Shown here piece after piece: positions 1 to 58,658 of a stretch of 58,658 bases of DNA. Below the pieces are notes generated by a model that was not told the DNA's origin, did no database searches, and was given only the letters and a program-made list of their open reading frames with translations. The stretch's first letter is position 1, and every line of letters begins with the position of its first letter. A program made the translations under genes and the position numbers. This DNA comes from Oscillospiraceae bacterium. GTDB lineage: Bacteria; Bacillota; Clostridia; Oscillospirales; Acutalibacteraceae. The stretch lies in NCBI GenBank assembly GCA_015066345.1, contig SVOQ01000002.1, positions 1-58,658 of the forward strand, in the 5' to 3' direction.

Positions 1-7
1 ACCCACC

Positions 8-107
8 ACCGCTACGCGGTCCCTCCCTATTTCATCAAAGATGAAATAGGGATGATAGGACCTCCCACCACCTGACGGTGGTCCCCCCTCCTCCTTACGC
101 AGGAGGG
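8..107. repeat. Cluster of four GC-rich hairpins
   Basis: Four inverted repeats sit head to tail in 100 bases. They are 8-20 (5-bp stem, TAC loop), 25-36 with 40-51 (12-bp perfect stem, AAA loop), 67-72 with 77-82 (6-bp stem, TGAC loop) and 86-92 with 101-107 (7-bp stem). No reading frame runs through them and none is followed by a T-tract, so they do not look like ordinary terminators. They resemble an intergenic palindromic repeat cluster. The left end may be cut by the window edge. Confidence 0.7.
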
Positions 108-174
108 CGAGGCTTCGCGTTACAACTACTTTATCTTTAATCGGCGTAGCCATCACATTTTTCGTTAGCAAAAT

Positions 175-230
175 ATATCGCATACTTCGTATATATCGCG
201 TGTCAACATATCGCACCGTAGGTATATCGC
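175..230. repeat. Short tandem-like array of ATATCGC words
   Basis: The word ATATCGC occurs at 175-181, 193-199, 208-214 and 224-230, so copies recur every 15-18 bases with dissimilar filler. A small inverted repeat (TTCACGAAGTGAA) follows at 231-243. The whole stretch 1-406 has no convincing gene; this array is one of three repeat types packed in it. Function unknown. Confidence 0.55.
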
Positions 231-244
231 TTCACGAAGTGAAC

Positions 245-346
245 ATTATAATCGGCGTTAGCCCCGAAACTTGCCACTTTCTACTTGCAATTTATAATCG
301 GTACGAAGTGCCCCTTTAATTACGCATTACGAATTACGAATTAAAA
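245..346. repeat. Dispersed intergenic repeat, copy 1
   Basis: It contains ATTATAATCGGC followed by GCCCC at 245-265, then a second variant starting TTTATAATCGG at 291 that runs into CCCCTTTAATTACG and the near-decameric words ATTACGCATTACGAATTACG up to 346. The same core and words recur at 41325-41420 and 44682-44795, and the core again at 46913-46970. The conserved core can form a very short GGC/GCC hairpin. It lies immediately upstream of the promoter of the sugar symporter gene. Confidence 0.65.
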
Positions 347-353
347 ATCCCTA

Positions 354-383
354 TTGCTTTATTGCTGCAAGATACTGTATAAT
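354..383 (+). promoter_or_regulatory. SigA-type promoter of the GPH symporter gene
   Basis: TTGCTT at 354-359 and TATAAT at 378-383 are separated by 18 bases, 32 bases before the chosen ATG at 416. A good match to a housekeeping promoter; no operator is evident. Confidence 0.55.
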
Positions 384-415
384 TAACCCAACAAATAAAA
401 AAACAGGTGATGGCT

Positions 416-1858
416 ATGAAGCATATCAGTAAAAAAGAAAAAATCAATTTTTACGCGGGTCTTTCGGGACAAAATATGGTTTACTCCCTTGTGGGTGCGG
501 GTTTCTTCACCTACTTTATGACGGATATTGCCATGTTCCCCGCGGCAGTGGTAACGGTACTTCTTATCGTTATGAAGGTATGGGACGGTGTAAATGACCC
601 TATTATCGGTTCATTTATCGATAAACACACCTTTAAAAACGGCGAGAAGTTACGCCCCTTTTTACGTTACACTCCCCTCCCCGTAGGTATTTTCACTGTA
701 CTTGTTTTCCTTGTTTTCTCTACTAAGGAAGATTTACTGTGGTTACGTGTGGCGTACTTCATTATTATGTATATCGGTTGGGATATTACCTACACATTAC
801 AGGATGTAGCCTTGTGGGGTATTACCGCCTCCGTTTCACCCAACGGTGACGAGCGTGACAATTTCGTAAAATGGGCTCGTACAATAGGCTCTTGCGTGTT
901 TGGTGTATTCAGTGCCATTATTCCTATGGTTATAGAAATGGTAGCCAATGCCACAAAGAGCAAAATGGCTACTGTCACCCTTGTTTTTGCGGTTATTTTC
1001 GGTATGGGTGGCGCAATGCTCAGTATAAGAGCATACAAGGCTCAGGAGCGTGTAATTGTACCGCCTAAACAGAAGCAAAAATCAATGCTTGAAAGTTTTT
1101 CGCTTCTTTTCAAAAACAAAATGCTTATGCTCGTAACCCTTTCCAACTTATTCGGAGCATTGGGCTTTGGCGGAAATCTCGCAACATATTTCTTTAAATA
1201 CAAGTTACCCACTGATTTCCTCGGTGAAAACAGTATTATAGGTGCTTTGGGAATTACAACTATTTACTGGGCAATAACCGTTGGTCCGCAGTTCATCGGT
1301 ATGATTTTTGCCGACAAGCTCAAGAAAATTTGCAAGGGTCACGTTAATGTGCTTATATTCGCACAGGTGTGCAACATCGTAACAAAAGTAGCCGCCTTTG
1401 CAATTGGCTTTGAGGGTATAAATCTGCTTATCGGTATGGCTCTTCTTGCCGTGGGCAGTATCCCGATGGGTGCAATAAGCATTGCTCAGACCTCTGTTTT
1501 CTGCGACAGTATCGACTATATGGAATGGAAAACAGGCAAACGTATGGAGGGTGTTACATTCTCAATGCAGACCTTCTTCACAAAGGTTTCAAGCGGTATT
1601 ACCGGCGGTCTTACAACTCTTTCGCTTTCCCTTATCGGCTACAAGGCAATTGACGACACCGCCGCAACATTTATCGGTACACAGTCCGCGGCTTTCGAAA
1701 CCTGGATCTGGCCCTTGTTTATGCTCACCCCTGCAATAGCAAGCTTACTTTATATAATCCCCTTACTCTTCATAAGATACTCACCCGAAAAGAGAGCACA
1801 GGTTGAAAGAGAACTTGCCGAAAGAAGAGCCCAATCAGTTGCGAACAGCACGGATTGA
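416..1858 (+). CDS. GPH-family sugar:cation symporter (MFS)
   Basis: This is an integral membrane transporter expected to bring in a glycoside, pentoside or hexuronide with Na+ or H+. The 480-residue product is almost entirely hydrophobic with about 12 membrane segments. The N-terminal GLSGQNMVYSLVGAGFFTYF stretch and the WDGVNDPIIG motif (D57 and D61, the cation-site aspartates of the MelB family) place it in the GPH family. The start at 416 follows an AGG spaced 8 bases; an earlier ATG at 410 in the same frame is less well placed. It is alone on its strand, behind a clear promoter and before a strong terminator. The substrate cannot be read from sequence; a mannoside is possible given GH38-like and GH125 genes elsewhere in the window. 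Confidence 0.88.
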   Translation: MKHISKKEKINFYAGLSGQNMVYSLVGAGFFTYFMTDIAMFPAAVVTVLLIVMKVWDGVNDPIIGSFIDKHTFKNGEKLRPFLRYTPLPVGIFTVLVFLVFSTKEDLLWLRVAYFIIMYIGWDITYTLQDVALWGITASVSPNGDERDNFVKWARTIGSCVFGVFSAIIPMVIEMVANATKSKMATVTLVFAVIFGMGGAMLSIRAYKAQERVIVPPKQKQKSMLESFSLLFKNKMLMLVTLSNLFGALGFGGNLATYFFKYKLPTDFLGENSIIGALGITTIYWAITVGPQFIGMIFADKLKKICKGHVNVLIFAQVCNIVTKVAAFAIGFEGINLLIGMALLAVGSIPMGAISIAQTSVFCDSIDYMEWKTGKRMEGVTFSMQTFFTKVSSGITGGLTTLSLSLIGYKAIDDTAATFIGTQSAAFETWIWPLFMLTPAIASLLYIIPLLFIRYSPEKRAQVERELAERRAQSVANSTD

Positions 1859-1961
1859 TAAGCTTCGGCACGAAGCCGATTGGTTTTTTCAAACGGCAAC
1901 ATATTGCTCGGGGTATTCACCCCCGGATGTCATATATAACTCACATAATATCCCTTACAGC

Positions 1962-1998
1962 AAAGGAGTTGACCCGAAATCAGGTCAACTCCTTTTAT
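1962..1998 (+). terminator. Intrinsic terminator between convergent genes
   Basis: The arms 1962-1974 and 1983-1995 pair over 13 bases around the loop CGAAATCA and run into TTTTATTT. It lies between the symporter (+) and the rhomboid (-), so it may serve both. A weaker hairpin at 1862-1876 followed by TTTTTT at 1884 lies closer to the symporter stop. Confidence 0.85.
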
Positions 1999-2011
1999 TT
2001 CGTTAAGCTAT

Positions 2012-2608
2012 TCACTTTATAAAGACAAAAATTGCTCCCACAAGCAACCCGCCTGCAAAGCCGGATATATGCTCCCAAGCTGTTGCTTTTCCCATAAAGA
2101 GCATTCCTCCGATAGTATATATTGCTAAAACTATCAGTGCAAGCACGGGCACGGGCGAAAAGAAAATCGTTCCGTTTTTCACCGCAAGCAGTACAAAAAC
2201 CGCTATAAGACCGTAAATACCCGTAGAGGCACCTTCGCCTTCGTGGAGCTTATAAACGAACGCCATATACAGCCCCGATATAAACGCAGAGACCACATAG
2301 CAACAAAGGGTTTTCAGCGTTCCCAACTGAGATTCAACCGCGTATCCCACAATAAGCGTTGCAGTTATATTTGAACAAATATGTAACGTTCCGACGTGAA
2401 GAAGTGCAGATGAAACCAGTCGCCAGACCTGACCTTTTTTTATTTTCTTTTCGGACAGGTGCAGGGCATGATTTATGTAACCCTTATTATGCCCCGTTAA
2501 AAGTTTTTCTTTAAGCGTAACTGCTTGGCTTTTCGGAATTATCAAAAAGTTATCAAGTATGTAAATTATAAAAATAATCGCGCAAAAAGAAACAGTAAAA
2601 ATCGGCAC
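2012..2608 (-). CDS. Rhomboid-family intramembrane serine protease
   Basis: It is predicted to cleave membrane protein segments inside the bilayer. The 198-residue product has six or so membrane helices. The catalytic pair can be placed: S128 in GASTG and H180 in WEHISGFAGG. The family pattern is GxSG with H in the last helix; here the residue after Ser is Thr rather than Gly, a mild departure. HVGTLHICSN (71-80) fits the conserved HxxxN-type helix that stabilises the oxyanion. The start is GTG at 2608 with GAGGGG about 9 bases upstream. It is the last gene of the long minus-strand run and lies 46 bases after the FtsX permease. Substrates are unknown; secreted or receptor-like proteins of the same cluster are natural candidates by context only. 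Confidence 0.8.
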   Translation of the reverse strand: MPIFTVSFCAIIFIIYILDNFLIIPKSQAVTLKEKLLTGHNKGYINHALHLSEKKIKKGQVWRLVSSALLHVGTLHICSNITATLIVGYAVESQLGTLKTLCCYVVSAFISGLYMAFVYKLHEGEGASTGIYGLIAVFVLLAVKNGTIFFSPVPVLALIVLAIYTIGGMLFMGKATAWEHISGFAGGLLVGAIFVFIK

Positions 2609-2654
2609 AAGCCAACACCCCTCTCTTAAACAAAATATAATTGTTGCATTTTAA

Positions 2655-4088
2655 TCAGTAAAAATAATCCCTTAAGGTTTTGATAACATCAAGCTTTTTC
2701 ATCTTACGGTTAATCATAATGGTTGTTATAACAATGCTAATCAGAAAGAAGGTCAGAGAAACCGCTGTAACAACGACAGTATTTTCAAAACTCCCGAAAT
2801 TCACTGAACTGTCATCGCTGTAAATTTCCATAAGAAACGAAAAAGAATATACTATACTCGCAAGGCTTACCAAAATTCCCGATACGCTGCAAATCGCACT
2901 TTCTAACCGTACCGCTTTAAGAACGGATTTTATTGAAGCACCCGAGGAAATCATAACCGCATACTCGCTGATATTGGAATTAATATTTGTAAAAACCGCA
3001 ATAAACGTGCTTGCAATACTTACAATGCAAAGGCATATGGCAACTATGCCGAAATAATACTGAAAAGCGAAGGTAAAAGAAAGCAAATCCTTACCTAACA
3101 CAAATATTTCCTGATTATTATAGTTTCTTATGACATTAAAAATCGCAATCGTAAATGCCGCTATTGAGGTATAAAAAACCGTCATAGCTATAATTTTAAA
3201 ATATTTGCCGAAATTATTCTGAAAATTTCTTATTGCAATAAAATATTCAATACCCTTTCTCTTATAGGCACCGGGCTTGGCGGTAAAGGTGCAGATGCCG
3301 ATATCCGTCCCCGCAATTTGTCTGAGCTGGGTTGCGGTCATTTTTACAGATAGCTTTTTACACGCTTTTCGTGAAAACACACAAACGGACAGAAACACAA
3401 AGGCAAGCGCAACGAGCACAGCCACCAAGGAAGCTTTAAAATTCACGGATAACTGTATACCGTTATAAGCCGTACTCCTGAACAATGCGTGTGCCGTCAG
3501 CTCCGCAACATATATGCCGATGATACCCGAAACCACACCTGCAGGAAACGCAAAAGCACAATAATACACGCTTTCATAAAATGCGCATTTTTTTATCTGC
3601 TTGTCAGTGGCACCGCTTGCAAGAAGAAGCGAAAAGAAGCCTGAGCGTTCTCTTTTACAGGCGGCAAAAACAATTGATAATGCCACGCAGGATACCCCGA
3701 GCACAAAAATCACCATAAAAATTATTACAAAAGGCAGATTTTCCACCAATGCAACGGGAGCAAAAACCGAGTCCGAATTACCTGCGGACGGGGGCGAAAC
3801 AAATTCCGCGTAACTTGAGGGTACGTCATAGCTTCTGAAATACATAGTAAAATCAACCACATACTCCCAGATATCGGACATATTTGATAAACCGTTTTTC
3901 ACAACTGTTTCCATAGAATTACCCGTCAGAGCCGCAGCGTGAGAAAGATAGAACTCAAAATAATTAATACTCAATGAAAGTACCGTTATCAACGCTGCAA
4001 CTGATATGGCAATAACCGCAATTACAAATACTGTTTCGTTTTTGTTAATCAAAAGCCGTTTGCGTGCAATATCCTTCAACACTTTCAT
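2655..4088 (-). CDS. FtsX-type ABC transporter permease
   Basis: This is the membrane subunit of a MacB/BceB-like ABC transporter, a class used for peptide export, peptide sensing or lipoprotein handling rather than bulk uptake. Its 477 residues hold about eight membrane segments: one near residue 20, an FtsX block around 115-240 and a second block around 300-465. Each block carries the cytoplasmic SGA signature (LASGATDKQIKK and SSGASIKSVLK) typical of FtsX domains. An extracellular loop of about 75 residues lies between the first two helices. The start overlaps the ATPase stop by 4 bases (ATGA), showing translational coupling. The two-component genes upstream suggest a sensor-linked transporter. 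Confidence 0.85.
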   Translation of the reverse strand: MKVLKDIARKRLLINKNETVFVIAVIAISVAALITVLSLSINYFEFYLSHAAALTGNSMETVVKNGLSNMSDIWEYVVDFTMYFRSYDVPSSYAEFVSPPSAGNSDSVFAPVALVENLPFVIIFMVIFVLGVSCVALSIVFAACKRERSGFFSLLLASGATDKQIKKCAFYESVYYCAFAFPAGVVSGIIGIYVAELTAHALFRSTAYNGIQLSVNFKASLVAVLVALAFVFLSVCVFSRKACKKLSVKMTATQLRQIAGTDIGICTFTAKPGAYKRKGIEYFIAIRNFQNNFGKYFKIIAMTVFYTSIAAFTIAIFNVIRNYNNQEIFVLGKDLLSFTFAFQYYFGIVAICLCIVSIASTFIAVFTNINSNISEYAVMISSGASIKSVLKAVRLESAICSVSGILVSLASIVYSFSFLMEIYSDDSSVNFGSFENTVVVTAVSLTFFLISIVITTIMINRKMKKLDVIKTLRDYFY

Positions 4089-4828
4089 TTTTCTGCATCT
4101 CCGCCCTGTAAAGTATCGGAAATAATTTTCCCGTCCTCTATCCTTAAAACGCGGTCAGCCTTCCGAGCAATTTTTTCATCGTGAGTTATTATGACAAGGG
4201 TATTATTGAACTCGCGGCACAGCTCAGTGAGTAAATTGATTACCTCCTCGCTGTTTTTTGAATCAAGGTTACCCGTCGGCTCGTCCGCAAGTATGAGCTG
4301 AGGTTTTGATATAACAGCCCTTCCTATAGCAACCCTTTGTTGCTGTCCTCCCGACAATTGATTGGGAAAGCTGTACCCCTTGTTGTATAAGCCCAGACGC
4401 TTCATCAGAGCTTCAACCTCTGCAAAATCAGGCTTTTCGCCCGACACAACCTGAGGGAAAGCAATATTTTCTTCCACATTAAGGACCGGAATCAGGTTGA
4501 AAAACTGATAAACCATACCAATATTTTTGCACCTGAACACCGACAAATCAGTATCCTTCATTGAGTATATATCCTCGCCGCAGATATACACCTTACCCGA
4601 CGTAGGCTTTTCTGTTCCGCACATCATATGCATAAGTGTGGACTTACCCGAACCGCTTGTGCCTACAATTGCAACAAACTCACCCTTATGTATTGTCAAT
4701 GAAACGTCGTTAACCGCAATGGTATTCAAATTCCCTATACCGTATTTTTTTGTTGCGTGTTCAATCTTTATAACCTCACGGTCATCCGTTTCACAAATAA
4801 AATCTTCTGAAGTCTTTTTCATTCTCAT
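4085..4828 (-). CDS. ABC transporter ATP-binding protein (LolD/MacB type)
   Basis: This ATPase powers the FtsX permease encoded right after it. Walker A GTSGSGKST starts at residue 56, the signature is LSGGQQQR, Walker B is LILADEPTG followed by NLDS, and the H-loop is IITHD. This is the DEPTGNLD type found with FtsX permeases. I chose the ATG at 4828 because GGAG lies 6 bases before it; an in-frame ATG at 4849 has no visible ribosome site. The N-terminal 17 residues before the nucleotide-binding fold are acidic and unusual for the family. It is co-directional with the kinase genes. Confidence 0.9.
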   Translation of the reverse strand: MRMKKTSEDFICETDDREVIKIEHATKKYGIGNLNTIAVNDVSLTIHKGEFVAIVGTSGSGKSTLMHMMCGTEKPTSGKVYICGEDIYSMKDTDLSVFRCKNIGMVYQFFNLIPVLNVEENIAFPQVVSGEKPDFAEVEALMKRLGLYNKGYSFPNQLSGGQQQRVAIGRAVISKPQLILADEPTGNLDSKNSEEVINLLTELCREFNNTLVIITHDEKIARKADRVLRIEDGKIISDTLQGGDAEK

Positions 4829-4859
4829 ATCCGACTCCGTTTCCGCCATAGCTTTTAAA

Positions 4860-5978
4860 TCAATTTACTGATGTATGTAGGTTATATACTTTTTCCTCTC
4901 CGTTTTCCCACCAGGAAGCTCTTCCGTCATCGAGAACAACAAAATCAGTACCCTCGGGAAGGTTAACGGAATAAACCTCGGTCTTTTCTGTACCGTCAAG
5001 CTTCATTCTGTAAGCGGTGCATAATTTTCCGTCCTCACTTATAACGACCTCATCGGCAAAATACACCCAACCGTCTATAACCGTATATCCCGCAAGAATA
5101 TTTTCGCAAGCATACAACAAATCCCCATCCCAATTGTACGCGTAAAGGGTACTCTGCATTCCTACAGCAAGAGCCTGCGTTGTACATAAAAACATATCGT
5201 CAAAAACATACCAGATATGTCCTGAGAGATGATCCTCCTGCAGTGCCATAAGCTCATCGGTTTTCATATTATATAAGTACGAAAAAGTGTCATCGGTCGG
5301 AGGATAACTCACCTCGAAAATCACACTTTCCCGATTTGATGCTATAATTTCAGCATTCAAAAAAGAATCCCCGTATTGTGCATCGTAATCAGCAGATATA
5401 ACAGCCACCGTATCGGTTTGCTTGCTTTGTTCATCGGTGTAGGTGATACCGAATAAATACGTAGCCTTTTTATGTGAAGACATCATATTCTTGTCATAGA
5501 TAAAAAACTTATTATTACATCCGTCGGGATTTCCGGTAAGCCCAAAGGGTCCCTGATATTCAATTTTCACCGAAGAATCAATATAATTCTTTTTTACTTC
5601 GTTACTTTTGTCCTCCGGGACATCCTCTTCGGTTGTTTCAATATCATCTGTATACTGTCCGTTTTCATCAAAATAAGCATCATAGTTATCGTCAATATTT
5701 TTCCCCACGGAATCACTGTCTATATAAAAATACTTGTCAGAATCAGATGCTGATACAACCTTTGCGTAATACTCCATATTTTTGAAATCGTATCCCACTT
5801 TTTCTATAACGAAATCAGAGTCGGAATAATTCTCCTCCAGATATTCGGTAATTCCTCTTTTAGCAAGGAATTTAGAAACGGGATTCCCGAAAACCTCATT
5901 CAACAACCAGCCGACAATTACCGAAATAATTACCGTTAAAACAATTACGATGCTTATAATTATTTTCTTCTTTTTCAT
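4860..5978 (-). CDS. Membrane-anchored YfjL-like/propeller-like protein
   Basis: No enzyme function is recognised. The 372-residue protein has an N-terminal anchor (residues 5-27), a YfjL-like segment with GYDFKNMEYYAKV and DKYFYIDSDS that resembles small secreted Firmicutes proteins, an acidic linker rich in E and D, and a C-terminal half of short beta-rich repeats (YMKLDGTEKTEVYSV, DGWVYFADE) like DUF5050 propellers. The body should lie outside the cell. The start at 5978 follows GGGAGG; an upstream in-frame ATG at 6005 overlaps the hydrolase stop and is less likely. Position between the hydrolase and the ABC genes suggests an accessory extracellular protein of the transporter. Family calls are from pattern only. 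Confidence 0.6.
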   Translation of the reverse strand: MKKKKIIISIVIVLTVIISVIVGWLLNEVFGNPVSKFLAKRGITEYLEENYSDSDFVIEKVGYDFKNMEYYAKVVSASDSDKYFYIDSDSVGKNIDDNYDAYFDENGQYTDDIETTEEDVPEDKSNEVKKNYIDSSVKIEYQGPFGLTGNPDGCNNKFFIYDKNMMSSHKKATYLFGITYTDEQSKQTDTVAVISADYDAQYGDSFLNAEIIASNRESVIFEVSYPPTDDTFSYLYNMKTDELMALQEDHLSGHIWYVFDDMFLCTTQALAVGMQSTLYAYNWDGDLLYACENILAGYTVIDGWVYFADEVVISEDGKLCTAYRMKLDGTEKTEVYSVNLPEGTDFVVLDDGRASWWENGEEKVYNLHTSVN

Positions 5979-6001
5979 AAATATAGCCTCCCGTATTATT
6001 T

Positions 6002-6847
6002 TCATAGCGATTTTTCAAACATTCGGTCAGCCCAATCACTGTTTTCAAAGAAGTCTGCCGAAATCGTGTGACCGCCTTTTTCGTATATTTTTACCTTCAG
6101 GTCACCGTTGTTATTTTCAATCCTTTCGGACAAAAGTGTATTGCTTACCACCATCAGCTCGCAATCATCCTTTGCCCAGGATATATAAAAAGGGGTTTTT
6201 GAAAGTGTTTTATAATCCTCGTCCGTCAGACGGCGCACATAGGGGTCATCACATTTATCCATAGTGATAGGATACTCCGAATTATAGGTGTAGGCCATTG
6301 AAATTACTGCAGCCGCGTATTTTCCGGGATTTCTGAGGCACTCATAAACACATCCGTAGCCTCCGTGAGAAGTGCCCGCAAGGTATATTCTGTCAAAATC
6401 AACGTTGCCGTATGTATTCTGAAGGTAGCTTATTATACCGTCAAGTGCCCGACTGTACTCCGGTCTGTTGTATTCACAAGCAACATCCAGATGAATTGCA
6501 ATTTGATGGCATTTGTGTGCATCAAGCTTTTTAATCAGTTTAGAAAACTCATTCATCTGAATATCATTCTTACCTGCACGGTTCATACCGTTCCCGTGTT
6601 GATAAATCACAACGGGGAATTTTCCTTTTTCATCAATTGGTTTACACCTGAAAAAATAACCTTCACCCGTGGTTTTATCACAGTAAAAATACTTTTGATA
6701 TGAGGGATAAAGCAATGTAACCCCCTGCTTTATGACCCCTGAGCTTTCTACACTTGCAGTTAATTTCCGCTTGTATTTTTTTATTTTAGGTGCTCTGCTA
6801 AGCATAGCCCTCATAACGACGTTTTCCACCTTATTAATTAACGTCAT
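6002..6847 (-). CDS. Alpha/beta hydrolase (esterase or peptidase-like)
   Basis: A serine hydrolase without signal peptide, so probably cytoplasmic. Its 281 residues follow the alpha/beta hydrolase order: HGNGMNR oxyanion-side loop near 84, nucleophile S160 in GTSHGG, acid D227 or D228 in SWAKDDCEL, and H260 in KGGHTISADFF. This arrangement is like prolyl-oligopeptidase-type and acetyl xylan/feruloyl esterase-type domains, but the substrate cannot be named. It starts 15 bases after the kinase stop and is likely in the same transcript. In some Firmicutes stress operons such hydrolases accompany peptide-sensing ABC transporters; that link here is inference. Confidence 0.78.
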   Translation of the reverse strand: MTLINKVENVVMRAMLSRAPKIKKYKRKLTASVESSGVIKQGVTLLYPSYQKYFYCDKTTGEGYFFRCKPIDEKGKFPVVIYQHGNGMNRAGKNDIQMNEFSKLIKKLDAHKCHQIAIHLDVACEYNRPEYSRALDGIISYLQNTYGNVDFDRIYLAGTSHGGYGCVYECLRNPGKYAAAVISMAYTYNSEYPITMDKCDDPYVRRLTDEDYKTLSKTPFYISWAKDDCELMVVSNTLLSERIENNNGDLKVKIYEKGGHTISADFFENSDWADRMFEKSL

Positions 6848-6862
6848 ACAAACACGCTCCGC

Positions 6863-8623
6863 CTATTTTTTCTTTTTTATTTCAAAATAGAATCGTACTT
6901 TTCCGTTATTGCTGTCGCAGCCATATTCAGCGTTATGAAGAATAAAAATATTTTTGGTTATCGCAAGGCCAAGCCCACTGCTCCCCATTGTACTGCGGTT
7001 TACCGAATCGGATTTGTAAAATTCATCCCAAATCTTTTTGATTTCTTTTTCATCAATGGTGCTTCCGTCATTTTCTATTTCAAAACGCACCTTTTTATTG
7101 CTTTGGGTCAGAGTAACAGCAATATCCTTTTCCGCATATTTTACTGCATTGGAAATAAAATTGCTCATAGCAATTCTCATCATTTCCAAATCTGCTTCGG
7201 CAACAAAATCATCCGTATTCTCAACGTCGGACGGATTCAGCTTCACGTTCAGCCCACGCTCGTTGATTATATTTTTCATACGGCCGAGAATACTTGAAGA
7301 CAGAGAATAAAAGTCTACGTCCTCCCAATGTACAGGCTTTACACCCGCCTCCATATGAGAAAGCTCAAGTAAATCCGTAACCATTTTATTCATATGGTCC
7401 ATTTCATTCATCATAATTCGGGTAACTTCTTCCTTATCATCCTCGGGAAGGTAATCCCAATTTTCCACATAACCTCTTGTTATTGCAAGAGGAGTCTTTA
7501 ACTCGTGAGCAATACTCCTTGTAAGATCGCGGCGATTACTCTCTGCAGTCTGTTGCTTTTTATAGCTGTTGCGCATAACAAAATATACTATGATTATTGC
7601 CACACACGCAAACACCGCAACCGCAATATAAACACTTATCAAATCCCTTACTGCCATGCTCAAGGGATGAAATACATATGCACAAGAATATGTATAAACA
7701 TTCTCGCCGTAATAATTGCCGATTTTACTTGTTATCCTTATAGAGGAAGTTAACAAGCCGTCATCATAAGCCTCATAAAAATTTTCCGGATCCGCCTCAA
7801 GCTGATCAAAGCCCAGCTCACACATTTCCCTTGCCTCTTGATTATACTTTTTGTTCCAGCCTTCGATATTATCAATATAATGCTTGGAAATATTGTGGTT
7901 AAAGTCATCGGGCGCATAATCAAACCACTCTTCAAAATCAACATATCCTTTATAACTCTCGTCTTTTTCGGGAATATAGCCATAGGTTTCGTGGCGGGTA
8001 TATTCGTACCATGTTAATTTTTGTGCATAAACAAAATTTTCGTCACAGGTACCATCAACCTTCAGCGCGTTATATGCAACGTCAACATTATCCTTACCGT
8101 ATTCCGAGCAACGATACAAAGCGTGTAAAGCATTACTTTTATAGTTCTCCAAATCATCCGATTCTGTATAACTCAATCCGCTGTACTCCTCGCTGAACTT
8201 ATCGTCCAAAAGCAAAACACGTACCTCATGCTCCTGCACATCGCTTGTATTTTTTTCAAACACAATACAAGGCTGAAAATATGCTACTGTTTCACCCTTA
8301 TTGTTTTTCAGCTCACTATGAAAGCCTACATCAGAAGAAATAAAAGGTTTATTGACTATATTTTCGTGTGCCAGATAAAATGACGGTATTATACCCATTG
8401 CATTTTCCGGGTCATAAAGCGTTTTGTATTCCTGATTTTCACCGACACTATAATAACTTGCAATTTCGTTACATAAATAGTTGGGGGCACCCTTTATTTC
8501 ATCATACAAATCGCTTTTAATCCACTCAGCTCTCTGTACCGCAAGAAGGGCACATCCGAATAAAGACACGCACACAAGAAGCACCGCGAGTTTAAATGTG
8601 TTTTTACGGTGTTTTTTATCCAC
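6863..8623 (-). CDS. Sensor histidine kinase with large extracellular domain
   Basis: This is the membrane kinase of the two-component system. The 586-residue protein has TM1 (about 11-30), an extracellular domain of about 300 residues, TM2 (about 340-362), and, with no HAMP domain, HisKA with phospho-acceptor H373 in SIAHELKTPLA. HATPase_c follows with the N-box SNFISNAVKYAE, acidic IENDGS and GSSGLGLAI. The start is GTG at 8623, with GGAGGAG overlapping the end of the regulator gene. The extracellular part is the key oddity: its blocks YLAHEN, FQPCIVFEKN, GTCDENFVYAQKLTWYE and CAYVFHPL recur in three nearby membrane proteins without a kinase (11057-12502, 14580-15620, 15610-16698). The ligand is unknown. 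Confidence 0.92.
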   Translation of the reverse strand: MDKKHRKNTFKLAVLLVCVSLFGCALLAVQRAEWIKSDLYDEIKGAPNYLCNEIASYYSVGENQEYKTLYDPENAMGIIPSFYLAHENIVNKPFISSDVGFHSELKNNKGETVAYFQPCIVFEKNTSDVQEHEVRVLLLDDKFSEEYSGLSYTESDDLENYKSNALHALYRCSEYGKDNVDVAYNALKVDGTCDENFVYAQKLTWYEYTRHETYGYIPEKDESYKGYVDFEEWFDYAPDDFNHNISKHYIDNIEGWNKKYNQEAREMCELGFDQLEADPENFYEAYDDGLLTSSIRITSKIGNYYGENVYTYSCAYVFHPLSMAVRDLISVYIAVAVFACVAIIIVYFVMRNSYKKQQTAESNRRDLTRSIAHELKTPLAITRGYVENWDYLPEDDKEEVTRIMMNEMDHMNKMVTDLLELSHMEAGVKPVHWEDVDFYSLSSSILGRMKNIINERGLNVKLNPSDVENTDDFVAEADLEMMRIAMSNFISNAVKYAEKDIAVTLTQSNKKVRFEIENDGSTIDEKEIKKIWDEFYKSDSVNRSTMGSSGLGLAITKNIFILHNAEYGCDSNNGKVRFYFEIKKKK

Positions 8624-8626
8624 TCT

Positions 8627-9298
8627 TTACTCCTCCCACATATAGCCTGTCTTTATAACGGTTTTTATGTTGTTCTTACACGTCCCCAACGCGGCTCTCA
8701 GATTTTTTACGTGGGTATCGACGGCTCTGTCGTAGCCGTCATACTCCTCGCCCCACACGTAATCTAAAATCTGGTCCCTTGAAAGCACCTGATTTTTATT
8801 TTCTAAAAAGCAAATGAGCAAATCATATTCCTTTGGTGCAAGAGTCACTACCCTGTCATCGACTGTAACAAGTCTTCTTGCAAGCTCTATTTTCAATGCT
8901 CCGGCCCGTATCACACCGTTTTGAACCACCAGCCCGCAGTATCTTTTTATGAGTGCATTTATTTTTGCCTCAAGCACGGGCATTGACACCGGCTTTGTAA
9001 TATACTCATCCGCACCTACCTCATAACCGTTTACAATATCATATTCCTGATTTAATGCTGTTAAGAAAATTACGGGAACATCGTATTTCTTACGTATCTT
9101 CCTGCACACCTGAAGTCCGTCCTGACCGGGCATCATAATATCAAGGATTATAATATCATATGTCTTTTTATCAATTGCGATTTCAGCTTCATCGCCATTT
9201 GCAACAGCATCCACCTTAAATCCTTTTTGGGTAAGATAGCAACTGACTATGTTTCTGAGCGCTCTTTCATCCTCAGCCACCAAAACATTGTAACCCAT
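8627..9298 (-). CDS. OmpR-family response regulator
   Basis: DNA-binding partner of the adjacent kinase. The 223-residue protein has a receiver domain with acidic pair E9-D10, phospho-acceptor D53 in IIILDIMMPGQDG, T in FLTA and K in ITKPVSM, followed by a winged helix DNA-binding domain (LAPKEYDLLICFLEN, ending IKTVIKTGYMWEE). The ATG at 9298 is preceded by GGAAGGGG; a longer in-frame start at 9337 adds 13 unlikely residues. Kinase and regulator are 3 bases apart. Likely targets are the surrounding secreted-protein and transporter genes, but no clear repeat operator was seen between 9299 and 9402. Confidence 0.94.
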   Translation of the reverse strand: MGYNVLVAEDERALRNIVSCYLTQKGFKVDAVANGDEAEIAIDKKTYDIIILDIMMPGQDGLQVCRKIRKKYDVPVIFLTALNQEYDIVNGYEVGADEYITKPVSMPVLEAKINALIKRYCGLVVQNGVIRAGALKIELARRLVTVDDRVVTLAPKEYDLLICFLENKNQVLSRDQILDYVWGEEYDGYDRAVDTHVKNLRAALGTCKNNIKTVIKTGYMWEE

Positions 9299-9402
9299 AA
9301 TCAAACCCCTTCCGATTATTTTTCTGATAAAAACCATAATATTGCATACGGCGTTGCTTTAACAGTATCGTCTTATTTGCAATAATGCTGCCGTTCTGCA
9401 AA

Positions 9403-11010
9403 TCAGCTGTTCAATGCCGTATTAACAACATTCTGATATGATGATACATCTATTTCCTCAGAAACGCAACCGTTAGCTGCGTAAATCTGAGCCGTGTCCG
9501 CACTCTCGTGGGTATTTGCCACACGCTCTGCCATAGCAACATCAAGAGCATCACAGACTGCGTCACCGTCAAGGTCACCCTTAACAATTACAGTATACGC
9601 ACCCTCCGACTCTCCGTCACTGTTATAGATATTGACCACGGACCCCGTACCGTAAAACTCAACACCGTTTTCGGAATACGACGGTGTTGCCTCGACGGTA
9701 TAACCTGAAACAGTTATAATATCCGCTATATTCCGTGCCCCGTTATCTGAGGTCATAATACACATATTTTCATTATCAATAAAGGCTTCCTCGCTTTTAA
9801 TATACATAGAATACAAAGTATACGGAACATTATACTGCTCTGCATAGCGATGTGCCGCACTATCGGGATAGCAATACAGCATTTCAAGAATCTCCCAATA
9901 TCCGTTAAATCCTATTGTTTCAAGGCTTTCGGGTAAAGAAATCTCCCTGTCAGAGAAGAACATAAGACCCTCTTCCTCAATTGTTTCAAGTCCCTCAGAA
10001 AAGTTGATTTCAACAAGATTGTTATTATTCAAAAAAGCTCTGTAACTGATTGTTCTGATATGCGAGGGTACGCTGAGAGATTCAAGATACATATAATCTT
10101 CAAACGCTCTTGCTGAAACGGTATCTCCTCCCTCAGGTAAAATAAGGTCTGTGAGCAGCTTGTTATTCACATACAGCTTGCCGCCGTATGTAAGCGGATT
10201 ATCCTGAAATTCTATATTGTAACACCAGTTTGCCGGGTCATCAATGTATACGTTTATGTTACCTTGGGTCTGAGAAAAAGTATTTTTCTCTATTTTTGAA
10301 AGTGAACTGTCAATAAATATGTTTTCAAGATAAAAGTTATCATACGGATAATCGTGTATACCGAAAGCACCCTCGGGAATTGTATGTACGCCCTTAAGTG
10401 TGAGATAGTGTGCCAAACTAATGCCCGAGTCCACCATAAAATCCATAGAGTCGTATATTACCATTTCGTTTGTATGCGCACCCGTAAATGCATAGGGTTC
10501 GGTTTTAACCGCATTTCCGTAAACCGTCATCCACGCTGTCCCCATAGGGAAAAAAGCATAATAGAATGCATAAGACCTGATTTTTATGTTTTGATCAGTT
10601 GCCTGAGGTTCACCGAAGCAAACACCATCACTGAAAAAAGCCTCATAGAAGGCATATGGCTCTATCGTTACGTCCTTTGCGTAAAAATTGACGGGGCACG
10701 TAAATACGCAGGACATAAATGCACCTTCACCGATATATGTCAGATGTGAAGGAATATAGTCAATGTAAAAACCTGTACCCTCGAAAGCGTGGGGGGCTAC
10801 CTTTGTTACGTTGTAACCGTTGACAGTATCGGGTATATACAAGCTCGTGTAATCCTCGGTGAATCTGCAGCCCACCACGGTATAAGTCTGACTCGTACTG
10901 TCAAATTCATAAATAATACCCTCAAACTCCATTTCTGCCGCACCGCTTGAAATTGCCATCGCAGAAAATGCAAGAAATGCCGAAAGTAAAATACATAAAA
11001 TCTTTTTCAT
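9403..11010 (-). CDS. Secreted BspA-type leucine-rich repeat protein with dockerin-like tail
   Basis: A surface or secreted protein. From 11010 it has 535 residues: signal peptide 1-25 (ends SSGAAE), then BspA/LRR_5-type repeats to about 390 with IPDTVNGYNVTKVAPHAFEG and LESLSVPSHIRTISYRAF as examples. A beta-sandwich-like segment follows (about 400-475), then a tail with one good calcium loop, GDLDGDAVCDALD, and a second, degenerate one (AANGCVSEEIDVSSYQNVV). This tail is closely similar to that of the protease at 12601-14511. The ATG at 11010 follows AGGAGG by 9 bases; a GTG at 11019 abuts the ribosome site and is unlikely. No cohesin partner is in the window, so the tail's role is open. 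Confidence 0.85.
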   Translation of the reverse strand: MKKILCILLSAFLAFSAMAISSGAAEMEFEGIIYEFDSTSQTYTVVGCRFTEDYTSLYIPDTVNGYNVTKVAPHAFEGTGFYIDYIPSHLTYIGEGAFMSCVFTCPVNFYAKDVTIEPYAFYEAFFSDGVCFGEPQATDQNIKIRSYAFYYAFFPMGTAWMTVYGNAVKTEPYAFTGAHTNEMVIYDSMDFMVDSGISLAHYLTLKGVHTIPEGAFGIHDYPYDNFYLENIFIDSSLSKIEKNTFSQTQGNINVYIDDPANWCYNIEFQDNPLTYGGKLYVNNKLLTDLILPEGGDTVSARAFEDYMYLESLSVPSHIRTISYRAFLNNNNLVEINFSEGLETIEEEGLMFFSDREISLPESLETIGFNGYWEILEMLYCYPDSAAHRYAEQYNVPYTLYSMYIKSEEAFIDNENMCIMTSDNGARNIADIITVSGYTVEATPSYSENGVEFYGTGSVVNIYNSDGESEGAYTVIVKGDLDGDAVCDALDVAMAERVANTHESADTAQIYAANGCVSEEIDVSSYQNVVNTALNS

Positions 11011-11056
11011 AAACAGCACCCTCCTTAAGCAAAGCTGAAAAACTGAATGAGAATTT

Positions 11057-12502
11057 TTATTTTTGTTTCTTTTTTATTGCTTTTTTTATACAACATAACA
11101 ATAAACCGAAGGAAACACCGATAAAAGAAACAACCATATAAACAATCGTATAAATAGGTAATATCGCCCATTCCCTGTCCCAAATAGGTGCTACAGCCCA
11201 CGAAATCGCAAACAAAACACCGACAGTAACAGGATAAGTCAGTTTAAAAACAAGCTTAATATCAAAAACACCCGTAACAATTGATGCGAGCATAACCATA
11301 TACCCCATAAGTACAAGAAAATCAAAGCCATAGAAATTGCCTATGGGTGTTATTTCCGCAAGCAGTGGCAGCACAACAAGACCTATTGCAGAAACAGCTA
11401 CACCTATTGAATACTTTAATATACGTTTTTTCTTTTCGACACTTAAACTATTAAACTTTTTCATCACACAACCCTCTTTCTTGTGTTTCTTAGTAACCAA
11501 AAGTATTAACACTGCTGAAGCAATTGCCGATACCGCAAAAAAAGCACAGAAAACTATTGCCTCAGCGGGTATCGCCTGTAGCGGTCTGAAAACAATTGCG
11601 CTTGTAACGAAGTAGTCTTCACCCAGGGGCTCAACCCTTTCTATTGCGTACACCTCTAAACTTTTATCGTCGTTGCGCTTCTCAAGAAACGAGGCATCGC
11701 AACCTGCTTTCAGATATTCAGCGGATATTTCTTTACATCTTTCCTTTGCTTCTTCTTTTGTTTTATCTGTCGCGCCATAGTATTCGGGTAAATTTTCCGT
11801 CCGCATCACAAATTTTTTATCGGTAAGCGTATTGAGCCACTCATCCACAGGCACACCTTTTTTCTCCGCTGAGGGTGACTTTGACTTGTATGTACAAACA
11901 CTATCAAACTCATCGTACCACACCATCTTTTCAACATAAATAAAGGTGTCGTCACAAGTACCGTATATTTCCAAGGGCTTCCCCATACTCGGGTCATAAC
12001 CATCCGCCTCAATAGCCTGTGAACAATAATAACCAATTACTTCAAAAAGGTACGAGTTATCCTTCCACTCCTCCTCAACCCCGGATACCGCCTTGCTTGT
12101 CAGAGTAAAGTCCTCATCAAATAATATAATTCGGTAATCGGGCTTGTTGTTTACGGTTTTACCTTGAAGAAGCAAGAAAGGTACATACTCTGCAAGAAGC
12201 TCACCGTCCTTGCTTCTCAACTCACTGTGAAAGCTATACTCCGGAGTTTCCCAATAATTCTTCGGATTTTCAAAGTCATAGCCGAGATAAAAGGCTTTTA
12301 TGGGTTCCGCACCGTCAGCCAAAGCATCCTTCATAACCGAGACGGGATTTTCTTTGGTACTTACTATGTATTCTGCATCAGCTATTCTTTGCTCAGCATC
12401 GCGGTATTGCTGTTTGAAGCTGATAAAAACAGCTGATATCATTATGCAAACAGATACAACCGCAGCCGACACACAGCAAACAATTTTTACTGATTTTTTC
12501 AT
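11057..12502 (-). CDS. Receptor-like membrane protein A (kinase-less sensor paralogue) with fused 4-TM module
   Basis: The 481-residue protein falls in two parts. Residues 1-340 copy the layout of the kinase's sensor: TM1 (8-28), an extracellular domain with FYLGYDFENP, ALLEYVPFLLL-like and GTCDDTFIYVEKMVWYDE blocks, VFRPLQ, then TM2. From about residue 347 a four-helix membrane module (MKKFNSLSVEKKKRILKY onward, to KKKQK) is appended; no kinase domain exists. The codon for that internal Met is the ATG at 11464 and has AGAGGG 7 bases before it, so the module may be a separate gene that became fused, or be made separately. It lies between the protease and the LRR protein. Closest in-window relative is protein B. 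Confidence 0.75.
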   Translation of the reverse strand: MKKSVKIVCCVSAAVVSVCIMISAVFISFKQQYRDAEQRIADAEYIVSTKENPVSVMKDALADGAEPIKAFYLGYDFENPKNYWETPEYSFHSELRSKDGELLAEYVPFLLLQGKTVNNKPDYRIILFDEDFTLTSKAVSGVEEEWKDNSYLFEVIGYYCSQAIEADGYDPSMGKPLEIYGTCDDTFIYVEKMVWYDEFDSVCTYKSKSPSAEKKGVPVDEWLNTLTDKKFVMRTENLPEYYGATDKTKEEAKERCKEISAEYLKAGCDASFLEKRNDDKSLEVYAIERVEPLGEDYFVTSAIVFRPLQAIPAEAIVFCAFFAVSAIASAVLILLVTKKHKKEGCVMKKFNSLSVEKKKRILKYSIGVAVSAIGLVVLPLLAEITPIGNFYGFDFLVLMGYMVMLASIVTGVFDIKLVFKLTYPVTVGVLFAISWAVAPIWDREWAILPIYTIVYMVVSFIGVSFGLLLCCIKKAIKKKQK

Positions 12503-12600
12503 TGTTATCCCCGCCTTCCGTAGAGCGATCTTTTATTTACAAGCCTATTATATATGCCCGATGTGTAATTTCTGTGTTCTTTAAAGATAAATTTTATTAT

Positions 12601-14511
12601 TTATGATGCCAGAGCCTTGTTAACCACATTTTGATACGCTGATAAATCCATATCCTCCGACACAAAGCCGTTGGCGGCATAGCACTGAAGCCTACCGAAG
12701 CTTTTGTGCCCGTTTGTACCAAGCTCCGTTTCGGTCGCATCAAGCACATCGCATACACCGTCACCGTTGGTATCACCCTCAACCACAACGGTAAAATCGG
12801 TGGTCGTGTCATCATTCTGCTTAACGGTAAGGGTGGCTCCCGTTACCAAAAACGGCAATTCCCTTTGCTGGGTATCCTTGATCGCAAAATCGCTTTTTGA
12901 AAAGATATTAAAGTTATCTTTAAGATACGAAAAATCGTTATCCGGGGTAATAATAACGTTATCCTTAAAGTTCATATAGACTTCCTCATCCCCGGTATAC
13001 ACGCACTTTGTAAGTGCCTGAACACACACATTGCTGATTTTCGACTTGTAATAGTATGTCATATCACGCCACGTAGTGCCGCCGTTATTACTGAGGAAGC
13101 TCTCGCCTTCATGGTATACAAAGTTTCTTTTCTCATCATTCTCAAAGGCAAGCATGGGCTTTTGGGTATCGTGTGACACCTTTAACACAACCGAAAAAAT
13201 CATTCCGGGCTCAAGAAGCACCTCTTGCGGAAGATGAATTGTATGATAACCGCCGTTTTTTATCCTGAGGCTGTGGGTAGCAACCAAATCACCTTCAACC
13301 GGTGAGGTATAATCCTCGGGTAAGCCCGTATAAATACTTACGGTAACATCCGTATCGGGCTGTAAGGTATATGTAGCCACATCCGTAATTGCCTCGTAAT
13401 TTTTTGCCTTAAAGACATTTGAATACAGCGGCTCATAGCCTGCACTCAACACCGACATATAACCTTGACCGTTATATGTGTAATTATTTGTATAATCATC
13501 AGCCTTCTGAGTTGTGAAGCCTACGGGCGCTCTAAGAGTCATATCCTCATAGGAAATCCAGAAATATCCGTCATTTCCCCAATCATCGCCCCAACTGTTT
13601 TTGCACAACCACGCACCGCTGCTATTCGGAGCATATTCAGGAAGAAAATTATCGACGGAATAATTATCATCCCAACCGATAATGGCAACCATATGATTCG
13701 AAATCTTTTCGGTATTATAGTTATAAGCATAAGTAGCTTTATTGTACATTGTTTTATCACTGTAATAGCTTATTCCTACCGCTCCGTTTTCCATAATCCA
13801 TTGCTTAATGGATGCATCATCCAAAAGTTCCTCACAAGACTTGATAACCACGCCCGAGCCTTTGTCATAACGCACACTCTCATCATAATTACCCATTGAT
13901 GAATGTGAATAGGGGTAAAAACGGTAAGTGCTTTCCTTGGCAAGACCGGACCAGCGTGACAGGGCAGCAACAACATCATCCGAATTACCGGCACATTCAC
14001 TGCCTGAATAGGGATTTTCAACAATGTAGCCTTCACCGTAATTCAAATCATTCACATCAGTGGATTGGCTGTTTTTTGAAAACCACACCAAATGCGCCTC
14101 TGAAAAATCCGTGTCCGCATATTCACTGTTTCCGTGCATTATGCTGTTACTTTCAAGGGAAGCCACACAGGCGAATGCCCAGCAATTACCGGCACTGCCC
14201 TGAGAGGTAACGGGGCTGACATACCCGTAATCCCTTAAATCATACGAATCGGGCACAGAAACAGAGGTAGTAGCAGCATAACAAACATCCTCGGATTTCC
14301 TTTGTAAATCCCCATACGCCTCGTTTATATCCAATTGTACTTCTTTTCCGTTTTCATCAACATATTTATAATTTACGTATCCGTATTCACTCGGTTCACA
14401 TTCCACCCTGCGGTACAGTCTGAAATGAACCTCATCCTGCGCATAAGCAGGTAACACCGCAACAGAAAAGCTTAAGCTCACACATAAAGCAATCGCTATT
14501 ATTTTTTTCAT
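12601..14511 (-). CDS. Secreted papain-like (C1A) cysteine protease with lectin-like domain and dockerin-like tail
   Basis: A predicted extracellular peptidase. The 636-residue protein has a signal peptide (1-24, ends AYA), a short propeptide region, then a C1A fold with catalytic C110 in SQGSAGNCWAFA, H273 in NHMVAIIGWDDNY and N305 in CKNSWGDDWGNDGYFW; the glutamine of the oxyanion hole is Q104. Residues about 340-460 match the lectin-like domain that often follows C1 peptidases in Clostridia (YSNVFKAKNYEAITDVATY). The end carries GDTNGDGVCDVLD plus a degenerate second loop, nearly the same as in the LRR protein. The ATG follows GAGGAGG. It sits between receptor-like proteins C and A; processing of cluster proteins is a reasonable but untested idea. 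Confidence 0.9.
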   Translation of the reverse strand: MKKIIAIALCVSLSFSVAVLPAYAQDEVHFRLYRRVECEPSEYGYVNYKYVDENGKEVQLDINEAYGDLQRKSEDVCYAATTSVSVPDSYDLRDYGYVSPVTSQGSAGNCWAFACVASLESNSIMHGNSEYADTDFSEAHLVWFSKNSQSTDVNDLNYGEGYIVENPYSGSECAGNSDDVVAALSRWSGLAKESTYRFYPYSHSSMGNYDESVRYDKGSGVVIKSCEELLDDASIKQWIMENGAVGISYYSDKTMYNKATYAYNYNTEKISNHMVAIIGWDDNYSVDNFLPEYAPNSSGAWLCKNSWGDDWGNDGYFWISYEDMTLRAPVGFTTQKADDYTNNYTYNGQGYMSVLSAGYEPLYSNVFKAKNYEAITDVATYTLQPDTDVTVSIYTGLPEDYTSPVEGDLVATHSLRIKNGGYHTIHLPQEVLLEPGMIFSVVLKVSHDTQKPMLAFENDEKRNFVYHEGESFLSNNGGTTWRDMTYYYKSKISNVCVQALTKCVYTGDEEVYMNFKDNVIITPDNDFSYLKDNFNIFSKSDFAIKDTQQRELPFLVTGATLTVKQNDDTTTDFTVVVEGDTNGDGVCDVLDATETELGTNGHKSFGRLQCYAANGFVSEDMDLSAYQNVVNKALAS

Positions 14512-14579
14512 GTTTTTCCCTCCTCACAATTATCGGGCTTAAAAATCACACGTTAAATTCAATTCTTTTACCTATAGAG

Positions 14580-15620
14580 TTACGCTTTTTTTGCTTTTTT
14601 ATTGATAAAGATAATACCGACTATAATCGCAATTGTTCTTGCAATCCCTATACCGTATCCCAAAAATGTGTAGGATAACTTTTCCGCAGCAATACGCATC
14701 GGATGGAAAACGTAGGCACAGGAAAAAACATAATCATTTTCGGGATTATCGTCCCCGTCAGCAAGCGTTTTTGTTAAATATACGGTTGATGTAATCAACC
14801 CCTCGTCAACCAAGCAACCATCTGTTTCGGAAATAGCTGTGCCGTTTTCAAGCATTTTCTTTTCACAGACAGCCTTCGCCTCATTATTAAGAGCTGTGTC
14901 CGCATACTCCACGGCAGAAACAGAGCTTATATCAAGACGGTAGTTGTTGGCGACGTCACCCTTGATACCGAACCATTTATTGAAATCAACACTACCCTTT
15001 TCGGTATTATTTTCGCTTGGTGTAAAGGTATATGTTGCCAATTTCTCATTGTCATACCACTCAAGCTTTTCAAGGTAAACGTAATCACTGTCGCAGGTTC
15101 CGTTTACGTACACGGTGGTGTTCACCCTGTCAAAATCCCCTTTGCCGTAGCCTGTAGTGTTTTCCAGACTGCGAACGGCACGACGGATATATCCGTCACG
15201 CTTGCTGTAGTATCCAAGGTCACTGTATTCTTGCGTAAACTCATCGCCCAAGGGCAGAATACGGATATCCGAATTGTCTTTATCCGGATTCTTCTCAAAA
15301 AGGATGTACGGTTGTGAAAAAGCCACGATTTCGCCTTTTTTGTTTTCTACCGTACTGTAAAAGCCCATATCCATCGACAACGGGTCAAGCTGATAAATTT
15401 TCAGATTTTCGTGTGAAAGATAAAATGCCTTGACTATATTCTCTGAAGTGTAGCGATCGTTTAAATTTTCGTACAGCTCCGTAGCATCTTCACTATATCT
15501 GCTGTAGCTGTCAATAATATCCTTAGCCTCAACTAACACCAAAGCACCGCGAGCGGTTTCGCTTACTAAGATAACACCTATTATTAAAAGCACTATTTTT
15601 ATCCATCTCTTATTTTTCAT
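14580..15620 (-). CDS. Receptor-like membrane protein C (kinase-less sensor paralogue)
   Basis: A 346-residue bitopic protein with TM1 (about 7-25), a large extracellular domain and TM2 near the C-terminus, ending in a short lysine-rich tail (INKKAKKA). Of the three paralogues it is closest to the kinase sensor: FYLSHENLK, FSQPYILFEKNPD, VNGTCDSDYVYLEKLEWYD, LITSTVYLTK and FSCAYVFHPM align block by block with YLAHEN, FQPCIVFEKN, VDGTCDENFVYAQKLTWYE, LTSSIRITSK and YSCAYVFHPL. There is no enzymatic domain. Start uncertain: the ATG at 15620 overlaps the end of protein B by 11 bases; a second ATG at 15629 is also in frame with AGAGG just before it. Translational coupling to B is likely. Confidence 0.75.
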   Translation of the reverse strand: MKNKRWIKIVLLIIGVILVSETARGALVLVEAKDIIDSYSRYSEDATELYENLNDRYTSENIVKAFYLSHENLKIYQLDPLSMDMGFYSTVENKKGEIVAFSQPYILFEKNPDKDNSDIRILPLGDEFTQEYSDLGYYSKRDGYIRRAVRSLENTTGYGKGDFDRVNTTVYVNGTCDSDYVYLEKLEWYDNEKLATYTFTPSENNTEKGSVDFNKWFGIKGDVANNYRLDISSVSAVEYADTALNNEAKAVCEKKMLENGTAISETDGCLVDEGLITSTVYLTKTLADGDDNPENDYVFSCAYVFHPMRIAAEKLSYTFLGYGIGIARTIAIIVGIIFINKKAKKA

Positions 15621-16698
15621 ATTGAGCATCAACCTCTTTTACTTCGCCTTCGGAAACAACAGGCTTTATGTTTGATTCACGCTTTTTGTAATAAATAATG
15701 CATACCGCCAATACCAACCACGCTGCAAACACTACCGCGCAGCCTATGTATGTACCTGTAAGCTTTGAACACGCAATTTGCAAAGGACGGCAAAGGTAAA
15801 CACTTGAAACAATATTGCCGTCACCTATATCAACACTCTTTTCTATAAAAAACTTACTCAGGTACTTAATATCACTGGTCGACGTAATTTCATCAATGTT
15901 TACTGTGTTTTTTCTGTATTTTTCGGAAAGCTCCTTGCACATACTTTCAGCCTCCGAGTTTTCGAAGGGCATATCCCGATAATATGAGCCTACAACATTT
16001 TGGGCACCGATGTAATACTCTTTATAATCCAGCGAATCCACCCAATTATCAAAAGATATTTTACCGAGAGCTGTATTGTTATGCTCAGGAGTATACGTGT
16101 ATGTTGCGCTTCCCGTTTCGGAATGCCAAACAATTTTCTCGGGATAAATGAAGTTATCGTCACAGGTTCCGTATATTTCGAAATCAGTTGCATAACCGGA
16201 ATAGAAGTCACTGTTTTTATGTGCATTTACACAAGCATCCAACTGGTATAATGCGGTGGTATAATCCTCACCTTCAATCTTAAAAGTTGTGCCTGTACCG
16301 TTGTTGCTTTCATACGTTATGGTTGCTTTTTCATCCCAAAGAATAAAACGGGTATCTTCAACTCCCTGCTTCGTTTCACCCTTTACTACAATAAAGGGCT
16401 TGTATGAAGCAACGACCTCACCTTTTGCGTTTATCATTTCGCTGTAAAACTCACCCTCTGTAAAATTCGGGTTTTCGAAAGCATAACCTGTATAAAAGGA
16501 GTGCACCGCATCAAGGCCGTCACCGTAGGCCTCCTTCATCACGTCCGTCGCACAAACCTTGTTTTTTATAATGTATTCACTTCCCTCGGCAAACTGCGTT
16601 GCCGTTGTATGGGTAGCAATACCGCAAAACGCACTCATCCCTGCTGCCAGAATAATTGTTATTATGATTACAAGCGGACGATAAATTGTTTTTTTCAT
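15610..16698 (-). CDS. Receptor-like membrane protein B (kinase-less sensor paralogue)
   Basis: A 362-residue bitopic membrane protein: TM1 (about 6-27), an extracellular domain of about 280 residues, TM2 (about 312-335) and a polar cytoplasmic tail of 25 residues (KKRESNIKPVVSEGEVKEVD). Conserved blocks are FYTGYAFENPNF, YKPFIVVKGET, IYGTCDDNFIYPEKIVWH, EAESMCKELSEKYRK and LCRPLQIA. It groups with protein A, whereas C groups with the kinase. The ATG at 16698 follows GGAG. It begins 31 bases after the GLUG protein gene. Function unknown; a receptor, co-receptor or sink for the same class of ligand as the kinase is the simplest reading. Confidence 0.75.
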   Translation of the reverse strand: MKKTIYRPLVIIITIILAAGMSAFCGIATHTTATQFAEGSEYIIKNKVCATDVMKEAYGDGLDAVHSFYTGYAFENPNFTEGEFYSEMINAKGEVVASYKPFIVVKGETKQGVEDTRFILWDEKATITYESNNGTGTTFKIEGEDYTTALYQLDACVNAHKNSDFYSGYATDFEIYGTCDDNFIYPEKIVWHSETGSATYTYTPEHNNTALGKISFDNWVDSLDYKEYYIGAQNVVGSYYRDMPFENSEAESMCKELSEKYRKNTVNIDEITSTSDIKYLSKFFIEKSVDIGDGNIVSSVYLCRPLQIACSKLTGTYIGCAVVFAAWLVLAVCIIYYKKRESNIKPVVSEGEVKEVDAQYEK

Positions 16699-16729
16699 AA
16701 AAGCCACTCCATTCATTAAATAACTTTTT

Positions 16730-18292
16730 TTATTTGTTGACCTTTCTTTCTAAAAGTGCTGCATCGAGCACATCAACCACACCGTCAGCATTAACGTCGC
16801 CTTTTGCTATTAAGGCTTCTTCGGTAAGCTCCGACCCTTCATCCTCAGACGATTCGCCGAGAGCTGTTTTTATCATTTTTTCATAATCACTTTCATCAAC
16901 CACTTTGTCGCTGTTGAAATCGCCCGTACCGCCTGAAATATATATTTTGTTGCCGTTCAGATTTGTACATTCTTCCACTCTGTAAGCTTCATTGTCAGAG
17001 AGAATGGGGTGTGACCCCGTTGAATAATCAAGCTGTCCCCACACAAGCTCGTCATAATCCTGGTTATTCTGAAGCCAATACGCTACTTTTCCCGACTCTA
17101 AATCCTCCTTCGTAATTTCTTCAACCCAGGAGGCATATCCGCCATTTGGTCCCTGACGGCTGTGACCGATACCGGTCTGCTCATAACCGCTGCCGTCTGT
17201 TGCCGAGCCTTTCAGGTAAAAATTCCCGTTTCCGTAAACAAGACCGCTATCGTTACCGCCACTGAATCCGCCTGAATAAACAGGAGCATAAACCTTACCG
17301 ATGTTAAAGCAGTTATATATCATAGCCATGGACATATCATTAAAAACAACCGAGCCGATTACACCACCTGCACCGCTTTCCGTTGCGGTTACCTTGCCTG
17401 AATTGTATGAGTTATAAAGATACGTGCTGAAATCCAGCAAGCCGAAAACACCGCCTACAACAGTTCTTCCCTGCACGTCTCCTGCGTTGAAATTGCGATT
17501 GGTTCCATCCCAACTTCTTTCAGCACTCAAAAATCCTCCGATTCCGCCCACGTATTTATCACCCGTAACAGAACCGGTATTTTTACAATCCCGTATTGTT
17601 CCTTCGCTTTCTCCGCAAATACCGCCGACGTATTCCTCTCCACGTACTTTGCCCGTAAAGCTACAGCAATAAATATCCCAATAAGATATGCCCGCAACAC
17701 CGCCTACATCATTGCAGTCACCTTCACCCTCGACCACTGCCGAAACATTACAATTTCTGACAGAGCCCGATGTATAACCGCATATACCACCCGTAGCGGA
17801 ATAGGACCTGAAATAGGAGTCCTTTACATTAAGATTATTAATATCGCGTTTAACGAAACCGAACACTCCTGCATAATCACTGCCGGATGGACAATACAAG
17901 CCGCTTATTGTATGACCTCTGCCATCAAAGCTTCCGCTATATCCGTATACTCCGTTGAAGGCTATGGGTGTCCACTCAATAAGCTTTGAAGCACCAGAAA
18001 CCACTTCGCCATTTTCGAGCACCTTTTCGTTTACCGTTATATCATTGACAAGCACCGCATTGGCATCCTTGTTCCGAGGAACTCCTTCAAGCTGACCGTT
18101 AACAAGCTGTGCAAACCAATATAATTCCTCTTTGGTTGATATTTCGTAGGGTGAGCCCGCCGTACCGTCACCCTCCGAGGGTGCACAAGGCGTTATTTCT
18201 GCCGCCGTTGCGCTTACGGGTACACCTGCTGCCAACACTCCTATTACCACAACTGTCGCCAACAATCTGAGTATGGGATTTCTTTTCTTCAT
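16730..18292 (-). CDS. Secreted GLUG-repeat protein with two-loop dockerin-like end
   Basis: A 520-residue exported protein with a signal peptide (1-30, ends SATAA). Residues about 45-400 are glycine-rich repeats of the GLUG/beta-helix kind: VGGICGES, YVGGIGGF, VVGGVFGLL, GAGGVIG with C/N-rich turns, typical of Firmicutes surface proteins with IgA-peptidase-like or adhesin-like helices. The C-terminus has two calcium loops, GDFNSDKVVDESD and GDVNADGVVDVLD, separated by an acidic insert (SSEDEGSE). The ATG at 18292 follows AAGGCGG; an in-frame start at 18340 adds 16 basic residues and is less likely. It is the first gene of the receptor cluster, with 112 bases of AT-rich DNA upstream. Confidence 0.8.
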   Translation of the reverse strand: MKKRNPILRLLATVVVIGVLAAGVPVSATAAEITPCAPSEGDGTAGSPYEISTKEELYWFAQLVNGQLEGVPRNKDANAVLVNDITVNEKVLENGEVVSGASKLIEWTPIAFNGVYGYSGSFDGRGHTISGLYCPSGSDYAGVFGFVKRDINNLNVKDSYFRSYSATGGICGYTSGSVRNCNVSAVVEGEGDCNDVGGVAGISYWDIYCCSFTGKVRGEEYVGGICGESEGTIRDCKNTGSVTGDKYVGGIGGFLSAERSWDGTNRNFNAGDVQGRTVVGGVFGLLDFSTYLYNSYNSGKVTATESGAGGVIGSVVFNDMSMAMIYNCFNIGKVYAPVYSGGFSGGNDSGLVYGNGNFYLKGSATDGSGYEQTGIGHSRQGPNGGYASWVEEITKEDLESGKVAYWLQNNQDYDELVWGQLDYSTGSHPILSDNEAYRVEECTNLNGNKIYISGGTGDFNSDKVVDESDYEKMIKTALGESSEDEGSELTEEALIAKGDVNADGVVDVLDAALLERKVNK

Positions 18293-18404
18293 TTTTGACA
18301 CCGCCTTTTGATTTTTGAGTATGGCTTTTCGTTTAATCACATTGTATATAAAAAATATGTAATCTTTGTGTTGAACTTCGAAAAAATTTAATATTTAACA
18401 CAAA

Positions 18405-19460
18405 TCAATAATTGTATCTGTTTTCTTTTTCTCTTGAGCGTTTTACTGTTCTTACGGTTATAAATATATTCACAGCTGACAAGCACACGAGGGATATTGA
18501 AAGCAGAATAAAAATAATAAACGCAGCAGAAATGGCAGATTCAAAATCTTCAAAAGCATCCTCAGGTGCGTATGCGTTATAATTTAGTTTCACAAGCTCT
18601 GAAGCAACGGAGCTTATGTGGGTCAGACTATCAACACAAACATAAATTCCCCGTGATTCAATAATACCTTTTGCCTTCCGAAAATCCTCTGTTTTTGTAA
18701 CGTCACTTTCAATCAATACGGATACAATGTCAAAAAATGTTTCCGTGGTTACGAAACATGTGGGATTTTCAAGAGCTCCCGGTGTCATACTTTCACGCTC
18801 AATTGTTGAAACAACCGATTTTTCTGACACGCCCCCATCGGTGGTCAGGGATAATTTTTCAATTTTGTCAGAAACGAAACCCCCATCAACAATTTTTGTT
18901 ACACAGATATCAAATTCCGCTGTCGTTGCTTCTGTTTTGTAAAAATAAGCTGTTCCGTCCCGCATATCATCCAAGCCCAAAAAGGGTCCGTATTCTTTAT
19001 CTATCGCATAAAGGTTTACGGGCTTCCCGTTAAGATAGATGCCCGAATTTACACCGTATACAGCAATAACACCTATGCTTTTTCCGGGATATTTTTGTGT
19101 CAGAACCTGTCTCATTTGTTCAGCATCATCTATTGTCACCCCTCTGTGAGTTCCGTTTTCTATACAGGAATCAACGTAAAGGGTTCGGTTTGCCATATTT
19201 TCAACGGTATCCTTTTCATATTTAAAATACTCTTTTGAATACATAAGACCCGCAATACCTGTAACGCTGATTGCAAATGATATAAAAAAAACGACTAATA
19301 CGTAAACGATTTTATAAGGCTCGGGCATTCTTTTGGGCTTGCCTTCGTGTCCGTCTAAAGCACGATTAATATTTTTTTTGTAAATATGAAAATAAATAAA
19401 AACAAACAAACATAACACCAATACTGCAACCGCAGTAATAATAAACAACCATTTAAACAT
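18405..19460 (-). CDS. MacB-like membrane protein lacking the terminal FtsX helices
   Basis: A 351-residue membrane protein, function not established. It has TM segments at about 3-25 and 50-73, an extracellular domain to about 300, and one final TM (about 307-332) followed by RTVKRSREKENRYNY. The stretch from YVCVDSLTHISSVASELVKL through the last TM resembles the end of a MacB periplasmic core and the first FtsX helix, where families normally continue into two or three more helices. Here the gene stops. No ABC ATPase lies next to it. It starts 16 bases after the LytTR regulator, with AGGAG 10 bases before the ATG, so the two are very likely co-transcribed and functionally linked. Confidence 0.6.
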   Translation of the reverse strand: MFKWLFIITAVAVLVLCLFVFIYFHIYKKNINRALDGHEGKPKRMPEPYKIVYVLVVFFISFAISVTGIAGLMYSKEYFKYEKDTVENMANRTLYVDSCIENGTHRGVTIDDAEQMRQVLTQKYPGKSIGVIAVYGVNSGIYLNGKPVNLYAIDKEYGPFLGLDDMRDGTAYFYKTEATTAEFDICVTKIVDGGFVSDKIEKLSLTTDGGVSEKSVVSTIERESMTPGALENPTCFVTTETFFDIVSVLIESDVTKTEDFRKAKGIIESRGIYVCVDSLTHISSVASELVKLNYNAYAPEDAFEDFESAISAAFIIFILLSISLVCLSAVNIFITVRTVKRSREKENRYNY

Positions 19461-19476
19461 TTTCGGTAATCTCCTT

Positions 19477-19929
19477 TTAAATATTGAACGCTTCTTTAAA
19501 TGCGTGATAATAGCTTCGTGTTACGTCAACAACAGAATTTTCTGTTAATGTCAGCTCAAATTTCATCGAAAGCGTAGGCATTATCTTTTTAATTTTGTTT
19601 TTTGCCACTATCACACTGATGCTTATACGGAGAAAGTTAGTTTTATCAAGCTGCTCCGAAAGTTTATAAAGTCTTTCGTTTGCATAGTAATCATTTTTAT
19701 CGGTATGAACAATTATCTGGTGGCCAAAGGACTCTATGTAAACAATATCGTTGCAATCAACTACAACTCTCTCATTAGTCTGCTTATCTTTTACGATAAG
19801 CTTTTCTGCAAAGCCGTTTACTTTGCTTAAAACCAAATCCGCCGAGTCATCAGTTTCTATTCCGTGCTGATGCAATTCACTCTCTATTCTTTCATAATCA
19901 TCATCGGTTATATTAAGTTTAATTCTCAT
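19477..19929 (-). CDS. LytTR-family DNA-binding regulator (first copy)
   Basis: A 150-residue transcription factor without a receiver domain. The N-terminal third (KLNITDDDYERIESELHQHG) is a small variable domain; from about residue 50 it is a LytTR domain with IVYIESFGHQIIVHT, NERLYKLSEQLDKTNFLRIS and IKKIMPTLSMKFELTL. LytTR proteins of this size in Firmicutes usually control themselves and a neighbouring membrane protein, here the MacB-like protein. The ATG is preceded by AAGGAGG. The usual LytTR direct repeat with about 21-base period was not found upstream, unlike for the second copy at 25237. Confidence 0.88.
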   Translation of the reverse strand: MRIKLNITDDDYERIESELHQHGIETDDSADLVLSKVNGFAEKLIVKDKQTNERVVVDCNDIVYIESFGHQIIVHTDKNDYYANERLYKLSEQLDKTNFLRISISVIVAKNKIKKIMPTLSMKFELTLTENSVVDVTRSYYHAFKEAFNI

Positions 19930-19984
19930 TTAAACCGCCTCCTTAAGCCAAATGATAGTTGATTTGTTTCTTTGCTTCAATGCT

Positions 19985-20140
19985 TTATTCATACTTTACA
20001 GATATACAAGCATACCTTTCAAACAGATACACTCTTTTTATCTCTTTTTTCCTCAAGTAAAGACTCAGGTACATCAGTCAAACCGCAACCAACGGGAACA
20101 AAATCGAAATCATTATGCCGAAAAAGAGCATCCGTATCAT
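19985..20140 (-). pseudogene. Possible small single-pass membrane protein split by TGA
   Basis: Reading from the ATG at 20140, the frame gives MIRMLFFGIMISILFPLVAV, then TGA (20080-20078), then LMYLSLYLRKKEIKRVYLFE and ten more residues before TAA at 19987-19985. Read through, this is a coherent 51-residue protein: one hydrophobic helix spanning the TGA and a positively charged cytoplasmic tail. A weak ribosome site (GGGAAAAGGG) precedes the ATG. TGA is a normal stop elsewhere here, so this is most likely a decayed gene or chance; no family is recognised. Confidence 0.3.
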
Positions 20141-20383
20141 AATTACCCTTTTCCCTTGAAATTCCCCTCTGAATACATCTTAGCAATGAGAAAAAAACAA
20201 TGCAATACCAAATTGCCTTCGGACACCAAGTTACTTAGCTTTTGGTAAATTTTATCGGAATTTTGTTATATAAAACAACCCGACACCACTGTTTTTTTGT
20301 TTAAAATGCAGAGAAAACGAACAAAAACGATATCAAAATGCCGGAATTATATCTTTGATCCCCCCGAGATGAATCAATAAAAT

Positions 20384-20416
20384 AACGCGAGGCAAGCCCG
20401 ACGGGTACCTCGCGTT
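20384..20416 (-). terminator. Intrinsic terminator of the AraC regulator gene
   Basis: AACGCGAGG (20384-20392) pairs with CCTCGCGTT (20408-20416), with a further CCCG/CGGG pairing inside the loop. On the minus strand the stem runs into ATTTTATT. It lies 74 bases after the AraC stop. Confidence 0.7.
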
Positions 20417-20489
20417 TCAGTGTAACTATATAGAAAAATTAATTATTACGGCTTTCTTTTTTTGAGCCGCTTCCCCTTACGGCAGCTTT

Positions 20490-21221
20490 TTATTTTGTAA
20501 GCTTCATATACTCGGTGGGAGTCATATGATAATACTTTTTGAATGCAGTTATAAAATGCGACTGTGACGAAAAACCAAGTATATTACATATTTCAGAATT
20601 GCTCCGATTATTCATCAACAGAGTTTTTGCAGCCTCAAGCTTTTTTCGTGTAATGTACGAGCTGAGATTCTCACCGATTTCCTTTTTAAACACCTGGGAC
20701 AAGTAATCCGATGATATTCCGCAATGCTCGGACAATTCGGCTACGGTGATTTTTTTCGTAATATTCTCGTTTATATATGTTATGGTTTTTCGCACATACG
20801 GTGAATATGTGGGCTGGACTTTATTTTTCGCAACCATATTCGTCAGTTTAATTATTTCGTTTGCAGTAGCTGAAAGGATTTCTTCCTTTGTTGTTAAGCT
20901 GTCTACAAGCATAATAACATTATCCGAAAAATCATAAGCAATTTTTTCGTTAAGTCCGCCCTGTATAGCATACCTGGTTGCAAGGGTGATTGTGCTTACC
21001 GCCATATATTTATATTGCATCAGATCATCGTTTGACATTTTACCCATTACTATCAGGGAGTCTATATTTTTAAGCTCAGCCAAAAGCTTATCCACGTCCC
21101 CCTGCTGAACACATGAATACATTTTCAGTTCAATGTGATACGGGGTATGCTTTTCTTTCTGACCAAGTAAATCATCCTTGTTTTCAACCGTTTTTAAACT
21201 GACAAGCTCACCGATATTCAT
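20490..21221 (-). CDS. AraC-family transcriptional regulator
   Basis: The 243-residue regulator has a helical N-terminal sensing part of about 135 residues without a cupin motif, and a C-terminal AraC DNA-binding domain from about 140: KITVAELSEHCGISSDYLSQ is the first helix-turn-helix and NRSNSEICNILGFSSQSHFI the second, followed by the canonical FKKYYHMTPTEYMK end. Such regulators often control sugar or surface genes; the GH5 gene is the nearest carbohydrate enzyme but not adjacent. The gene ends before a clear terminator and is separated from its neighbours on both sides, so it is probably monocistronic. Confidence 0.9.
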   Translation of the reverse strand: MNIGELVSLKTVENKDDLLGQKEKHTPYHIELKMYSCVQQGDVDKLLAELKNIDSLIVMGKMSNDDLMQYKYMAVSTITLATRYAIQGGLNEKIAYDFSDNVIMLVDSLTTKEEILSATANEIIKLTNMVAKNKVQPTYSPYVRKTITYINENITKKITVAELSEHCGISSDYLSQVFKKEIGENLSSYITRKKLEAAKTLLMNNRSNSEICNILGFSSQSHFITAFKKYYHMTPTEYMKLTK

Positions 21222-21309
21222 ATAATCCCCACTTTCTCTGTATTAACAATTCGTAATAAGCGTAATGGTATCAATACGAACAAAGCAAAGCTATTTATAA
21301 TAGCTGTCG

Positions 21310-21900
21310 CTAAATTGCGTTTTTCTTGTATTTACCGAAAACAACGTCGTTTTTGTTTATATGCTTGATACAATAAACCGATAAATATAAATCCTCTGCA
21401 ACTATACATCCCGCTACAATAAGAAGGAATTGAAAGAACAATTGTAAAACACCCCAAGTCAGGCACATCGCCGTCGTAAGCACACCGCAAAACAGTATGC
21501 CGGGTAAAAGAAGACTGATAACAATACGTTTTCTGTCAACAAAGCCATTGTAAATACTATGTCTGCCCGGTCCTGTCAACAGAATGCATCTGCCATCTGC
21601 CTTACCGCCGGAAAGTACCATCAGTCTTATTATTTCGCGCAGCGGAAGCAATACAAAAAGTGATATACATAAAACTGCTGAAACAAGCAGCACAAGCTCC
21701 GTCACCCTGAGATTTTTCAGCTCCTGAATTTTTGACTTTGCAGAAATTGCAAAAAGAGGTATTGCCAAGACCCTTGCCCGGATAATAAAAAGATTCAGCT
21801 TTTTCAAGAGCTTATCTTTTTCAACCCATTGTACGTATCCGTTTTTTCTGTCCACACAATTACCGATGTAATCGAAGTCGGCATTTTTCTGAATCCTCAT
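21310..21900 (-). CDS. DUF3267-like membrane protein with degenerate zincin motif
   Basis: A 196-residue membrane protein with about four hydrophobic segments. It resembles DUF3267 putative zincin membrane peptidases, in which HExxH lies at the start of a helix following a PL-type turn. Here the corresponding stretch is LPLREIIRLMVLSGG: both histidines are arginine, while the Glu is kept. If the assignment is right, the protein cannot bind zinc in the usual way and would be a pseudo-protease. The ATG at 21900 has GGAAGGGG upstream; it begins 20 bases after the XRE regulator stop, so the regulator probably controls it. Assignment rests on motif context only. Confidence 0.5.
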   Translation of the reverse strand: MRIQKNADFDYIGNCVDRKNGYVQWVEKDKLLKKLNLFIIRARVLAIPLFAISAKSKIQELKNLRVTELVLLVSAVLCISLFVLLPLREIIRLMVLSGGKADGRCILLTGPGRHSIYNGFVDRKRIVISLLLPGILFCGVLTTAMCLTWGVLQLFFQFLLIVAGCIVAEDLYLSVYCIKHINKNDVVFGKYKKNAI

Positions 21901-21920
21901 TACTGTTACACCCCTTCCGC

Positions 21921-23045
21921 TCAAACACATTCAGCATATCGGGGGTTTTTCTTAATTTCCCGAAGCAAAGCCTCAGGTGCATTTTTCAGATAATCCTTCA
22001 AGCCGTCGTGTAAAGCCACAGGGAAACAATTACGATTATGCACAACCTTAGAAACAAGGGGTGATGAGTATCTGTATTCTTTCACTTTAGCTGTCTCAAG
22101 TAATTTAATATGGTGATTATAAGCCACATCAAAATAACCCATAGCTTTCTCAAGATCACCGTTTACAGCTTCAAGAATTGAAATCTGCAAATACAAATCC
22201 CTCATATTACTATGAAATTTACCAAATCTGCCATCCTCAAAAATATCCTCATAAAACCGTACCAATGAAAGCAGAATTTTTTCACTTTCCCCTGTTCTGA
22301 CAAGTGATTTTTTGGTCATTACGGCTGTTTCAATATTCTTTTTCACTTCATCGAGAAGTGTAATTATCGCTTCACCCAAATATTCCTCTCGTTCTTCATT
22401 CTCGGAAGCGTGCACCAACAGACATTCGCGACTTGCATATACGGGAGACTGACTTTTCGCAAGCTCCTTGGCTTTTGAAAACTCACCCATTTTAGAGTAA
22501 TCCCCAACCATTAAAAGGATTACTGCTTCTCTGTCCGGCACATCATCCATAGTGAGCAATTTTTCAAATACACTCATAGCTTCTTTCCAGAAAACATTTC
22601 CGGAAGCATATTCGGTGTCTACAGAGCCATAATCGGAGTCGCTGTCATTTTTGCCCTTAAGGCCATAGGTTTTCCACCCGTGAATATGAAGTGCATAACC
22701 CAGGTTCAAAAGCAGACGAGCCTCGGACGGATACCTGTAAACTGCTTCACGAAGCATCACTATGCAATCCGTTAAATCTTGGTTAGCGCAAATCATTTTT
22801 TCACTTTCAACAAGAATATTATCAATTTTTTCCTGACGGTCACCGTCATATCCGAACAGTTGGTCAATAGATGTATTAAAAAAGTTTGCTATTGAAGGAA
22901 TCATTTCCATATCAGGATAGCATCCGTTTGATTCCCAACGGGATACTGCCTGACAAGTAACTCCGAGAGCGTTTGCCAGATCTTCCTGACGCTTGCCTGC
23001 ACTACGGCGAAGCTCCCTGATTTTATCACCTATTTTAATCTGCAT
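21921..23045 (-). CDS. XRE-family regulator with TPR-like C-terminal domain
   Basis: The 374-residue protein begins with a clear XRE helix-turn-helix (residues 5-60; KRQEDLANALGVTCQAVSRW, then FFNTSIDQLFGYD). The remaining 300 residues are alpha-helical repeats of TPR kind (LLLNLGYALHIHGWK, AVILLMVGDYSKMGEFSKAK). This architecture is common in Clostridia for regulators linked to membrane proteins. GGAGG precedes the ATG. A promoter and a 27-base palindrome lie directly upstream (23083-23154), consistent with autoregulation. The adjacent membrane protein gene 21310-21900 is probably its partner. Confidence 0.88.
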   Translation of the reverse strand: MQIKIGDKIRELRRSAGKRQEDLANALGVTCQAVSRWESNGCYPDMEMIPSIANFFNTSIDQLFGYDGDRQEKIDNILVESEKMICANQDLTDCIVMLREAVYRYPSEARLLLNLGYALHIHGWKTYGLKGKNDSDSDYGSVDTEYASGNVFWKEAMSVFEKLLTMDDVPDREAVILLMVGDYSKMGEFSKAKELAKSQSPVYASRECLLVHASENEEREEYLGEAIITLLDEVKKNIETAVMTKKSLVRTGESEKILLSLVRFYEDIFEDGRFGKFHSNMRDLYLQISILEAVNGDLEKAMGYFDVAYNHHIKLLETAKVKEYRYSSPLVSKVVHNRNCFPVALHDGLKDYLKNAPEALLREIKKNPRYAECV

Positions 23046-23082
23046 AACATTACCTCCGTTTTTATATCACCGGTGTAATATT

Positions 23083-23111
23083 ATGATAGCCTATACCTTA
23101 CCCGAAATCAA
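23083..23111 (-). promoter_or_regulatory. Promoter of the XRE regulator gene
   Basis: On the minus strand TTGATT (23111-23106) and TATCAT (23088-23083) are 17 bases apart, 38 bases before the ATG. A CACCGGTG palindrome (23068-23075) lies just downstream, near or after the start of transcription. Confidence 0.5.
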
Positions 23112-23127
23112 TAATCAATCGGTTGTT

Positions 23128-23154
23128 AATAAATCAACCGTTGGTTGATTTATT
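23128..23154. promoter_or_regulatory. 27-base palindrome, probable XRE operator
   Basis: Arms of 12 bases (23128-23139 and 23143-23154) are perfectly complementary around GTT; the inner words are AATCAACC and GGTTGATT. A related word, AATCAATCGG, begins at 23113, exactly 19 bases to the left of AATCAACCGT at 23132. It sits just upstream of the -35 of the XRE gene. It lacks a T-tract and so is unlikely to be the GH5 terminator. Confidence 0.55.
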
Positions 23155-23183
23155 GCTTATAAGCACTTTACTGCAGTGCAGAA

Positions 23184-24671
23184 TTATTTAAATTTAACCG
23201 TAACCTTATGGTTTCCGGGAGGTGTATTTATTTCAATTAAGCTTTCGCCGTTTTCACCCAGCGGAATAATTTTATATTCCCCGTCGGTTTCAATTTCTTC
23301 AATATCCTTGTGAACGTATGTAACCGTAGGAACGTCATATTCACGCTCCTGAGTAAATTCAAGATAAAAAGCATTCTCCTCACGATCGTGCCTGTAGCCG
23401 TCAATTTTGCCGCAAACAGCTCGCGGAACGGGTCTTTTAAGTATACGCTCAACCTTTTCGTAACTTTCGAAAATAATGAAATTAAGCGTGTAAGTATAGT
23501 ACGCCTGACTCCATTGGTTTTCATCAAATTTATCAAGAAGGAACTTAAGGTGTTCAAGCCATCTGTCACCACTCCAGAATCCGCCCCATTCACCTACAAG
23601 AATAGGCTTATTCCATTTTTCCTGTGTTCGCTTCTTTTCCTCGAAAATCGACCACACACGGGAGTTGCTCGCGTAATCATATGTAGGCGTATCAACCGTT
23701 AAATCGTATCCATGGGGTGAATAGCAAAGCTGCTCCTCACGTTTACCGTCATAGCTTACGGGAGACATAAAGAAGGGAATTCCGAGGTTTGTATAGTAAC
23801 AGCTTTCAACTATTATTATTCCTTTTTCCGTAACATCTCTGATTGCCTTTGAAAGTCGGTTAATAAAGCTTGAGTATACACCCTCATCAAACTTTCGTTG
23901 GAGCTTATCCCCCGCCTTGGTTACCTTACGGAACAAATCAGGATCCTCAAAGGGCTCGAGCACTCTGTGGGAATTACCTGTCAGAAGCTGTTTAACAAGC
24001 CACATCTTTTTGCACCGCCTGTCGGTAATTACCGTTTTGGCAAGGTTAAAAATAAGCTTTCTGAACATCTTACCGCCATCACTGCCGGGGTATGGCTCAT
24101 TGAACAAATCAAAGCCCAGTAACGCAGGATGCTCCTTGACTCTTTCTGCAAGGTGGCACCACATATTTATAAAATACGTCTGCAAGCCCACGCCGTTAAC
24201 TTTGGTATCAGCCCAGAAATTATCGAAGCAGTTATGTACGCCCTTATCCCAGAAATATCCTGTTGCCCATACGAGCTTTGATTTTCTTTGCTTCTTAGTA
24301 CCGCGGAGGCAAGCCCATTCCGGAGCGCCGTCCCCAAATTGGTCCACGGAGCCGCCGAATAAATCCTGGTGCATATCCAGAAAAACGTGAATTCCGTATT
24401 TTTCGCACAGGTCAAGAAAAGCTATAACCTTGTCGATATACTTATCATTATATTCACAGGGCTTAGGCTCAATAGCTGCCCAGGGAATACCGAGTCTTAT
24501 GACATTCCATCCGTTACGGCTCATTTTCCGAACCGTAATTTCCATCAAATCCTCGTTATAAAGGCAAGACCATCTGTCCCCGCATTTATCATCGAAATTA
24601 ACACCGTTAAAAATTCTGTGTCGGCCGTATTCGTCCACAAAGCGTTTTTCGTCAACAATTATTCTTTCCAT
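23184..24671 (-). CDS. Glycoside hydrolase family 5 (endoglycoceramidase-like)
   Basis: A retaining beta-glycosidase of GH5. The 495-residue protein has an (alpha/beta)8 domain over residues 1-400 with the acid/base Glu in FDLFNEPYPGSD and the nucleophile Glu in PILVGEWGGFW. DMHQDLFGG and the NEPYPG context resemble the endoglycoceramidase branch, whose members also end in a small beta-sandwich, as here (about 400-495, ending PPGNHKVTVKFK). There is no signal peptide, so the enzyme appears to be intracellular, unlike secreted endoglycoceramidases; the substrate is probably an imported glycoside. The ATG at 24671 follows AGGAG by 7 bases. It may share transcription with the XRE gene downstream, though that gene has its own promoter. 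Confidence 0.85.
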   Translation of the reverse strand: MERIIVDEKRFVDEYGRHRIFNGVNFDDKCGDRWSCLYNEDLMEITVRKMSRNGWNVIRLGIPWAAIEPKPCEYNDKYIDKVIAFLDLCEKYGIHVFLDMHQDLFGGSVDQFGDGAPEWACLRGTKKQRKSKLVWATGYFWDKGVHNCFDNFWADTKVNGVGLQTYFINMWCHLAERVKEHPALLGFDLFNEPYPGSDGGKMFRKLIFNLAKTVITDRRCKKMWLVKQLLTGNSHRVLEPFEDPDLFRKVTKAGDKLQRKFDEGVYSSFINRLSKAIRDVTEKGIIIVESCYYTNLGIPFFMSPVSYDGKREEQLCYSPHGYDLTVDTPTYDYASNSRVWSIFEEKKRTQEKWNKPILVGEWGGFWSGDRWLEHLKFLLDKFDENQWSQAYYTYTLNFIIFESYEKVERILKRPVPRAVCGKIDGYRHDREENAFYLEFTQEREYDVPTVTYVHKDIEEIETDGEYKIIPLGENGESLIEINTPPGNHKVTVKFK

Positions 24672-24799
24672 ATCCAAGCTCCTGTACCACAAAAATTTTC
24701 GGATTTCACCATTTACTTAGTACAATATAAGTGTTATCGTGTCGTACCGTTATCTATTTTAGCAAAATTTTTAACCCTTGGCAAGAAATTAAAAAACTT

Positions 24800-25231
24800 T
24801 TAATTATTGGCTTCAAAACGCTCTTTTAACGCTTTGTTTATTTTTTTTGCATCCCTTTTCATAGATATAAAAAACATTGCCGCAGAGAATGCATAAACAA
24901 AAACAACGCATATGAGCATTAATATAATTTCGCCCGGAACAGGTCTCACCCATTCAAAAAGAATACCCAACACCACCATTATAACACTGATGAAAATATA
25001 ATGACAAATAAATGCCGCTATTTGACCCTTTGCGGTTTTGTACTCTCTTTGAATTGTCAGTGTTGTAATCAACGAAACTATTATTCCCACAAGAGGTATT
25101 TCCGCCACACTATAGGTGTAAACCATATCATAGCCCACAATCAATGTGTACGCAGCAAATGCGATAGCCGTCCCCGAAGTAACGTATGAAAACATTTTTA
25201 AAAATTCGCTTAAAAATCGCATATATTTCAC
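24800..25231 (-). CDS. DUF3021-family membrane protein
   Basis: A 143-residue protein with four predicted membrane helices and a basic C-terminus (KRDAKKINKALKERFE). DUF3021 proteins are almost always encoded after a LytTR regulator, as here (5 bases downstream), and are thought to control that regulator at the membrane. It is the last gene of a four-gene operon with the ABC ATPase and permease. Ribosome site AAAGGTG precedes the ATG. Confidence 0.85.
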   Translation of the reverse strand: MKYMRFLSEFLKMFSYVTSGTAIAFAAYTLIVGYDMVYTYSVAEIPLVGIIVSLITTLTIQREYKTAKGQIAAFICHYIFISVIMVVLGILFEWVRPVPGEIILMLICVVFVYAFSAAMFFISMKRDAKKINKALKERFEANN

Positions 25232-25236
25232 CTTTC

Positions 25237-25671
25237 TTATATTCCTAAAGCCTTTTTAAGGCTTGGTACATATTGTCTTGATATAATGATTTTCTCTCCG
25301 TTTTGCAGTCTTGCCTCAAATCTGCCGTTAAACATCGGGGCAACTGACATTATTCTGTTCAGATTCACAACAACGGATTTTGATATCCTTATAAAATCGC
25401 TGTCACTAAGTGTCTGTTCAATTTCATAAAGCTTGAGCCTTACATCAAAAACCTGTTTTTCGCAACAGGCAAACACCTTGTTATCAACACATTCAAAATA
25501 ATAAATATCCTTGGGAAACAGTTTTACAATATCCCTTTCCATATAAGCGGTTACTCTGTTTTCGTCCTTAAGCTGATACAATACCTTCATAAGATTTTCG
25601 TCAACCTTTTTGCAACGGACTATAATCTCATCCTCTTCGTTAGGCTTTGGTGTTTCAATCGTTATTTTCAT
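25237..25671 (-). CDS. LytTR-family DNA-binding regulator (second copy)
   Basis: A 144-residue regulator. Residues 1-40 are a short lead (KITIETPKPNEEDEIIVRCK), then a LytTR domain: DIYYFECVDNKVFACC, VRLKLYEIEQTLSDSDFIRI, KSVVVNLNRIMSVAPMFNGR and EKIIISRQYVPSLKKALGI. The real start is the ATG at 25671, which overlaps the permease stop as ATGA. It most likely recognises the 21-base-period direct repeat at 27530-27561 upstream of the operon. The paralogue at 19477 is of the same length class but has a different membrane partner. Confidence 0.9.
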   Translation of the reverse strand: MKITIETPKPNEEDEIIVRCKKVDENLMKVLYQLKDENRVTAYMERDIVKLFPKDIYYFECVDNKVFACCEKQVFDVRLKLYEIEQTLSDSDFIRISKSVVVNLNRIMSVAPMFNGRFEARLQNGEKIIISRQYVPSLKKALGI

Positions 25672-26582
25672 TTCGCACCTTTCCTTCTTCTGTAATTGGA
25701 TATGAGCACACCGAGACCCAGGCATACCAATCCCGAACCTAACAGTATCAAGCAACACACGTACGGTGACACGTTATGATCAAACAATTCTATACTGATA
25801 CCCATTGTTTCGCTGTAAATACTTGAAATATCCGTCGGTACACCCTCAAACAAAGCATTCATCATATTTTCACATATTACATTTCTGAACATAACCGAGC
25901 TGTATATTACCGGGGTGCATTTAACTACGCTCTGCAGCACCGTTGAAAGCTGTCCTATGGGCATATAAATTCCTCCGAAAAAGCCTACCAAGGCACCTAT
26001 TACGGTACCGAAGCCACTCCAGGCGCTCTCGGTCTTAACGAGTGAGGCAAACAAAAACATAATAGAGGAGTAAGAGAATGAATTCACCAATATCATCAGA
26101 ATTATTTCAGCATGCGCACCCACGGATAAAATTGTCGCACCCTTAATCACAAAATACACCTCTGCGATTAAAAAGGTCAGCGTACATATAATAATTGCCG
26201 ATAAGCAAGTGGAGGTTATGTATGACAAAGCCACAATCACCCTGCTGACAGGTGAGGTATGAATAGCATCACTTCTCTTACTGTTTTTATCCTTTATCAT
26301 TGACGAATATGCAGAAAGAGTCACCATAACCGCGTTTGTCGGAATAATTCCGCCCGTTGTCCAGGTCAGAATCAGCAAAAATGCATCTGCTTCATCCTGT
26401 GCAGCATTCCTGCCCGGCAAAACGGCAAGCTTATCCGTCAACGCATCAATATTAACGTCACCTAAAAAGAATATCATAAGGCATAAAACAACCAGCATTG
26501 ACAGTAATGAAAAAAAGACAACACCCTTATCCCTCAGATACATTAATAAATTTCTTTTAACCAGCTGCGTATATTGTATCAT
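25668..26582 (-). CDS. ABC-2 type transporter permease
   Basis: Membrane subunit of an ABC exporter of the DrrB/ABC-2 type. The 304-residue protein has six membrane helices; the first follows RNLLMYLRDKGVVFFSLLSM. The central FGTVIGALVGFFGGIYMPIG is the ABC-2 signature region between helices 4 and 5. A long extracellular segment lies between helices 1 and 2. It overlaps the ATPase stop and the LytTR start by 4 bases each, so the order ATPase-permease-LytTR-DUF3021 is one translationally coupled operon. The exported substrate is unknown. Confidence 0.88.
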   Translation of the reverse strand: MIQYTQLVKRNLLMYLRDKGVVFFSLLSMLVVLCLMIFFLGDVNIDALTDKLAVLPGRNAAQDEADAFLLILTWTTGGIIPTNAVMVTLSAYSSMIKDKNSKRSDAIHTSPVSRVIVALSYITSTCLSAIIICTLTFLIAEVYFVIKGATILSVGAHAEIILMILVNSFSYSSIMFLFASLVKTESAWSGFGTVIGALVGFFGGIYMPIGQLSTVLQSVVKCTPVIYSSVMFRNVICENMMNALFEGVPTDISSIYSETMGISIELFDHNVSPYVCCLILLGSGLVCLGLGVLISNYRRRKGAK

Positions 26583-27469
26583 AATTTACCTCCCGTTGCA
26601 TTTACAAAAACATCATCAAGAGTCCCCTGAACAACCTCAAAACCGCTTATATTATCCCGAACCGTATTAAGTATCTCAATAGCATCGTTAGTACTTTTAA
26701 GCTTTATTAACACCCGGTTGCCCTGTTTTTCATAATCTTTACCCTCAAGCTTATGATCTATCTCTGCCGTAGTATACAGCTTAAGACAGTCAAAAGCATA
26801 TTGTGCTTTAAGCTCATTAGGCGTTCCGGTGGTTATCAATTTACCTTTATCAATAATTATTATCTTATCCGCCCGGGAAGCCTCCTCCATATAATGGGTC
26901 GTAAGAAAGACCGTCATATTGGATTTTTTACGCATCATCTCCACCGTATTCCATACCTCAATACGGGCAGCGGGATCAAGTCCCGTTGTGGGCTCATCAA
27001 GAAAAAGAATTTCAGGCGTATGCATAAGTGCCGCCACTATTTCGCATCTGCGCTTTTGTCCGCCTGACAGATACTTATACTTTTTCTTAAGTATACCGTC
27101 AATGCCGAAAACCTTACTTAATTCCGCAGATTTTTCCTTAGCCTGTTTTTTTGTAATACCGTGAAGTACACCCCTGCAAATCAGATTCTCCTGAACGGTA
27201 AGCAAATCGTCAAGTACGTTTTCCTGATACACAACACCTATATTTTTTCTTATCTGTCCATCCTGCGATAAATTATAGCCACAGATTTCGACCTCTCCGT
27301 CAGTTGGCGCAAGTAAAGTTGACATAATATTTATCGTCGTGGATTTACCTGCTCCGTTAACACCCAAAAAGCCGATGAATTCACCCTCACCTACAGAAAA
27401 AGATATGTCATCCACTGCGGTAAAGCTTCCGTATTTTTTTGTAAGATTTTTAATTTCAATAGATTTCAT
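26579..27469 (-). CDS. ABC transporter ATP-binding protein (DrrA/CcmA type)
   Basis: ATPase of the ABC-2 exporter. The 296-residue protein has Walker A GVNGAGKST, Q-loop VYQEN, signature YLSGGQKRR, Walker B ILFLDEPTTGLD and the H-loop TTHYMEEA, followed by a C-terminal DrrA-like region ending with DDVFVNATGGKL. The ATG at 27469 has GGAGG upstream; the 17-residue longer version from 27520 has no ribosome site. It is the first gene of the LytTR operon. Expression is likely induced or repressed by the LytTR protein through the repeats 60-90 bases upstream. Confidence 0.92.
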   Translation of the reverse strand: MKSIEIKNLTKKYGSFTAVDDISFSVGEGEFIGFLGVNGAGKSTTINIMSTLLAPTDGEVEICGYNLSQDGQIRKNIGVVYQENVLDDLLTVQENLICRGVLHGITKKQAKEKSAELSKVFGIDGILKKKYKYLSGGQKRRCEIVAALMHTPEILFLDEPTTGLDPAARIEVWNTVEMMRKKSNMTVFLTTHYMEEASRADKIIIIDKGKLITTGTPNELKAQYAFDCLKLYTTAEIDHKLEGKDYEKQGNRVLIKLKSTNDAIEILNTVRDNISGFEVVQGTLDDVFVNATGGKL

Positions 27470-27529
27470 ATCTATCGCCTCCGTTAAACCTACTTTAGCA
27501 AAACTGTTCTCGGTTTTCAATAACTCCTA

Positions 27530-27561
27530 CAGTAAGTTGCGTTTTAATAACACTAAGTTGC
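27530..27561. promoter_or_regulatory. LytTR-type direct repeat upstream of the ABC-LytTR operon
   Basis: CAGTAAGTTGC (27530-27540) and CACTAAGTTGC (27551-27561) match in 10 of 11 positions and are 21 bases apart start to start, two helical turns. This spacing (9-base word plus 12-base gap) is what LytTR regulators such as AgrA and related proteins use. The operon encodes a LytTR protein, so autoregulation is a direct prediction. Confidence 0.65.
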
Positions 27562-27773
27562 ATAAAATGCGCTGTAACAGCCATCCGTCGGGTATCGGCA
27601 ACAATTCACTCTGCTTTTCGGCATTGTAACAATACACAAAACAGATTTAATTTTTTTGGTTATTTTTAACGGCATTTTTCTCTTTCAAATTTTTATTTTT
27701 AAAACCAATTTACTTACAATTTTCTTTGTGCTAATATATGTATAATTATGTAAATTGGAAAGGATTTTCAATT

Positions 27774-28769
27774 ATGTTACTTGACAAAAAGCTTTATATT
27801 CCCGACTTGGGTGAGGTTGATGTGGACAGCGGTTTTCATCTTCTTCCCTCAACTGAGGACGGTAAATTTGTTGCAGGTAAAAACGGCGTTGAATTTGTCG
27901 TTGCAACGGGCGACCAGAAGGTTGAGTTTGTTTCCTTCGGCACTCACACACTCGCTTGTGTTAAGTCCGCTATTGCATACCCCGTTTACTACCCCGTTTA
28001 CCCTGTAAAAACCGAGTACCCCTTGAAAGCGGTGCTTATGGACCTTGACGGCACTACCGTACGTAGTGAAGAGTTCTGGATCTGGATTATCGAAATGACA
28101 ACCGCAAGTATGCTCGGCAATCCTAAATTCCAGCTTGAAGAAGCGGATATCCCCTTCGTTTCAGGTCACTCCGTTTCTGAGCATCTTCAGTACTGTATTG
28201 ATAAATATTGCCCCGGTGAATCTCTCGAAAAAGCACGTAATTTCTATTTTGAACACACTCACAGGGAAATGGAAGAAATTATGTCGGGTAGAGGTAAGGA
28301 CGGTGCTTTCACTCCCACAGAGGGCGTTAAGGATTTCCTTTACGAATTAAAGGATATGGGCATTAAAATCGGTCTTGTTACCTCCGGTCTTTACGAAAAG
28401 GCATGGCCCGAAATTCTTTCCGCATTCAAGACCCTCGGTATGGGCGACCCCAAGGATTTCTACGATGCAATTATTTCCGCAGGTTTCCCCTTAAGAAAAG
28501 GCAGTGTAGGTACTCTCGGTGAGCTTTCACCCAAGCCTCATCCCTGGCTTTACAGTGAAACCTCCATCGTTGGACTCGGTGAGGCTTTCGCCGACAGAAA
28601 CCACGTTGTAGGTATTGAGGATAGCGGTGCAGGTGCTTGTTCAGTAAGACTTGCGGGTTACACCACCATCGGTATCGCAGGCGGTAATATTGAATCAAGC
28701 GGTACTAAAGCCGTTTGCTCACATTTCTGTCAGAATTTTGAAGAAATAATGAAAATTATTAAAGGCTAA
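27774..28769 (+). CDS. HAD-family hydrolase with extra N-terminal domain
   Basis: A predicted phosphatase. The 331-residue protein has about 80 N-terminal residues of unrecognised, beta-rich sequence (DLGEVDVDSGFHLLP, FVSFGTHTLACVKS) before a HAD core: motif I LMDLDGTTVRSE, motif II LVTSGL, and the motif III/IV region ending VVGIEDSGAGACSVRLAGYT. The cap between motifs I and II is helical, as in beta-phosphoglucomutase-like enzymes. GGAAAGGA precedes the ATG. It is 11 bases upstream of the GH38-like gene, so the two form an operon; a sugar phosphate linked to mannoside breakdown is a plausible substrate but inferred. TATAAT at 27741-27746 may be its -10 box. Confidence 0.82.
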   Translation: MLLDKKLYIPDLGEVDVDSGFHLLPSTEDGKFVAGKNGVEFVVATGDQKVEFVSFGTHTLACVKSAIAYPVYYPVYPVKTEYPLKAVLMDLDGTTVRSEEFWIWIIEMTTASMLGNPKFQLEEADIPFVSGHSVSEHLQYCIDKYCPGESLEKARNFYFEHTHREMEEIMSGRGKDGAFTPTEGVKDFLYELKDMGIKIGLVTSGLYEKAWPEILSAFKTLGMGDPKDFYDAIISAGFPLRKGSVGTLGELSPKPHPWLYSETSIVGLGEAFADRNHVVGIEDSGAGACSVRLAGYTTIGIAGGNIESSGTKAVCSHFCQNFEEIMKIIKG

Positions 28770-28780
28770 GGAGATATATT

Positions 28781-31636
28781 ATGGAAAACAAAGATAAAAT
28801 CCAATGTCATTTTATATCAAACACCCATTGGGACAGAGAATGGCGTTTCTCTGCAAGAAGAACACAGTATATGTTAGGCTATATGCTTGATATGCTTCTG
28901 GACATTCTTGACAAAAATCCCGATTACAAGCATTTTCACCTTGACTCACAGACAATGCCCATTCAGGACTATCTTGAAGTTTACCCCGAAAAGAAAGAGA
29001 AACTTCAGAAATACATAAAAGAGGGCAAAATTGCCGTTGGTCCCTGGTTCTGTCTTCCCGACGAATTTACCGTTGGTAGCGAAGCACTTATACGTAACCT
29101 TCTTTTAGGTCACAAAATCGGTAAGGAAATGGGCGGCATCAGTAAAACAGGTTACTCACCCTTCGGTTGGGGTCAGATTTCTCAGTTACCCCAGATTTAT
29201 GATGGTTTTGATATTCACTTCGCATCATTCTACCGCGGTATCAATGAGTACAAAGCACCCAAGTCCGAATTTTTCTGGGAAAGTCCCGACGGCACTCGTA
29301 TCTATGCATCCCGTCTTGCTAAACGTCCCCGTTACAATATCTGGTACGTTGTTCAGCGTCCCGTTTACTTTAACCAGACTGATGAAAACAACCGTGATAT
29401 GCTCTGGAATGACAATAACGGTGTATTCAAACTTATTGACAGAGACTGGAAACTTGACTATCAGTACACTCATCCCTTCTATGAGTACCATAAAGAAAGC
29501 GTTAAAGCCCGTGCAGAACAGGCTATGAAGGAGCAGGATAACGACTGGACAACAAACCACCGTTTCTGGTCAATCGGTCACGACTCATCCTGTCCCGACG
29601 AACGTGAGGTTCAACTCGTTAAGGACCTTAACGATGCACTTCCCGAGGCAGAGGTTTTCCATAGCACTCTCAAAGAGATGGAACAGGGTATCATTGATAA
29701 CTTCAAACCCGATTCACCCGTTCTCAAGGGCGAAATGCGTGACCCCTATACAAAGGGTAGCGTAAGTGAGCTTTGCGGTTGGATTCTTTCTGCAAGAACA
29801 TACATTAAGCAGGAAAACTTTGACACCGAGCGTCGTCTTATAAACTACGCAGAGCCCATGGCAATTTTTGCTACTCTTTCAGGTGCACCTTATCCCCGTA
29901 ACTTCATTGACCTTTCTTACAACTATCTTCTTCAGAACCACGGTCACGACAGTATCGGTGCTTGTGGACGTGACGTTGTTTACGAGGATGTTATGTCCCG
30001 TTACAGACAGGCAAGAGAGCTTTCAATGTGCGTATTTGAACGTGCATTTATGGATATCGCAGGTGATATTAACCTTAAGTCATTCAGTCGTGATGATGCA
30101 GCGGTTGTAGTATTCAACCCCGCACCCTTCAAGAGAACTGAAACTGTTAACTTAAGACTTGAAATTCCCGCAGAGTGGAAAGCAGACAGCTTTGAAATTG
30201 TTGACGAAGATGACAACGTTATTAAATATCAGGTTCTTTCAACAAACAAAGAAAATGCTCAGATTATCCAGAACCCCAACGATACTGCAAACGTGCTTCA
30301 TACTCAGCAGTATTACGTTGCTGCAGAGGTTTACGATATCCCCGCTATGGGTTACAAAACCTACAAGGTTCGTCCTCTTTACAATGTTCGTGCTACAACT
30401 CCCGTAACACTTGTTAAAACAACAAACGTTATGGAAAACGAATTCCTTAAAGTCAGCTTCAACCACAACGGTACATTTAACGTTATCGACAAAGAAAGCG
30501 GTAAGGAATTCAAAAACCTCGGCTACTTCAAGGATAGTGGCGAAATCGGTAACCCCTGGCAGCATGTTGCACCCGAAATTGACGAAACTTACACAACTCT
30601 CGGTGAACAGGCTAACGTTACTCTCCTTCGTCACGGTGAATTTGAAACAACCTTCAAGATTACAATGCGTTGGGAGCTTCCCGAAAAACGTGCATTCGAC
30701 GAAAAATCAAGAAGTGAACACAAGCTTCCCAACGATATCGAAAGCCTTGTTACTCTCCGTAAGGGTGCTAAGTTCGTTGAAGTTGAAACAACTATCAACA
30801 ACCGTTGTGAGGACCACTATTTACAGGTTGCATTCCCCACAGGTATCAAAGCTCAATACGCAGATTCTCAGGGTCAGTTTGACGTTGTCAGCCGTCCTCT
30901 TGCAAAGCCCGATTACTCACTTTATGATGAACCGCCCATGACAGAGCATCCTATGAACTCTTTCGTAAGCATCAACGACGGTGTTAACGGTGCGGCACTT
31001 CTCAACACAGGTCTTAAGGCTTACGAGGCAGCGGATGACGAAGACGGTACAGTTTACCTTTCACTTATCCGTGCATATCCCCTTCGTATATGCGTTACTA
31101 AGGATATGCAGAATTACAGTGACTGGGATAAGGGTTCACAGTGCATCGGCAAAAACACATTCCGTTACGCATTTATGCCCCATAAAGGTAACTGGGAAGA
31201 GGGCAACGTATGGCAGGAAAGCGAGAGATTCAACCTCTACCTTACTGCAGGTCAGATTGCTCCCACAGGTCACGGTAAGAATCCTCTTACTCATTCATTC
31301 CTTGAACTCAAAGACGAAAACCTCAACGTTAGTGCTGTTAAACTCAGTGAAGACGGCGAAGGCTATATCGTAAGACTTTTCAACCCCTCGGACAAAGCAA
31401 TCAAAAACGCTATCCGTCTTAACGGCGGTATCGCTCCCATTGAAAAGGCTCAGTCCCCCGTTGAAAGACAGAAAGCAGAGTTCGAGCTTCCCGAGTACAC
31501 AGGCAAAGCCTGGAAAGAAGTTAAACTTGTTACTCTTGAGGAAAAAGATATTGCTCCCCTTACTGTTGACGAAAACGGCTTTGTTGATTTTGAAATCACA
31601 GGCAAAAAGATTCTTACAATTAAATTTGTTGGTTAA
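28781..31636 (+). CDS. GH38-like alpha-mannosidase homologue lacking the usual nucleophile
   Basis: The 951-residue cytoplasmic protein has the full GH38 layout: N-terminal catalytic barrel with zinc-site HWD in SNTHWDREW (about residues 13-21), LLQNHGHDSIGACG with the second zinc-site His near 388, a helical middle domain and C-terminal beta-sandwich domains. In the family the nucleophile and zinc ligand Asp sits in a P-D-x-F-G-Q context; here the same position reads GYSPFGWGQISQLPQIY, with Phe in place of Asp. Spacing to PQI is unchanged, so it is a substitution, not a gap. Either the protein belongs to a divergent subgroup with another mechanism or it is not a standard mannosidase. It is coupled to the HAD gene and followed by a strong terminator. 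Confidence 0.85.
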   Translation: MENKDKIQCHFISNTHWDREWRFSARRTQYMLGYMLDMLLDILDKNPDYKHFHLDSQTMPIQDYLEVYPEKKEKLQKYIKEGKIAVGPWFCLPDEFTVGSEALIRNLLLGHKIGKEMGGISKTGYSPFGWGQISQLPQIYDGFDIHFASFYRGINEYKAPKSEFFWESPDGTRIYASRLAKRPRYNIWYVVQRPVYFNQTDENNRDMLWNDNNGVFKLIDRDWKLDYQYTHPFYEYHKESVKARAEQAMKEQDNDWTTNHRFWSIGHDSSCPDEREVQLVKDLNDALPEAEVFHSTLKEMEQGIIDNFKPDSPVLKGEMRDPYTKGSVSELCGWILSARTYIKQENFDTERRLINYAEPMAIFATLSGAPYPRNFIDLSYNYLLQNHGHDSIGACGRDVVYEDVMSRYRQARELSMCVFERAFMDIAGDINLKSFSRDDAAVVVFNPAPFKRTETVNLRLEIPAEWKADSFEIVDEDDNVIKYQVLSTNKENAQIIQNPNDTANVLHTQQYYVAAEVYDIPAMGYKTYKVRPLYNVRATTPVTLVKTTNVMENEFLKVSFNHNGTFNVIDKESGKEFKNLGYFKDSGEIGNPWQHVAPEIDETYTTLGEQANVTLLRHGEFETTFKITMRWELPEKRAFDEKSRSEHKLPNDIESLVTLRKGAKFVEVETTINNRCEDHYLQVAFPTGIKAQYADSQGQFDVVSRPLAKPDYSLYDEPPMTEHPMNSFVSINDGVNGAALLNTGLKAYEAADDEDGTVYLSLIRAYPLRICVTKDMQNYSDWDKGSQCIGKNTFRYAFMPHKGNWEEGNVWQESERFNLYLTAGQIAPTGHGKNPLTHSFLELKDENLNVSAVKLSEDGEGYIVRLFNPSDKAIKNAIRLNGGIAPIEKAQSPVERQKAEFELPEYTGKAWKEVKLVTLEEKDIAPLTVDENGFVDFEITGKKILTIKFVG

Positions 31637-31645
31637 TCATAGTTC

Positions 31646-31678
31646 AAAAGAACCTTGTCTTAATGGCAAGGTTCTTTT
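31646..31678 (+). terminator. Intrinsic terminator after the GH38-like gene
   Basis: Arms 31646-31657 and 31667-31678 pair over 12 bases (AAAAGAACCTTG with CAAGGTTCTTTT), followed by ATATTT. It lies 10 bases after the stop. Confidence 0.9.
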
Positions 31679-31762
31679 ATATTTATATTGAAAAATATAT
31701 AATTAAGTGATATATTTATAGTATATATGCTTTAATTTACTAATATTTATTGAGGTAAGCTT

Positions 31763-32392
31763 ATGACAAAAAAAGAACGGGCTTTAAAGGTCTGTGAATT
31801 ATTAAAAATTGACTACCCCGATGCGGTGTGTCAGTTAAACGCCGAAACGCCTTTTCAACTCCTTGTTGCAACGCGTCTTTCGGCTCAATGCACCGATGCA
31901 AGGGTTAACCTTGTAACCCCCGATTTATTCAAAAAATATCCTACGGAAAAAGAACTTGCTGAGGCGGAAATTGAGGACGTTGAAAACCTTATTCATTCCT
32001 GCGGTTTTTATCACGGTAAGGCGAGGGATTTAATCGGAATGGCAAAAGCCGTCCGTGATACCTATAACGGCACTTTGCCCGACAGTATTGAGGAGTTAAC
32101 TAAACTCCCCGGTGTTGGTCGGAAAACCGCCAACCTTATTATGGGTGATGTTTATAAGAAACCGGCGGTTGTGGCGGACACCCACTTAATACGAATAACC
32201 AACCTTTTAGGTCTTGTTAATACAAAAGACCCTAAAAAGGTTGAACTTGAATTAAAAAAGATTCTGCCCCCTGAGGAAAGCAACGATTTTTGCCACAGGG
32301 TTGTACTTCACGGCAGAGCGGTCTGTATTGCCAGAAGACCAAAATGTGATGTGTGTAACTTAAAAGAAATTTGTATATCATTTAAAAAATGA
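31763..32392 (+). CDS. nth: Endonuclease III
   Basis: Base-excision repair DNA glycosylase/AP lyase for oxidised pyrimidines. The 209-residue protein carries the helix-hairpin-helix LTKLPGVGRKTANLIM with the catalytic Lys, the catalytic Asp in VVADTHLIRI, and the iron-sulfur ligands C-x6-C-x2-C-x5-C in CIARRPKCDVCNLKEIC. All key residues are present and length is standard. GAGG precedes the ATG. It opens a compact plus-strand run (nth to the nucleosidase gene) with short gaps or overlaps. Confidence 0.96.
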   Translation: MTKKERALKVCELLKIDYPDAVCQLNAETPFQLLVATRLSAQCTDARVNLVTPDLFKKYPTEKELAEAEIEDVENLIHSCGFYHGKARDLIGMAKAVRDTYNGTLPDSIEELTKLPGVGRKTANLIMGDVYKKPAVVADTHLIRITNLLGLVNTKDPKKVELELKKILPPEESNDFCHRVVLHGRAVCIARRPKCDVCNLKEICISFKK

Positions 32393-32408
32393 TTGCGGAG
32401 GGAAAGAT

Positions 32409-33995
32409 ATGAAAAAATTTATCAGTATCCTTGTTGTGTGTGCCTTACTACTGTCTTTAGGTGCTTGTTCACTTAGCGGGAACAACATAAAATTTACAAT
32501 AGGTGTACTCGACTCGGTTGTTATTCTCGACCCATTGTTTGCGGATAACAGTAGCGAAAGAATTGTTGCTTCCAACTGTTTCGAGGGTCTTTTGCGTTTT
32601 GACGGCGAGGGTAAAATTGATTTAGCGGGTGCTACCGGCTATACCTCCGATAAAACCGCACTCAAATACACTTTCAAACTCAATCCCGACGCAGTCTGGT
32701 TTGTTTCCGAAGGTGCCGAAACACTTATGGAAACCTCGGGTATCACTGAATTTGATGCAAGAGTTACCGCCGATGACTACATATACGGTATTGAACGTTT
32801 CGTACTTAACAGTGAAAGTGAACTTCTCTCAATAAAGGGCGCGTCCGATTATCAGAAAGGCAAAGCAGAAAAAATCGCAGGATTAAAAGCAGTTGATGAT
32901 TTCACTCTTGAAATTACACTTTCTGAAATCGATACCGACTTCCTTTACAAACTCGCTTCACTCCCTGTTTACCCCTGTGATAAAGAGTTTTGCGAATCTC
33001 TTGATTCTATTTTCTGCTCCACTCCCACAACCACACTTTACAACGGTCCTTATTATGTAAAGGAAAGCTCCGCCGCCGAAACAATACTTGAAAGAAACCC
33101 CGATTACAGTAGCAATATTCAGATAGGTAATAAAACTATTGTTCTTTATTCAACGGGTGTAGCCGATACACTTATTTCAAGATTTAACGATGGTAACTAT
33201 GATTTGGTTTTAACTCCCGACACGGAAATTATCACCGATAAAAAGGCGGTTTCATCCTCCCCCTCATCAATATGGGGTATCGCTTTTAATTGCGAAAGCG
33301 AAAAGGGTGCTGATGTTGAAATAAGAAAACTTCTTACAAGCACCATTAATTATGATAAAATTACTTTACCCGATTTCGCATTAAGTGAAGCTAAAACAAT
33401 TATTCCAGGTATTTACGGAATTTACGATGATGTTTACTCATCATTTAAACCTGCCGAAACAGTTGCCCCCTCAAAGGCAAAAGAACCTTCAGAAAAACTT
33501 GATGCAATTCTCAAAAAACTGGGTACAGATACCCTTTCCGTAAGATTCAGCGTTCCCTCTGCTATGGAGAAAACTGCCGAATCGATGATTAAAAACTGGG
33601 AAAAACTCTTCGGTGAGAAATTAAATGTTGACCTTGATACATTCGAATTAAAAGATTTGGATGATTTAAAAGAAAGCAGTGATTATGACCTTGCTATTCT
33701 CCCCATAACACCCGAAATGCGTACTGCAACAAGTGTTATTAACGAGTTAGAGGATTTTCCCTGCTACTACACTGACAAAACTATTTCTTCAAAACTCAAA
33801 AAGCCTCAGGCAACATCCGAGAAATCCGCCAAGGATTTCGCTGCAATCGAGAAAACGGTTGCAGCAAACGGTGTGTTTGTTCCCTTGTTCTACACAGGTT
33901 CAAGCCTTTATCTCGGTAAAAATATCGAGGGTATGTACGTTGCAGACGGCGGTAACGCATTGTATTTCTACTCCGGAGTGTTAGTTGAAGAATGA
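32409..33995 (+). CDS. Oligopeptide-type solute-binding lipoprotein (SBP family 5)
   Basis: An extracellular lipid-anchored substrate-binding protein of the OppA/DppA family. The 528-residue protein has a lipoprotein signal (LLLSLGACS, Cys about 20), then the family pattern: LDPLFADN, SERIVASNCFEGLLRFD, ADDYIYGIERF, FTLEITLSE and YNGPYYVKE. No Opp permease or ATPase genes are nearby, so it is an orphan binding protein, working with a transporter elsewhere or as a sensor. It begins 16 bases after nth (GGAGGG before the ATG) and overlaps the next gene by 4 bases. Confidence 0.9.
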   Translation: MKKFISILVVCALLLSLGACSLSGNNIKFTIGVLDSVVILDPLFADNSSERIVASNCFEGLLRFDGEGKIDLAGATGYTSDKTALKYTFKLNPDAVWFVSEGAETLMETSGITEFDARVTADDYIYGIERFVLNSESELLSIKGASDYQKGKAEKIAGLKAVDDFTLEITLSEIDTDFLYKLASLPVYPCDKEFCESLDSIFCSTPTTTLYNGPYYVKESSAAETILERNPDYSSNIQIGNKTIVLYSTGVADTLISRFNDGNYDLVLTPDTEIITDKKAVSSSPSSIWGIAFNCESEKGADVEIRKLLTSTINYDKITLPDFALSEAKTIIPGIYGIYDDVYSSFKPAETVAPSKAKEPSEKLDAILKKLGTDTLSVRFSVPSAMEKTAESMIKNWEKLFGEKLNVDLDTFELKDLDDLKESSDYDLAILPITPEMRTATSVINELEDFPCYYTDKTISSKLKKPQATSEKSAKDFAAIEKTVAANGVFVPLFYTGSSLYLGKNIEGMYVADGGNALYFYSGVLVEE

Positions 33996-34453
33996 AATTC
34001 ACAAGAAGTAAAATATACAGGATTTTTTCAATTATTGCCCTGTTATCAGTTATGGGGTTAATATTCTTCCTGTCCGCTCAGAATGGTGAAGAATCCTCGC
34101 AGACAAGCGGTTTTATAGGTAACCTTTTAGCATCGATTTTTAAGGGCGATGTGGCTCAGGATGTTTTCAGAACCTTTGCTCATTTTACGGAATACGCAGT
34201 ATTGGGATTTCTTATGTACAATGTGTTGTATTCCTTCAATGTTAAATTCCCACCACTTACAGGCATAGCCCTTTCGTTGCTCTACGCTATCAGTGATGAA
34301 ATTCATCAGATTTTTGTACCTGAAAGAGCTTTTCAGATTTCTGATTTAACCGTAGATTTGGGCGGTATAATATTAGGTACAACAGTAATATTCCTGTTAT
34401 TCACAATAGTAACTAAGATATCACTAAAAAAGAAAAAAGGAGAATCTTTATGA
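33992..34453 (+). CDS. VanZ-like membrane protein
   Basis: A 153-residue protein with four membrane segments. It has the VanZ-family features: IFFLSAQNGEESS after the first helix, HFTEYAVLGFLMYN, and SDEIHQIFVPERAFQISDLT before the last helix. VanZ in vancomycin resistance gives low-level teicoplanin resistance, but most chromosomal homologues have no known role. It overlaps the upstream lipoprotein gene and the downstream glmU-like gene by 4 bases each. Confidence 0.88.
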   Translation: MKFTRSKIYRIFSIIALLSVMGLIFFLSAQNGEESSQTSGFIGNLLASIFKGDVAQDVFRTFAHFTEYAVLGFLMYNVLYSFNVKFPPLTGIALSLLYAISDEIHQIFVPERAFQISDLTVDLGGIILGTTVIFLLFTIVTKISLKKKKGESL

Positions 34454-35136
34454 TTAACAATTCCGAAAGAATCGCAATAATCAACCAACTTATTGAAAAA
34501 GGTGTTCAGATTCCCTGCCCCGATGGGGTAATTATTGAAAGTGCCGTTGAAATCGGCAAAGATACCGTTATTATGCCAAATACAGTTTTACTCGGTGAAG
34601 TTAAAATCGGTGTTGACTGCGTTATCGGTCCCAACTCATATATAGTTGATTCAACCATTGGTAATAACACGAAACTCAATAACACTCAGGTTTACTCTTC
34701 AATAGTCGGCTCGGGTGTTACCGCAGGACCATTCGTCCATATAAGACCCAACTGCAAAATCAATGATAATGTTCATATCGGTAATTTCGTTGAGGTTAAA
34801 AACTCCAACGTTGATGAGGGTAGTAAACTCCCCCACCTTCTTTATGTTGGTGATTCGGATGTTGGTAAGGATGTTAACTTCGGTTGCGGTTGCGTTACCG
34901 TAAACTACGACGGCAGAAACAAATCGCGTACAACAGTTAAAGACGGTGCATTCATCGGTTGTAACACTAACCTTGTAGCCCCTGTAACCGTTGGTGAAAA
35001 TGCATTTACCGCCGCAGGTTCAACTATTACCGAGGATGTTCCCGATAATGCCCTCGCCCTCGCAAGAACAAGACAAGTAGTAAAGAAAGACTGGGTTACA
35101 ATCAAAAAACCCTATAAGAGACAACATTTAAAATAA
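34450..35136 (+). CDS. GlmU-type acetyltransferase (C-terminal half only)
   Basis: This protein matches the C-terminal, left-handed beta-helix half of bifunctional GlmU, which acetylates glucosamine-1-phosphate for UDP-GlcNAc synthesis. Hexapeptide repeats run over residues 25-190; diagnostic stretches are GPFVHIRPNC, GNFVEVKNS, SKLPHLLYVGDSDVG (catalytic His and nearby Tyr), VTVNYDGRNKSRT and LALARTRQ. The whole N-terminal uridylyltransferase domain is missing: the 228-residue gene starts with a fresh ATG and overlaps vanZ. Its position before pth and mfd matches the glmU-pth-mfd neighbourhood of other Firmicutes, so it is probably a split or reduced glmU; the uridylyltransferase would have to be encoded elsewhere. 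Confidence 0.82.
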   Translation: MINNSERIAIINQLIEKGVQIPCPDGVIIESAVEIGKDTVIMPNTVLLGEVKIGVDCVIGPNSYIVDSTIGNNTKLNNTQVYSSIVGSGVTAGPFVHIRPNCKINDNVHIGNFVEVKNSNVDEGSKLPHLLYVGDSDVGKDVNFGCGCVTVNYDGRNKSRTTVKDGAFIGCNTNLVAPVTVGENAFTAAGSTITEDVPDNALALARTRQVVKKDWVTIKKPYKRQHLK

Positions 35137-35137
35137 T

Positions 35138-35746
35138 ATGGCTATTTTCAACAAATTCAAAAATTTAGGTTCATCCACTTACGATTACCTCGTTGTAGGT
35201 CTCGGAAATCCCGGTTCAAAATACGAAACCACCCGTCACAACGCAGGATTTCTGTGCGTAACAAAGTTAGAGGATAACCTCGGCTTCAAAGCGAAAAAAT
35301 TAAAATTTCACTCCCTTATTGGTGACACTAAAATTGCAGGTAAAAAAGTCTTGGTTATGAAACCACAGACTATGATGAACAATAGCGGTGTTGCCGTAAG
35401 CGAATGTACTAATTTTTACAAAATCCCACCCGAGAATATTATTGTTATATTTGATGATATTTCTCTCGAACCCGGTAAACTGCGTATAAAACGTAAAGGC
35501 AGCGCAGGTGGTCACAACGGTATTAAAAGTATCATTGCCCATCTTGGCACCGAAAACTTTCCCCGAATCAAATTGGGCGTGGGTAAAAAGCCCCACCCCG
35601 ATTACGATTTAGCAGACTGGGTTTTAAGTAATTTCCCCAAAAACGATATCCCCCTTATGCGTGACGCTATTGATGAGGCTTGTGATGCCTTGGAATATAT
35701 GATAAAGGGCGATATTGACGGAGCAATGTCACGATTTAACAGTTGA
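35138..35746 (+). CDS. pth: Peptidyl-tRNA hydrolase
   Basis: Releases tRNA from peptidyl-tRNAs that drop off the ribosome. The 202-residue protein has the family's LVVGLGNPGSKYETTRHNAG (catalytic His in RHNAG), MKPQTMMNNSG, VIFDDISLEPGKLRIKRKG and GGHNGIKSI. About 20 extra N-terminal residues (FNKFKNLGSSTYD) precede the usual start of the fold. It lies 1 base after the glmU-like gene and 7 before mfd. Confidence 0.97.
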   Translation: MAIFNKFKNLGSSTYDYLVVGLGNPGSKYETTRHNAGFLCVTKLEDNLGFKAKKLKFHSLIGDTKIAGKKVLVMKPQTMMNNSGVAVSECTNFYKIPPENIIVIFDDISLEPGKLRIKRKGSAGGHNGIKSIIAHLGTENFPRIKLGVGKKPHPDYDLADWVLSNFPKNDIPLMRDAIDEACDALEYMIKGDIDGAMSRFNS

Positions 35747-35753
35747 GGTTTTT

Positions 35754-38700
35754 ATGTCCTGTTATTCAAAACTTTTAAAAGACTCGGCTCAATATAACGA
35801 TGTACTCAGATACGTGCAAACAGGTCTTGCACCATCGGGTGTTACGGGACTACCCAACTCACCCAAAGCACATCTTATTCATTCACTCTGCGAGGACCTT
35901 TCTCGCAGAGCAATTGTCGTTTTACCCGACGAAGCCTCTGCACGAAAATTCACGGCGGACGTAAATGAATTTGCAGGATTAGGAAAAAAAGCATATTTTT
36001 ATCCTGCCAGAGATTATTCATTCAACTCTACTCAGGGTCAGTCCCGCGAATATGAGCAGATTCGTCTTAATACCCTTTGTAATATTTTAAATGACAATTA
36101 CTCTATGGTAGTTTGCTCAGCAGAAAGTGCTTTGCAACTTACCATCCCCCCCGAAGAATTAAAAAAACGCACCTTTAAAATTGACTATTCAACCGAAGTT
36201 TCTTCGGATAAACTTATTGATATTCTCACCTCTGCAGGTTTCAAACGCTCAGATATGGTAGAGGGACCCGGTCAGTTTGCTCACCGTGGCGGTATTATTG
36301 ACTTTTTCCCGCCCGACTCAACTGAGCCCGTACGTATTGAATTATGGGGCGATAATGTTGACACCATCTCTCTTTTTGACCCCTCAACCCAACGAAGAAG
36401 TGAAAGCCTTGATTATTGTGAAATCACCCCTGCAACGGAAATTTTATTTTACAGTGATGAAGTATTAAAAGAAAAAATAATAGAATTTTCAAATAATCTT
36501 TCGGGTAAGGGTTCAAGAAAAGCAAAGGAAATCCTTGCAAAAGATATTGAACTTATAGACTCCCATATAAATCTTTCATCCGTTGATAAATATCTTAATC
36601 TCGCTTACGAAAAACCCGCATCAATTTTCGATTATTGTAAAAACGATTTGCTTTTCGTATGCGAAAGCGGTTCTGTAAAAGACAAGGCGGAAAACACACT
36701 CAAACTTTTAAATCAGGAAATCAAATCACAGTTTGAAAACGGTGTTCTTCCCAAAGGTCTTGATAAATTCTCCTTAAGTTTTTCTGAACTTCTGATTATT
36801 TACGAAAAACACAAGGCTTTTTATATAGACACTTTCCCAAGGGGTACTTTTGACACTCCCGTAAAAACACTTACGGCTTTTAATGTTCAGCAAACACCCC
36901 TTTGGAACGGCTCTCTTGAAGTGCTTATGGATGATTTGCGTCCTGCACTTTCACGCGGTGAAATCTGCATTGTTACGGCGGGTACTGAAAAAGCCGCCGC
37001 ATCTTTAGCGGAGGCTCTGGAAACAGAAAATATACGTTCTATGCATTTTCCCGTACCACCTGCTCAGTTTCCAAAAAATATTGTCTGCGTGTTATCGGGC
37101 GGTATTTCGGGCGGTTTCAGGTATCCCAACGAAAAGGTTATGCTTATAACCTACGGTAAATCCGCTAAAACTCTTTCAACCAAAAGGCGTAAAAATTATA
37201 AAGCCGCCGACGCGGTACAAAGCCTCGAGGAATTATCCAAGGGTGATTACGTTGTACACGCAGTCCATGGTATAGGTATTTTTGAAGGCATTAAAAAACT
37301 TGAGGTTTCGGGCGTTATAAAGGACTATATAATGATTCGTTACCTTAAAGGCGATGCTCTTTACGTACCCGTAACCCAACTTGATTTAGTATCAAAATAT
37401 ATCGGTCCTAAGGACGATACCAAAACCCTTAAGTTGTCCCGATTAGGTGGCAAGGACTGGGAAAAATTAAAAGCGAGAGTAAAAACCTCTGCCAAAAGTA
37501 TGGCAAAGGAACTTATTGCTCTTTACTCACGCCGTTTAAAATCTCCGGGATATTCCTTTTCACCGGATATTGATATGCAAAGTGATTTTGAGCGTAGGTT
37601 CGAATATGAAGAAACCGACGACCAGTTACGCTCAATAAATGAAATAAAAAAGGATATGGAAAAGCCCCATCCCATGGATAGGCTTTTATGCGGTGACGTT
37701 GGTTTTGGTAAAACCGAGGTGGCTTTACGGGCGGCTTTCAAATGTATTGCCGACGGCAAACAATGTGCTATTTTAGTACCTACCACCATTCTCGCCTTGC
37801 AACATTACAATACCATATCCCGTCGATTTGACGGTTTCCCCATCGAGGCGGAAATGCTCTCACGTTTCCGTACCCCTAAAGAGCAGACACGAATTATAAA
37901 AGCCCTTAAACGTGGCTCAATTGATATTATTGTGGGTACTCACCGCCTTATATCCAAGGATATTCAGTTCAAGGATTTAGGGCTTATAATAGTTGACGAG
38001 GAACAACGTTTCGGCGTAGGTCAGAAAGAAAAGTTAAAAGAACTTTATCCTCAGGTTGACTGCCTTACCCTTTCCGCAACCCCCATCCCCCGTACTATGA
38101 ATATGGCTATGTCGGGTATTCGTGATATGTCCGTTATTGAAGAAGCCCCTCAGGACCGTTTCCCCGTTCAGACCTATGTTTTAGAACACGATTGGGGCGT
38201 GTTGGTTGAAGCTATGGAAAAGGAACTTCGTCGCGGTGGTCAGGTGTATTATTTATATAATAAGGTTGAAACCATTGAACGCACCGCCGCCAAAATACGT
38301 GAATTTTTACCCGATGCCAATGTAAGTATTGCCCACGGTAAAATGAGCGAAGACGAACTTTCAAATGTATGGCGTGAACTTTTAGAGGGTAATATCGACA
38401 TCCTTGTTTGCACCACAATAATTGAAACGGGTGTTGACGTACCCAATGCAAATACTCTTATAATAGAGAATGCCAACAATCTGGGTCTTGCCCAACTTCA
38501 TCAGATACGCGGCAGAGTAGGACGTTCTGCAAGACGTGGCTTTGCTTACCTTACATTTAACCGCAACCGCGAATTAACCGAAATCGCCACCAAGCGACTT
38601 ACGGCTATCAGGGAATATACGGAGTTCGGCTCGGGCTTTAAAATCGCAATGCGTGACCTTGAAATACGCGGTGCAGGTAACCTTTTAGGTGCGGAGCAAC

Positions 38701-39257
38701 ACGGTCATATGGAAGCAGTAGGTTACGATATGTATATGAAACTACTGTCCGAAGCCGTAAGCGAAGAAAAGGGCGAAACCCCGAAAAACAGTACGAAAGA
38801 ATGTCTTATTGATATCCGTATTGATGCCCATATTCCTGAAGAATATATCGAAAGTCTGCCCCAACGTCTTGCAATATACAAGCGTATAGCGGATATACGT
38901 AATAACGAGGATGCGTCGGATGTTCTTGACGAACTTATTGACCGTTTCGGAGAACCTCCCGCAGGGGTTGAAGGTCTTGTGACCGTTGCCCTCTTAAGGA
39001 ATACCGCCGCTAACTTAGGCATATATGAAATCGGTCAGAATAATAACAGTCTGCTTTTATATGTTGAAAAGGTGGATATGTCAAAAATCGCACCACTCGT
39101 TAAGGGTATGCGTGGCAGAATACTTGTTTCAACAGGACCGAAACCATATATTACAGTCAAAAAAGCAACGGGGCAGTCCCCCCTTGAAACTTTAAAAGAA
39201 GCCCTTGATTTATTAAATCAGGCAACAGAAAGTGAGGAAAATAAAAATGAAGTATAA
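35754..39257 (+). CDS. mfd: Transcription-repair coupling factor
   Basis: Removes RNA polymerase stalled at DNA damage and recruits UvrA. The 1167-residue protein has all expected parts: UvrB-like N-terminal domains, the polymerase-interacting domain (KGDYVVHAVHGIGIFEG, near 495), helicase motifs GDVGFGKTEVALRAA (Walker A), IIVDEEQRFGVGQKEKL, TLSATPIPRTMNMA, and IIETGVDVPNANT and QIRGRVGRS, then the C-terminal TRCF domain. The ATG at 35754 follows GAGG; a longer in-frame start overlaps pth and is not needed. Part of the nth-to-nucleosidase run. Confidence 0.97.
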   Translation: MSCYSKLLKDSAQYNDVLRYVQTGLAPSGVTGLPNSPKAHLIHSLCEDLSRRAIVVLPDEASARKFTADVNEFAGLGKKAYFYPARDYSFNSTQGQSREYEQIRLNTLCNILNDNYSMVVCSAESALQLTIPPEELKKRTFKIDYSTEVSSDKLIDILTSAGFKRSDMVEGPGQFAHRGGIIDFFPPDSTEPVRIELWGDNVDTISLFDPSTQRRSESLDYCEITPATEILFYSDEVLKEKIIEFSNNLSGKGSRKAKEILAKDIELIDSHINLSSVDKYLNLAYEKPASIFDYCKNDLLFVCESGSVKDKAENTLKLLNQEIKSQFENGVLPKGLDKFSLSFSELLIIYEKHKAFYIDTFPRGTFDTPVKTLTAFNVQQTPLWNGSLEVLMDDLRPALSRGEICIVTAGTEKAAASLAEALETENIRSMHFPVPPAQFPKNIVCVLSGGISGGFRYPNEKVMLITYGKSAKTLSTKRRKNYKAADAVQSLEELSKGDYVVHAVHGIGIFEGIKKLEVSGVIKDYIMIRYLKGDALYVPVTQLDLVSKYIGPKDDTKTLKLSRLGGKDWEKLKARVKTSAKSMAKELIALYSRRLKSPGYSFSPDIDMQSDFERRFEYEETDDQLRSINEIKKDMEKPHPMDRLLCGDVGFGKTEVALRAAFKCIADGKQCAILVPTTILALQHYNTISRRFDGFPIEAEMLSRFRTPKEQTRIIKALKRGSIDIIVGTHRLISKDIQFKDLGLIIVDEEQRFGVGQKEKLKELYPQVDCLTLSATPIPRTMNMAMSGIRDMSVIEEAPQDRFPVQTYVLEHDWGVLVEAMEKELRRGGQVYYLYNKVETIERTAAKIREFLPDANVSIAHGKMSEDELSNVWRELLEGNIDILVCTTIIETGVDVPNANTLIIENANNLGLAQLHQIRGRVGRSARRGFAYLTFNRNRELTEIATKRLTAIREYTEFGSGFKIAMRDLEIRGAGNLLGAEQHGHMEAVGYDMYMKLLSEAVSEEKGETPKNSTKECLIDIRIDAHIPEEYIESLPQRLAIYKRIADIRNNEDASDVLDELIDRFGEPPAGVEGLVTVALLRNTAANLGIYEIGQNNNSLLLYVEKVDMSKIAPLVKGMRGRILVSTGPKPYITVKKATGQSPLETLKEALDLLNQATESEENKNEV

Positions 39258-39504
39258 TTACAGAACCCGCGGAACTTGTGCCAGAAGTATAAGTTTTGAT
39301 TTAGAGGACGGCATTGTAAAAAATATTTATTTTGAAGGTGGTTGCAACGGCAATCTTAAGGGAATATCCGCTCTTGCAGAAGGTAAGAACGCAGATGAAG
39401 TAATTGCTGTACTTTCGGGTATACGTTGCGGTTTCAAAAATACATCCTGTCCCGACCAGTTGGCAACCGCACTCTCAGAAGCATTAAAAAATCAAGGAGA
39501 ATAA
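39247..39504 (+). CDS. TSCPD-domain protein (TIGR03905-like)
   Basis: An 85-residue protein made of one TSCPD domain, named after the motif visible here as NTSCPDQLATAL. GTCARSISFDLEDG and FEGGCNGNLKGISALAEGK are the other conserved parts. The same domain forms the tail of B12-dependent ribonucleotide reductases; the stand-alone form has no known function. It starts 11 bases inside the end of mfd, with GAGG before the ATG, and is translationally coupled to it. Confidence 0.85.
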   Translation: MKYNYRTRGTCARSISFDLEDGIVKNIYFEGGCNGNLKGISALAEGKNADEVIAVLSGIRCGFKNTSCPDQLATALSEALKNQGE

Positions 39505-39506
39505 AT

Positions 39507-40184
39507 ATGAAATATCTCATTTTAATAGCCGATATAGACGAATTCAACCCTTGCAAAGAAAGTCTTGGGGATATTGTAAAAAAAGAATATAAAATCAACC
39601 ATATGCCCGCTTTTGATTTTTCTTATAATAACCACGAGTGTACCGCCGTATGTTTCGGTATAGGTAAAGTTAACGCCGCCTTAGGTGCCGCATTGGCTCT
39701 TAATTACGATAAGTTTGACGGTGTTATTAATACCGGTTGGAGCGGTGCCGTATCGGGCGTACATAAGGGCGATATAATAGTTTCCGATTCCTGTGTTGAG
39801 TGCGACTTTGACCTTACACCCATCGGTAGACTCCCGGGTCAGAAACCCGGTCAGGATGAGTACGTTTATAAATGCGACAATGCTCTTTTCAAAGCCGCTT
39901 GTAGTGTTGAGGGTTTCATACACGGTAATTTAGGCACGGGCGACTTCTTCCTCACCAACAAGGAATTGGGCAATAAATATAAAGAGATTTTCTCAATTAA
40001 TGCCTTTGATATGGAAAGCGGTGCTTTAGGTGCAGTATGCTATCTCTTGGCTGTACCCTTTGTAAGTATCAGAAAAATCTCCGATAGTGCCGATGATGTA
40101 GGTGTTGAAGATTACACAAATTCACTTAAAACCGACATTACCGCTTTCTCGGACATTGTACTTAACGTTCTTAAAAATCTTTAA
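39507..40184 (+). CDS. MTA/SAH-type nucleosidase (PNP/UDP phosphorylase superfamily)
   Basis: A cytoplasmic nucleoside hydrolase, probably removing adenine from methylthioadenosine or S-adenosylhomocysteine, or a related futalosine-type compound. The 225-residue protein has GIGKVNAALGAALAL, NTGWSGAVSG, the base-side FDMESGALGAVC (catalytic-site Glu) and SIRKISDSADD (catalytic Asp). The usual MTAN form is EMEGAA; here it is DMESGA, so substrate preference is uncertain. The ATG at 39507 is preceded by AAGGAG and lies 2 bases after the TSCPD gene. A terminator follows at once. Confidence 0.82.
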   Translation: MKYLILIADIDEFNPCKESLGDIVKKEYKINHMPAFDFSYNNHECTAVCFGIGKVNAALGAALALNYDKFDGVINTGWSGAVSGVHKGDIIVSDSCVECDFDLTPIGRLPGQKPGQDEYVYKCDNALFKAACSVEGFIHGNLGTGDFFLTNKELGNKYKEIFSINAFDMESGALGAVCYLLAVPFVSIRKISDSADDVGVEDYTNSLKTDITAFSDIVLNVLKNL

Positions 40185-40189
40185 AGCAA

Positions 40190-40224
40190 AAAGCCCACAT
40201 TCTCTGAATGAGAGTGTGGGTTTT
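40190..40224 (+). terminator. Intrinsic terminator of the nth-mfd-nucleosidase run
   Basis: CCCACATTCTC (40194-40204) pairs with GAGAGTGTGGG (40210-40220), with one T-G pair and the loop TGAAT, then TTTTAT. It lies 6 bases after the stop. Confidence 0.88.
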
Positions 40225-40343
40225 ATGTTATGCACAAATCAATAAAGCTATTTCAAAGGCGTAAAGCCACTTTACCGACACCGTATGGCAATGTGCTTAT
40301 TGTCCATTACCATACTATGCTTGTCAAATATTTTTGTTAATAT

Positions 40344-40380
40344 AAAACGACCCGAAAACTTGAGTTTTCGAGTCGTTTTT
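40344..40380 (-). terminator. Intrinsic terminator after metA
   Basis: AAAACGACCCGAAAACT pairs with the following AGTTTTCGAGTCGTTTTT with one mismatch. On the minus strand it starts 3 bases after the metA stop and ends in a T-run. Its A- and T-flanks would allow function in both directions. Confidence 0.85.
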
Positions 40381-40383
40381 AAG

Positions 40384-41301
40384 TTATTTAATTGTTTCAA
40401 TATCGTAAGGTGTTGTCTGGTAAACGAAGTAGTTAAGCCAGTTTGTATACAAAAGATTTGCGTGTGAACGCCAGGTGTTAAGGGGAGCTTTTGTAATATC
40501 ATTATCGGGGAAATAGTTTTTAGGCATCTTAATATTAAGTCCGCCGTCCTTATCCCTGAGATATTCGTTTTTAAGAGTATCGGAATCATACTCCGAATGA
40601 CCCGTAACAAAAATCTGTTTACCGTTCTCGCTACTTACTATATATACCCCCGCCTCGTCGGATGAAGCAAGGATTTTAAGTTCGGGTACTGCCTCAATTT
40701 CCTCACGTTTAACAGTAGTATAACGGGAATGAGGAACCATAAAGTTATCATCAAATCCCCTTAAAAGTATGGATTTTTTGTAATCCGCTTTATGTTTATA
40801 CACACCCGAAAGTTTCTCGGGTAAGGGATATTTATTTATACCGTAATGGTAGTAAAGACCCGCCTGAGCACCCCAACAGATGTGGAAAGTACTTGTAACA
40901 TTGGTTTTGCTCCATTCCATAATTTCGCAAAGTTCTTCCCAATAAGTTACATCTTCAAAGGACATTTTTTCTACGGGTGCACCCGTAATAATAAAACCGT
41001 CAAACTTTTTATGCTTAATGTCATCAAAGGTTTTATAGAAAGCAAGTAAATATTCCTTGGGTGTGTGCTTGGGCACGTGGGACTTGGTATGAATAAGCTC
41101 AAGCTCCACCTGTAAGGGTGAGTTACCGAGAAGCCTTGAAAGTTGGGTTTCCGTTTCTGTCTTTTTAGGCATAAGGTTTAACACCAGAATTTTCAAGGGT
41201 CGTATATCCTGAGTTATGGCACGGTTATCCGTCATAACAAATATATTTTCATCCGCAAGGGTTTTTACCGCGGGTAATTCGTTAGGAACTTTAATAGGCA
41301 T
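40384..41301 (-). CDS. metA: Homoserine O-acetyltransferase (MetA/HTS family)
   Basis: Activates homoserine for methionine synthesis. The 305-residue protein has catalytic Cys in [15 protein letters not shown] and the His-Glu pair in [18 protein letters not shown] carries Glu at the position where succinyl-CoA-using enzymes such as the E. coli protein have Gly (GAPLG); from the Bacillus cereus work on this family I predict acetyl-CoA as donor. That fits metY just upstream, which uses O-acetylhomoserine. It is separated from metY by 123 bases that contain a copy of the dispersed repeat, so it is probably still co-transcribed. Confidence 0.94.
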
Positions 41302-41324
41302 ACCTTATACCTCCAATCTTTTAA

Positions 41325-41420
41325 AATTCATAATGCGTAATTCATAATTCGTAATTAAAGGGGCTTCGCCGATTATAATGCCGACCGCAGGTCCCGATAA
41401 TTACGAATTACGCATTCAAT
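41325..41420. repeat. Dispersed intergenic repeat, copy 2
   Basis: The space between metY and metA holds the same elements as 245-346 in the opposite orientation: AATGCGTAATTCATAATTCG words, then GGGGCTTCGCCGATTATAAT (41360-41379), then a second set of ATTACGAATTACGC words at 41400-41415. The core loop differs between copies while the GGC and GCC arms are kept. It fills almost the whole gap between two genes that appear to belong to one operon. Confidence 0.7.
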
Positions 41421-41424
41421 TTAA

Positions 41425-42705
41425 TTATTCGCCGAGTGCCTGCTTAAGGTCGGCAATCAAGTCCTCCGCATTCTCAAGACCGCAAGAAAGTCTTACAAGG
41501 TTATTTGTAATACCACAAGCGATAAGTTCATCGTCATTCATCTGACGGTGAGTTGCATTTGCGGGATGTAAGCAACAGCTTCTTGCGTCAGCAACGTGGG
41601 TTTCAATAGCAATGAGTTTAAGCTTTTTCATAAATTCTTCGGCAGCTTTTCTACCGCCTTTTACACCAAAGCTAACAACACCGCAAGTACCGTTGGGAAG
41701 ATATTTTTTTGCTAATTCGTGGTATTTATCACCGGGAAGGTCCGCATAGGTAACCCAGTCAATTTTATCACTTGACTGAAGGAATTTAGCAACTGCAAGA
41801 CCGTTTTCGCAATGTCTTTTCATACGTACGTGAAGGCTTTCAAGACCAAGGTTAAGGTAGAAAGCGTTCTGAGGTGACTGAATTGAGCCAAAGTCACGCA
41901 TAAGTTGAGCTGTTGCTTTAGTAATAAACGCACCCTCTTTGCCGAATTTTTCGGCGTAGGTAATACCGTGGTAGCTGTCGTCGGGAGTGCAAAGACCGGG
42001 GAATTTATCCGCGTGAGCCATCCAGTCGAATTTACCGCTATCAACAATACAACCACCAACTGCGGCACCGTGACCGTCCATATATTTTGTGGTTGAGTGG
42101 GTAACAATATCTGCACCCCATTCAAAGGGACGGCAACCGTAAGGTGTTGCAAATGTATTATCAATTATAAGGGGCACACCGTGAGCGTGAGCCGCGTTAG
42201 CGAATTTTTCAATATCAAGAACCGTAAGAGCAGGGTTTGCGATAGTTTCACCGAAAACCGCTTTTGTATTGGGTCTGAATGCGGCGTTAAGTTCTTCTTC
42301 TGTGCAGTCGGGGGAAACGAAAGTAAAGTCAATACCCATTCTTTTCATTGTAACTGCAAAGAGGTTGTATGTTCCGCCGTAAATAGTAGCCGATGAAACA
42401 ACGTGGTCACCGCAGGAAGCAATATTGAATATTGCGTAAAATGATGCCGCCTGACCTGAGGAAGTAAGCATTGCAGCAGTACCGCCTTCAAGTTCTGCAA
42501 TTTTTGCGGCTACATAGTCGTTAGTGGGGTTCTGAAGACGTGTGTAGAAATAGCCACTTGCTTCAAGGTCAAAAAGCTTACCCATATCTTCGCTTGTAGC
42601 ATATTTGAAAGTTGTACTCTGTACAATGGGAATCTGACGGGGCTCACCGTTTCCGGGAGTGTAACCGCCCTGTACACATTTAGTTTCTATTCTGTAATCA
42701 CTCAT
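41425..42705 (-). CDS. metY: O-acetylhomoserine sulfhydrylase
   Basis: PLP enzyme making homocysteine from O-acetylhomoserine and sulfide. The 426-residue protein shows the Cys/Met metabolism family layout: TKCVQGGYTPGNGEPRQIPI at the start, YTRLQNPTNDYVAAKIAELE, PLP lysine in VTHSTTKYMDGHG, and AIETHVADARSCCLHPA plus RLSCGLENAEDLI near the end, the long form typical of MetY. It lies 22 bases after the CAP/dockerin gene and is likely read from that gene's promoter. I looked for a SAM riboswitch and saw none. Confidence 0.95.
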   Translation of the reverse strand: MSDYRIETKCVQGGYTPGNGEPRQIPIVQSTTFKYATSEDMGKLFDLEASGYFYTRLQNPTNDYVAAKIAELEGGTAAMLTSSGQAASFYAIFNIASCGDHVVSSATIYGGTYNLFAVTMKRMGIDFTFVSPDCTEEELNAAFRPNTKAVFGETIANPALTVLDIEKFANAAHAHGVPLIIDNTFATPYGCRPFEWGADIVTHSTTKYMDGHGAAVGGCIVDSGKFDWMAHADKFPGLCTPDDSYHGITYAEKFGKEGAFITKATAQLMRDFGSIQSPQNAFYLNLGLESLHVRMKRHCENGLAVAKFLQSSDKIDWVTYADLPGDKYHELAKKYLPNGTCGVVSFGVKGGRKAAEEFMKKLKLIAIETHVADARSCCLHPANATHRQMNDDELIACGITNNLVRLSCGLENAEDLIADLKQALGE

Positions 42706-42727
42706 TTTAATAACTTCCTTTCGAGTG

Positions 42728-43429
42728 TTAGTCTGTTACAATAACGCACCAATAAAAATTACGTCCGTCGGATGAGAATGCACCCACACCGATTTTCCTG
42801 AAATTTTTACTTAAAAGTGCTTTTTCGCTTTGAGCATCGTTAAAAAGATTCTGTGCCGCCTGAGCATTTCCGAAGGATGCACTTGTAATCATTTTATCCG
42901 CTAATTTATATTCAATACCCATTTCGTCGAGTATTTTATAATAATACGAGCCGTCCTCGCGAATTAAAGCCGTGCCCGTTTTAGTTGCGTACTCCTGAGC
43001 CGCAACCCTTGCCGCTTCACAAAGTTCGGGTGACATTGTAAGTCTTATGGATTTACGGTCTTTTTCAAAACGGTAATCGTTTACAAGTTCAGTAAAATCT
43101 GCGGGTTTTTCATCAAATTCGTAGGCTTCCATATATTTTTTCGGAAGTTGACCTGCGGCAGTACGCAAAATAAGACGTGCATCAACAGTATCGATATCAC
43201 CGCTTCCGTCAATATCTGCCGCCTCGTGGTCAAGCCCGAAAAGTTCGTTCTCATAAATTCCTGCACTTACCATAAGGGCAATTCTTGCATCAACGGTGGT
43301 AACGTATGCATCATTATCAATATCGCCGTAGCAACGGACAATTTCCACAGCACCCATGGGCATTACACTGAGTAACACAAGGACGCCGACTAAAACAGCC
43401 GCGGCTATAACTTTAACCTTCTTGCTCAT
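42728..43429 (-). CDS. Secreted protein: dockerin-type domain plus CAP-like domain
   Basis: A 233-residue exported protein. After a signal peptide (1-28, ends GAVE) come two complete calcium-loop repeats of a type I dockerin: CYGDIDNDAYVTTVDARIAL and AADIDGSGDIDTVDARLILR. Residues about 115-233 resemble a compact CAP/SCP domain (FTELVNDYRFEKDRKSIRL, ELCEAARVAAQEYA, GVGAFSSDGRNFYWC), with the classical pattern of short helices and a final VGA...W strand. Such proteins occur in gut Clostridia with unknown roles. The ATG at 43429 follows AAAGGTGG. It stands first in a minus-strand run with metY and metA. Confidence 0.82.
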   Translation of the reverse strand: MSKKVKVIAAAVLVGVLVLLSVMPMGAVEIVRCYGDIDNDAYVTTVDARIALMVSAGIYENELFGLDHEAADIDGSGDIDTVDARLILRTAAGQLPKKYMEAYEFDEKPADFTELVNDYRFEKDRKSIRLTMSPELCEAARVAAQEYATKTGTALIREDGSYYYKILDEMGIEYKLADKMITSASFGNAQAAQNLFNDAQSEKALLSKNFRKIGVGAFSSDGRNFYWCVIVTD

Positions 43430-43482
43430 AGAACCACCTTTAAAGAATCGGAGCAACTAACACTCCCCTATTTTGATATTTT

Positions 43483-43511
43483 ATTATACAATAATAATCC
43501 TGAAATTGCAA
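43483..43511 (-). promoter_or_regulatory. SigA-type promoter of the CAP/dockerin-metY-metA run
   Basis: On the minus strand TTGCAA (43511-43506) and TATAAT (43488-43483) are 17 bases apart, 54 bases before the ATG of the CAP/dockerin gene. This is among the best promoter matches in the window. Confidence 0.7.
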
Positions 43512-43543
43512 TAGTAGTAACATCAATTAACAAACGCGTAACA

Positions 43544-43578
43544 AAAAGAGTTGCAGAAATAAATCCTGCAACTCTTTT
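43544..43578 (-). terminator. Intrinsic terminator after the metallophosphoesterase gene
   Basis: Arms 43544-43556 and 43566-43578 pair over 13 bases (AAAAGAGTTGCAG with CTGCAACTCTTTT). On the minus strand it starts 6 bases after the stop and ends in TTTTTG. Confidence 0.88.
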
Positions 43579-43583
43579 AATAA

Positions 43584-44660
43584 TCATACACCCTCTGTAT
43601 CAGTAATACGGGGGATTTCAATTGATTCGGTGTAAAGCTCTCGTGGGTTATTTTCATCAAGGACAATAAGTCTGCCGCCGCGTTCCTTACCGTATGTAAA
43701 GTAACCTGCACCGATAGTCTGATAAAGGTCGATGCCTTCAACATTCATTTTAAAATCATTTACGTGGTCGTGACCGAAGAATGCGGCGAAAATATCCCCT
43801 GTTTTCTTCCAACTTTCAAACTGATTTCTGTAAACCTTTTCCATATTGGGAGGACAAGGAACCTCCCTGATTCTGCCACTGAGAATCTTGTTACCGATTA
43901 CATAGTAGTTTCCGTCACGTTCGAATGTATACTCGTCTTTTTCGGTTGCTTCTCTGTAACCGTCAAGCTCCTGCTGAACGGGAATATGTTGGAAAAGAAT
44001 TGCGGGGACGGGTTCGCCACCATTTGCCTTTTTCAACTCCTCGGCACGTGTTTCGTACCAGTTAATCTGGCAATCGTGAACGTGGTCATAGGAATTACCA
44101 CCCTCGGAGTTGGTTTCGTAATCGTTGGAGTCCATAAGCCAGAGGGCGAAAGCATCTTTTTCACCTTTACTGTCTTTAATAGTAATGCAACAGTTACCGC
44201 AACCGTAAACATCCGCGTCATTAAGATTTGAGCGACAGTTGGCGTACTCCATATACATCATCATCTGGAACTCTGTGTGGAAACCGATTTCACCGTCATG
44301 ATTACCAAAAACAACACCCAAAGGAATATTACGTTTCTTTATGGGTTCAATAATATCCTCAATGGTCTTTTTGATGTAATCATATGTAAATTCTTCCCAA
44401 TAACCGCTTACGTTATCACCACCGAAAACAACCATATCGGGATTTGTTTTTTCCACAAGGCTCTCAATAACATTCAGGGTTTCTTTGTATCTGCCCTCGG
44501 GAATTGCTCGGTTTTCGTCGTCATCCATTATTGGTTGAACGCAATGTATATCGGTAATATGTAAGATTTTAAACTTACCGTCCGCACCGAATTTAAGCGG
44601 TGCGGGGGTTTCACGTTTGAATCTGTCTGTTTTCCATTTTCTGGGGAATCCCATTGCCAT
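43584..44660 (-). CDS. Calcineurin-like metallophosphoesterase
   Basis: A 358-residue enzyme with the complete metallophosphoesterase metal-site set: ILHITDIHCVQP, VVFGGDNVSG, VVFGNHDGE, ILFQHIPVQ and FFGHDHVNDF. It has no signal peptide. The size and the MGFPRKWKTDRFKRE start resemble the purple-acid-phosphatase-related bacterial group, often annotated only as metallophosphoesterase; substrate not known. Flanked by a repeat copy upstream and a terminator downstream, it appears to be monocistronic. Confidence 0.92.
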   Translation of the reverse strand: MAMGFPRKWKTDRFKRETPAPLKFGADGKFKILHITDIHCVQPIMDDDENRAIPEGRYKETLNVIESLVEKTNPDMVVFGGDNVSGYWEEFTYDYIKKTIEDIIEPIKKRNIPLGVVFGNHDGEIGFHTEFQMMMYMEYANCRSNLNDADVYGCGNCCITIKDSKGEKDAFALWLMDSNDYETNSEGGNSYDHVHDCQINWYETRAEELKKANGGEPVPAILFQHIPVQQELDGYREATEKDEYTFERDGNYYVIGNKILSGRIREVPCPPNMEKVYRNQFESWKKTGDIFAAFFGHDHVNDFKMNVEGIDLYQTIGAGYFTYGKERGGRLIVLDENNPRELYTESIEIPRITDTEGV

Positions 44661-44681
44661 AGTAAATTTCCTCCGTAAATT

Positions 44682-44795
44682 TAGTGAATAATGAATAGTG
44701 AAAAATGAATAATGAATAATTTTGGGACTGCGTCAGCATTATAATCGGCTTTGCCCCTTTAATTACGAATTATGAATTACGCATTACGAATTAAA
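44682..44795. repeat. Dispersed intergenic repeat, copy 3
   Basis: Between the metallophosphoesterase and M29 genes. It starts with AATGAATAGTGAAAAATGAA-type words (44688-44720), then the core ATTATAATCGGCTTTGCCCC at 44738-44757, then ATTACGAATTATGAATTACG words to 44793. Same orientation as copy 1. The words on the two sides of the core differ in sequence but share a 7-11-base rhythm. Confidence 0.7.
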
Positions 44796-46017
44796 ATGCC
44801 CAATTGCCGTTTTTGAAAATCGGGTACGCTACCCCGTCTTTATATCCTGTAATTTCAAGGTCGGGTGCACCTATCATAAAGTCCACGTGAATCATACTGT
44901 CGTTTACGCCAAGTGCCTGACATTCTTCAAGACTTTTTTCTTCAAAACCGTCTATTGTGTCACAGAAACCTCTGCCTAAAGCCACGTGACAACTTGCATT
45001 TTCATCAAAAAGAGTGTTGTAGAAAAGTATACCCGTATTAGCAATGGGGCTATCGTGAGGAATGAGAGCCAACTCTCCAAGATATTTAGCTCCATCGTCC
45101 ATTGTGAGCATTTTATCAAGTAAATCCTTGCCCACTTTTGCATCCCATTCTACGGCTTTACCGTCTTTGAAAGTAATATAGAACCCGTCAATAATCTGAC
45201 TCTGCCACGAAAGGGGTTTTGTAGAAACAACCTTACCCTCTGCAAAGCCTTTTTTAGGCGAAATAAACACTTCCTGAGTGGGTAAATTGGGGTTAAAGAA
45301 ATTACCGCTAAGTGTAGTTTCACCGCCACCGCACCAATGACTTTCGGGAATAAGCCAAGCCTTAAAATCAGTACCGTTTGAACTCTTATAATGAAGGTAG
45401 TCGAACTTTTTATCGTTTAAATATGCGGTTCTTTTCTTAAGGTTTGCGTTGTGGTTTTTCCATGCTTCCTCGGGGTCATTGTCCTTTGTAACGTAAACAG
45501 TTTCGAGGATAGCATCCCAAAGCATATTGTAGGCTTTGTTCTTTGTTTCGTTGGGGAAAACCCTTTTAGCCCACGCGTAGGAAGGCACCGCCGCAATACA
45601 CCATTGGTCTTTATTTTCAAGAGCATCACTGTATTTTTTAGTGATTTTATAACGTGCCATCTGTGATTTCTGCATTTTTTCACGGTTGACACCCGCGAGA
45701 CCGTAGGGGTCTTCACTTTCAATATAAATACGGCAAGGCACTTCCTCAACCATTAATTTAAGGCGTTCCTCCTGCCAAGCAGGAACTTCACTTAAGGATT
45801 TAAGAGTTCTGTGCTTGTAATTAAGTTTTGTAACCGCCTGAAAAGCCCAGTCAACCTCCACTCTTGAAGCACCCGCCTTATAACACTCATTAACGAGTAT
45901 TGTAATAAACTCGTGCTGGTCAGCCTCACAATAGATTCTTACGGGTTGACCTTTCTTTATATTGACGCCCACTCTCGCAATAAGACGGGCGTATTTTTTC
46001 TGCATTGTTTTAGTCAT
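44791..46017 (-). CDS. M29-family aminopeptidase
   Basis: A cytoplasmic metallo-aminopeptidase of the AmpS/PepS kind. The 408-residue protein shows the metal ligands of the family: Glu in NLPTQEVFISP, Glu in LGELALIPHDSPI, His in NASCHVALGRGF and the His-x-Asp pair in NDSMIHVDFMIG. N-terminal domain begins MQKKYARLIARVGVNIKKGQ, typical for M29. The stop lies at the border of repeat copy 3. It is divergent from the spore protein gene. Confidence 0.93.
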   Translation of the reverse strand: MTKTMQKKYARLIARVGVNIKKGQPVRIYCEADQHEFITILVNECYKAGASRVEVDWAFQAVTKLNYKHRTLKSLSEVPAWQEERLKLMVEEVPCRIYIESEDPYGLAGVNREKMQKSQMARYKITKKYSDALENKDQWCIAAVPSYAWAKRVFPNETKNKAYNMLWDAILETVYVTKDNDPEEAWKNHNANLKKRTAYLNDKKFDYLHYKSSNGTDFKAWLIPESHWCGGGETTLSGNFFNPNLPTQEVFISPKKGFAEGKVVSTKPLSWQSQIIDGFYITFKDGKAVEWDAKVGKDLLDKMLTMDDGAKYLGELALIPHDSPIANTGILFYNTLFDENASCHVALGRGFCDTIDGFEEKSLEECQALGVNDSMIHVDFMIGAPDLEITGYKDGVAYPIFKNGNWAF

Positions 46018-46203
46018 TAAATCACCTTTTTTATTTGATTTATGTTATTTATTTTACCACAAAACAAGTAGTAATACAACAAGGAGTTGAGATTTGCTTT
46101 CAATATATTTTCACCATAATTTGTTATTTTGATTTTTTAATATTTTCATTCACTCGTCAAATAATAAAATTGCAAACGCAAATTACTTTTGTGAAGGAGT
46201 GTA

Positions 46204-46413
46204 ATGAAAATGGCAAAAAACAGTTCTATGCCCGCAGATACAAAGGCAAGCGCAAAGCAGATTCTTAACCAGATTAAGATGGAAGCTGCTCAGGAAGTAG
46301 GCGTTGACCTTAAGCAGGGTTATAACGGTGACCTCACATCTCGTCAGGCAGGTTCAATCGGTGGCCAGATGGTTAAAAAGATGATTCAGGCTTACGAAGA
46401 AGGCAACAAATAA
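46204..46413 (+). CDS. Alpha/beta-type small acid-soluble spore protein
   Basis: Coats and protects DNA in dormant spores. The 69-residue protein has the two conserved blocks: LNQIKMEAAQEVGVDL, which contains the germination protease site region (Glu kept, next residue Ala instead of Ile or Phe), and YNGDLTSRQAGSIGGQMVKK. Start may be the ATG at 46204 or 46210; GAAGGAG lies 4 or 10 bases upstream. It is monocistronic before a strong terminator. I did not find a convincing SigG promoter. Its presence marks the organism as an endospore former. Confidence 0.94.
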   Translation: MKMAKNSSMPADTKASAKQILNQIKMEAAQEVGVDLKQGYNGDLTSRQAGSIGGQMVKKMIQAYEEGNK

Positions 46414-46431
46414 TTACCCCCGAAGGTAACG

Positions 46432-46462
46432 AAAAGGAGAACTCTTTTGAGTTCTCCTTTTT
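46432..46462 (+). terminator. Intrinsic terminator after the spore protein gene
   Basis: Arms 46432-46444 and 46449-46461 pair over 13 bases (AAAAGGAGAACTC with GAGTTCTCCTTTT) around a TTTT loop. It may also stop the convergent DUF2752 gene, whose stop is 3 bases away. Confidence 0.9.
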
Positions 46463-46464
46463 GG

Positions 46465-46875
46465 TTATATGATTAAATTTTTAATATACTCAACACATTG
46501 ATAAATAAATCCGCTTTTAAGGTCTATGTAAACGATTTCACTACCCGAAAAGAGCCTGAAAAAGTAAACACCTACGAAAGCTATACAAAATACTGCAACG
46601 AGAATATTTTTTAGTTTTTCAGGAAGTTTTTTCCTTAATAAAAACAGAACAACCGCTATGGGCATAATATAAATAAGCGGATGCATTTGTAATGCACTTA
46701 AGAAATCAAAATGCAAAATAGCCTCGGCGGCTCGTGACATACCGCAACCGAAGCAACTGAACCCGCCCAAAAACCTGAAAGGACAACCTAAGGTAAAATA
46801 AAACGGGGCAACTATTATGATTACTAAAATGTGTATCCAATATCTTTTGAATATTCTCTTAATTTTTTCTTTCAT
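46465..46875 (-). CDS. DUF2752-family membrane protein
   Basis: A 136-residue protein with about three membrane segments. The DUF2752 signature is clear: LGCPFRFLGGFSCFGCGMSR, followed by the helix AAEAILHFDFLSALQMHPLI. The cysteine-rich FxCPGCG-like motif is conserved in the family, but its function is unknown. It is alone on its strand, convergent with the spore protein gene. Confidence 0.88.
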   Translation of the reverse strand: MKEKIKRIFKRYWIHILVIIIVAPFYFTLGCPFRFLGGFSCFGCGMSRAAEAILHFDFLSALQMHPLIYIMPIAVVLFLLRKKLPEKLKNILVAVFCIAFVGVYFFRLFSGSEIVYIDLKSGFIYQCVEYIKNLII

Positions 46876-46912
46876 AGATTAAATTTAGCATTTAAAGTGG
46901 CTTATGTCAATA

Positions 46913-46970
46913 ACAATATAATCGGCTTGCCCCGAAATTCTGCATTTTACATTCTGCATTTTGCATTTTA
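46913..46970. repeat. Dispersed intergenic repeat, copy 4 (short)
   Basis: The core ATATAATCGGCTTGCCCC (46916-46933) is followed by ATTCTGCATTTTACATTCTG and similar words to 46970. The filler words here (TGCATTTT type) differ from those in copies 1-3. It abuts the terminator of the alcohol dehydrogenase. Confidence 0.6.
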
Positions 46971-46997
46971 AAAAAGCCCTCTTTCGAGGGCTTTTTT
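46970..46997 (-). terminator. Intrinsic terminator of the iron alcohol dehydrogenase gene
   Basis: AAAAAAGCCCTC (46970-46981) pairs with GAGGGCTTTTTT (46986-46997) around TTTC. It starts 2 bases after the stop on the minus strand. Confidence 0.9.
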
Positions 46998-46998
46998 A

Positions 46999-48147
46999 TT
47001 AAAGTAATGCTCTGTAAAGTTCAGCAATTTCTTCAACACTTGTATCTCTGGGGTTACCGGGACGACAAGCATCTGCGAATGCACTTTCTGAAAGGAACTG
47101 AACATCCTCATCCTTAAGAATTCCATTAAGGTCTTTGGGAATACCGACTTTTTCTGCAAGAGCGGCAACTACTTCAACCGCAGCCTTTCTTGCATCCTCT
47201 ATTGTCATAGCATCTGTGCCTTCAACGCCCATAGCCTTAGCAATATCGCGGTATTTATCACCTGTATAAGGTGCGTTATATTCCATAATTGAGGGAAGAA
47301 GAATTGCGTTAGCAACACCGTGGGGTGTATCGTAAAGAGCACCAAGACCGTGAGCCATACTGTGAACGATACCAAGACCTACGTTTGAGAAGCCCTGACC
47401 TGCAATATACTGAGCGAGAGCCATACCCTCTCTACCCTCTTCGGTGTTTTCACAAGCACCGGGAAGATGCTTTGCAATAAGTTCAATTGCCTTAAGGTGG
47501 AACATATCGGTCATTTCCCAAGCACCTTTGGTGATGTAACCCTCAATCGCGTGTGTAAGTGCGTCCATACCAGTTGAAGCAGTAAGACCCTTGGGCATTG
47601 TAGCGGTCATATCGGGGTCAACAACTGCAACCTCGGGAATATCGTGAACATCAACACAAACGAATTTACGTTTCTTTTCTACGTCGGTAATAACGTAGTT
47701 AATTGTAACTTCTGCGGCAGTACCTGCAGTAGTGGGAACTGCAATTGTAAATACTGCGTGATTTTTAGTAGGAGCAACACCCTCAAGACTTCTTACATCT
47801 GCAAATTCGGGGTTTTCAATAATAATACCGATAGCCTTTGCGGTATCCATTGATGAACCGCCACCGATAGCAACGATGCTGTCCGCTCCGCTTACTTTAA
47901 AAGCCTCAACACCCGCAAGGACATTTTCAATTGTGGGGTTAGCCTTGATTTCACTGAACACTGTATAGGGGAAACCCGCTTTATCCAAAAGGTCGGTAAC
48001 CTTTGCACTAACACCGAATTTAATAAGGTCGGGGTCAGCACAAACGAAAGCCTTTTTGAATCCTCGGCTCTGAAGTTCGGGAACTATATTTTCAATAGCG
48101 CCCTTACCGTGATATGAAATTGTGTTTAATACAATACGATTTGCCAT
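46999..48147 (-). CDS. Iron-containing alcohol dehydrogenase
   Basis: NAD(P)-dependent group III alcohol dehydrogenase, interconverting an alcohol and aldehyde such as lactaldehyde/propanediol or butanal/butanol. The 382-residue protein has the nucleotide motif IVAIGGGSSMDTAKAIG (about 92-108) and metal ligands in DALTHAIEGYI, HSMAHGLGALYDTPHGVANA. The closest general resemblance is to FucO/1,3-propanediol dehydrogenases, but the substrate cannot be fixed. AAGGAGG precedes the ATG, and TATAAT on the minus strand at 48197-48192 may be the -10 box. Monocistronic. Confidence 0.93.
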   Translation of the reverse strand: MANRIVLNTISYHGKGAIENIVPELQSRGFKKAFVCADPDLIKFGVSAKVTDLLDKAGFPYTVFSEIKANPTIENVLAGVEAFKVSGADSIVAIGGGSSMDTAKAIGIIIENPEFADVRSLEGVAPTKNHAVFTIAVPTTAGTAAEVTINYVITDVEKKRKFVCVDVHDIPEVAVVDPDMTATMPKGLTASTGMDALTHAIEGYITKGAWEMTDMFHLKAIELIAKHLPGACENTEEGREGMALAQYIAGQGFSNVGLGIVHSMAHGLGALYDTPHGVANAILLPSIMEYNAPYTGDKYRDIAKAMGVEGTDAMTIEDARKAAVEVVAALAEKVGIPKDLNGILKDEDVQFLSESAFADACRPGNPRDTSVEEIAELYRALL

Positions 48148-48304
48148 AGCAAATACCTCCTTGATTACGGACTTTGTCCTATTTTGAAATTATTATACAT
48201 CAAAACCTTTGATAAATCATTAACAATAATAAAATTTGTTTATTTTCCCGTAAAATTCGGAAGGTTTGCCAAATTTCCGCCCCAAAACCCTTGCAATATT
48301 ACTA

Positions 48305-48333
48305 TTGTTTTAGATTTTCGGTAGTGCTATACT
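48305..48333 (+). promoter_or_regulatory. Promoter of the GH125 gene
   Basis: TTGTTT (48305-48310) and TATACT (48328-48333) are 17 bases apart, and TG at 48325-48326 adds an extended -10. It lies 53 bases before the ATG. Confidence 0.55.
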
Positions 48334-48385
48334 GTAAAAAATAACAAAAACAACTTTTTTGTTGCGTTTACTTTAGGAGTAGATT

Positions 48386-49660
48386 ATGGATACACCTGAT
48401 ATTCTTTTGCAAAAAGCAGATGAAATTACAGAAAAATTAAAAGTAAAATATCCTGAACTTGCACCATTTTTTAAAGGTTGCTTTTTAAATACTATCGAAA
48501 CAACCGTCACAAAATTGGATGACGGAGGATATTTTGTAATTACGGGCGACATTCCCGCAATGTGGTTGCGTGACAGTACCGCCCAACTCACCCACTACAT
48601 ACGTTACGCAAATCAGGATGAAAAACTTAAAGACATTATAAGAAGTGTCATCGCAAGACAGGTTGAGTTTGTGTGCCTTGACCCTTATGCAAATGCTTTT
48701 AACGCAGTACCGAATTCTCACGCGGAACAGGATGAAACCGATTTTTATGACGGTATGATATGGGAAAGAAAGTACGAAGTTGACTCACTTTGTGCCCCAA
48801 TATATCTTGCCCATAAATATTACACTGAAACTGCGGATGATTCTATTTTTACAGAAAAGTTCCGTGAGATGATGTATAAAATAATCGAGGTTTTCAAAAA
48901 AGAACAAAACCATTTCCAGAGTTCAACCTACTTCTTCAACCGTGAAAACTGCCCCGAAACCGACACCTTACCCAATAAGGGCAACGGTAACGAGGTAGCA
49001 TACACGGGTATGACCTGGTCAGGTTTCAGACCCTCTGATGACCGATGCGTTTACGGTTATCTCGTACCCGCCAACATGATGGCGGTGTGTGCTCTTAAAA
49101 AGGCTGCAGAACTGGCTAATTTGGGTTATGAAGATAATAAATTAGAGAGTGAATGTCGTTCACTCGCCTTTGATATAGACGACGGTATAAAAGAACACGC
49201 AATATACGAACATCCGAAATACAGTAATATTTACGCCTACGAGGTTGACGGCAGAGGAAATGTAATCCTTATGGATGATGCAAACTCACCAAGCCTTTTG
49301 TCCGCTCCGTATCTTGGCTATTGTTCAAATGACAACGAGATTTATCAGAATACAAGAAACTTTATTCTTTCAATAAGTAATCCTTGGTATTTTGAGGGCA
49401 AGGTTGCCAAAGGTGTGGGTAGCCCCCATACGGGAACAAACAAAATCTGGCACATTGCTTTAACTATGCAAGCCCTTACTTCATCTTCAAAAGAGGAAAT
49501 TGAAAACTGCCTTAAAATGATTGCTAACTCTCACGCAGGTACATTCCTTATGCACGAATCTTTTAATAAAGATGATGATACTTTGTTCACAAGACCTTGG
49601 TTTGCTTGGGCGAATAGTTTATTCGCAGAACTTTTAATAAGACTTACGGAAGAGAATTAA
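48386..49660 (+). CDS. GH125 exo-alpha-1,6-mannosidase
   Basis: Inverting mannosidase that trims terminal alpha-1,6-mannose from N-glycan-type oligosaccharides. The 424-residue protein follows the family closely: GDIPAMWLRDSTAQLTHYI near the N-terminus, YEVDSLCAPIYLAHKYY, YTGMTWSGFRPSDDRCVYGY with the general-acid Asp, and LMHESFNKDDDTLFTRPWF with the base Glu. There is no signal peptide, so it acts on imported glycans. GGAG precedes the ATG; the gene is monocistronic between its own promoter and a terminator. Confidence 0.95.
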   Translation: MDTPDILLQKADEITEKLKVKYPELAPFFKGCFLNTIETTVTKLDDGGYFVITGDIPAMWLRDSTAQLTHYIRYANQDEKLKDIIRSVIARQVEFVCLDPYANAFNAVPNSHAEQDETDFYDGMIWERKYEVDSLCAPIYLAHKYYTETADDSIFTEKFREMMYKIIEVFKKEQNHFQSSTYFFNRENCPETDTLPNKGNGNEVAYTGMTWSGFRPSDDRCVYGYLVPANMMAVCALKKAAELANLGYEDNKLESECRSLAFDIDDGIKEHAIYEHPKYSNIYAYEVDGRGNVILMDDANSPSLLSAPYLGYCSNDNEIYQNTRNFILSISNPWYFEGKVAKGVGSPHTGTNKIWHIALTMQALTSSSKEEIENCLKMIANSHAGTFLMHESFNKDDDTLFTRPWFAWANSLFAELLIRLTEEN

Positions 49661-49667
49661 CAATATA

Positions 49668-49710
49668 AAAAGCAACACACGGAACACTTGGTTCCGTGTG
49701 TTGCTTTTTT
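49668..49710 (+). terminator. Strong intrinsic terminator after the GH125 gene
   Basis: Arms 49668-49686 and 49692-49710 pair over 19 bases around the loop ACTTG, followed by more T. It lies between the GH125 gene and the convergent aspartate kinase gene and can serve both. Confidence 0.93.
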
Positions 49711-49738
49711 GCCTTAAACAAAAATTTATGACATTCAA

Positions 49739-51052
49739 TTACTTAACAAATTCACGATAAATTGCATCAAGAGTTTTGATGTAATCATCTTCAGAGATAC
49801 CAATAATGATATTAAGTTCGCTTGAACCCTGGTCAATCATTTTGATATTGATATCATTTTCTGCAATTGCTTTGAAGATACGACTTGCAGTACCCTTTGA
49901 ACCGGCCATACCTCTACCAACAACTGCTACAAGAGCGATACCGCCGTTAACAGTTACGTTGTCCGCCTTTGTTCTTCTCTTAATTTCGTTAACAATAGCA
50001 TCTTTCTGGGGAAGGAAGTCGTTATCGTTAACAACAACTGACATAGTGTCGATACCTGAAGGAAGATGCTCAAAGCAAAGGTTGTAGTTTTCGAGAATTT
50101 CAAGAACATTTCTTCCGAATCCAACTTCGGAGTTCATCATATCCTTTTCAATAGCGATAACTGAGAAACCTTTTTTACCTGCAATACCTGTAATAACAGT
50201 ATCAACCTTGCTGCTTTCAACGGAGGATACGATCATTGTACCGCTGTCTTCGGGAGCATTTGTGTTACGGATATTAATCGGAATACCCATTTCACGAACG
50301 GGGAAAATAGCATCCTCGTGCATAACTGTTGCACCCATATATGAAAGTTCGCGAAGTTCACTATATGTGATTACGGGAATAACTGCGGGATTTTCAACAC
50401 ATCTGGGGTCTGCCATAAGCATACCTGAAACATCGGTCCAGTTTTCGTAAATATCGGCTTTAATTGCTCTTGCAACGATTGAACCTGTAATATCACTACC
50501 ACCGCGGGAGAAAGTTTTAATTGTACCATTGGGCATTACACCGTAGAAACCGGGAATAACTGCACGTTCGTGTTTCTCGAGGATAGCGGAAAGTTCTTCG
50601 TTGGTTTTCTCTATGTCAAGAGTACCATTCTCTTTAAAGAAGATACCGTCCTCAGCATCAATAAAATCATAGCCGATGTAATTCGCAAGAACGATTGAGT
50701 TAAGGTACTCACCGCGACTTGCAATATAGTCACGACCTGCGTGGTGTACGATAGCGTTTTTGATTCTGTCGAATTCGGGCTGGAGCCAGAGTTTGATACC
50801 TAAATCTTTAATGATACCGTTGTAGCGGTCCTCAATAAGTTTGAACGCATCATCGATGGGCTGATTCTTTTTAACGAGTTTGTAGCAATCGTAGAGCATA
50901 TCCGTAACTTTGATATCGTCGGAAAATCTTTTTCCGGGTGCGGAAGCAACTACATATCTACGCTCGGGTTGTGACTTAATAATTGCGGCAACCTTTTTAA
51001 ACTGTTCTGCATCTGCAAGTGAACTGCCACCGAATTTAAGAACTTTTATCAT
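49739..51052 (-). CDS. Aspartate kinase
   Basis: First enzyme of lysine, threonine and methionine synthesis. The 437-residue protein begins IKVLKFGGSSLADAEQFKKV (phosphate-binding KFGGSS), has RGGSDITGSIVA and the C-terminal ACT pair region (ITGIAGKKGFSVIAIEKDMM, GRGMAGSKGTASRIF, INIKMIDQGSSELNIIIGI) for feedback control. Length fits the monofunctional AK class III. A TATAAT box with TTGTTT 18 bases away lies in the leader on the minus strand; an exact 11-base direct repeat also occurs there (51080-51117). No lysine riboswitch was recognised. Confidence 0.95.
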   Translation of the reverse strand: MIKVLKFGGSSLADAEQFKKVAAIIKSQPERRYVVASAPGKRFSDDIKVTDMLYDCYKLVKKNQPIDDAFKLIEDRYNGIIKDLGIKLWLQPEFDRIKNAIVHHAGRDYIASRGEYLNSIVLANYIGYDFIDAEDGIFFKENGTLDIEKTNEELSAILEKHERAVIPGFYGVMPNGTIKTFSRGGSDITGSIVARAIKADIYENWTDVSGMLMADPRCVENPAVIPVITYSELRELSYMGATVMHEDAIFPVREMGIPINIRNTNAPEDSGTMIVSSVESSKVDTVITGIAGKKGFSVIAIEKDMMNSEVGFGRNVLEILENYNLCFEHLPSGIDTMSVVVNDNDFLPQKDAIVNEIKRRTKADNVTVNGGIALVAVVGRGMAGSKGTASRIFKAIAENDINIKMIDQGSSELNIIIGISEDDYIKTLDAIYREFVK

Positions 51053-51079
51053 AATTCATTCTCCTAAATTTAATTTGGG

Positions 51080-51117
51080 ATACTAACATCATTCTAATAC
51101 CAGTATATACTAACATC
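51080..51117. repeat. 11-base direct repeat in the aspartate kinase leader
   Basis: ATACTAACATC is present at 51080-51090 and again at 51107-51117, 27 bases apart. Both lie within 65 bases of the aspartate kinase start. A small GCACATGTGC palindrome is found further upstream near 51145. Regulatory meaning unknown. Confidence 0.55.
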
Positions 51118-51190
51118 TCGAAAATGACTTCGCAAGTTTTTTTTGCACATGTGCGAAAAGTTCTGTTTATTATATAGTTTTTACAAAATA

Positions 51191-51226
51191 AAAAACAACT
51201 TCTTGTGCAAAAACACAAGAAGTTGT
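51191..51226 (-). terminator. Intrinsic terminator after the Eis-like acetyltransferase gene
   Basis: ACAACTTCTTGTG (51195-51207) pairs with CACAAGAAGTTGT (51214-51226) around CAAAAA. On the minus strand it starts 6 bases after the stop and ends in a run of T. Confidence 0.88.
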
Positions 51227-51231
51227 CAATT

Positions 51232-52389
51232 TTAAAAAACATCATAAAACACAGTTGTCTTTTTAGGAAAAGCCTTAAGGAAGTCGATACAATCCGTTTT
51301 TATTTCTGTATTTTCAATATATGAAATTTCGTTAAGGGTAAGCCCCTCTCTGCCCAATATTATTCTTGAAGCACCAAGAATATCCAACGCCAAATCATAT
51401 TGAGTTGAAGCATCTTTTTTAACAGTACACTTACCGTCCTCATAATCCACAGTAAAAATACCGTTATTTTTCTCTATCTGACTATCAGTTATTTTTACTG
51501 AAAAACTACCCTTTTCATCAGGATATACAGTAGCCTCAAGAACTTTTTCAACATCAAGAATTCTTGCCGCACCCTCATAGGTGTATATACGTTTTACGAG
51601 TCGATTTTCATCCTTTATTACCTCAAAAACAGGTGATGAAACGGGTAATTTATCAAAAATCACCGTATCGTAATTGCCGTCGTAAATTTTCACAAAACCC
51701 AAAAGATTAAGAAGTGCGGTTTTATTGTTGAATAAAAGTTCAGAAATATTAACCGTACGGGCAATTCTGTTAAGGGTAAATGTTACGTAACCCTTTGCGT
51801 CGTCGCGATTTACGAAATATGTATAACAACAACTTTCATAGGGTGTAAAACAAAAACTCTCGTAATTATCTCGGGCGAACATCATATTGCGTTTTTTAGC
51901 AATTTCCGTATATATGCTCTTTATAGTATCCTTGTGTTCCTCGGTCGCAATAGTAACCTCGTTAAATCTTTCAATTTTCTCAAAAGATTTAAATGAACAC
52001 TCGGCGTGTACGCATCTAAAAATAGTTTCGTAGCCGAATTTTCTGTAATATTCAATTGAAAATGGGTACAGTATACTGACAATTGCACCCTCTTTTAATG
52101 CGTGTTTAAATACCGTATCAAATGTTGCTCGTACTCCGCCCATACGACGATACTCGGGCTTTGATGCAACGCCGCCCACAGCCGCACAACCTATTTTGTT
52201 ACCGCAATAAAAATTGTACTTAAAACCGCATTCCATTTGTGAAATAAGGGTTTTACCCTCATCTATAAAAGCACCGAAGTTATCCACATTTTCTTCAAAG
52301 GTGGTTTCCTCAGCATTGTAAACATACGCACTTGCGGAAACTTCAGAGAACTGCTTATAATCATCTAATGTAAGTTTACGGACAACCAT
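51232..52389 (-). CDS. Eis-like GNAT acetyltransferase
   Basis: A 385-residue protein with the three-part Eis layout: N-terminal GNAT domain with the acetyl-CoA loop region KPEYRRMGGVRATFD, a second degenerate GNAT-like domain, and a C-terminal SCP2-like domain (ARILDVEKVLEAT onward). Typical Eis features MECGFKYNFYCG and SILYPFSIEYYRKFGYE are present. In other bacteria Eis proteins acetylate aminoglycosides or proteins; here the natural substrate is unknown. It is 10 bases after the DUF554 gene and so part of that transcript. Confidence 0.9.
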   Translation of the reverse strand: MVVRKLTLDDYKQFSEVSASAYVYNAEETTFEENVDNFGAFIDEGKTLISQMECGFKYNFYCGNKIGCAAVGGVASKPEYRRMGGVRATFDTVFKHALKEGAIVSILYPFSIEYYRKFGYETIFRCVHAECSFKSFEKIERFNEVTIATEEHKDTIKSIYTEIAKKRNMMFARDNYESFCFTPYESCCYTYFVNRDDAKGYVTFTLNRIARTVNISELLFNNKTALLNLLGFVKIYDGNYDTVIFDKLPVSSPVFEVIKDENRLVKRIYTYEGAARILDVEKVLEATVYPDEKGSFSVKITDSQIEKNNGIFTVDYEDGKCTVKKDASTQYDLALDILGASRIILGREGLTLNEISYIENTEIKTDCIDFLKAFPKKTTVFYDVF

Positions 52390-52399
52390 ATAAAATTCC

Positions 52400-53125
52400 T
52401 CACTGTACTAATTCAAAAATCATACATACAAACGGTACAAAAACTAAACCGGGAAGAAGGTTTGCAACCTTTATTTTTGTTACCTTTAAAAGATTAAGTC
52501 CTAAAGCCACAATCATTACGGACCCTGCACATATAAGTTCCGCTACTGCGAAATCGCTTAAAAACGAGCCTAAAAACATTGATAGTGCCACAAGTAAACC
52601 CTGAAAAACAAATACAAAAACTGCGGAGCACATAACACCTATACCAAGGTATGCGGCTAACATTGATGATGAAATCAAATCCAAAAGGGATTTTGTATAA
52701 ATCATCTGGTTATCGCCGGATATACCCGCATTCATTGAGCCTACAATAGTCATAGCACCCACACAGAAAAGAAGTGATGCGGTAACAAAACCCTGACTGA
52801 ATGTGGCAGTATCACCTTTATTTCCTTTTGATTTCTGACGTCTGTTCTGTAATTTATCGCCTAACTTTGTAAGTTTACCGTCAATATCTATAAGAGTGCC
52901 TATAATAGTTCCCAAAACCATTGAAATTATCATTACAAGTTGGTTTTCGCCCTTTATAACACCCGTTATACCAATAGCGAGAGTACAAAGACCAATAGCA
53001 CACATAACGCCGTTTGTTAATTTTTCAGGCATCTGTTTTTTAAGAAGAAGCCCTATACCGCTACCGATAAGAACGGTAATGGTATTAACTATTACTCCGC
53101 TGAATTTCATTAATATTTCAGGCAT
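52400..53125 (-). CDS. DUF554-family membrane protein
   Basis: A 241-residue protein with about seven membrane helices. It begins KFSGVIVNTITVLIGSGIGL and has LAIGITGVIKGENQLVMIIS, GTIIGTLIDIDGKL and GAMTIVGSMNAGISGDN, all typical of DUF554. The family is widespread in Firmicutes, with no proven function. The start may be the ATG at 53125, overlapping the RluA gene by 8 bases, or at 53110. Confidence 0.9.
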   Translation of the reverse strand: MPEILMKFSGVIVNTITVLIGSGIGLLLKKQMPEKLTNGVMCAIGLCTLAIGITGVIKGENQLVMIISMVLGTIIGTLIDIDGKLTKLGDKLQNRRQKSKGNKGDTATFSQGFVTASLLFCVGAMTIVGSMNAGISGDNQMIYTKSLLDLISSSMLAAYLGIGVMCSAVFVFVFQGLLVALSMFLGSFLSDFAVAELICAGSVMIVALGLNLLKVTKIKVANLLPGLVFVPFVCMIFELVQ

Positions 53126-53781
53126 TTAAAACATCTCCAAATGTATTCCAAGGATAATCATTCATTTCAGGACAAGATACGAAACTAAGCTTTTCTTTTG
53201 TAACGGGATGATAAAAACTTATGGCACAGGAATGAAGTGCTATATCCCCCGTTGTCCTGTCACGACTCCCGTATTTTATATCACCCGTAAGGGGTGTTTT
53301 TCGTGATGCAAACTGCACCCGTATCTGGTGGGTTCTACCCGTATGTAAAAGCACTCTAACAAGTGCTTTTTCGCCATTATTTTTTAAAACTTTATACTCG
53401 AGCGACGCCTCTTTGACCCCCTTACGTATACGTTTGACTACATAAGAGCGGTTTTTTTGAGAGTCTTTGAAGAGTAAATCCTTATCTTTCATTTTCAGGT
53501 ATACCGTCAGTAACCGCAAGGTACTCTTTAAAAAATCTTCCCTCGGCAATATCCGTTGAGAGAATACCCGCACTTTTCTTGTTGTTTGCAAAAATCATTA
53601 CACCGCCCACGTTTCTGTCAAGACGGTGTAAAAGGTGAAGGGGTTTACCTGCCCTATCACTCAATAGACCTATAATCCCCTTTTCGCCGGTTTGGGCATC
53701 TTCACTTAAAAGTCCCTTAGGTTTAATACAAACGGTTATATCCTCGTCCTCAAAAAGAACTTTTAAATCATTTTTCTGCAT
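53118..53781 (-). pseudogene. RluA-family pseudouridine synthase, frameshifted
   Basis: Two reading frames together make one RluA-type rRNA pseudouridine synthase. From the ATG at 53781 the first part has LLHRLDRNVGGVMIFANN (catalytic Asp in HRLD) and ends FKEYLAVTDGIPENER at TAA 53484-53482. The second frame continues from about 53490 with DKDLLFKDSQKNRSYVVKR, VRVLLHTGRTHQIRVQFA and DIALHSCAISFYHPVT to 53118. Removing one A from the AAA run near 53488 would join them as PENEDKDLLFKD, which fits the family. Either a true frameshift, a homopolymer assembly error, or ribosomal slippage; the gene otherwise looks undamaged. It overlaps the Na/Pi transporter gene by 14 bases. Confidence 0.88.
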
Positions 53782-55531
53782 GTAAGTCGTACTTTCTCTT
53801 ATATTCTTCGTAAACATCCTTGAACGCATCATCACCGTACTTAACGCTGTTAAGGTAATGGTGGGCATCGAAGGAGTCATTTTTAGCCTCAATAACCGCA
53901 ACGGCTATGTTTGAACAGTGGTCGGAAATTCTCTTGCAGTTAGTAAGTAAATCCGAAAGCACAAAGCCAAGCTCAATTGTACAGTCACCACGTTGCAAAC
54001 GTACAATATGGTGAGTTTTAATTTCCGCGGTAATACGGTCAATAACCTGTTCAAGGGGTTCAACTTTTGTTGCCAACTCGTAATCATTTTTCTCGTAAAC
54101 AAGAGTAGTTGTTATGATAATTTCAGTAATTGCATCAAGAAGAATACTAATTTCTTTATCTGCACTGTCGGAGAATTTGATTTTCTTTTCATAAATCTCC
54201 TCGGCTACCTTTTGAAGACCCTTTGCGTGGTCACCAAGACGTTCAAAATCACCAATTGTGTGAAGCATTCTTGCAACCGTTCTTGCATCGTTGTTTGAAA
54301 GGGATTGCTCGGACATTTTTACGAGATATGTGCCAAGATTATCCTCGTAAAGGTCGAGGATTTTTTCATTATCATGAACTGTTTTTACCGACTCTTTGTT
54401 ATAGTCTTTTACAAGCTTAAGTGACTCTAAAACGGTATCCTTTGCAAGGAGTGCCATTTTCACTGTATAATTATCACATTCCATAACAGCAATGGACGGA
54501 GATTTAACCAAGAGCAATTCGTCAAGATAAACCACATTTCCGGATGACTGAGCACTTTTTCCACCCTTCTTTTCGCGTATAATCTTCTCGGAAATTTTTG
54601 CAATATATTTAGAGAAGGGCATAAGGAAGAGCAATACCACGTTATACACAGTGTGAATTATAGCGATTGTTACGGGATTCACCTTCATTTCAGCTGTAGG
54701 TAAATCAAGAACATTTACAGCAATCATATATGTAGGTAACACAATCAGCATACCTATTATTTTTATTAATATTTGAGAAAAGGAAACCCTTTTTGCGTTT
54801 GCACCCGTACCGATGCTTGAAATAAGACCGGTTATACAAGTACCTATATTCTGACCGATAATAATGGGCACGGCTACGTCCCAAGTAATAGCACCAGTAA
54901 GAGATAAAGCCTGCAGAATACCAACTGATGCAGAGGATGACTGGATAACAGCAGTAACCAAAATACCCACAATAACCGCAAGAATGGGATTTTTAAACAT
55001 TGTGAATAACCCGCTTACATCAAGGCTTTCAACCGCGTCTGACATAATATCCATACCGTAAATAAGCACCGTAAAGCCGATAAAAATTGTACCGAGAGTT
55101 TTCTTTTTGTCGCTTTTCGCCATCATTGTAAAGGCGGTGCCCAAAACAGCAAGTATGGGTGAAAAAATCTGTGGTTTAAATATTTGTAAAATAACAGGTG
55201 AGCTTTCACCACCGATGCTCGACAAGGACAAAAGCCAGGCAGTAACCGTAGTACCTATATTAGCGCCAAAAAGCACTCCTATAGTGCTTTGAAACGACAT
55301 AAGACCCGAGTTAACAAGACCGACAAGTATAACAGTTGTTGCCGATGAGGACTGTATAATCGCAGTTACAATTAAACCCATGGTTAAACCCAGAATCGGC
55401 TTAGCCGTCATTTTTTTCAAAACTACCTCAAGCTTACTGCCCGCTAATTTTTCAAGGCAGCTTGACATAGTGCTCATACCGAACAGAAAAAATACCAAAC
55501 CGGCACATAACTCAACTATCATTTTCATCAT
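53768..55531 (-). CDS. Na/Pi cotransporter family protein with PhoU-like domain
   Basis: A sodium:phosphate (or related anion) transporter of the NptA type. The 587-residue protein has two inverted halves, each with the QSSSA signature (IIQSSSATTVILVGLVNSG and VIQSSSASVGILQALSLTG), about eight to nine membrane segments to residue 320, then a cytoplasmic PhoU-like helical domain from about 350 (MLHTIGDFERLGDHAKGLQK, LLTNCKRISDHCSNIAVAV). The PhoU-like tail probably gates transport according to phosphate status. AAGGAG lies 11 bases before the first ATG. First gene of a run with RluA, DUF554 and the Eis-like protein. Confidence 0.93.
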   Translation of the reverse strand: MMKMIVELCAGLVFFLFGMSTMSSCLEKLAGSKLEVVLKKMTAKPILGLTMGLIVTAIIQSSSATTVILVGLVNSGLMSFQSTIGVLFGANIGTTVTAWLLSLSSIGGESSPVILQIFKPQIFSPILAVLGTAFTMMAKSDKKKTLGTIFIGFTVLIYGMDIMSDAVESLDVSGLFTMFKNPILAVIVGILVTAVIQSSSASVGILQALSLTGAITWDVAVPIIIGQNIGTCITGLISSIGTGANAKRVSFSQILIKIIGMLIVLPTYMIAVNVLDLPTAEMKVNPVTIAIIHTVYNVVLLFLMPFSKYIAKISEKIIREKKGGKSAQSSGNVVYLDELLLVKSPSIAVMECDNYTVKMALLAKDTVLESLKLVKDYNKESVKTVHDNEKILDLYEDNLGTYLVKMSEQSLSNNDARTVARMLHTIGDFERLGDHAKGLQKVAEEIYEKKIKFSDSADKEISILLDAITEIIITTTLVYEKNDYELATKVEPLEQVIDRITAEIKTHHIVRLQRGDCTIELGFVLSDLLTNCKRISDHCSNIAVAVIEAKNDSFDAHHYLNSVKYGDDAFKDVYEEYKRKYDLHAEK

Positions 55532-55660
55532 AGTTTAGTACTCTCCTTTTTAACGCTTTATCCGCCATTATTTTTTATTTTAATCCAATTTATCACAATT
55601 ACGATGTTAACACAAAAAAGTCAATTCATCAATATTATTTGCAAAAAATTTACATAAAAA

Positions 55661-55688
55661 AAATCACTGCGCCGAAGCACAGTGATTT
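55661..55688 (-). terminator. Intrinsic terminator after the PRTase-like gene
   Basis: AAATCACTG (55661-55669) pairs with CAGTGATTT (55680-55688) around a 10-base loop. On the minus strand it runs into TTTTTTTATG, 17 bases after the stop. Confidence 0.8.
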
Positions 55689-55704
55689 CAGTATAAATTT
55701 CAAA

Positions 55705-56349
55705 TTAAAGTTTTGAAAAACCGTGGCAGTTTATAAGAGCATCAAGTTTCTTTTTCTCTTTACAAAGGGGACATTCGTGTGAAGGTACACTGAAATATCC
55801 GTCAAGGTCGTGAGGATTAAATACGGAGTTCACTTCGTAACCGCCACATTCTTTTGCAGTTGCGAAAATTGAAGCAATACCAACAACGTCACCACCATAG
55901 TAACGAACCGCCTCAATAGCACTCTGAGCGGTTGCACCCGATGCTACGGAAACCGCAAGAACAAGTACGTGCTTACCCTGTATCATAGGTACGATATTAT
56001 CTCTGAAGAACATCTGTGAGCCATTGGTGATTTCGGGAGTTACAACGTAAATTGTCTGGTGAGCATTGATATTTGCGAAGGAGTTTTTAGTAAGCTCCGC
56101 CGCAAGGCAAGTACCTACAACCTCCATACCGTCAAGACAGATAATTGTATCAACGATTGTAGTGTTGTAATTATAAGCAGAACAGAGCTCCTGTGCTACC
56201 GCTTTTGCCTCGGAATAACGGGATTTCTGGGCAGCAACGTCGATGTAATAGTTACTATGTGTATAACTTGTAGCAAAATGACCCTTAGCAACACGAAGAT
56301 AAAGGTTATTTCGCTTTGTTTTGATTTTCATAATGTTTGTAGTAGGCAT
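55705..56349 (-). CDS. PRTase-fold protein with altered PRPP loop
   Basis: A 214-residue protein of the type I phosphoribosyltransferase fold, related to orotate PRTases. GHFATSYTHSNYYIDVA, VDTIICLDGMEVVGT and VVTPEITNGSQMFFRDNI are characteristic of a clade common in Clostridia and usually named only phosphoribosyltransferase. The PRPP-binding loop, normally with two acidic residues (VDDVxTTGxT), reads HVLVLAVSVASGAT, so normal catalysis is doubtful. A C-terminal HECPLCKEKKKLDAL segment with CxxC follows. It may be a regulator or bind nucleotides rather than make them. Monocistronic, with its own terminator. Confidence 0.7.
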   Translation of the reverse strand: MPTTNIMKIKTKRNNLYLRVAKGHFATSYTHSNYYIDVAAQKSRYSEAKAVAQELCSAYNYNTTIVDTIICLDGMEVVGTCLAAELTKNSFANINAHQTIYVVTPEITNGSQMFFRDNIVPMIQGKHVLVLAVSVASGATAQSAIEAVRYYGGDVVGIASIFATAKECGGYEVNSVFNPHDLDGYFSVPSHECPLCKEKKKLDALINCHGFSKL

Positions 56350-56439
56350 ATTAACTCCCCTTTGAACTTTGAATATATTTATATTTTATATTAATCCACT
56401 GTCAATTTCTATTGGAGTAATGCATAAATTTTTAAACAC

Positions 56440-58440
<2,001 letters not shown>

Positions 58441-58514
58441 TCAAATACCTGATTATTATACCATAAGTAACAAAAAATGTCGAGAGTTATGCTCGGAATA
58501 TGCCTTATTGTACA

Positions 58515-58543
58515 TTGACAAAAAATTAATTTATTCTTATAAT
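58515..58543 (+). promoter_or_regulatory. Consensus SigA promoter of the chromate-transporter-like gene
   Basis: TTGACA (58515-58520) and TATAAT (58538-58543) are both perfect hexamers, 17 bases apart, 41 bases before the start codon at 58585. It is the strongest promoter match in the window. Confidence 0.8.
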
Positions 58544-58584
58544 TTAACACATATTGTATTATTATGTCCTGAAGAGGTGTTTTT

Positions 58585-58658
58585 TTGAAAAACAAAATTA
58601 AAAATGCCTTGATTCTGTTTGTGACTTTCTTAAAAATCGGTGCATTCACCTTTGGTGG
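58585..58658 (+). CDS. Chromate transporter family protein, 5' end only
   Basis: Only the first 24 codons are inside the window. Starting from a TTG at 58585 (GAGG ending 8 bases upstream), the frame reads a short basic lead, then ALILFVTFLKIGAFTFGG, which is the N-terminal signature of ChrA-type chromate transporters (the FxKIGxxxFGG motif of the first helix). In Firmicutes these usually come as two short tandem genes whose real substrate is unknown. The gene runs off the right edge. Confidence 0.75.
   Translation, partial: MKNKIKNALILFVTFLKIGAFTFG

Follow-up and report, generated by a model that had tools for sequence, protein, structure and literature searches.

Two-component systems are usually drawn with one homodimeric sensor per regulator. 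The locus considered here, which lies in a window of 58,658 nucleotides from a gut bacterium of the Oscillospiraceae, raises the question of why one sensor kinase should sit among three membrane proteins that carry its extracellular domain and none of its kinase. Our answer – one on which we are evenly divided – is that these proteins (A, B and C) serve as subunits without a kinase of their own, entering mixed complexes with the one kinase and modulating it there, in the way that RocA does with CovS and FasC with FasB.

The kinase (HK) comprises a helix, an ectodomain of ~290 residues (7649-8533), a second helix, HisKA and HATPase_c; Pfam gave no HAMP match. Read by eye, its H, N and G boxes are kept and IAHELKTPL is intact, and the response regulator gene lies 3 bp before it. 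HisKA and HATPase_c, intact boxes and an adjacent regulator together mark HK as a two-component sensor histidine kinase. Domain and homology searches thus confirm the initial annotation in placing one kinase and one regulator amid a paralogous family. The order of transcription is GLUG protein, B, C, papain-like protein, A, LRR protein, regulator and HK (Table 1); the strict alternation of ectodomain copies with secreted proteins that had been described does not hold, as B and C are adjacent and overlap by 11 bp.

Table 1. Features of the locus, in order of position in the window
Feature	Position	Strand	Basis
Rhomboid-family membrane protease	2012..2608	-	Pfam Rhomboid 78.3 bits
FtsX-like permease	2655..4088	-	Pfam FtsX 57.2 bits
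ABC ATPase, LolD/MacB kind	4085..4849	-	NCBIfam LolD 227 bits, under cut-off 308
Membrane-anchored protein, YfjL_N/DUF3139 start	4860..6005	-	Pfam
Alpha/beta hydrolase-like protein, 15 bp behind HK	6002..6847	-	Weak Pfam matches below cut-off
HK, sensor histidine kinase	6863..8623	-	Pfam HisKA 48.9 bits, HATPase_c 56.5 bits
Response regulator, OmpR/PhoB type	8627..9337	-	Pfam Response_reg and Trans_reg_C
BspA-type LRR protein, signal-like N-terminus, weak dockerin-like tail	9403..11019	-	Pfam LRR_5 79.4 bits
A, type 1, extra four-helix membrane tail	11057..12502	-	BLASTP to B and HK; hydropathy; tree
Papain-family protease with lectin-like domain, signal-like N-terminus	12601..14511	-	Pfam Peptidase_C1 91.8 bits, Lectin_like 80.5 bits
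C, type 2, two helices, short cytosolic tail	14580..15620	-	35% identity to HK; HK side of tree
B, type 1	15610..16698	-	BLASTP to A and C; tree
GLUG-repeat protein with dockerin	16730..18340	-	Pfam Dockerin_1 38.6 bits (cut-off 22.9), Glug 37.5 bits
Membrane protein, 351 residues	18405..19460	-	No Pfam family over cut-off; 74% identity in second species
LytTR DNA-binding protein, head of gene run	19477..19929	-	Pfam LytTR 75.2 bits

The recurrence of the HK ectodomain in three kinase-less neighbours, each with its reading frame at the position given in Table 1, is evident from BLASTP: HK and C share 35% identity over 288 columns (E 2e-50), B and A 30% (E 3e-43), C and B 27% (E 1e-23) and HK and A 26% (E 1e-15), identity to HK among the kinase-less copies being 24-35%. 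All six ectodomain pairs score z 21.0-59.6 (Smith-Waterman, 300 shuffles), against -1.3 to 3.2 in 20 control comparisons (100 shuffles each), for which five further extracytoplasmic stretches were taken from the locus. Chance similarity and shared secreted-protein composition are thereby excluded; both the recurrence itself and the expectation that the copies resemble one another more than unrelated secreted proteins do are borne out. The similarity takes in the entire ectodomain, beyond the short blocks first listed, with 25 columns invariant across the four copies, including two cysteines (GTCD and EAxxxC). The blocks do reflect homology, although HK reads FYLAHEN and not FYL[GS], and its P-block is QPCIV. 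Hydropathy places a hydrophobic stretch on either side of the ectodomain in each copy, and four extra in A.

The family had been called unnameable, and neither Pfam nor NCBIfam returned one for the ectodomain; Foldseek against the PDB and a PDB sequence search gave no lead. Structure prediction, proposed for all four copies, covered the HK ectodomain and A, whose models place the main elements in the same order, though with rows common to both alignments; four unrelated folds are ruled out by the clear sequence homology. In the model of full-length A the tail is of low confidence, and VIA-align gave mixed rows.

A critical issue is whether a kinase remnant is hidden behind A, B or C. The kinase profile found nothing in A and C and scored B at E 1.2, and tblastn with the HK kinase domain over the first 25 kb returned only HK and a chance-level piece inside it (E 0.81), which rules such a remnant out. 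Nor did A, B or C match any Pfam family at E 1 or any NCBIfam family at E 0.01. Being without HisKA and HATPase_c, they are not sensor histidine kinases; judged by sequence, they are homologous to the HK ectodomain and second helix and lack the kinase domain, which is the first mark of an accessory sensor of the RocA or FasC kind. A DHp-like domain is also absent: B and C stop shortly after helix 2 and A ends in its four-helix tail. The tail of B ends in QYEK, an ending shared with a second species of the genus. A 135-residue membrane protein of that species, considered as a free form of the A tail, was rejected (E 30).

In the second species, a MAG of the same genus (G006), the locus is syntenic and its single kinase is accompanied by six kinase-less copies, against three here. 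In both genomes that have full kinase-less copies, the locus also holds a kinase copy and a regulator, one of each. Type-1 and type-2 genes are tight neighbours in B-C and, in the second species, in B'-C', D'-E' and A'-F'; the trees of the two types are congruent in 832 of 1000 bootstraps, on three clean pairs with a chance rate of 1 in 3. The pairing of C with HK and of A with B, first seen in the shared motifs, matches the two sides of the tree. The kinase-less copies do not form one clade (p-AU 0.00025), and neither do C, F' and E' (p-AU 0.004), the groups having been named after the tree was seen. For B and its orthologue dN/dS is 0.25; for A against D' and A' it is 0.12-0.27, a rough figure since dS is >1. 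C' and F' carry frameshifts that may reflect decay or an error of assembly, and no type-1 gene adjoins HK'.

Beyond the genus, the nearest relative comes from a Lachnospira MAG (L022), which has one kinase of this type, intact. The ectodomain occurs in 50 of 115 genomes of another family (f66), and loci were read in 49 of these 50. Where the f66 ectodomain kinase stands alone its phospho-acceptor histidine is intact (24/24), as it is in the Lachnospira copy and in all three additional weak matches, which lie on other contigs. Beside a second kinase the histidine is lost in 21 of 23 copies (Tyr in 17, Ser in 3, Lys in 1), against none of the 24 solo copies and 0/1 in L022, and by this difference the f66 HK1 proteins class as tandem pseudokinases. 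The two tandem copies that keep it are in G874 and G852, and in G852 the N box of the partner kinase looks degenerate. The partner's histidine is present in all 21 tandem loci where the contig reaches it. Every solo locus (24 of 24) has a regulator, as do 21 of 23 tandem loci; in the other two the contig stops within the partner gene. Of the 23 tandem junctions, the 13 read at sequence level have an ATGA overlap, which suggests matched amounts of both proteins; several other junctions show small gaps by coordinates. In the five pairs aligned, the ectodomain is complete on the dead copy but shortened on its active partner, where the GTCD block is missing. One dead copy (G864) has lost the ATPase domain; in G861 its sister copy is joined in frame to the partner kinase through a 23-base deletion. 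A single-base slip does not explain the fusion: 23 bases, counted by eye, are gone, including the stop and the ribosome site. The fusion may yet be an assembly error.

How proteins without a kinase might act on HK can be sketched as follows. A, B and C would derive from the sensor kinase, whose ectodomain and membrane helices were duplicated, and would have lost, or never received, the kinase part. Through the ectodomain and membrane helices they may join HK in mixed dimers or larger assemblies, within which their ectodomains would set the kinase/phosphatase balance of HK; one kinase and one regulator could thereby read several or changing cell-surface ligands. The idea of heteromeric or co-receptor sensing, raised in the initial annotation, draws support from f66, where the same ectodomain is carried by dead kinases that stand next to an intact one; the direct contact between HK and A, B and C that it implies is something we infer, and so are what they bind, which way they shift the output and which genes respond (probably those of this run). 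Also in favour of the subunit reading are the one kinase and one regulator at the locus of both genomes, the scatter of the kinase-less copies over more than one clade, the low dN/dS of B, the tight type-1/type-2 pairs and the precedents of RocA-CovS and FasBC. Since the f66 HK1 proteins retain DHp they are a parallel to A, B and C and not the same case, and their support is weakened by the tandem cases falling, 22 of 23, in one clade: a tree-aware test of histidine loss has three independent pairs (two agree, one ties), with which significance is unreachable. Kinases usually pair through DHp, and its absence from A, B and C counts against pairing with HK; the two f66 tandem copies that keep the histidine, the frameshifts of C' and F', and HK' without an adjacent type-1 gene, likewise count against the subunit reading.

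It is unlikely, in our view, that A, B and C are instead decoys or buffers, which would bind the same ligand as HK, or tie HK up in dead dimers, and so damp the signal or set a threshold. They do carry the same ectodomain without an output, and in the tight pairs B-C and D'-E' neither member has a kinase. A pure sink, however, needs neither the four-helix tail of A nor the conserved tail of B, and the arrangement in the five f66 pairs aligned, with the full ectodomain on the dead copy and the shortened one on its active partner, is the opposite of a decoy.

The neighbouring genes bear on another explanation, namely that the ectodomain has a non-signalling surface role, binding a product of the locus (the papain-like protease, the LRR protein, the GLUG protein or ABC/FtsX cargo). 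This strikes us as doubtful, and so does the accompanying idea that the kinase-less copies act as anchors or chaperones or confer immunity, with HK merely monitoring the same target. In its favour the genes form a single run with gaps of <=98 bp; identity between the two species is 53-63% for B, two of the secreted proteins and the ectodomain of HK, and 83% for its kinase domain; and the FtsX-like permease occurs in 2 of 22 genomes of the genus, only the two with the ectodomain family. A consensus scan for promoter-like (67 against 51.7 expected) and terminator-like sites (23 against 15.0 expected) was uninformative. The secreted neighbours had been described as dockerin-tailed. The GLUG protein is the one of three above the Pfam cut-off for Dockerin_1; the LRR protein scores 12.7 bits (cut-off 22.9), and the dockerin-like tail of the papain-family protease, seen by eye, is unmatched by Pfam at E 1. 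The genome has one cohesin match over cut-off (33.4 bits), in a search that also matches 2 of 14 control genomes, including E. coli. In G006 the GLUG-repeat protein is missing from the corresponding place, and the membrane-anchored protein has no counterpart between the hydrolase and ABC genes. Against a surface role, the f66 and Lachnospira ectodomains are on kinases beside a regulator, and no dockerin, papain-like or LRR proteins were recognised by eye in the gene lists inspected, so that the older role was probably signalling; the proposed general link with dockerin-tailed secreted proteins gains no support from these lists. Lipoprotein-like ORFs occur in the same lists.

That the copies are relics or recombination stock – functionless duplicated ectodomains or a store of ectodomain cassettes – fits the frameshifts of C' and F' and the variable copy number, but is made very improbable by the low dN/dS of B and (roughly, given dS) A, by the frames being intact in the window and by an identity to HK that leaves little for recombination.

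Kinase-less ectodomains that work with a kinase-bearing relative are familiar from plant receptor-like proteins, which are unrelated to A, B and C and offer an analogy only. Bacterial systems come closer. RocA of group A Streptococcus is a kinase-inactive membrane protein, akin to sensor kinases, that interacts with CovS and promotes the activity of its system (PMC7028121). RocA keeps DHp, CA-like parts and a six-helix sensing part, whereas A, B and C lack the kinase region, carry the kinase's own ectodomain and are present in three to six copies in the kinase locus. FasB and FasC of the same organism, served by one regulator (FasA), form a mixed dimer in which FasC is a proposed sensing pseudokinase, the two being thought to meet through DHp (PMC12675982). 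FasBC is, on that account, very like the f66 tandem pairs, although FasC keeps a needed histidine and its kinase domain is dispensable, whereas f66 HK1 has mostly lost the histidine and keeps the N box; unlike FasBC, A, B and C are without any DHp. In Caulobacter DivL, a kinase relative, a tyrosine replaces the phospho-acceptor histidine (PMC4211667), as in 17 f66 tandem copies; DivL senses phosphorylated DivK, and the part of the account available gives no sign of tandem partnership with a paralogous kinase. In Corynebacterium the kinase-dead sensor ChrS acts through the related active kinase HrrS, and a truncated ChrS failed to pair with HrrS in a two-hybrid assay (PMC9491836), which counts against the mixed-complex reading; as reported, the ChrS case concerns an evolved strain with a frameshift, unlike A, B and C.

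The further claim that no system with this layout has been described stands in part. The multiplied ectodomain had no match in the literature searched by keyword and judged by title and the start of the abstract, but FasBC and RocA-CovS are close in kind. Accessory partners of an active sensor kinase are already known (RocA, FasC), and what is new here is the sensing part multiplied into an array.

The subunit reading may be extended, tentatively, to a modular receptor in which one kinase subunit is served by expandable kinase-less ectodomain subunits of two subfamilies, with type-1/type-2 pairs duplicating together. On this modular reading f66 might conceivably show the route: an active kinase, then a dead one beside an active paralogue, then loss of the ATPase domain and finally fusion. 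One ectodomain family spans, in living species, the intact solo kinase, the kinase-dead partner and the kinase-less array. The separation of sensor and kinase roles, mostly argued from single cases, thus becomes testable with small clonable sets, as does the steering of a kinase by kinase-less sensors without a DHp domain. If the modular reading is true, new ligand specificities would arise by the copying of ectodomains and not of whole two-component systems.

The sensor histidine kinase HK belongs to a single run of 15 minus-strand genes (2012-19929) with intergenic gaps of -11 to 98 bp. Three membrane proteins of this run, A, B and C, share with HK an ectodomain of about 290 residues flanked by two helices. 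All six pairs among the four ectodomains proved homologous, with z scores of 21-60 over shuffles, as against -1.3 to 3.2 for 20 control comparisons with further extracytoplasmic stretches from this locus; four of the six were also put through BLASTP, with E values of 2e-50 to 1e-15. The conserved blocks listed by the initial annotation were right in the main, with small errors only. Twenty-five columns are invariant across the four copies, including two cysteines, a possible disulfide pair, the second of which is not conserved in every copy from f66 (a separate family). HK retains the boxes expected in an active kinase; in A, B and C no kinase remnant was found by kinase profile or tblastn.

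Further features of the genome deserve mention. The four-helix membrane tail of A has no Pfam family and occurs also on A', its counterpart in a second species. The run that holds the sensor also encodes two proteases, one a rhomboid and the other secreted and papain-like, which might make or cut the sensor's ligand. On another contig, a single ORF joins an N-terminal cohesin match to repeated domains, fibronectin-like by eye, and is a possible partner for the dockerin tail.

Coordinates of features in the window and in related loci (L-numbers, fetched loci; G-numbers, genomes; HK1, f66 ectodomain protein of tandem loci; HK2, its adjoining partner kinase)
Feature	Sequence	Coordinates	Strand	Remark
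HK	window	6863-8623	-	HisKA + HATPase_c; sole sensor kinase of run
OmpR-type regulator	window	ends 3 bp before HK	-	one in run
A	window	11057-12502	-	kinase-less
B	window	15610-16698	-	kinase-less
C	window	14580-15620	-	kinase-less
Membrane tail of A	window	11057-11470	-	
Rhomboid protease	window	2012-2608	-	
Papain-like protease	window	12601-14511	-	
Cohesin-match ORF	G000 (own genome) contig 47 (L056)	70010-70381		
Frameshifted genes	G006 (second species) contig 11 (L024, L023)	about 12125-14940 and 21263-22344		C', F', LRR'
Unfused HK1 and HK2	G864 (L114)	4573-7070		
HK1-HK2 fusion	G861 (L115)	4499-7054		
Separate tandem pair	G852 (L132)	3289-6231		
LytTR-like and membrane protein	L057	11401-12281		
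LytTR-like and membrane protein	L063	553-1436		

The window's own genome holds four ectodomain-profile matches (HK, A, B, C) and no other; a full-length profile also picks up the kinase portion of HK and, elsewhere in the genome, three weak matches taken as kinase-like. Among 22 genomes of the genus the ectodomain family is present in two: this one and G006, apparently the water-deer-colon MAG JAGASD010000026.1, whose syntenic locus (primed names) has one kinase and six kinase-less copies, C' and F' being frameshifted. Of these 22 genomes the same two have the window's FtsX permease, and the gene cluster thus looks like a patchy accessory set. LRR' is a third frameshifted gene of this MAG locus; the three frameshifts are either decay or assembly errors. 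With profile A3, one match (the own genome) was found among 398 genomes sampled from the larger total in the window's family, and four among 391 drawn from the class (the own genome and three of genus g214); 348 drawn from the phylum yielded one match, the own genome. A3 detects fewer distant copies than the later profile A6, enlarged with the relatives found (A3 matched 23 of 85 g214 genomes, A6 matched 40 of those listed in its search), so the window's family may hold distant copies that escaped the search. A peptide-pattern scan of 84,980 species genomes returned two loci, JAGASD010000026.1 and a Lachnospira MAG (L022) whose one ectodomain copy belongs to a kinase; its His box is intact, and a regulator lies directly before it.

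In a tree of 60 ectodomains (the pieces of C', which match C at 61-63%, were left out) the ten usable copies from the window's genus group together as a clade (100/98), with the Lachnospira copy as sister (100/96), and divide into type 1 (A, B, A', B', D') and type 2 (HK, HK', C, E', F'). Monophyly of the kinase-less copies was rejected (p-AU 0.00025), as was a single clade of C, F' and E' (p-AU 0.004), both for groups named after the tree was seen. Transcription order is B(1) C(2) A(1) HK(2) in the window and B'(1) C'(2) D'(1) E'(2) A'(1) F'(2) HK'(2) in G006. Four tight neighbour pairs, type 1 then type 2, are separated by -11 bp, -23 bp (with C' at its mechanical start), 2 bp and about 23 bp. 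This last spacing is a hand count with F' begun at its start in another frame (178 by script from the open part of F'). The type-1 and type-2 trees were congruent in 832 of 1000 bootstraps, although with three clean pairs chance expectation is 1 in 3. This hints at duplication pair by pair and at contact between the two types in the membrane. Across the two species the ectodomain of HK shows 55% identity, as compared with 83% for the kinase domain; B stands at 57%, the papain-like protein at 53%, the LRR protein at 63% (one piece) and the regulator at 87%. For B dN/dS is 0.25, a rough value, dS exceeding 1 in most genes.

A lineage separate from the window's offers a parallel. In f66, A6 matches 50 of 115 genomes, spread over two of five genera; the order containing f66 (188 genomes, 49 matches) yielded no additional family. 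The His box was read at the main locus in 49 of the 50, the fiftieth being G912, where, as in G911, the contig ends before any kinase. Solo kinases, with no second kinase within the fetched stretch, number 24, all with intact His and regulator. A second, weaker match turned up in eight genomes: in five it is HK2 itself, and the other three (G815, G871 and G821, on other contigs; left out of the tree and of the His-box tally) are kinases with a regulator and intact His. At 23 tandem loci HK1 adjoins the related HK2 (422-496 residues by mechanical start), whose ectodomain, in five pairs aligned, is shortened and without the conserved GTCD block. At the His position HK1 carries Tyr at 17 loci, Ser at 3, Lys at 1 and His at 2 (G874, G852); G866 (Tyr) was excluded, its contig ending before any partner is visible. 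Of the 21 loci whose contig extends as far as the HK2 box, 20 have IAHELKTPL there, the exception being G852 (VAHELESPL and a degenerate N box). The N box of HK1 is kept save in G864 and G861, both of which lack this portion: the HK1 of G864 stops at 394 residues, with a fragment of the DHp region at its end, and its sister G861 has the same shortened HK1 joined in frame to HK2 through the loss of 23 bases. An ATGA overlap marks all 13 junctions inspected among the 23, chosen because the frames meet; the remainder include small gaps by coordinates. In this lineage, then, the ectodomain protein has mostly lost kinase function beside a partner kinase. At two loci a LytTR-like protein (by eye) and a small membrane protein adjoin the tandem kinases; a LytTR gene and one for a membrane protein likewise stand at the head of the window's run. 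The ectodomain copy of G852 looks intact.

The link of partner kinase with His loss is striking, yet few events lie behind it: one clade (100/99) holds 22 of the 23 tandem copies plus G866, with G852 elsewhere; changes between active and dead number at least 4 (5 with letters kept separate); and a relatedness-aware test found 3 independent pairs, 2 agreeing and 1 tied, so that significance was unreachable.

The favoured reading of the kinase-less copies, rated about as likely as not, is that they act on HK as sensor subunits within mixed complexes. Because A, B and C have no DHp domain, contact with HK would have to run via ectodomains and helices, and this absence is the main weakness of the reading; the f66 HK1 proteins, which keep DHp, are a parallel only. 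That the copies are decoys is unlikely, and non-signalling surface roles linked to the secreted proteins seem slightly less probable still. That they are relics is very improbable.

Several known systems are comparable. FasB pairs with FasC, a proposed pseudokinase, and FasA is driven by both (PMC12675982); in DivL the His site is occupied by Tyr (PMC4211667); and the pseudokinase ChrS works via HrrS, its truncated form failing to pair in a two-hybrid assay (PMC9491836). The f66 pairs resemble further members of this kind. The window's array of kinase-less ectodomain copies is a variant of which the literature searched, judged by listings, yielded no described example.
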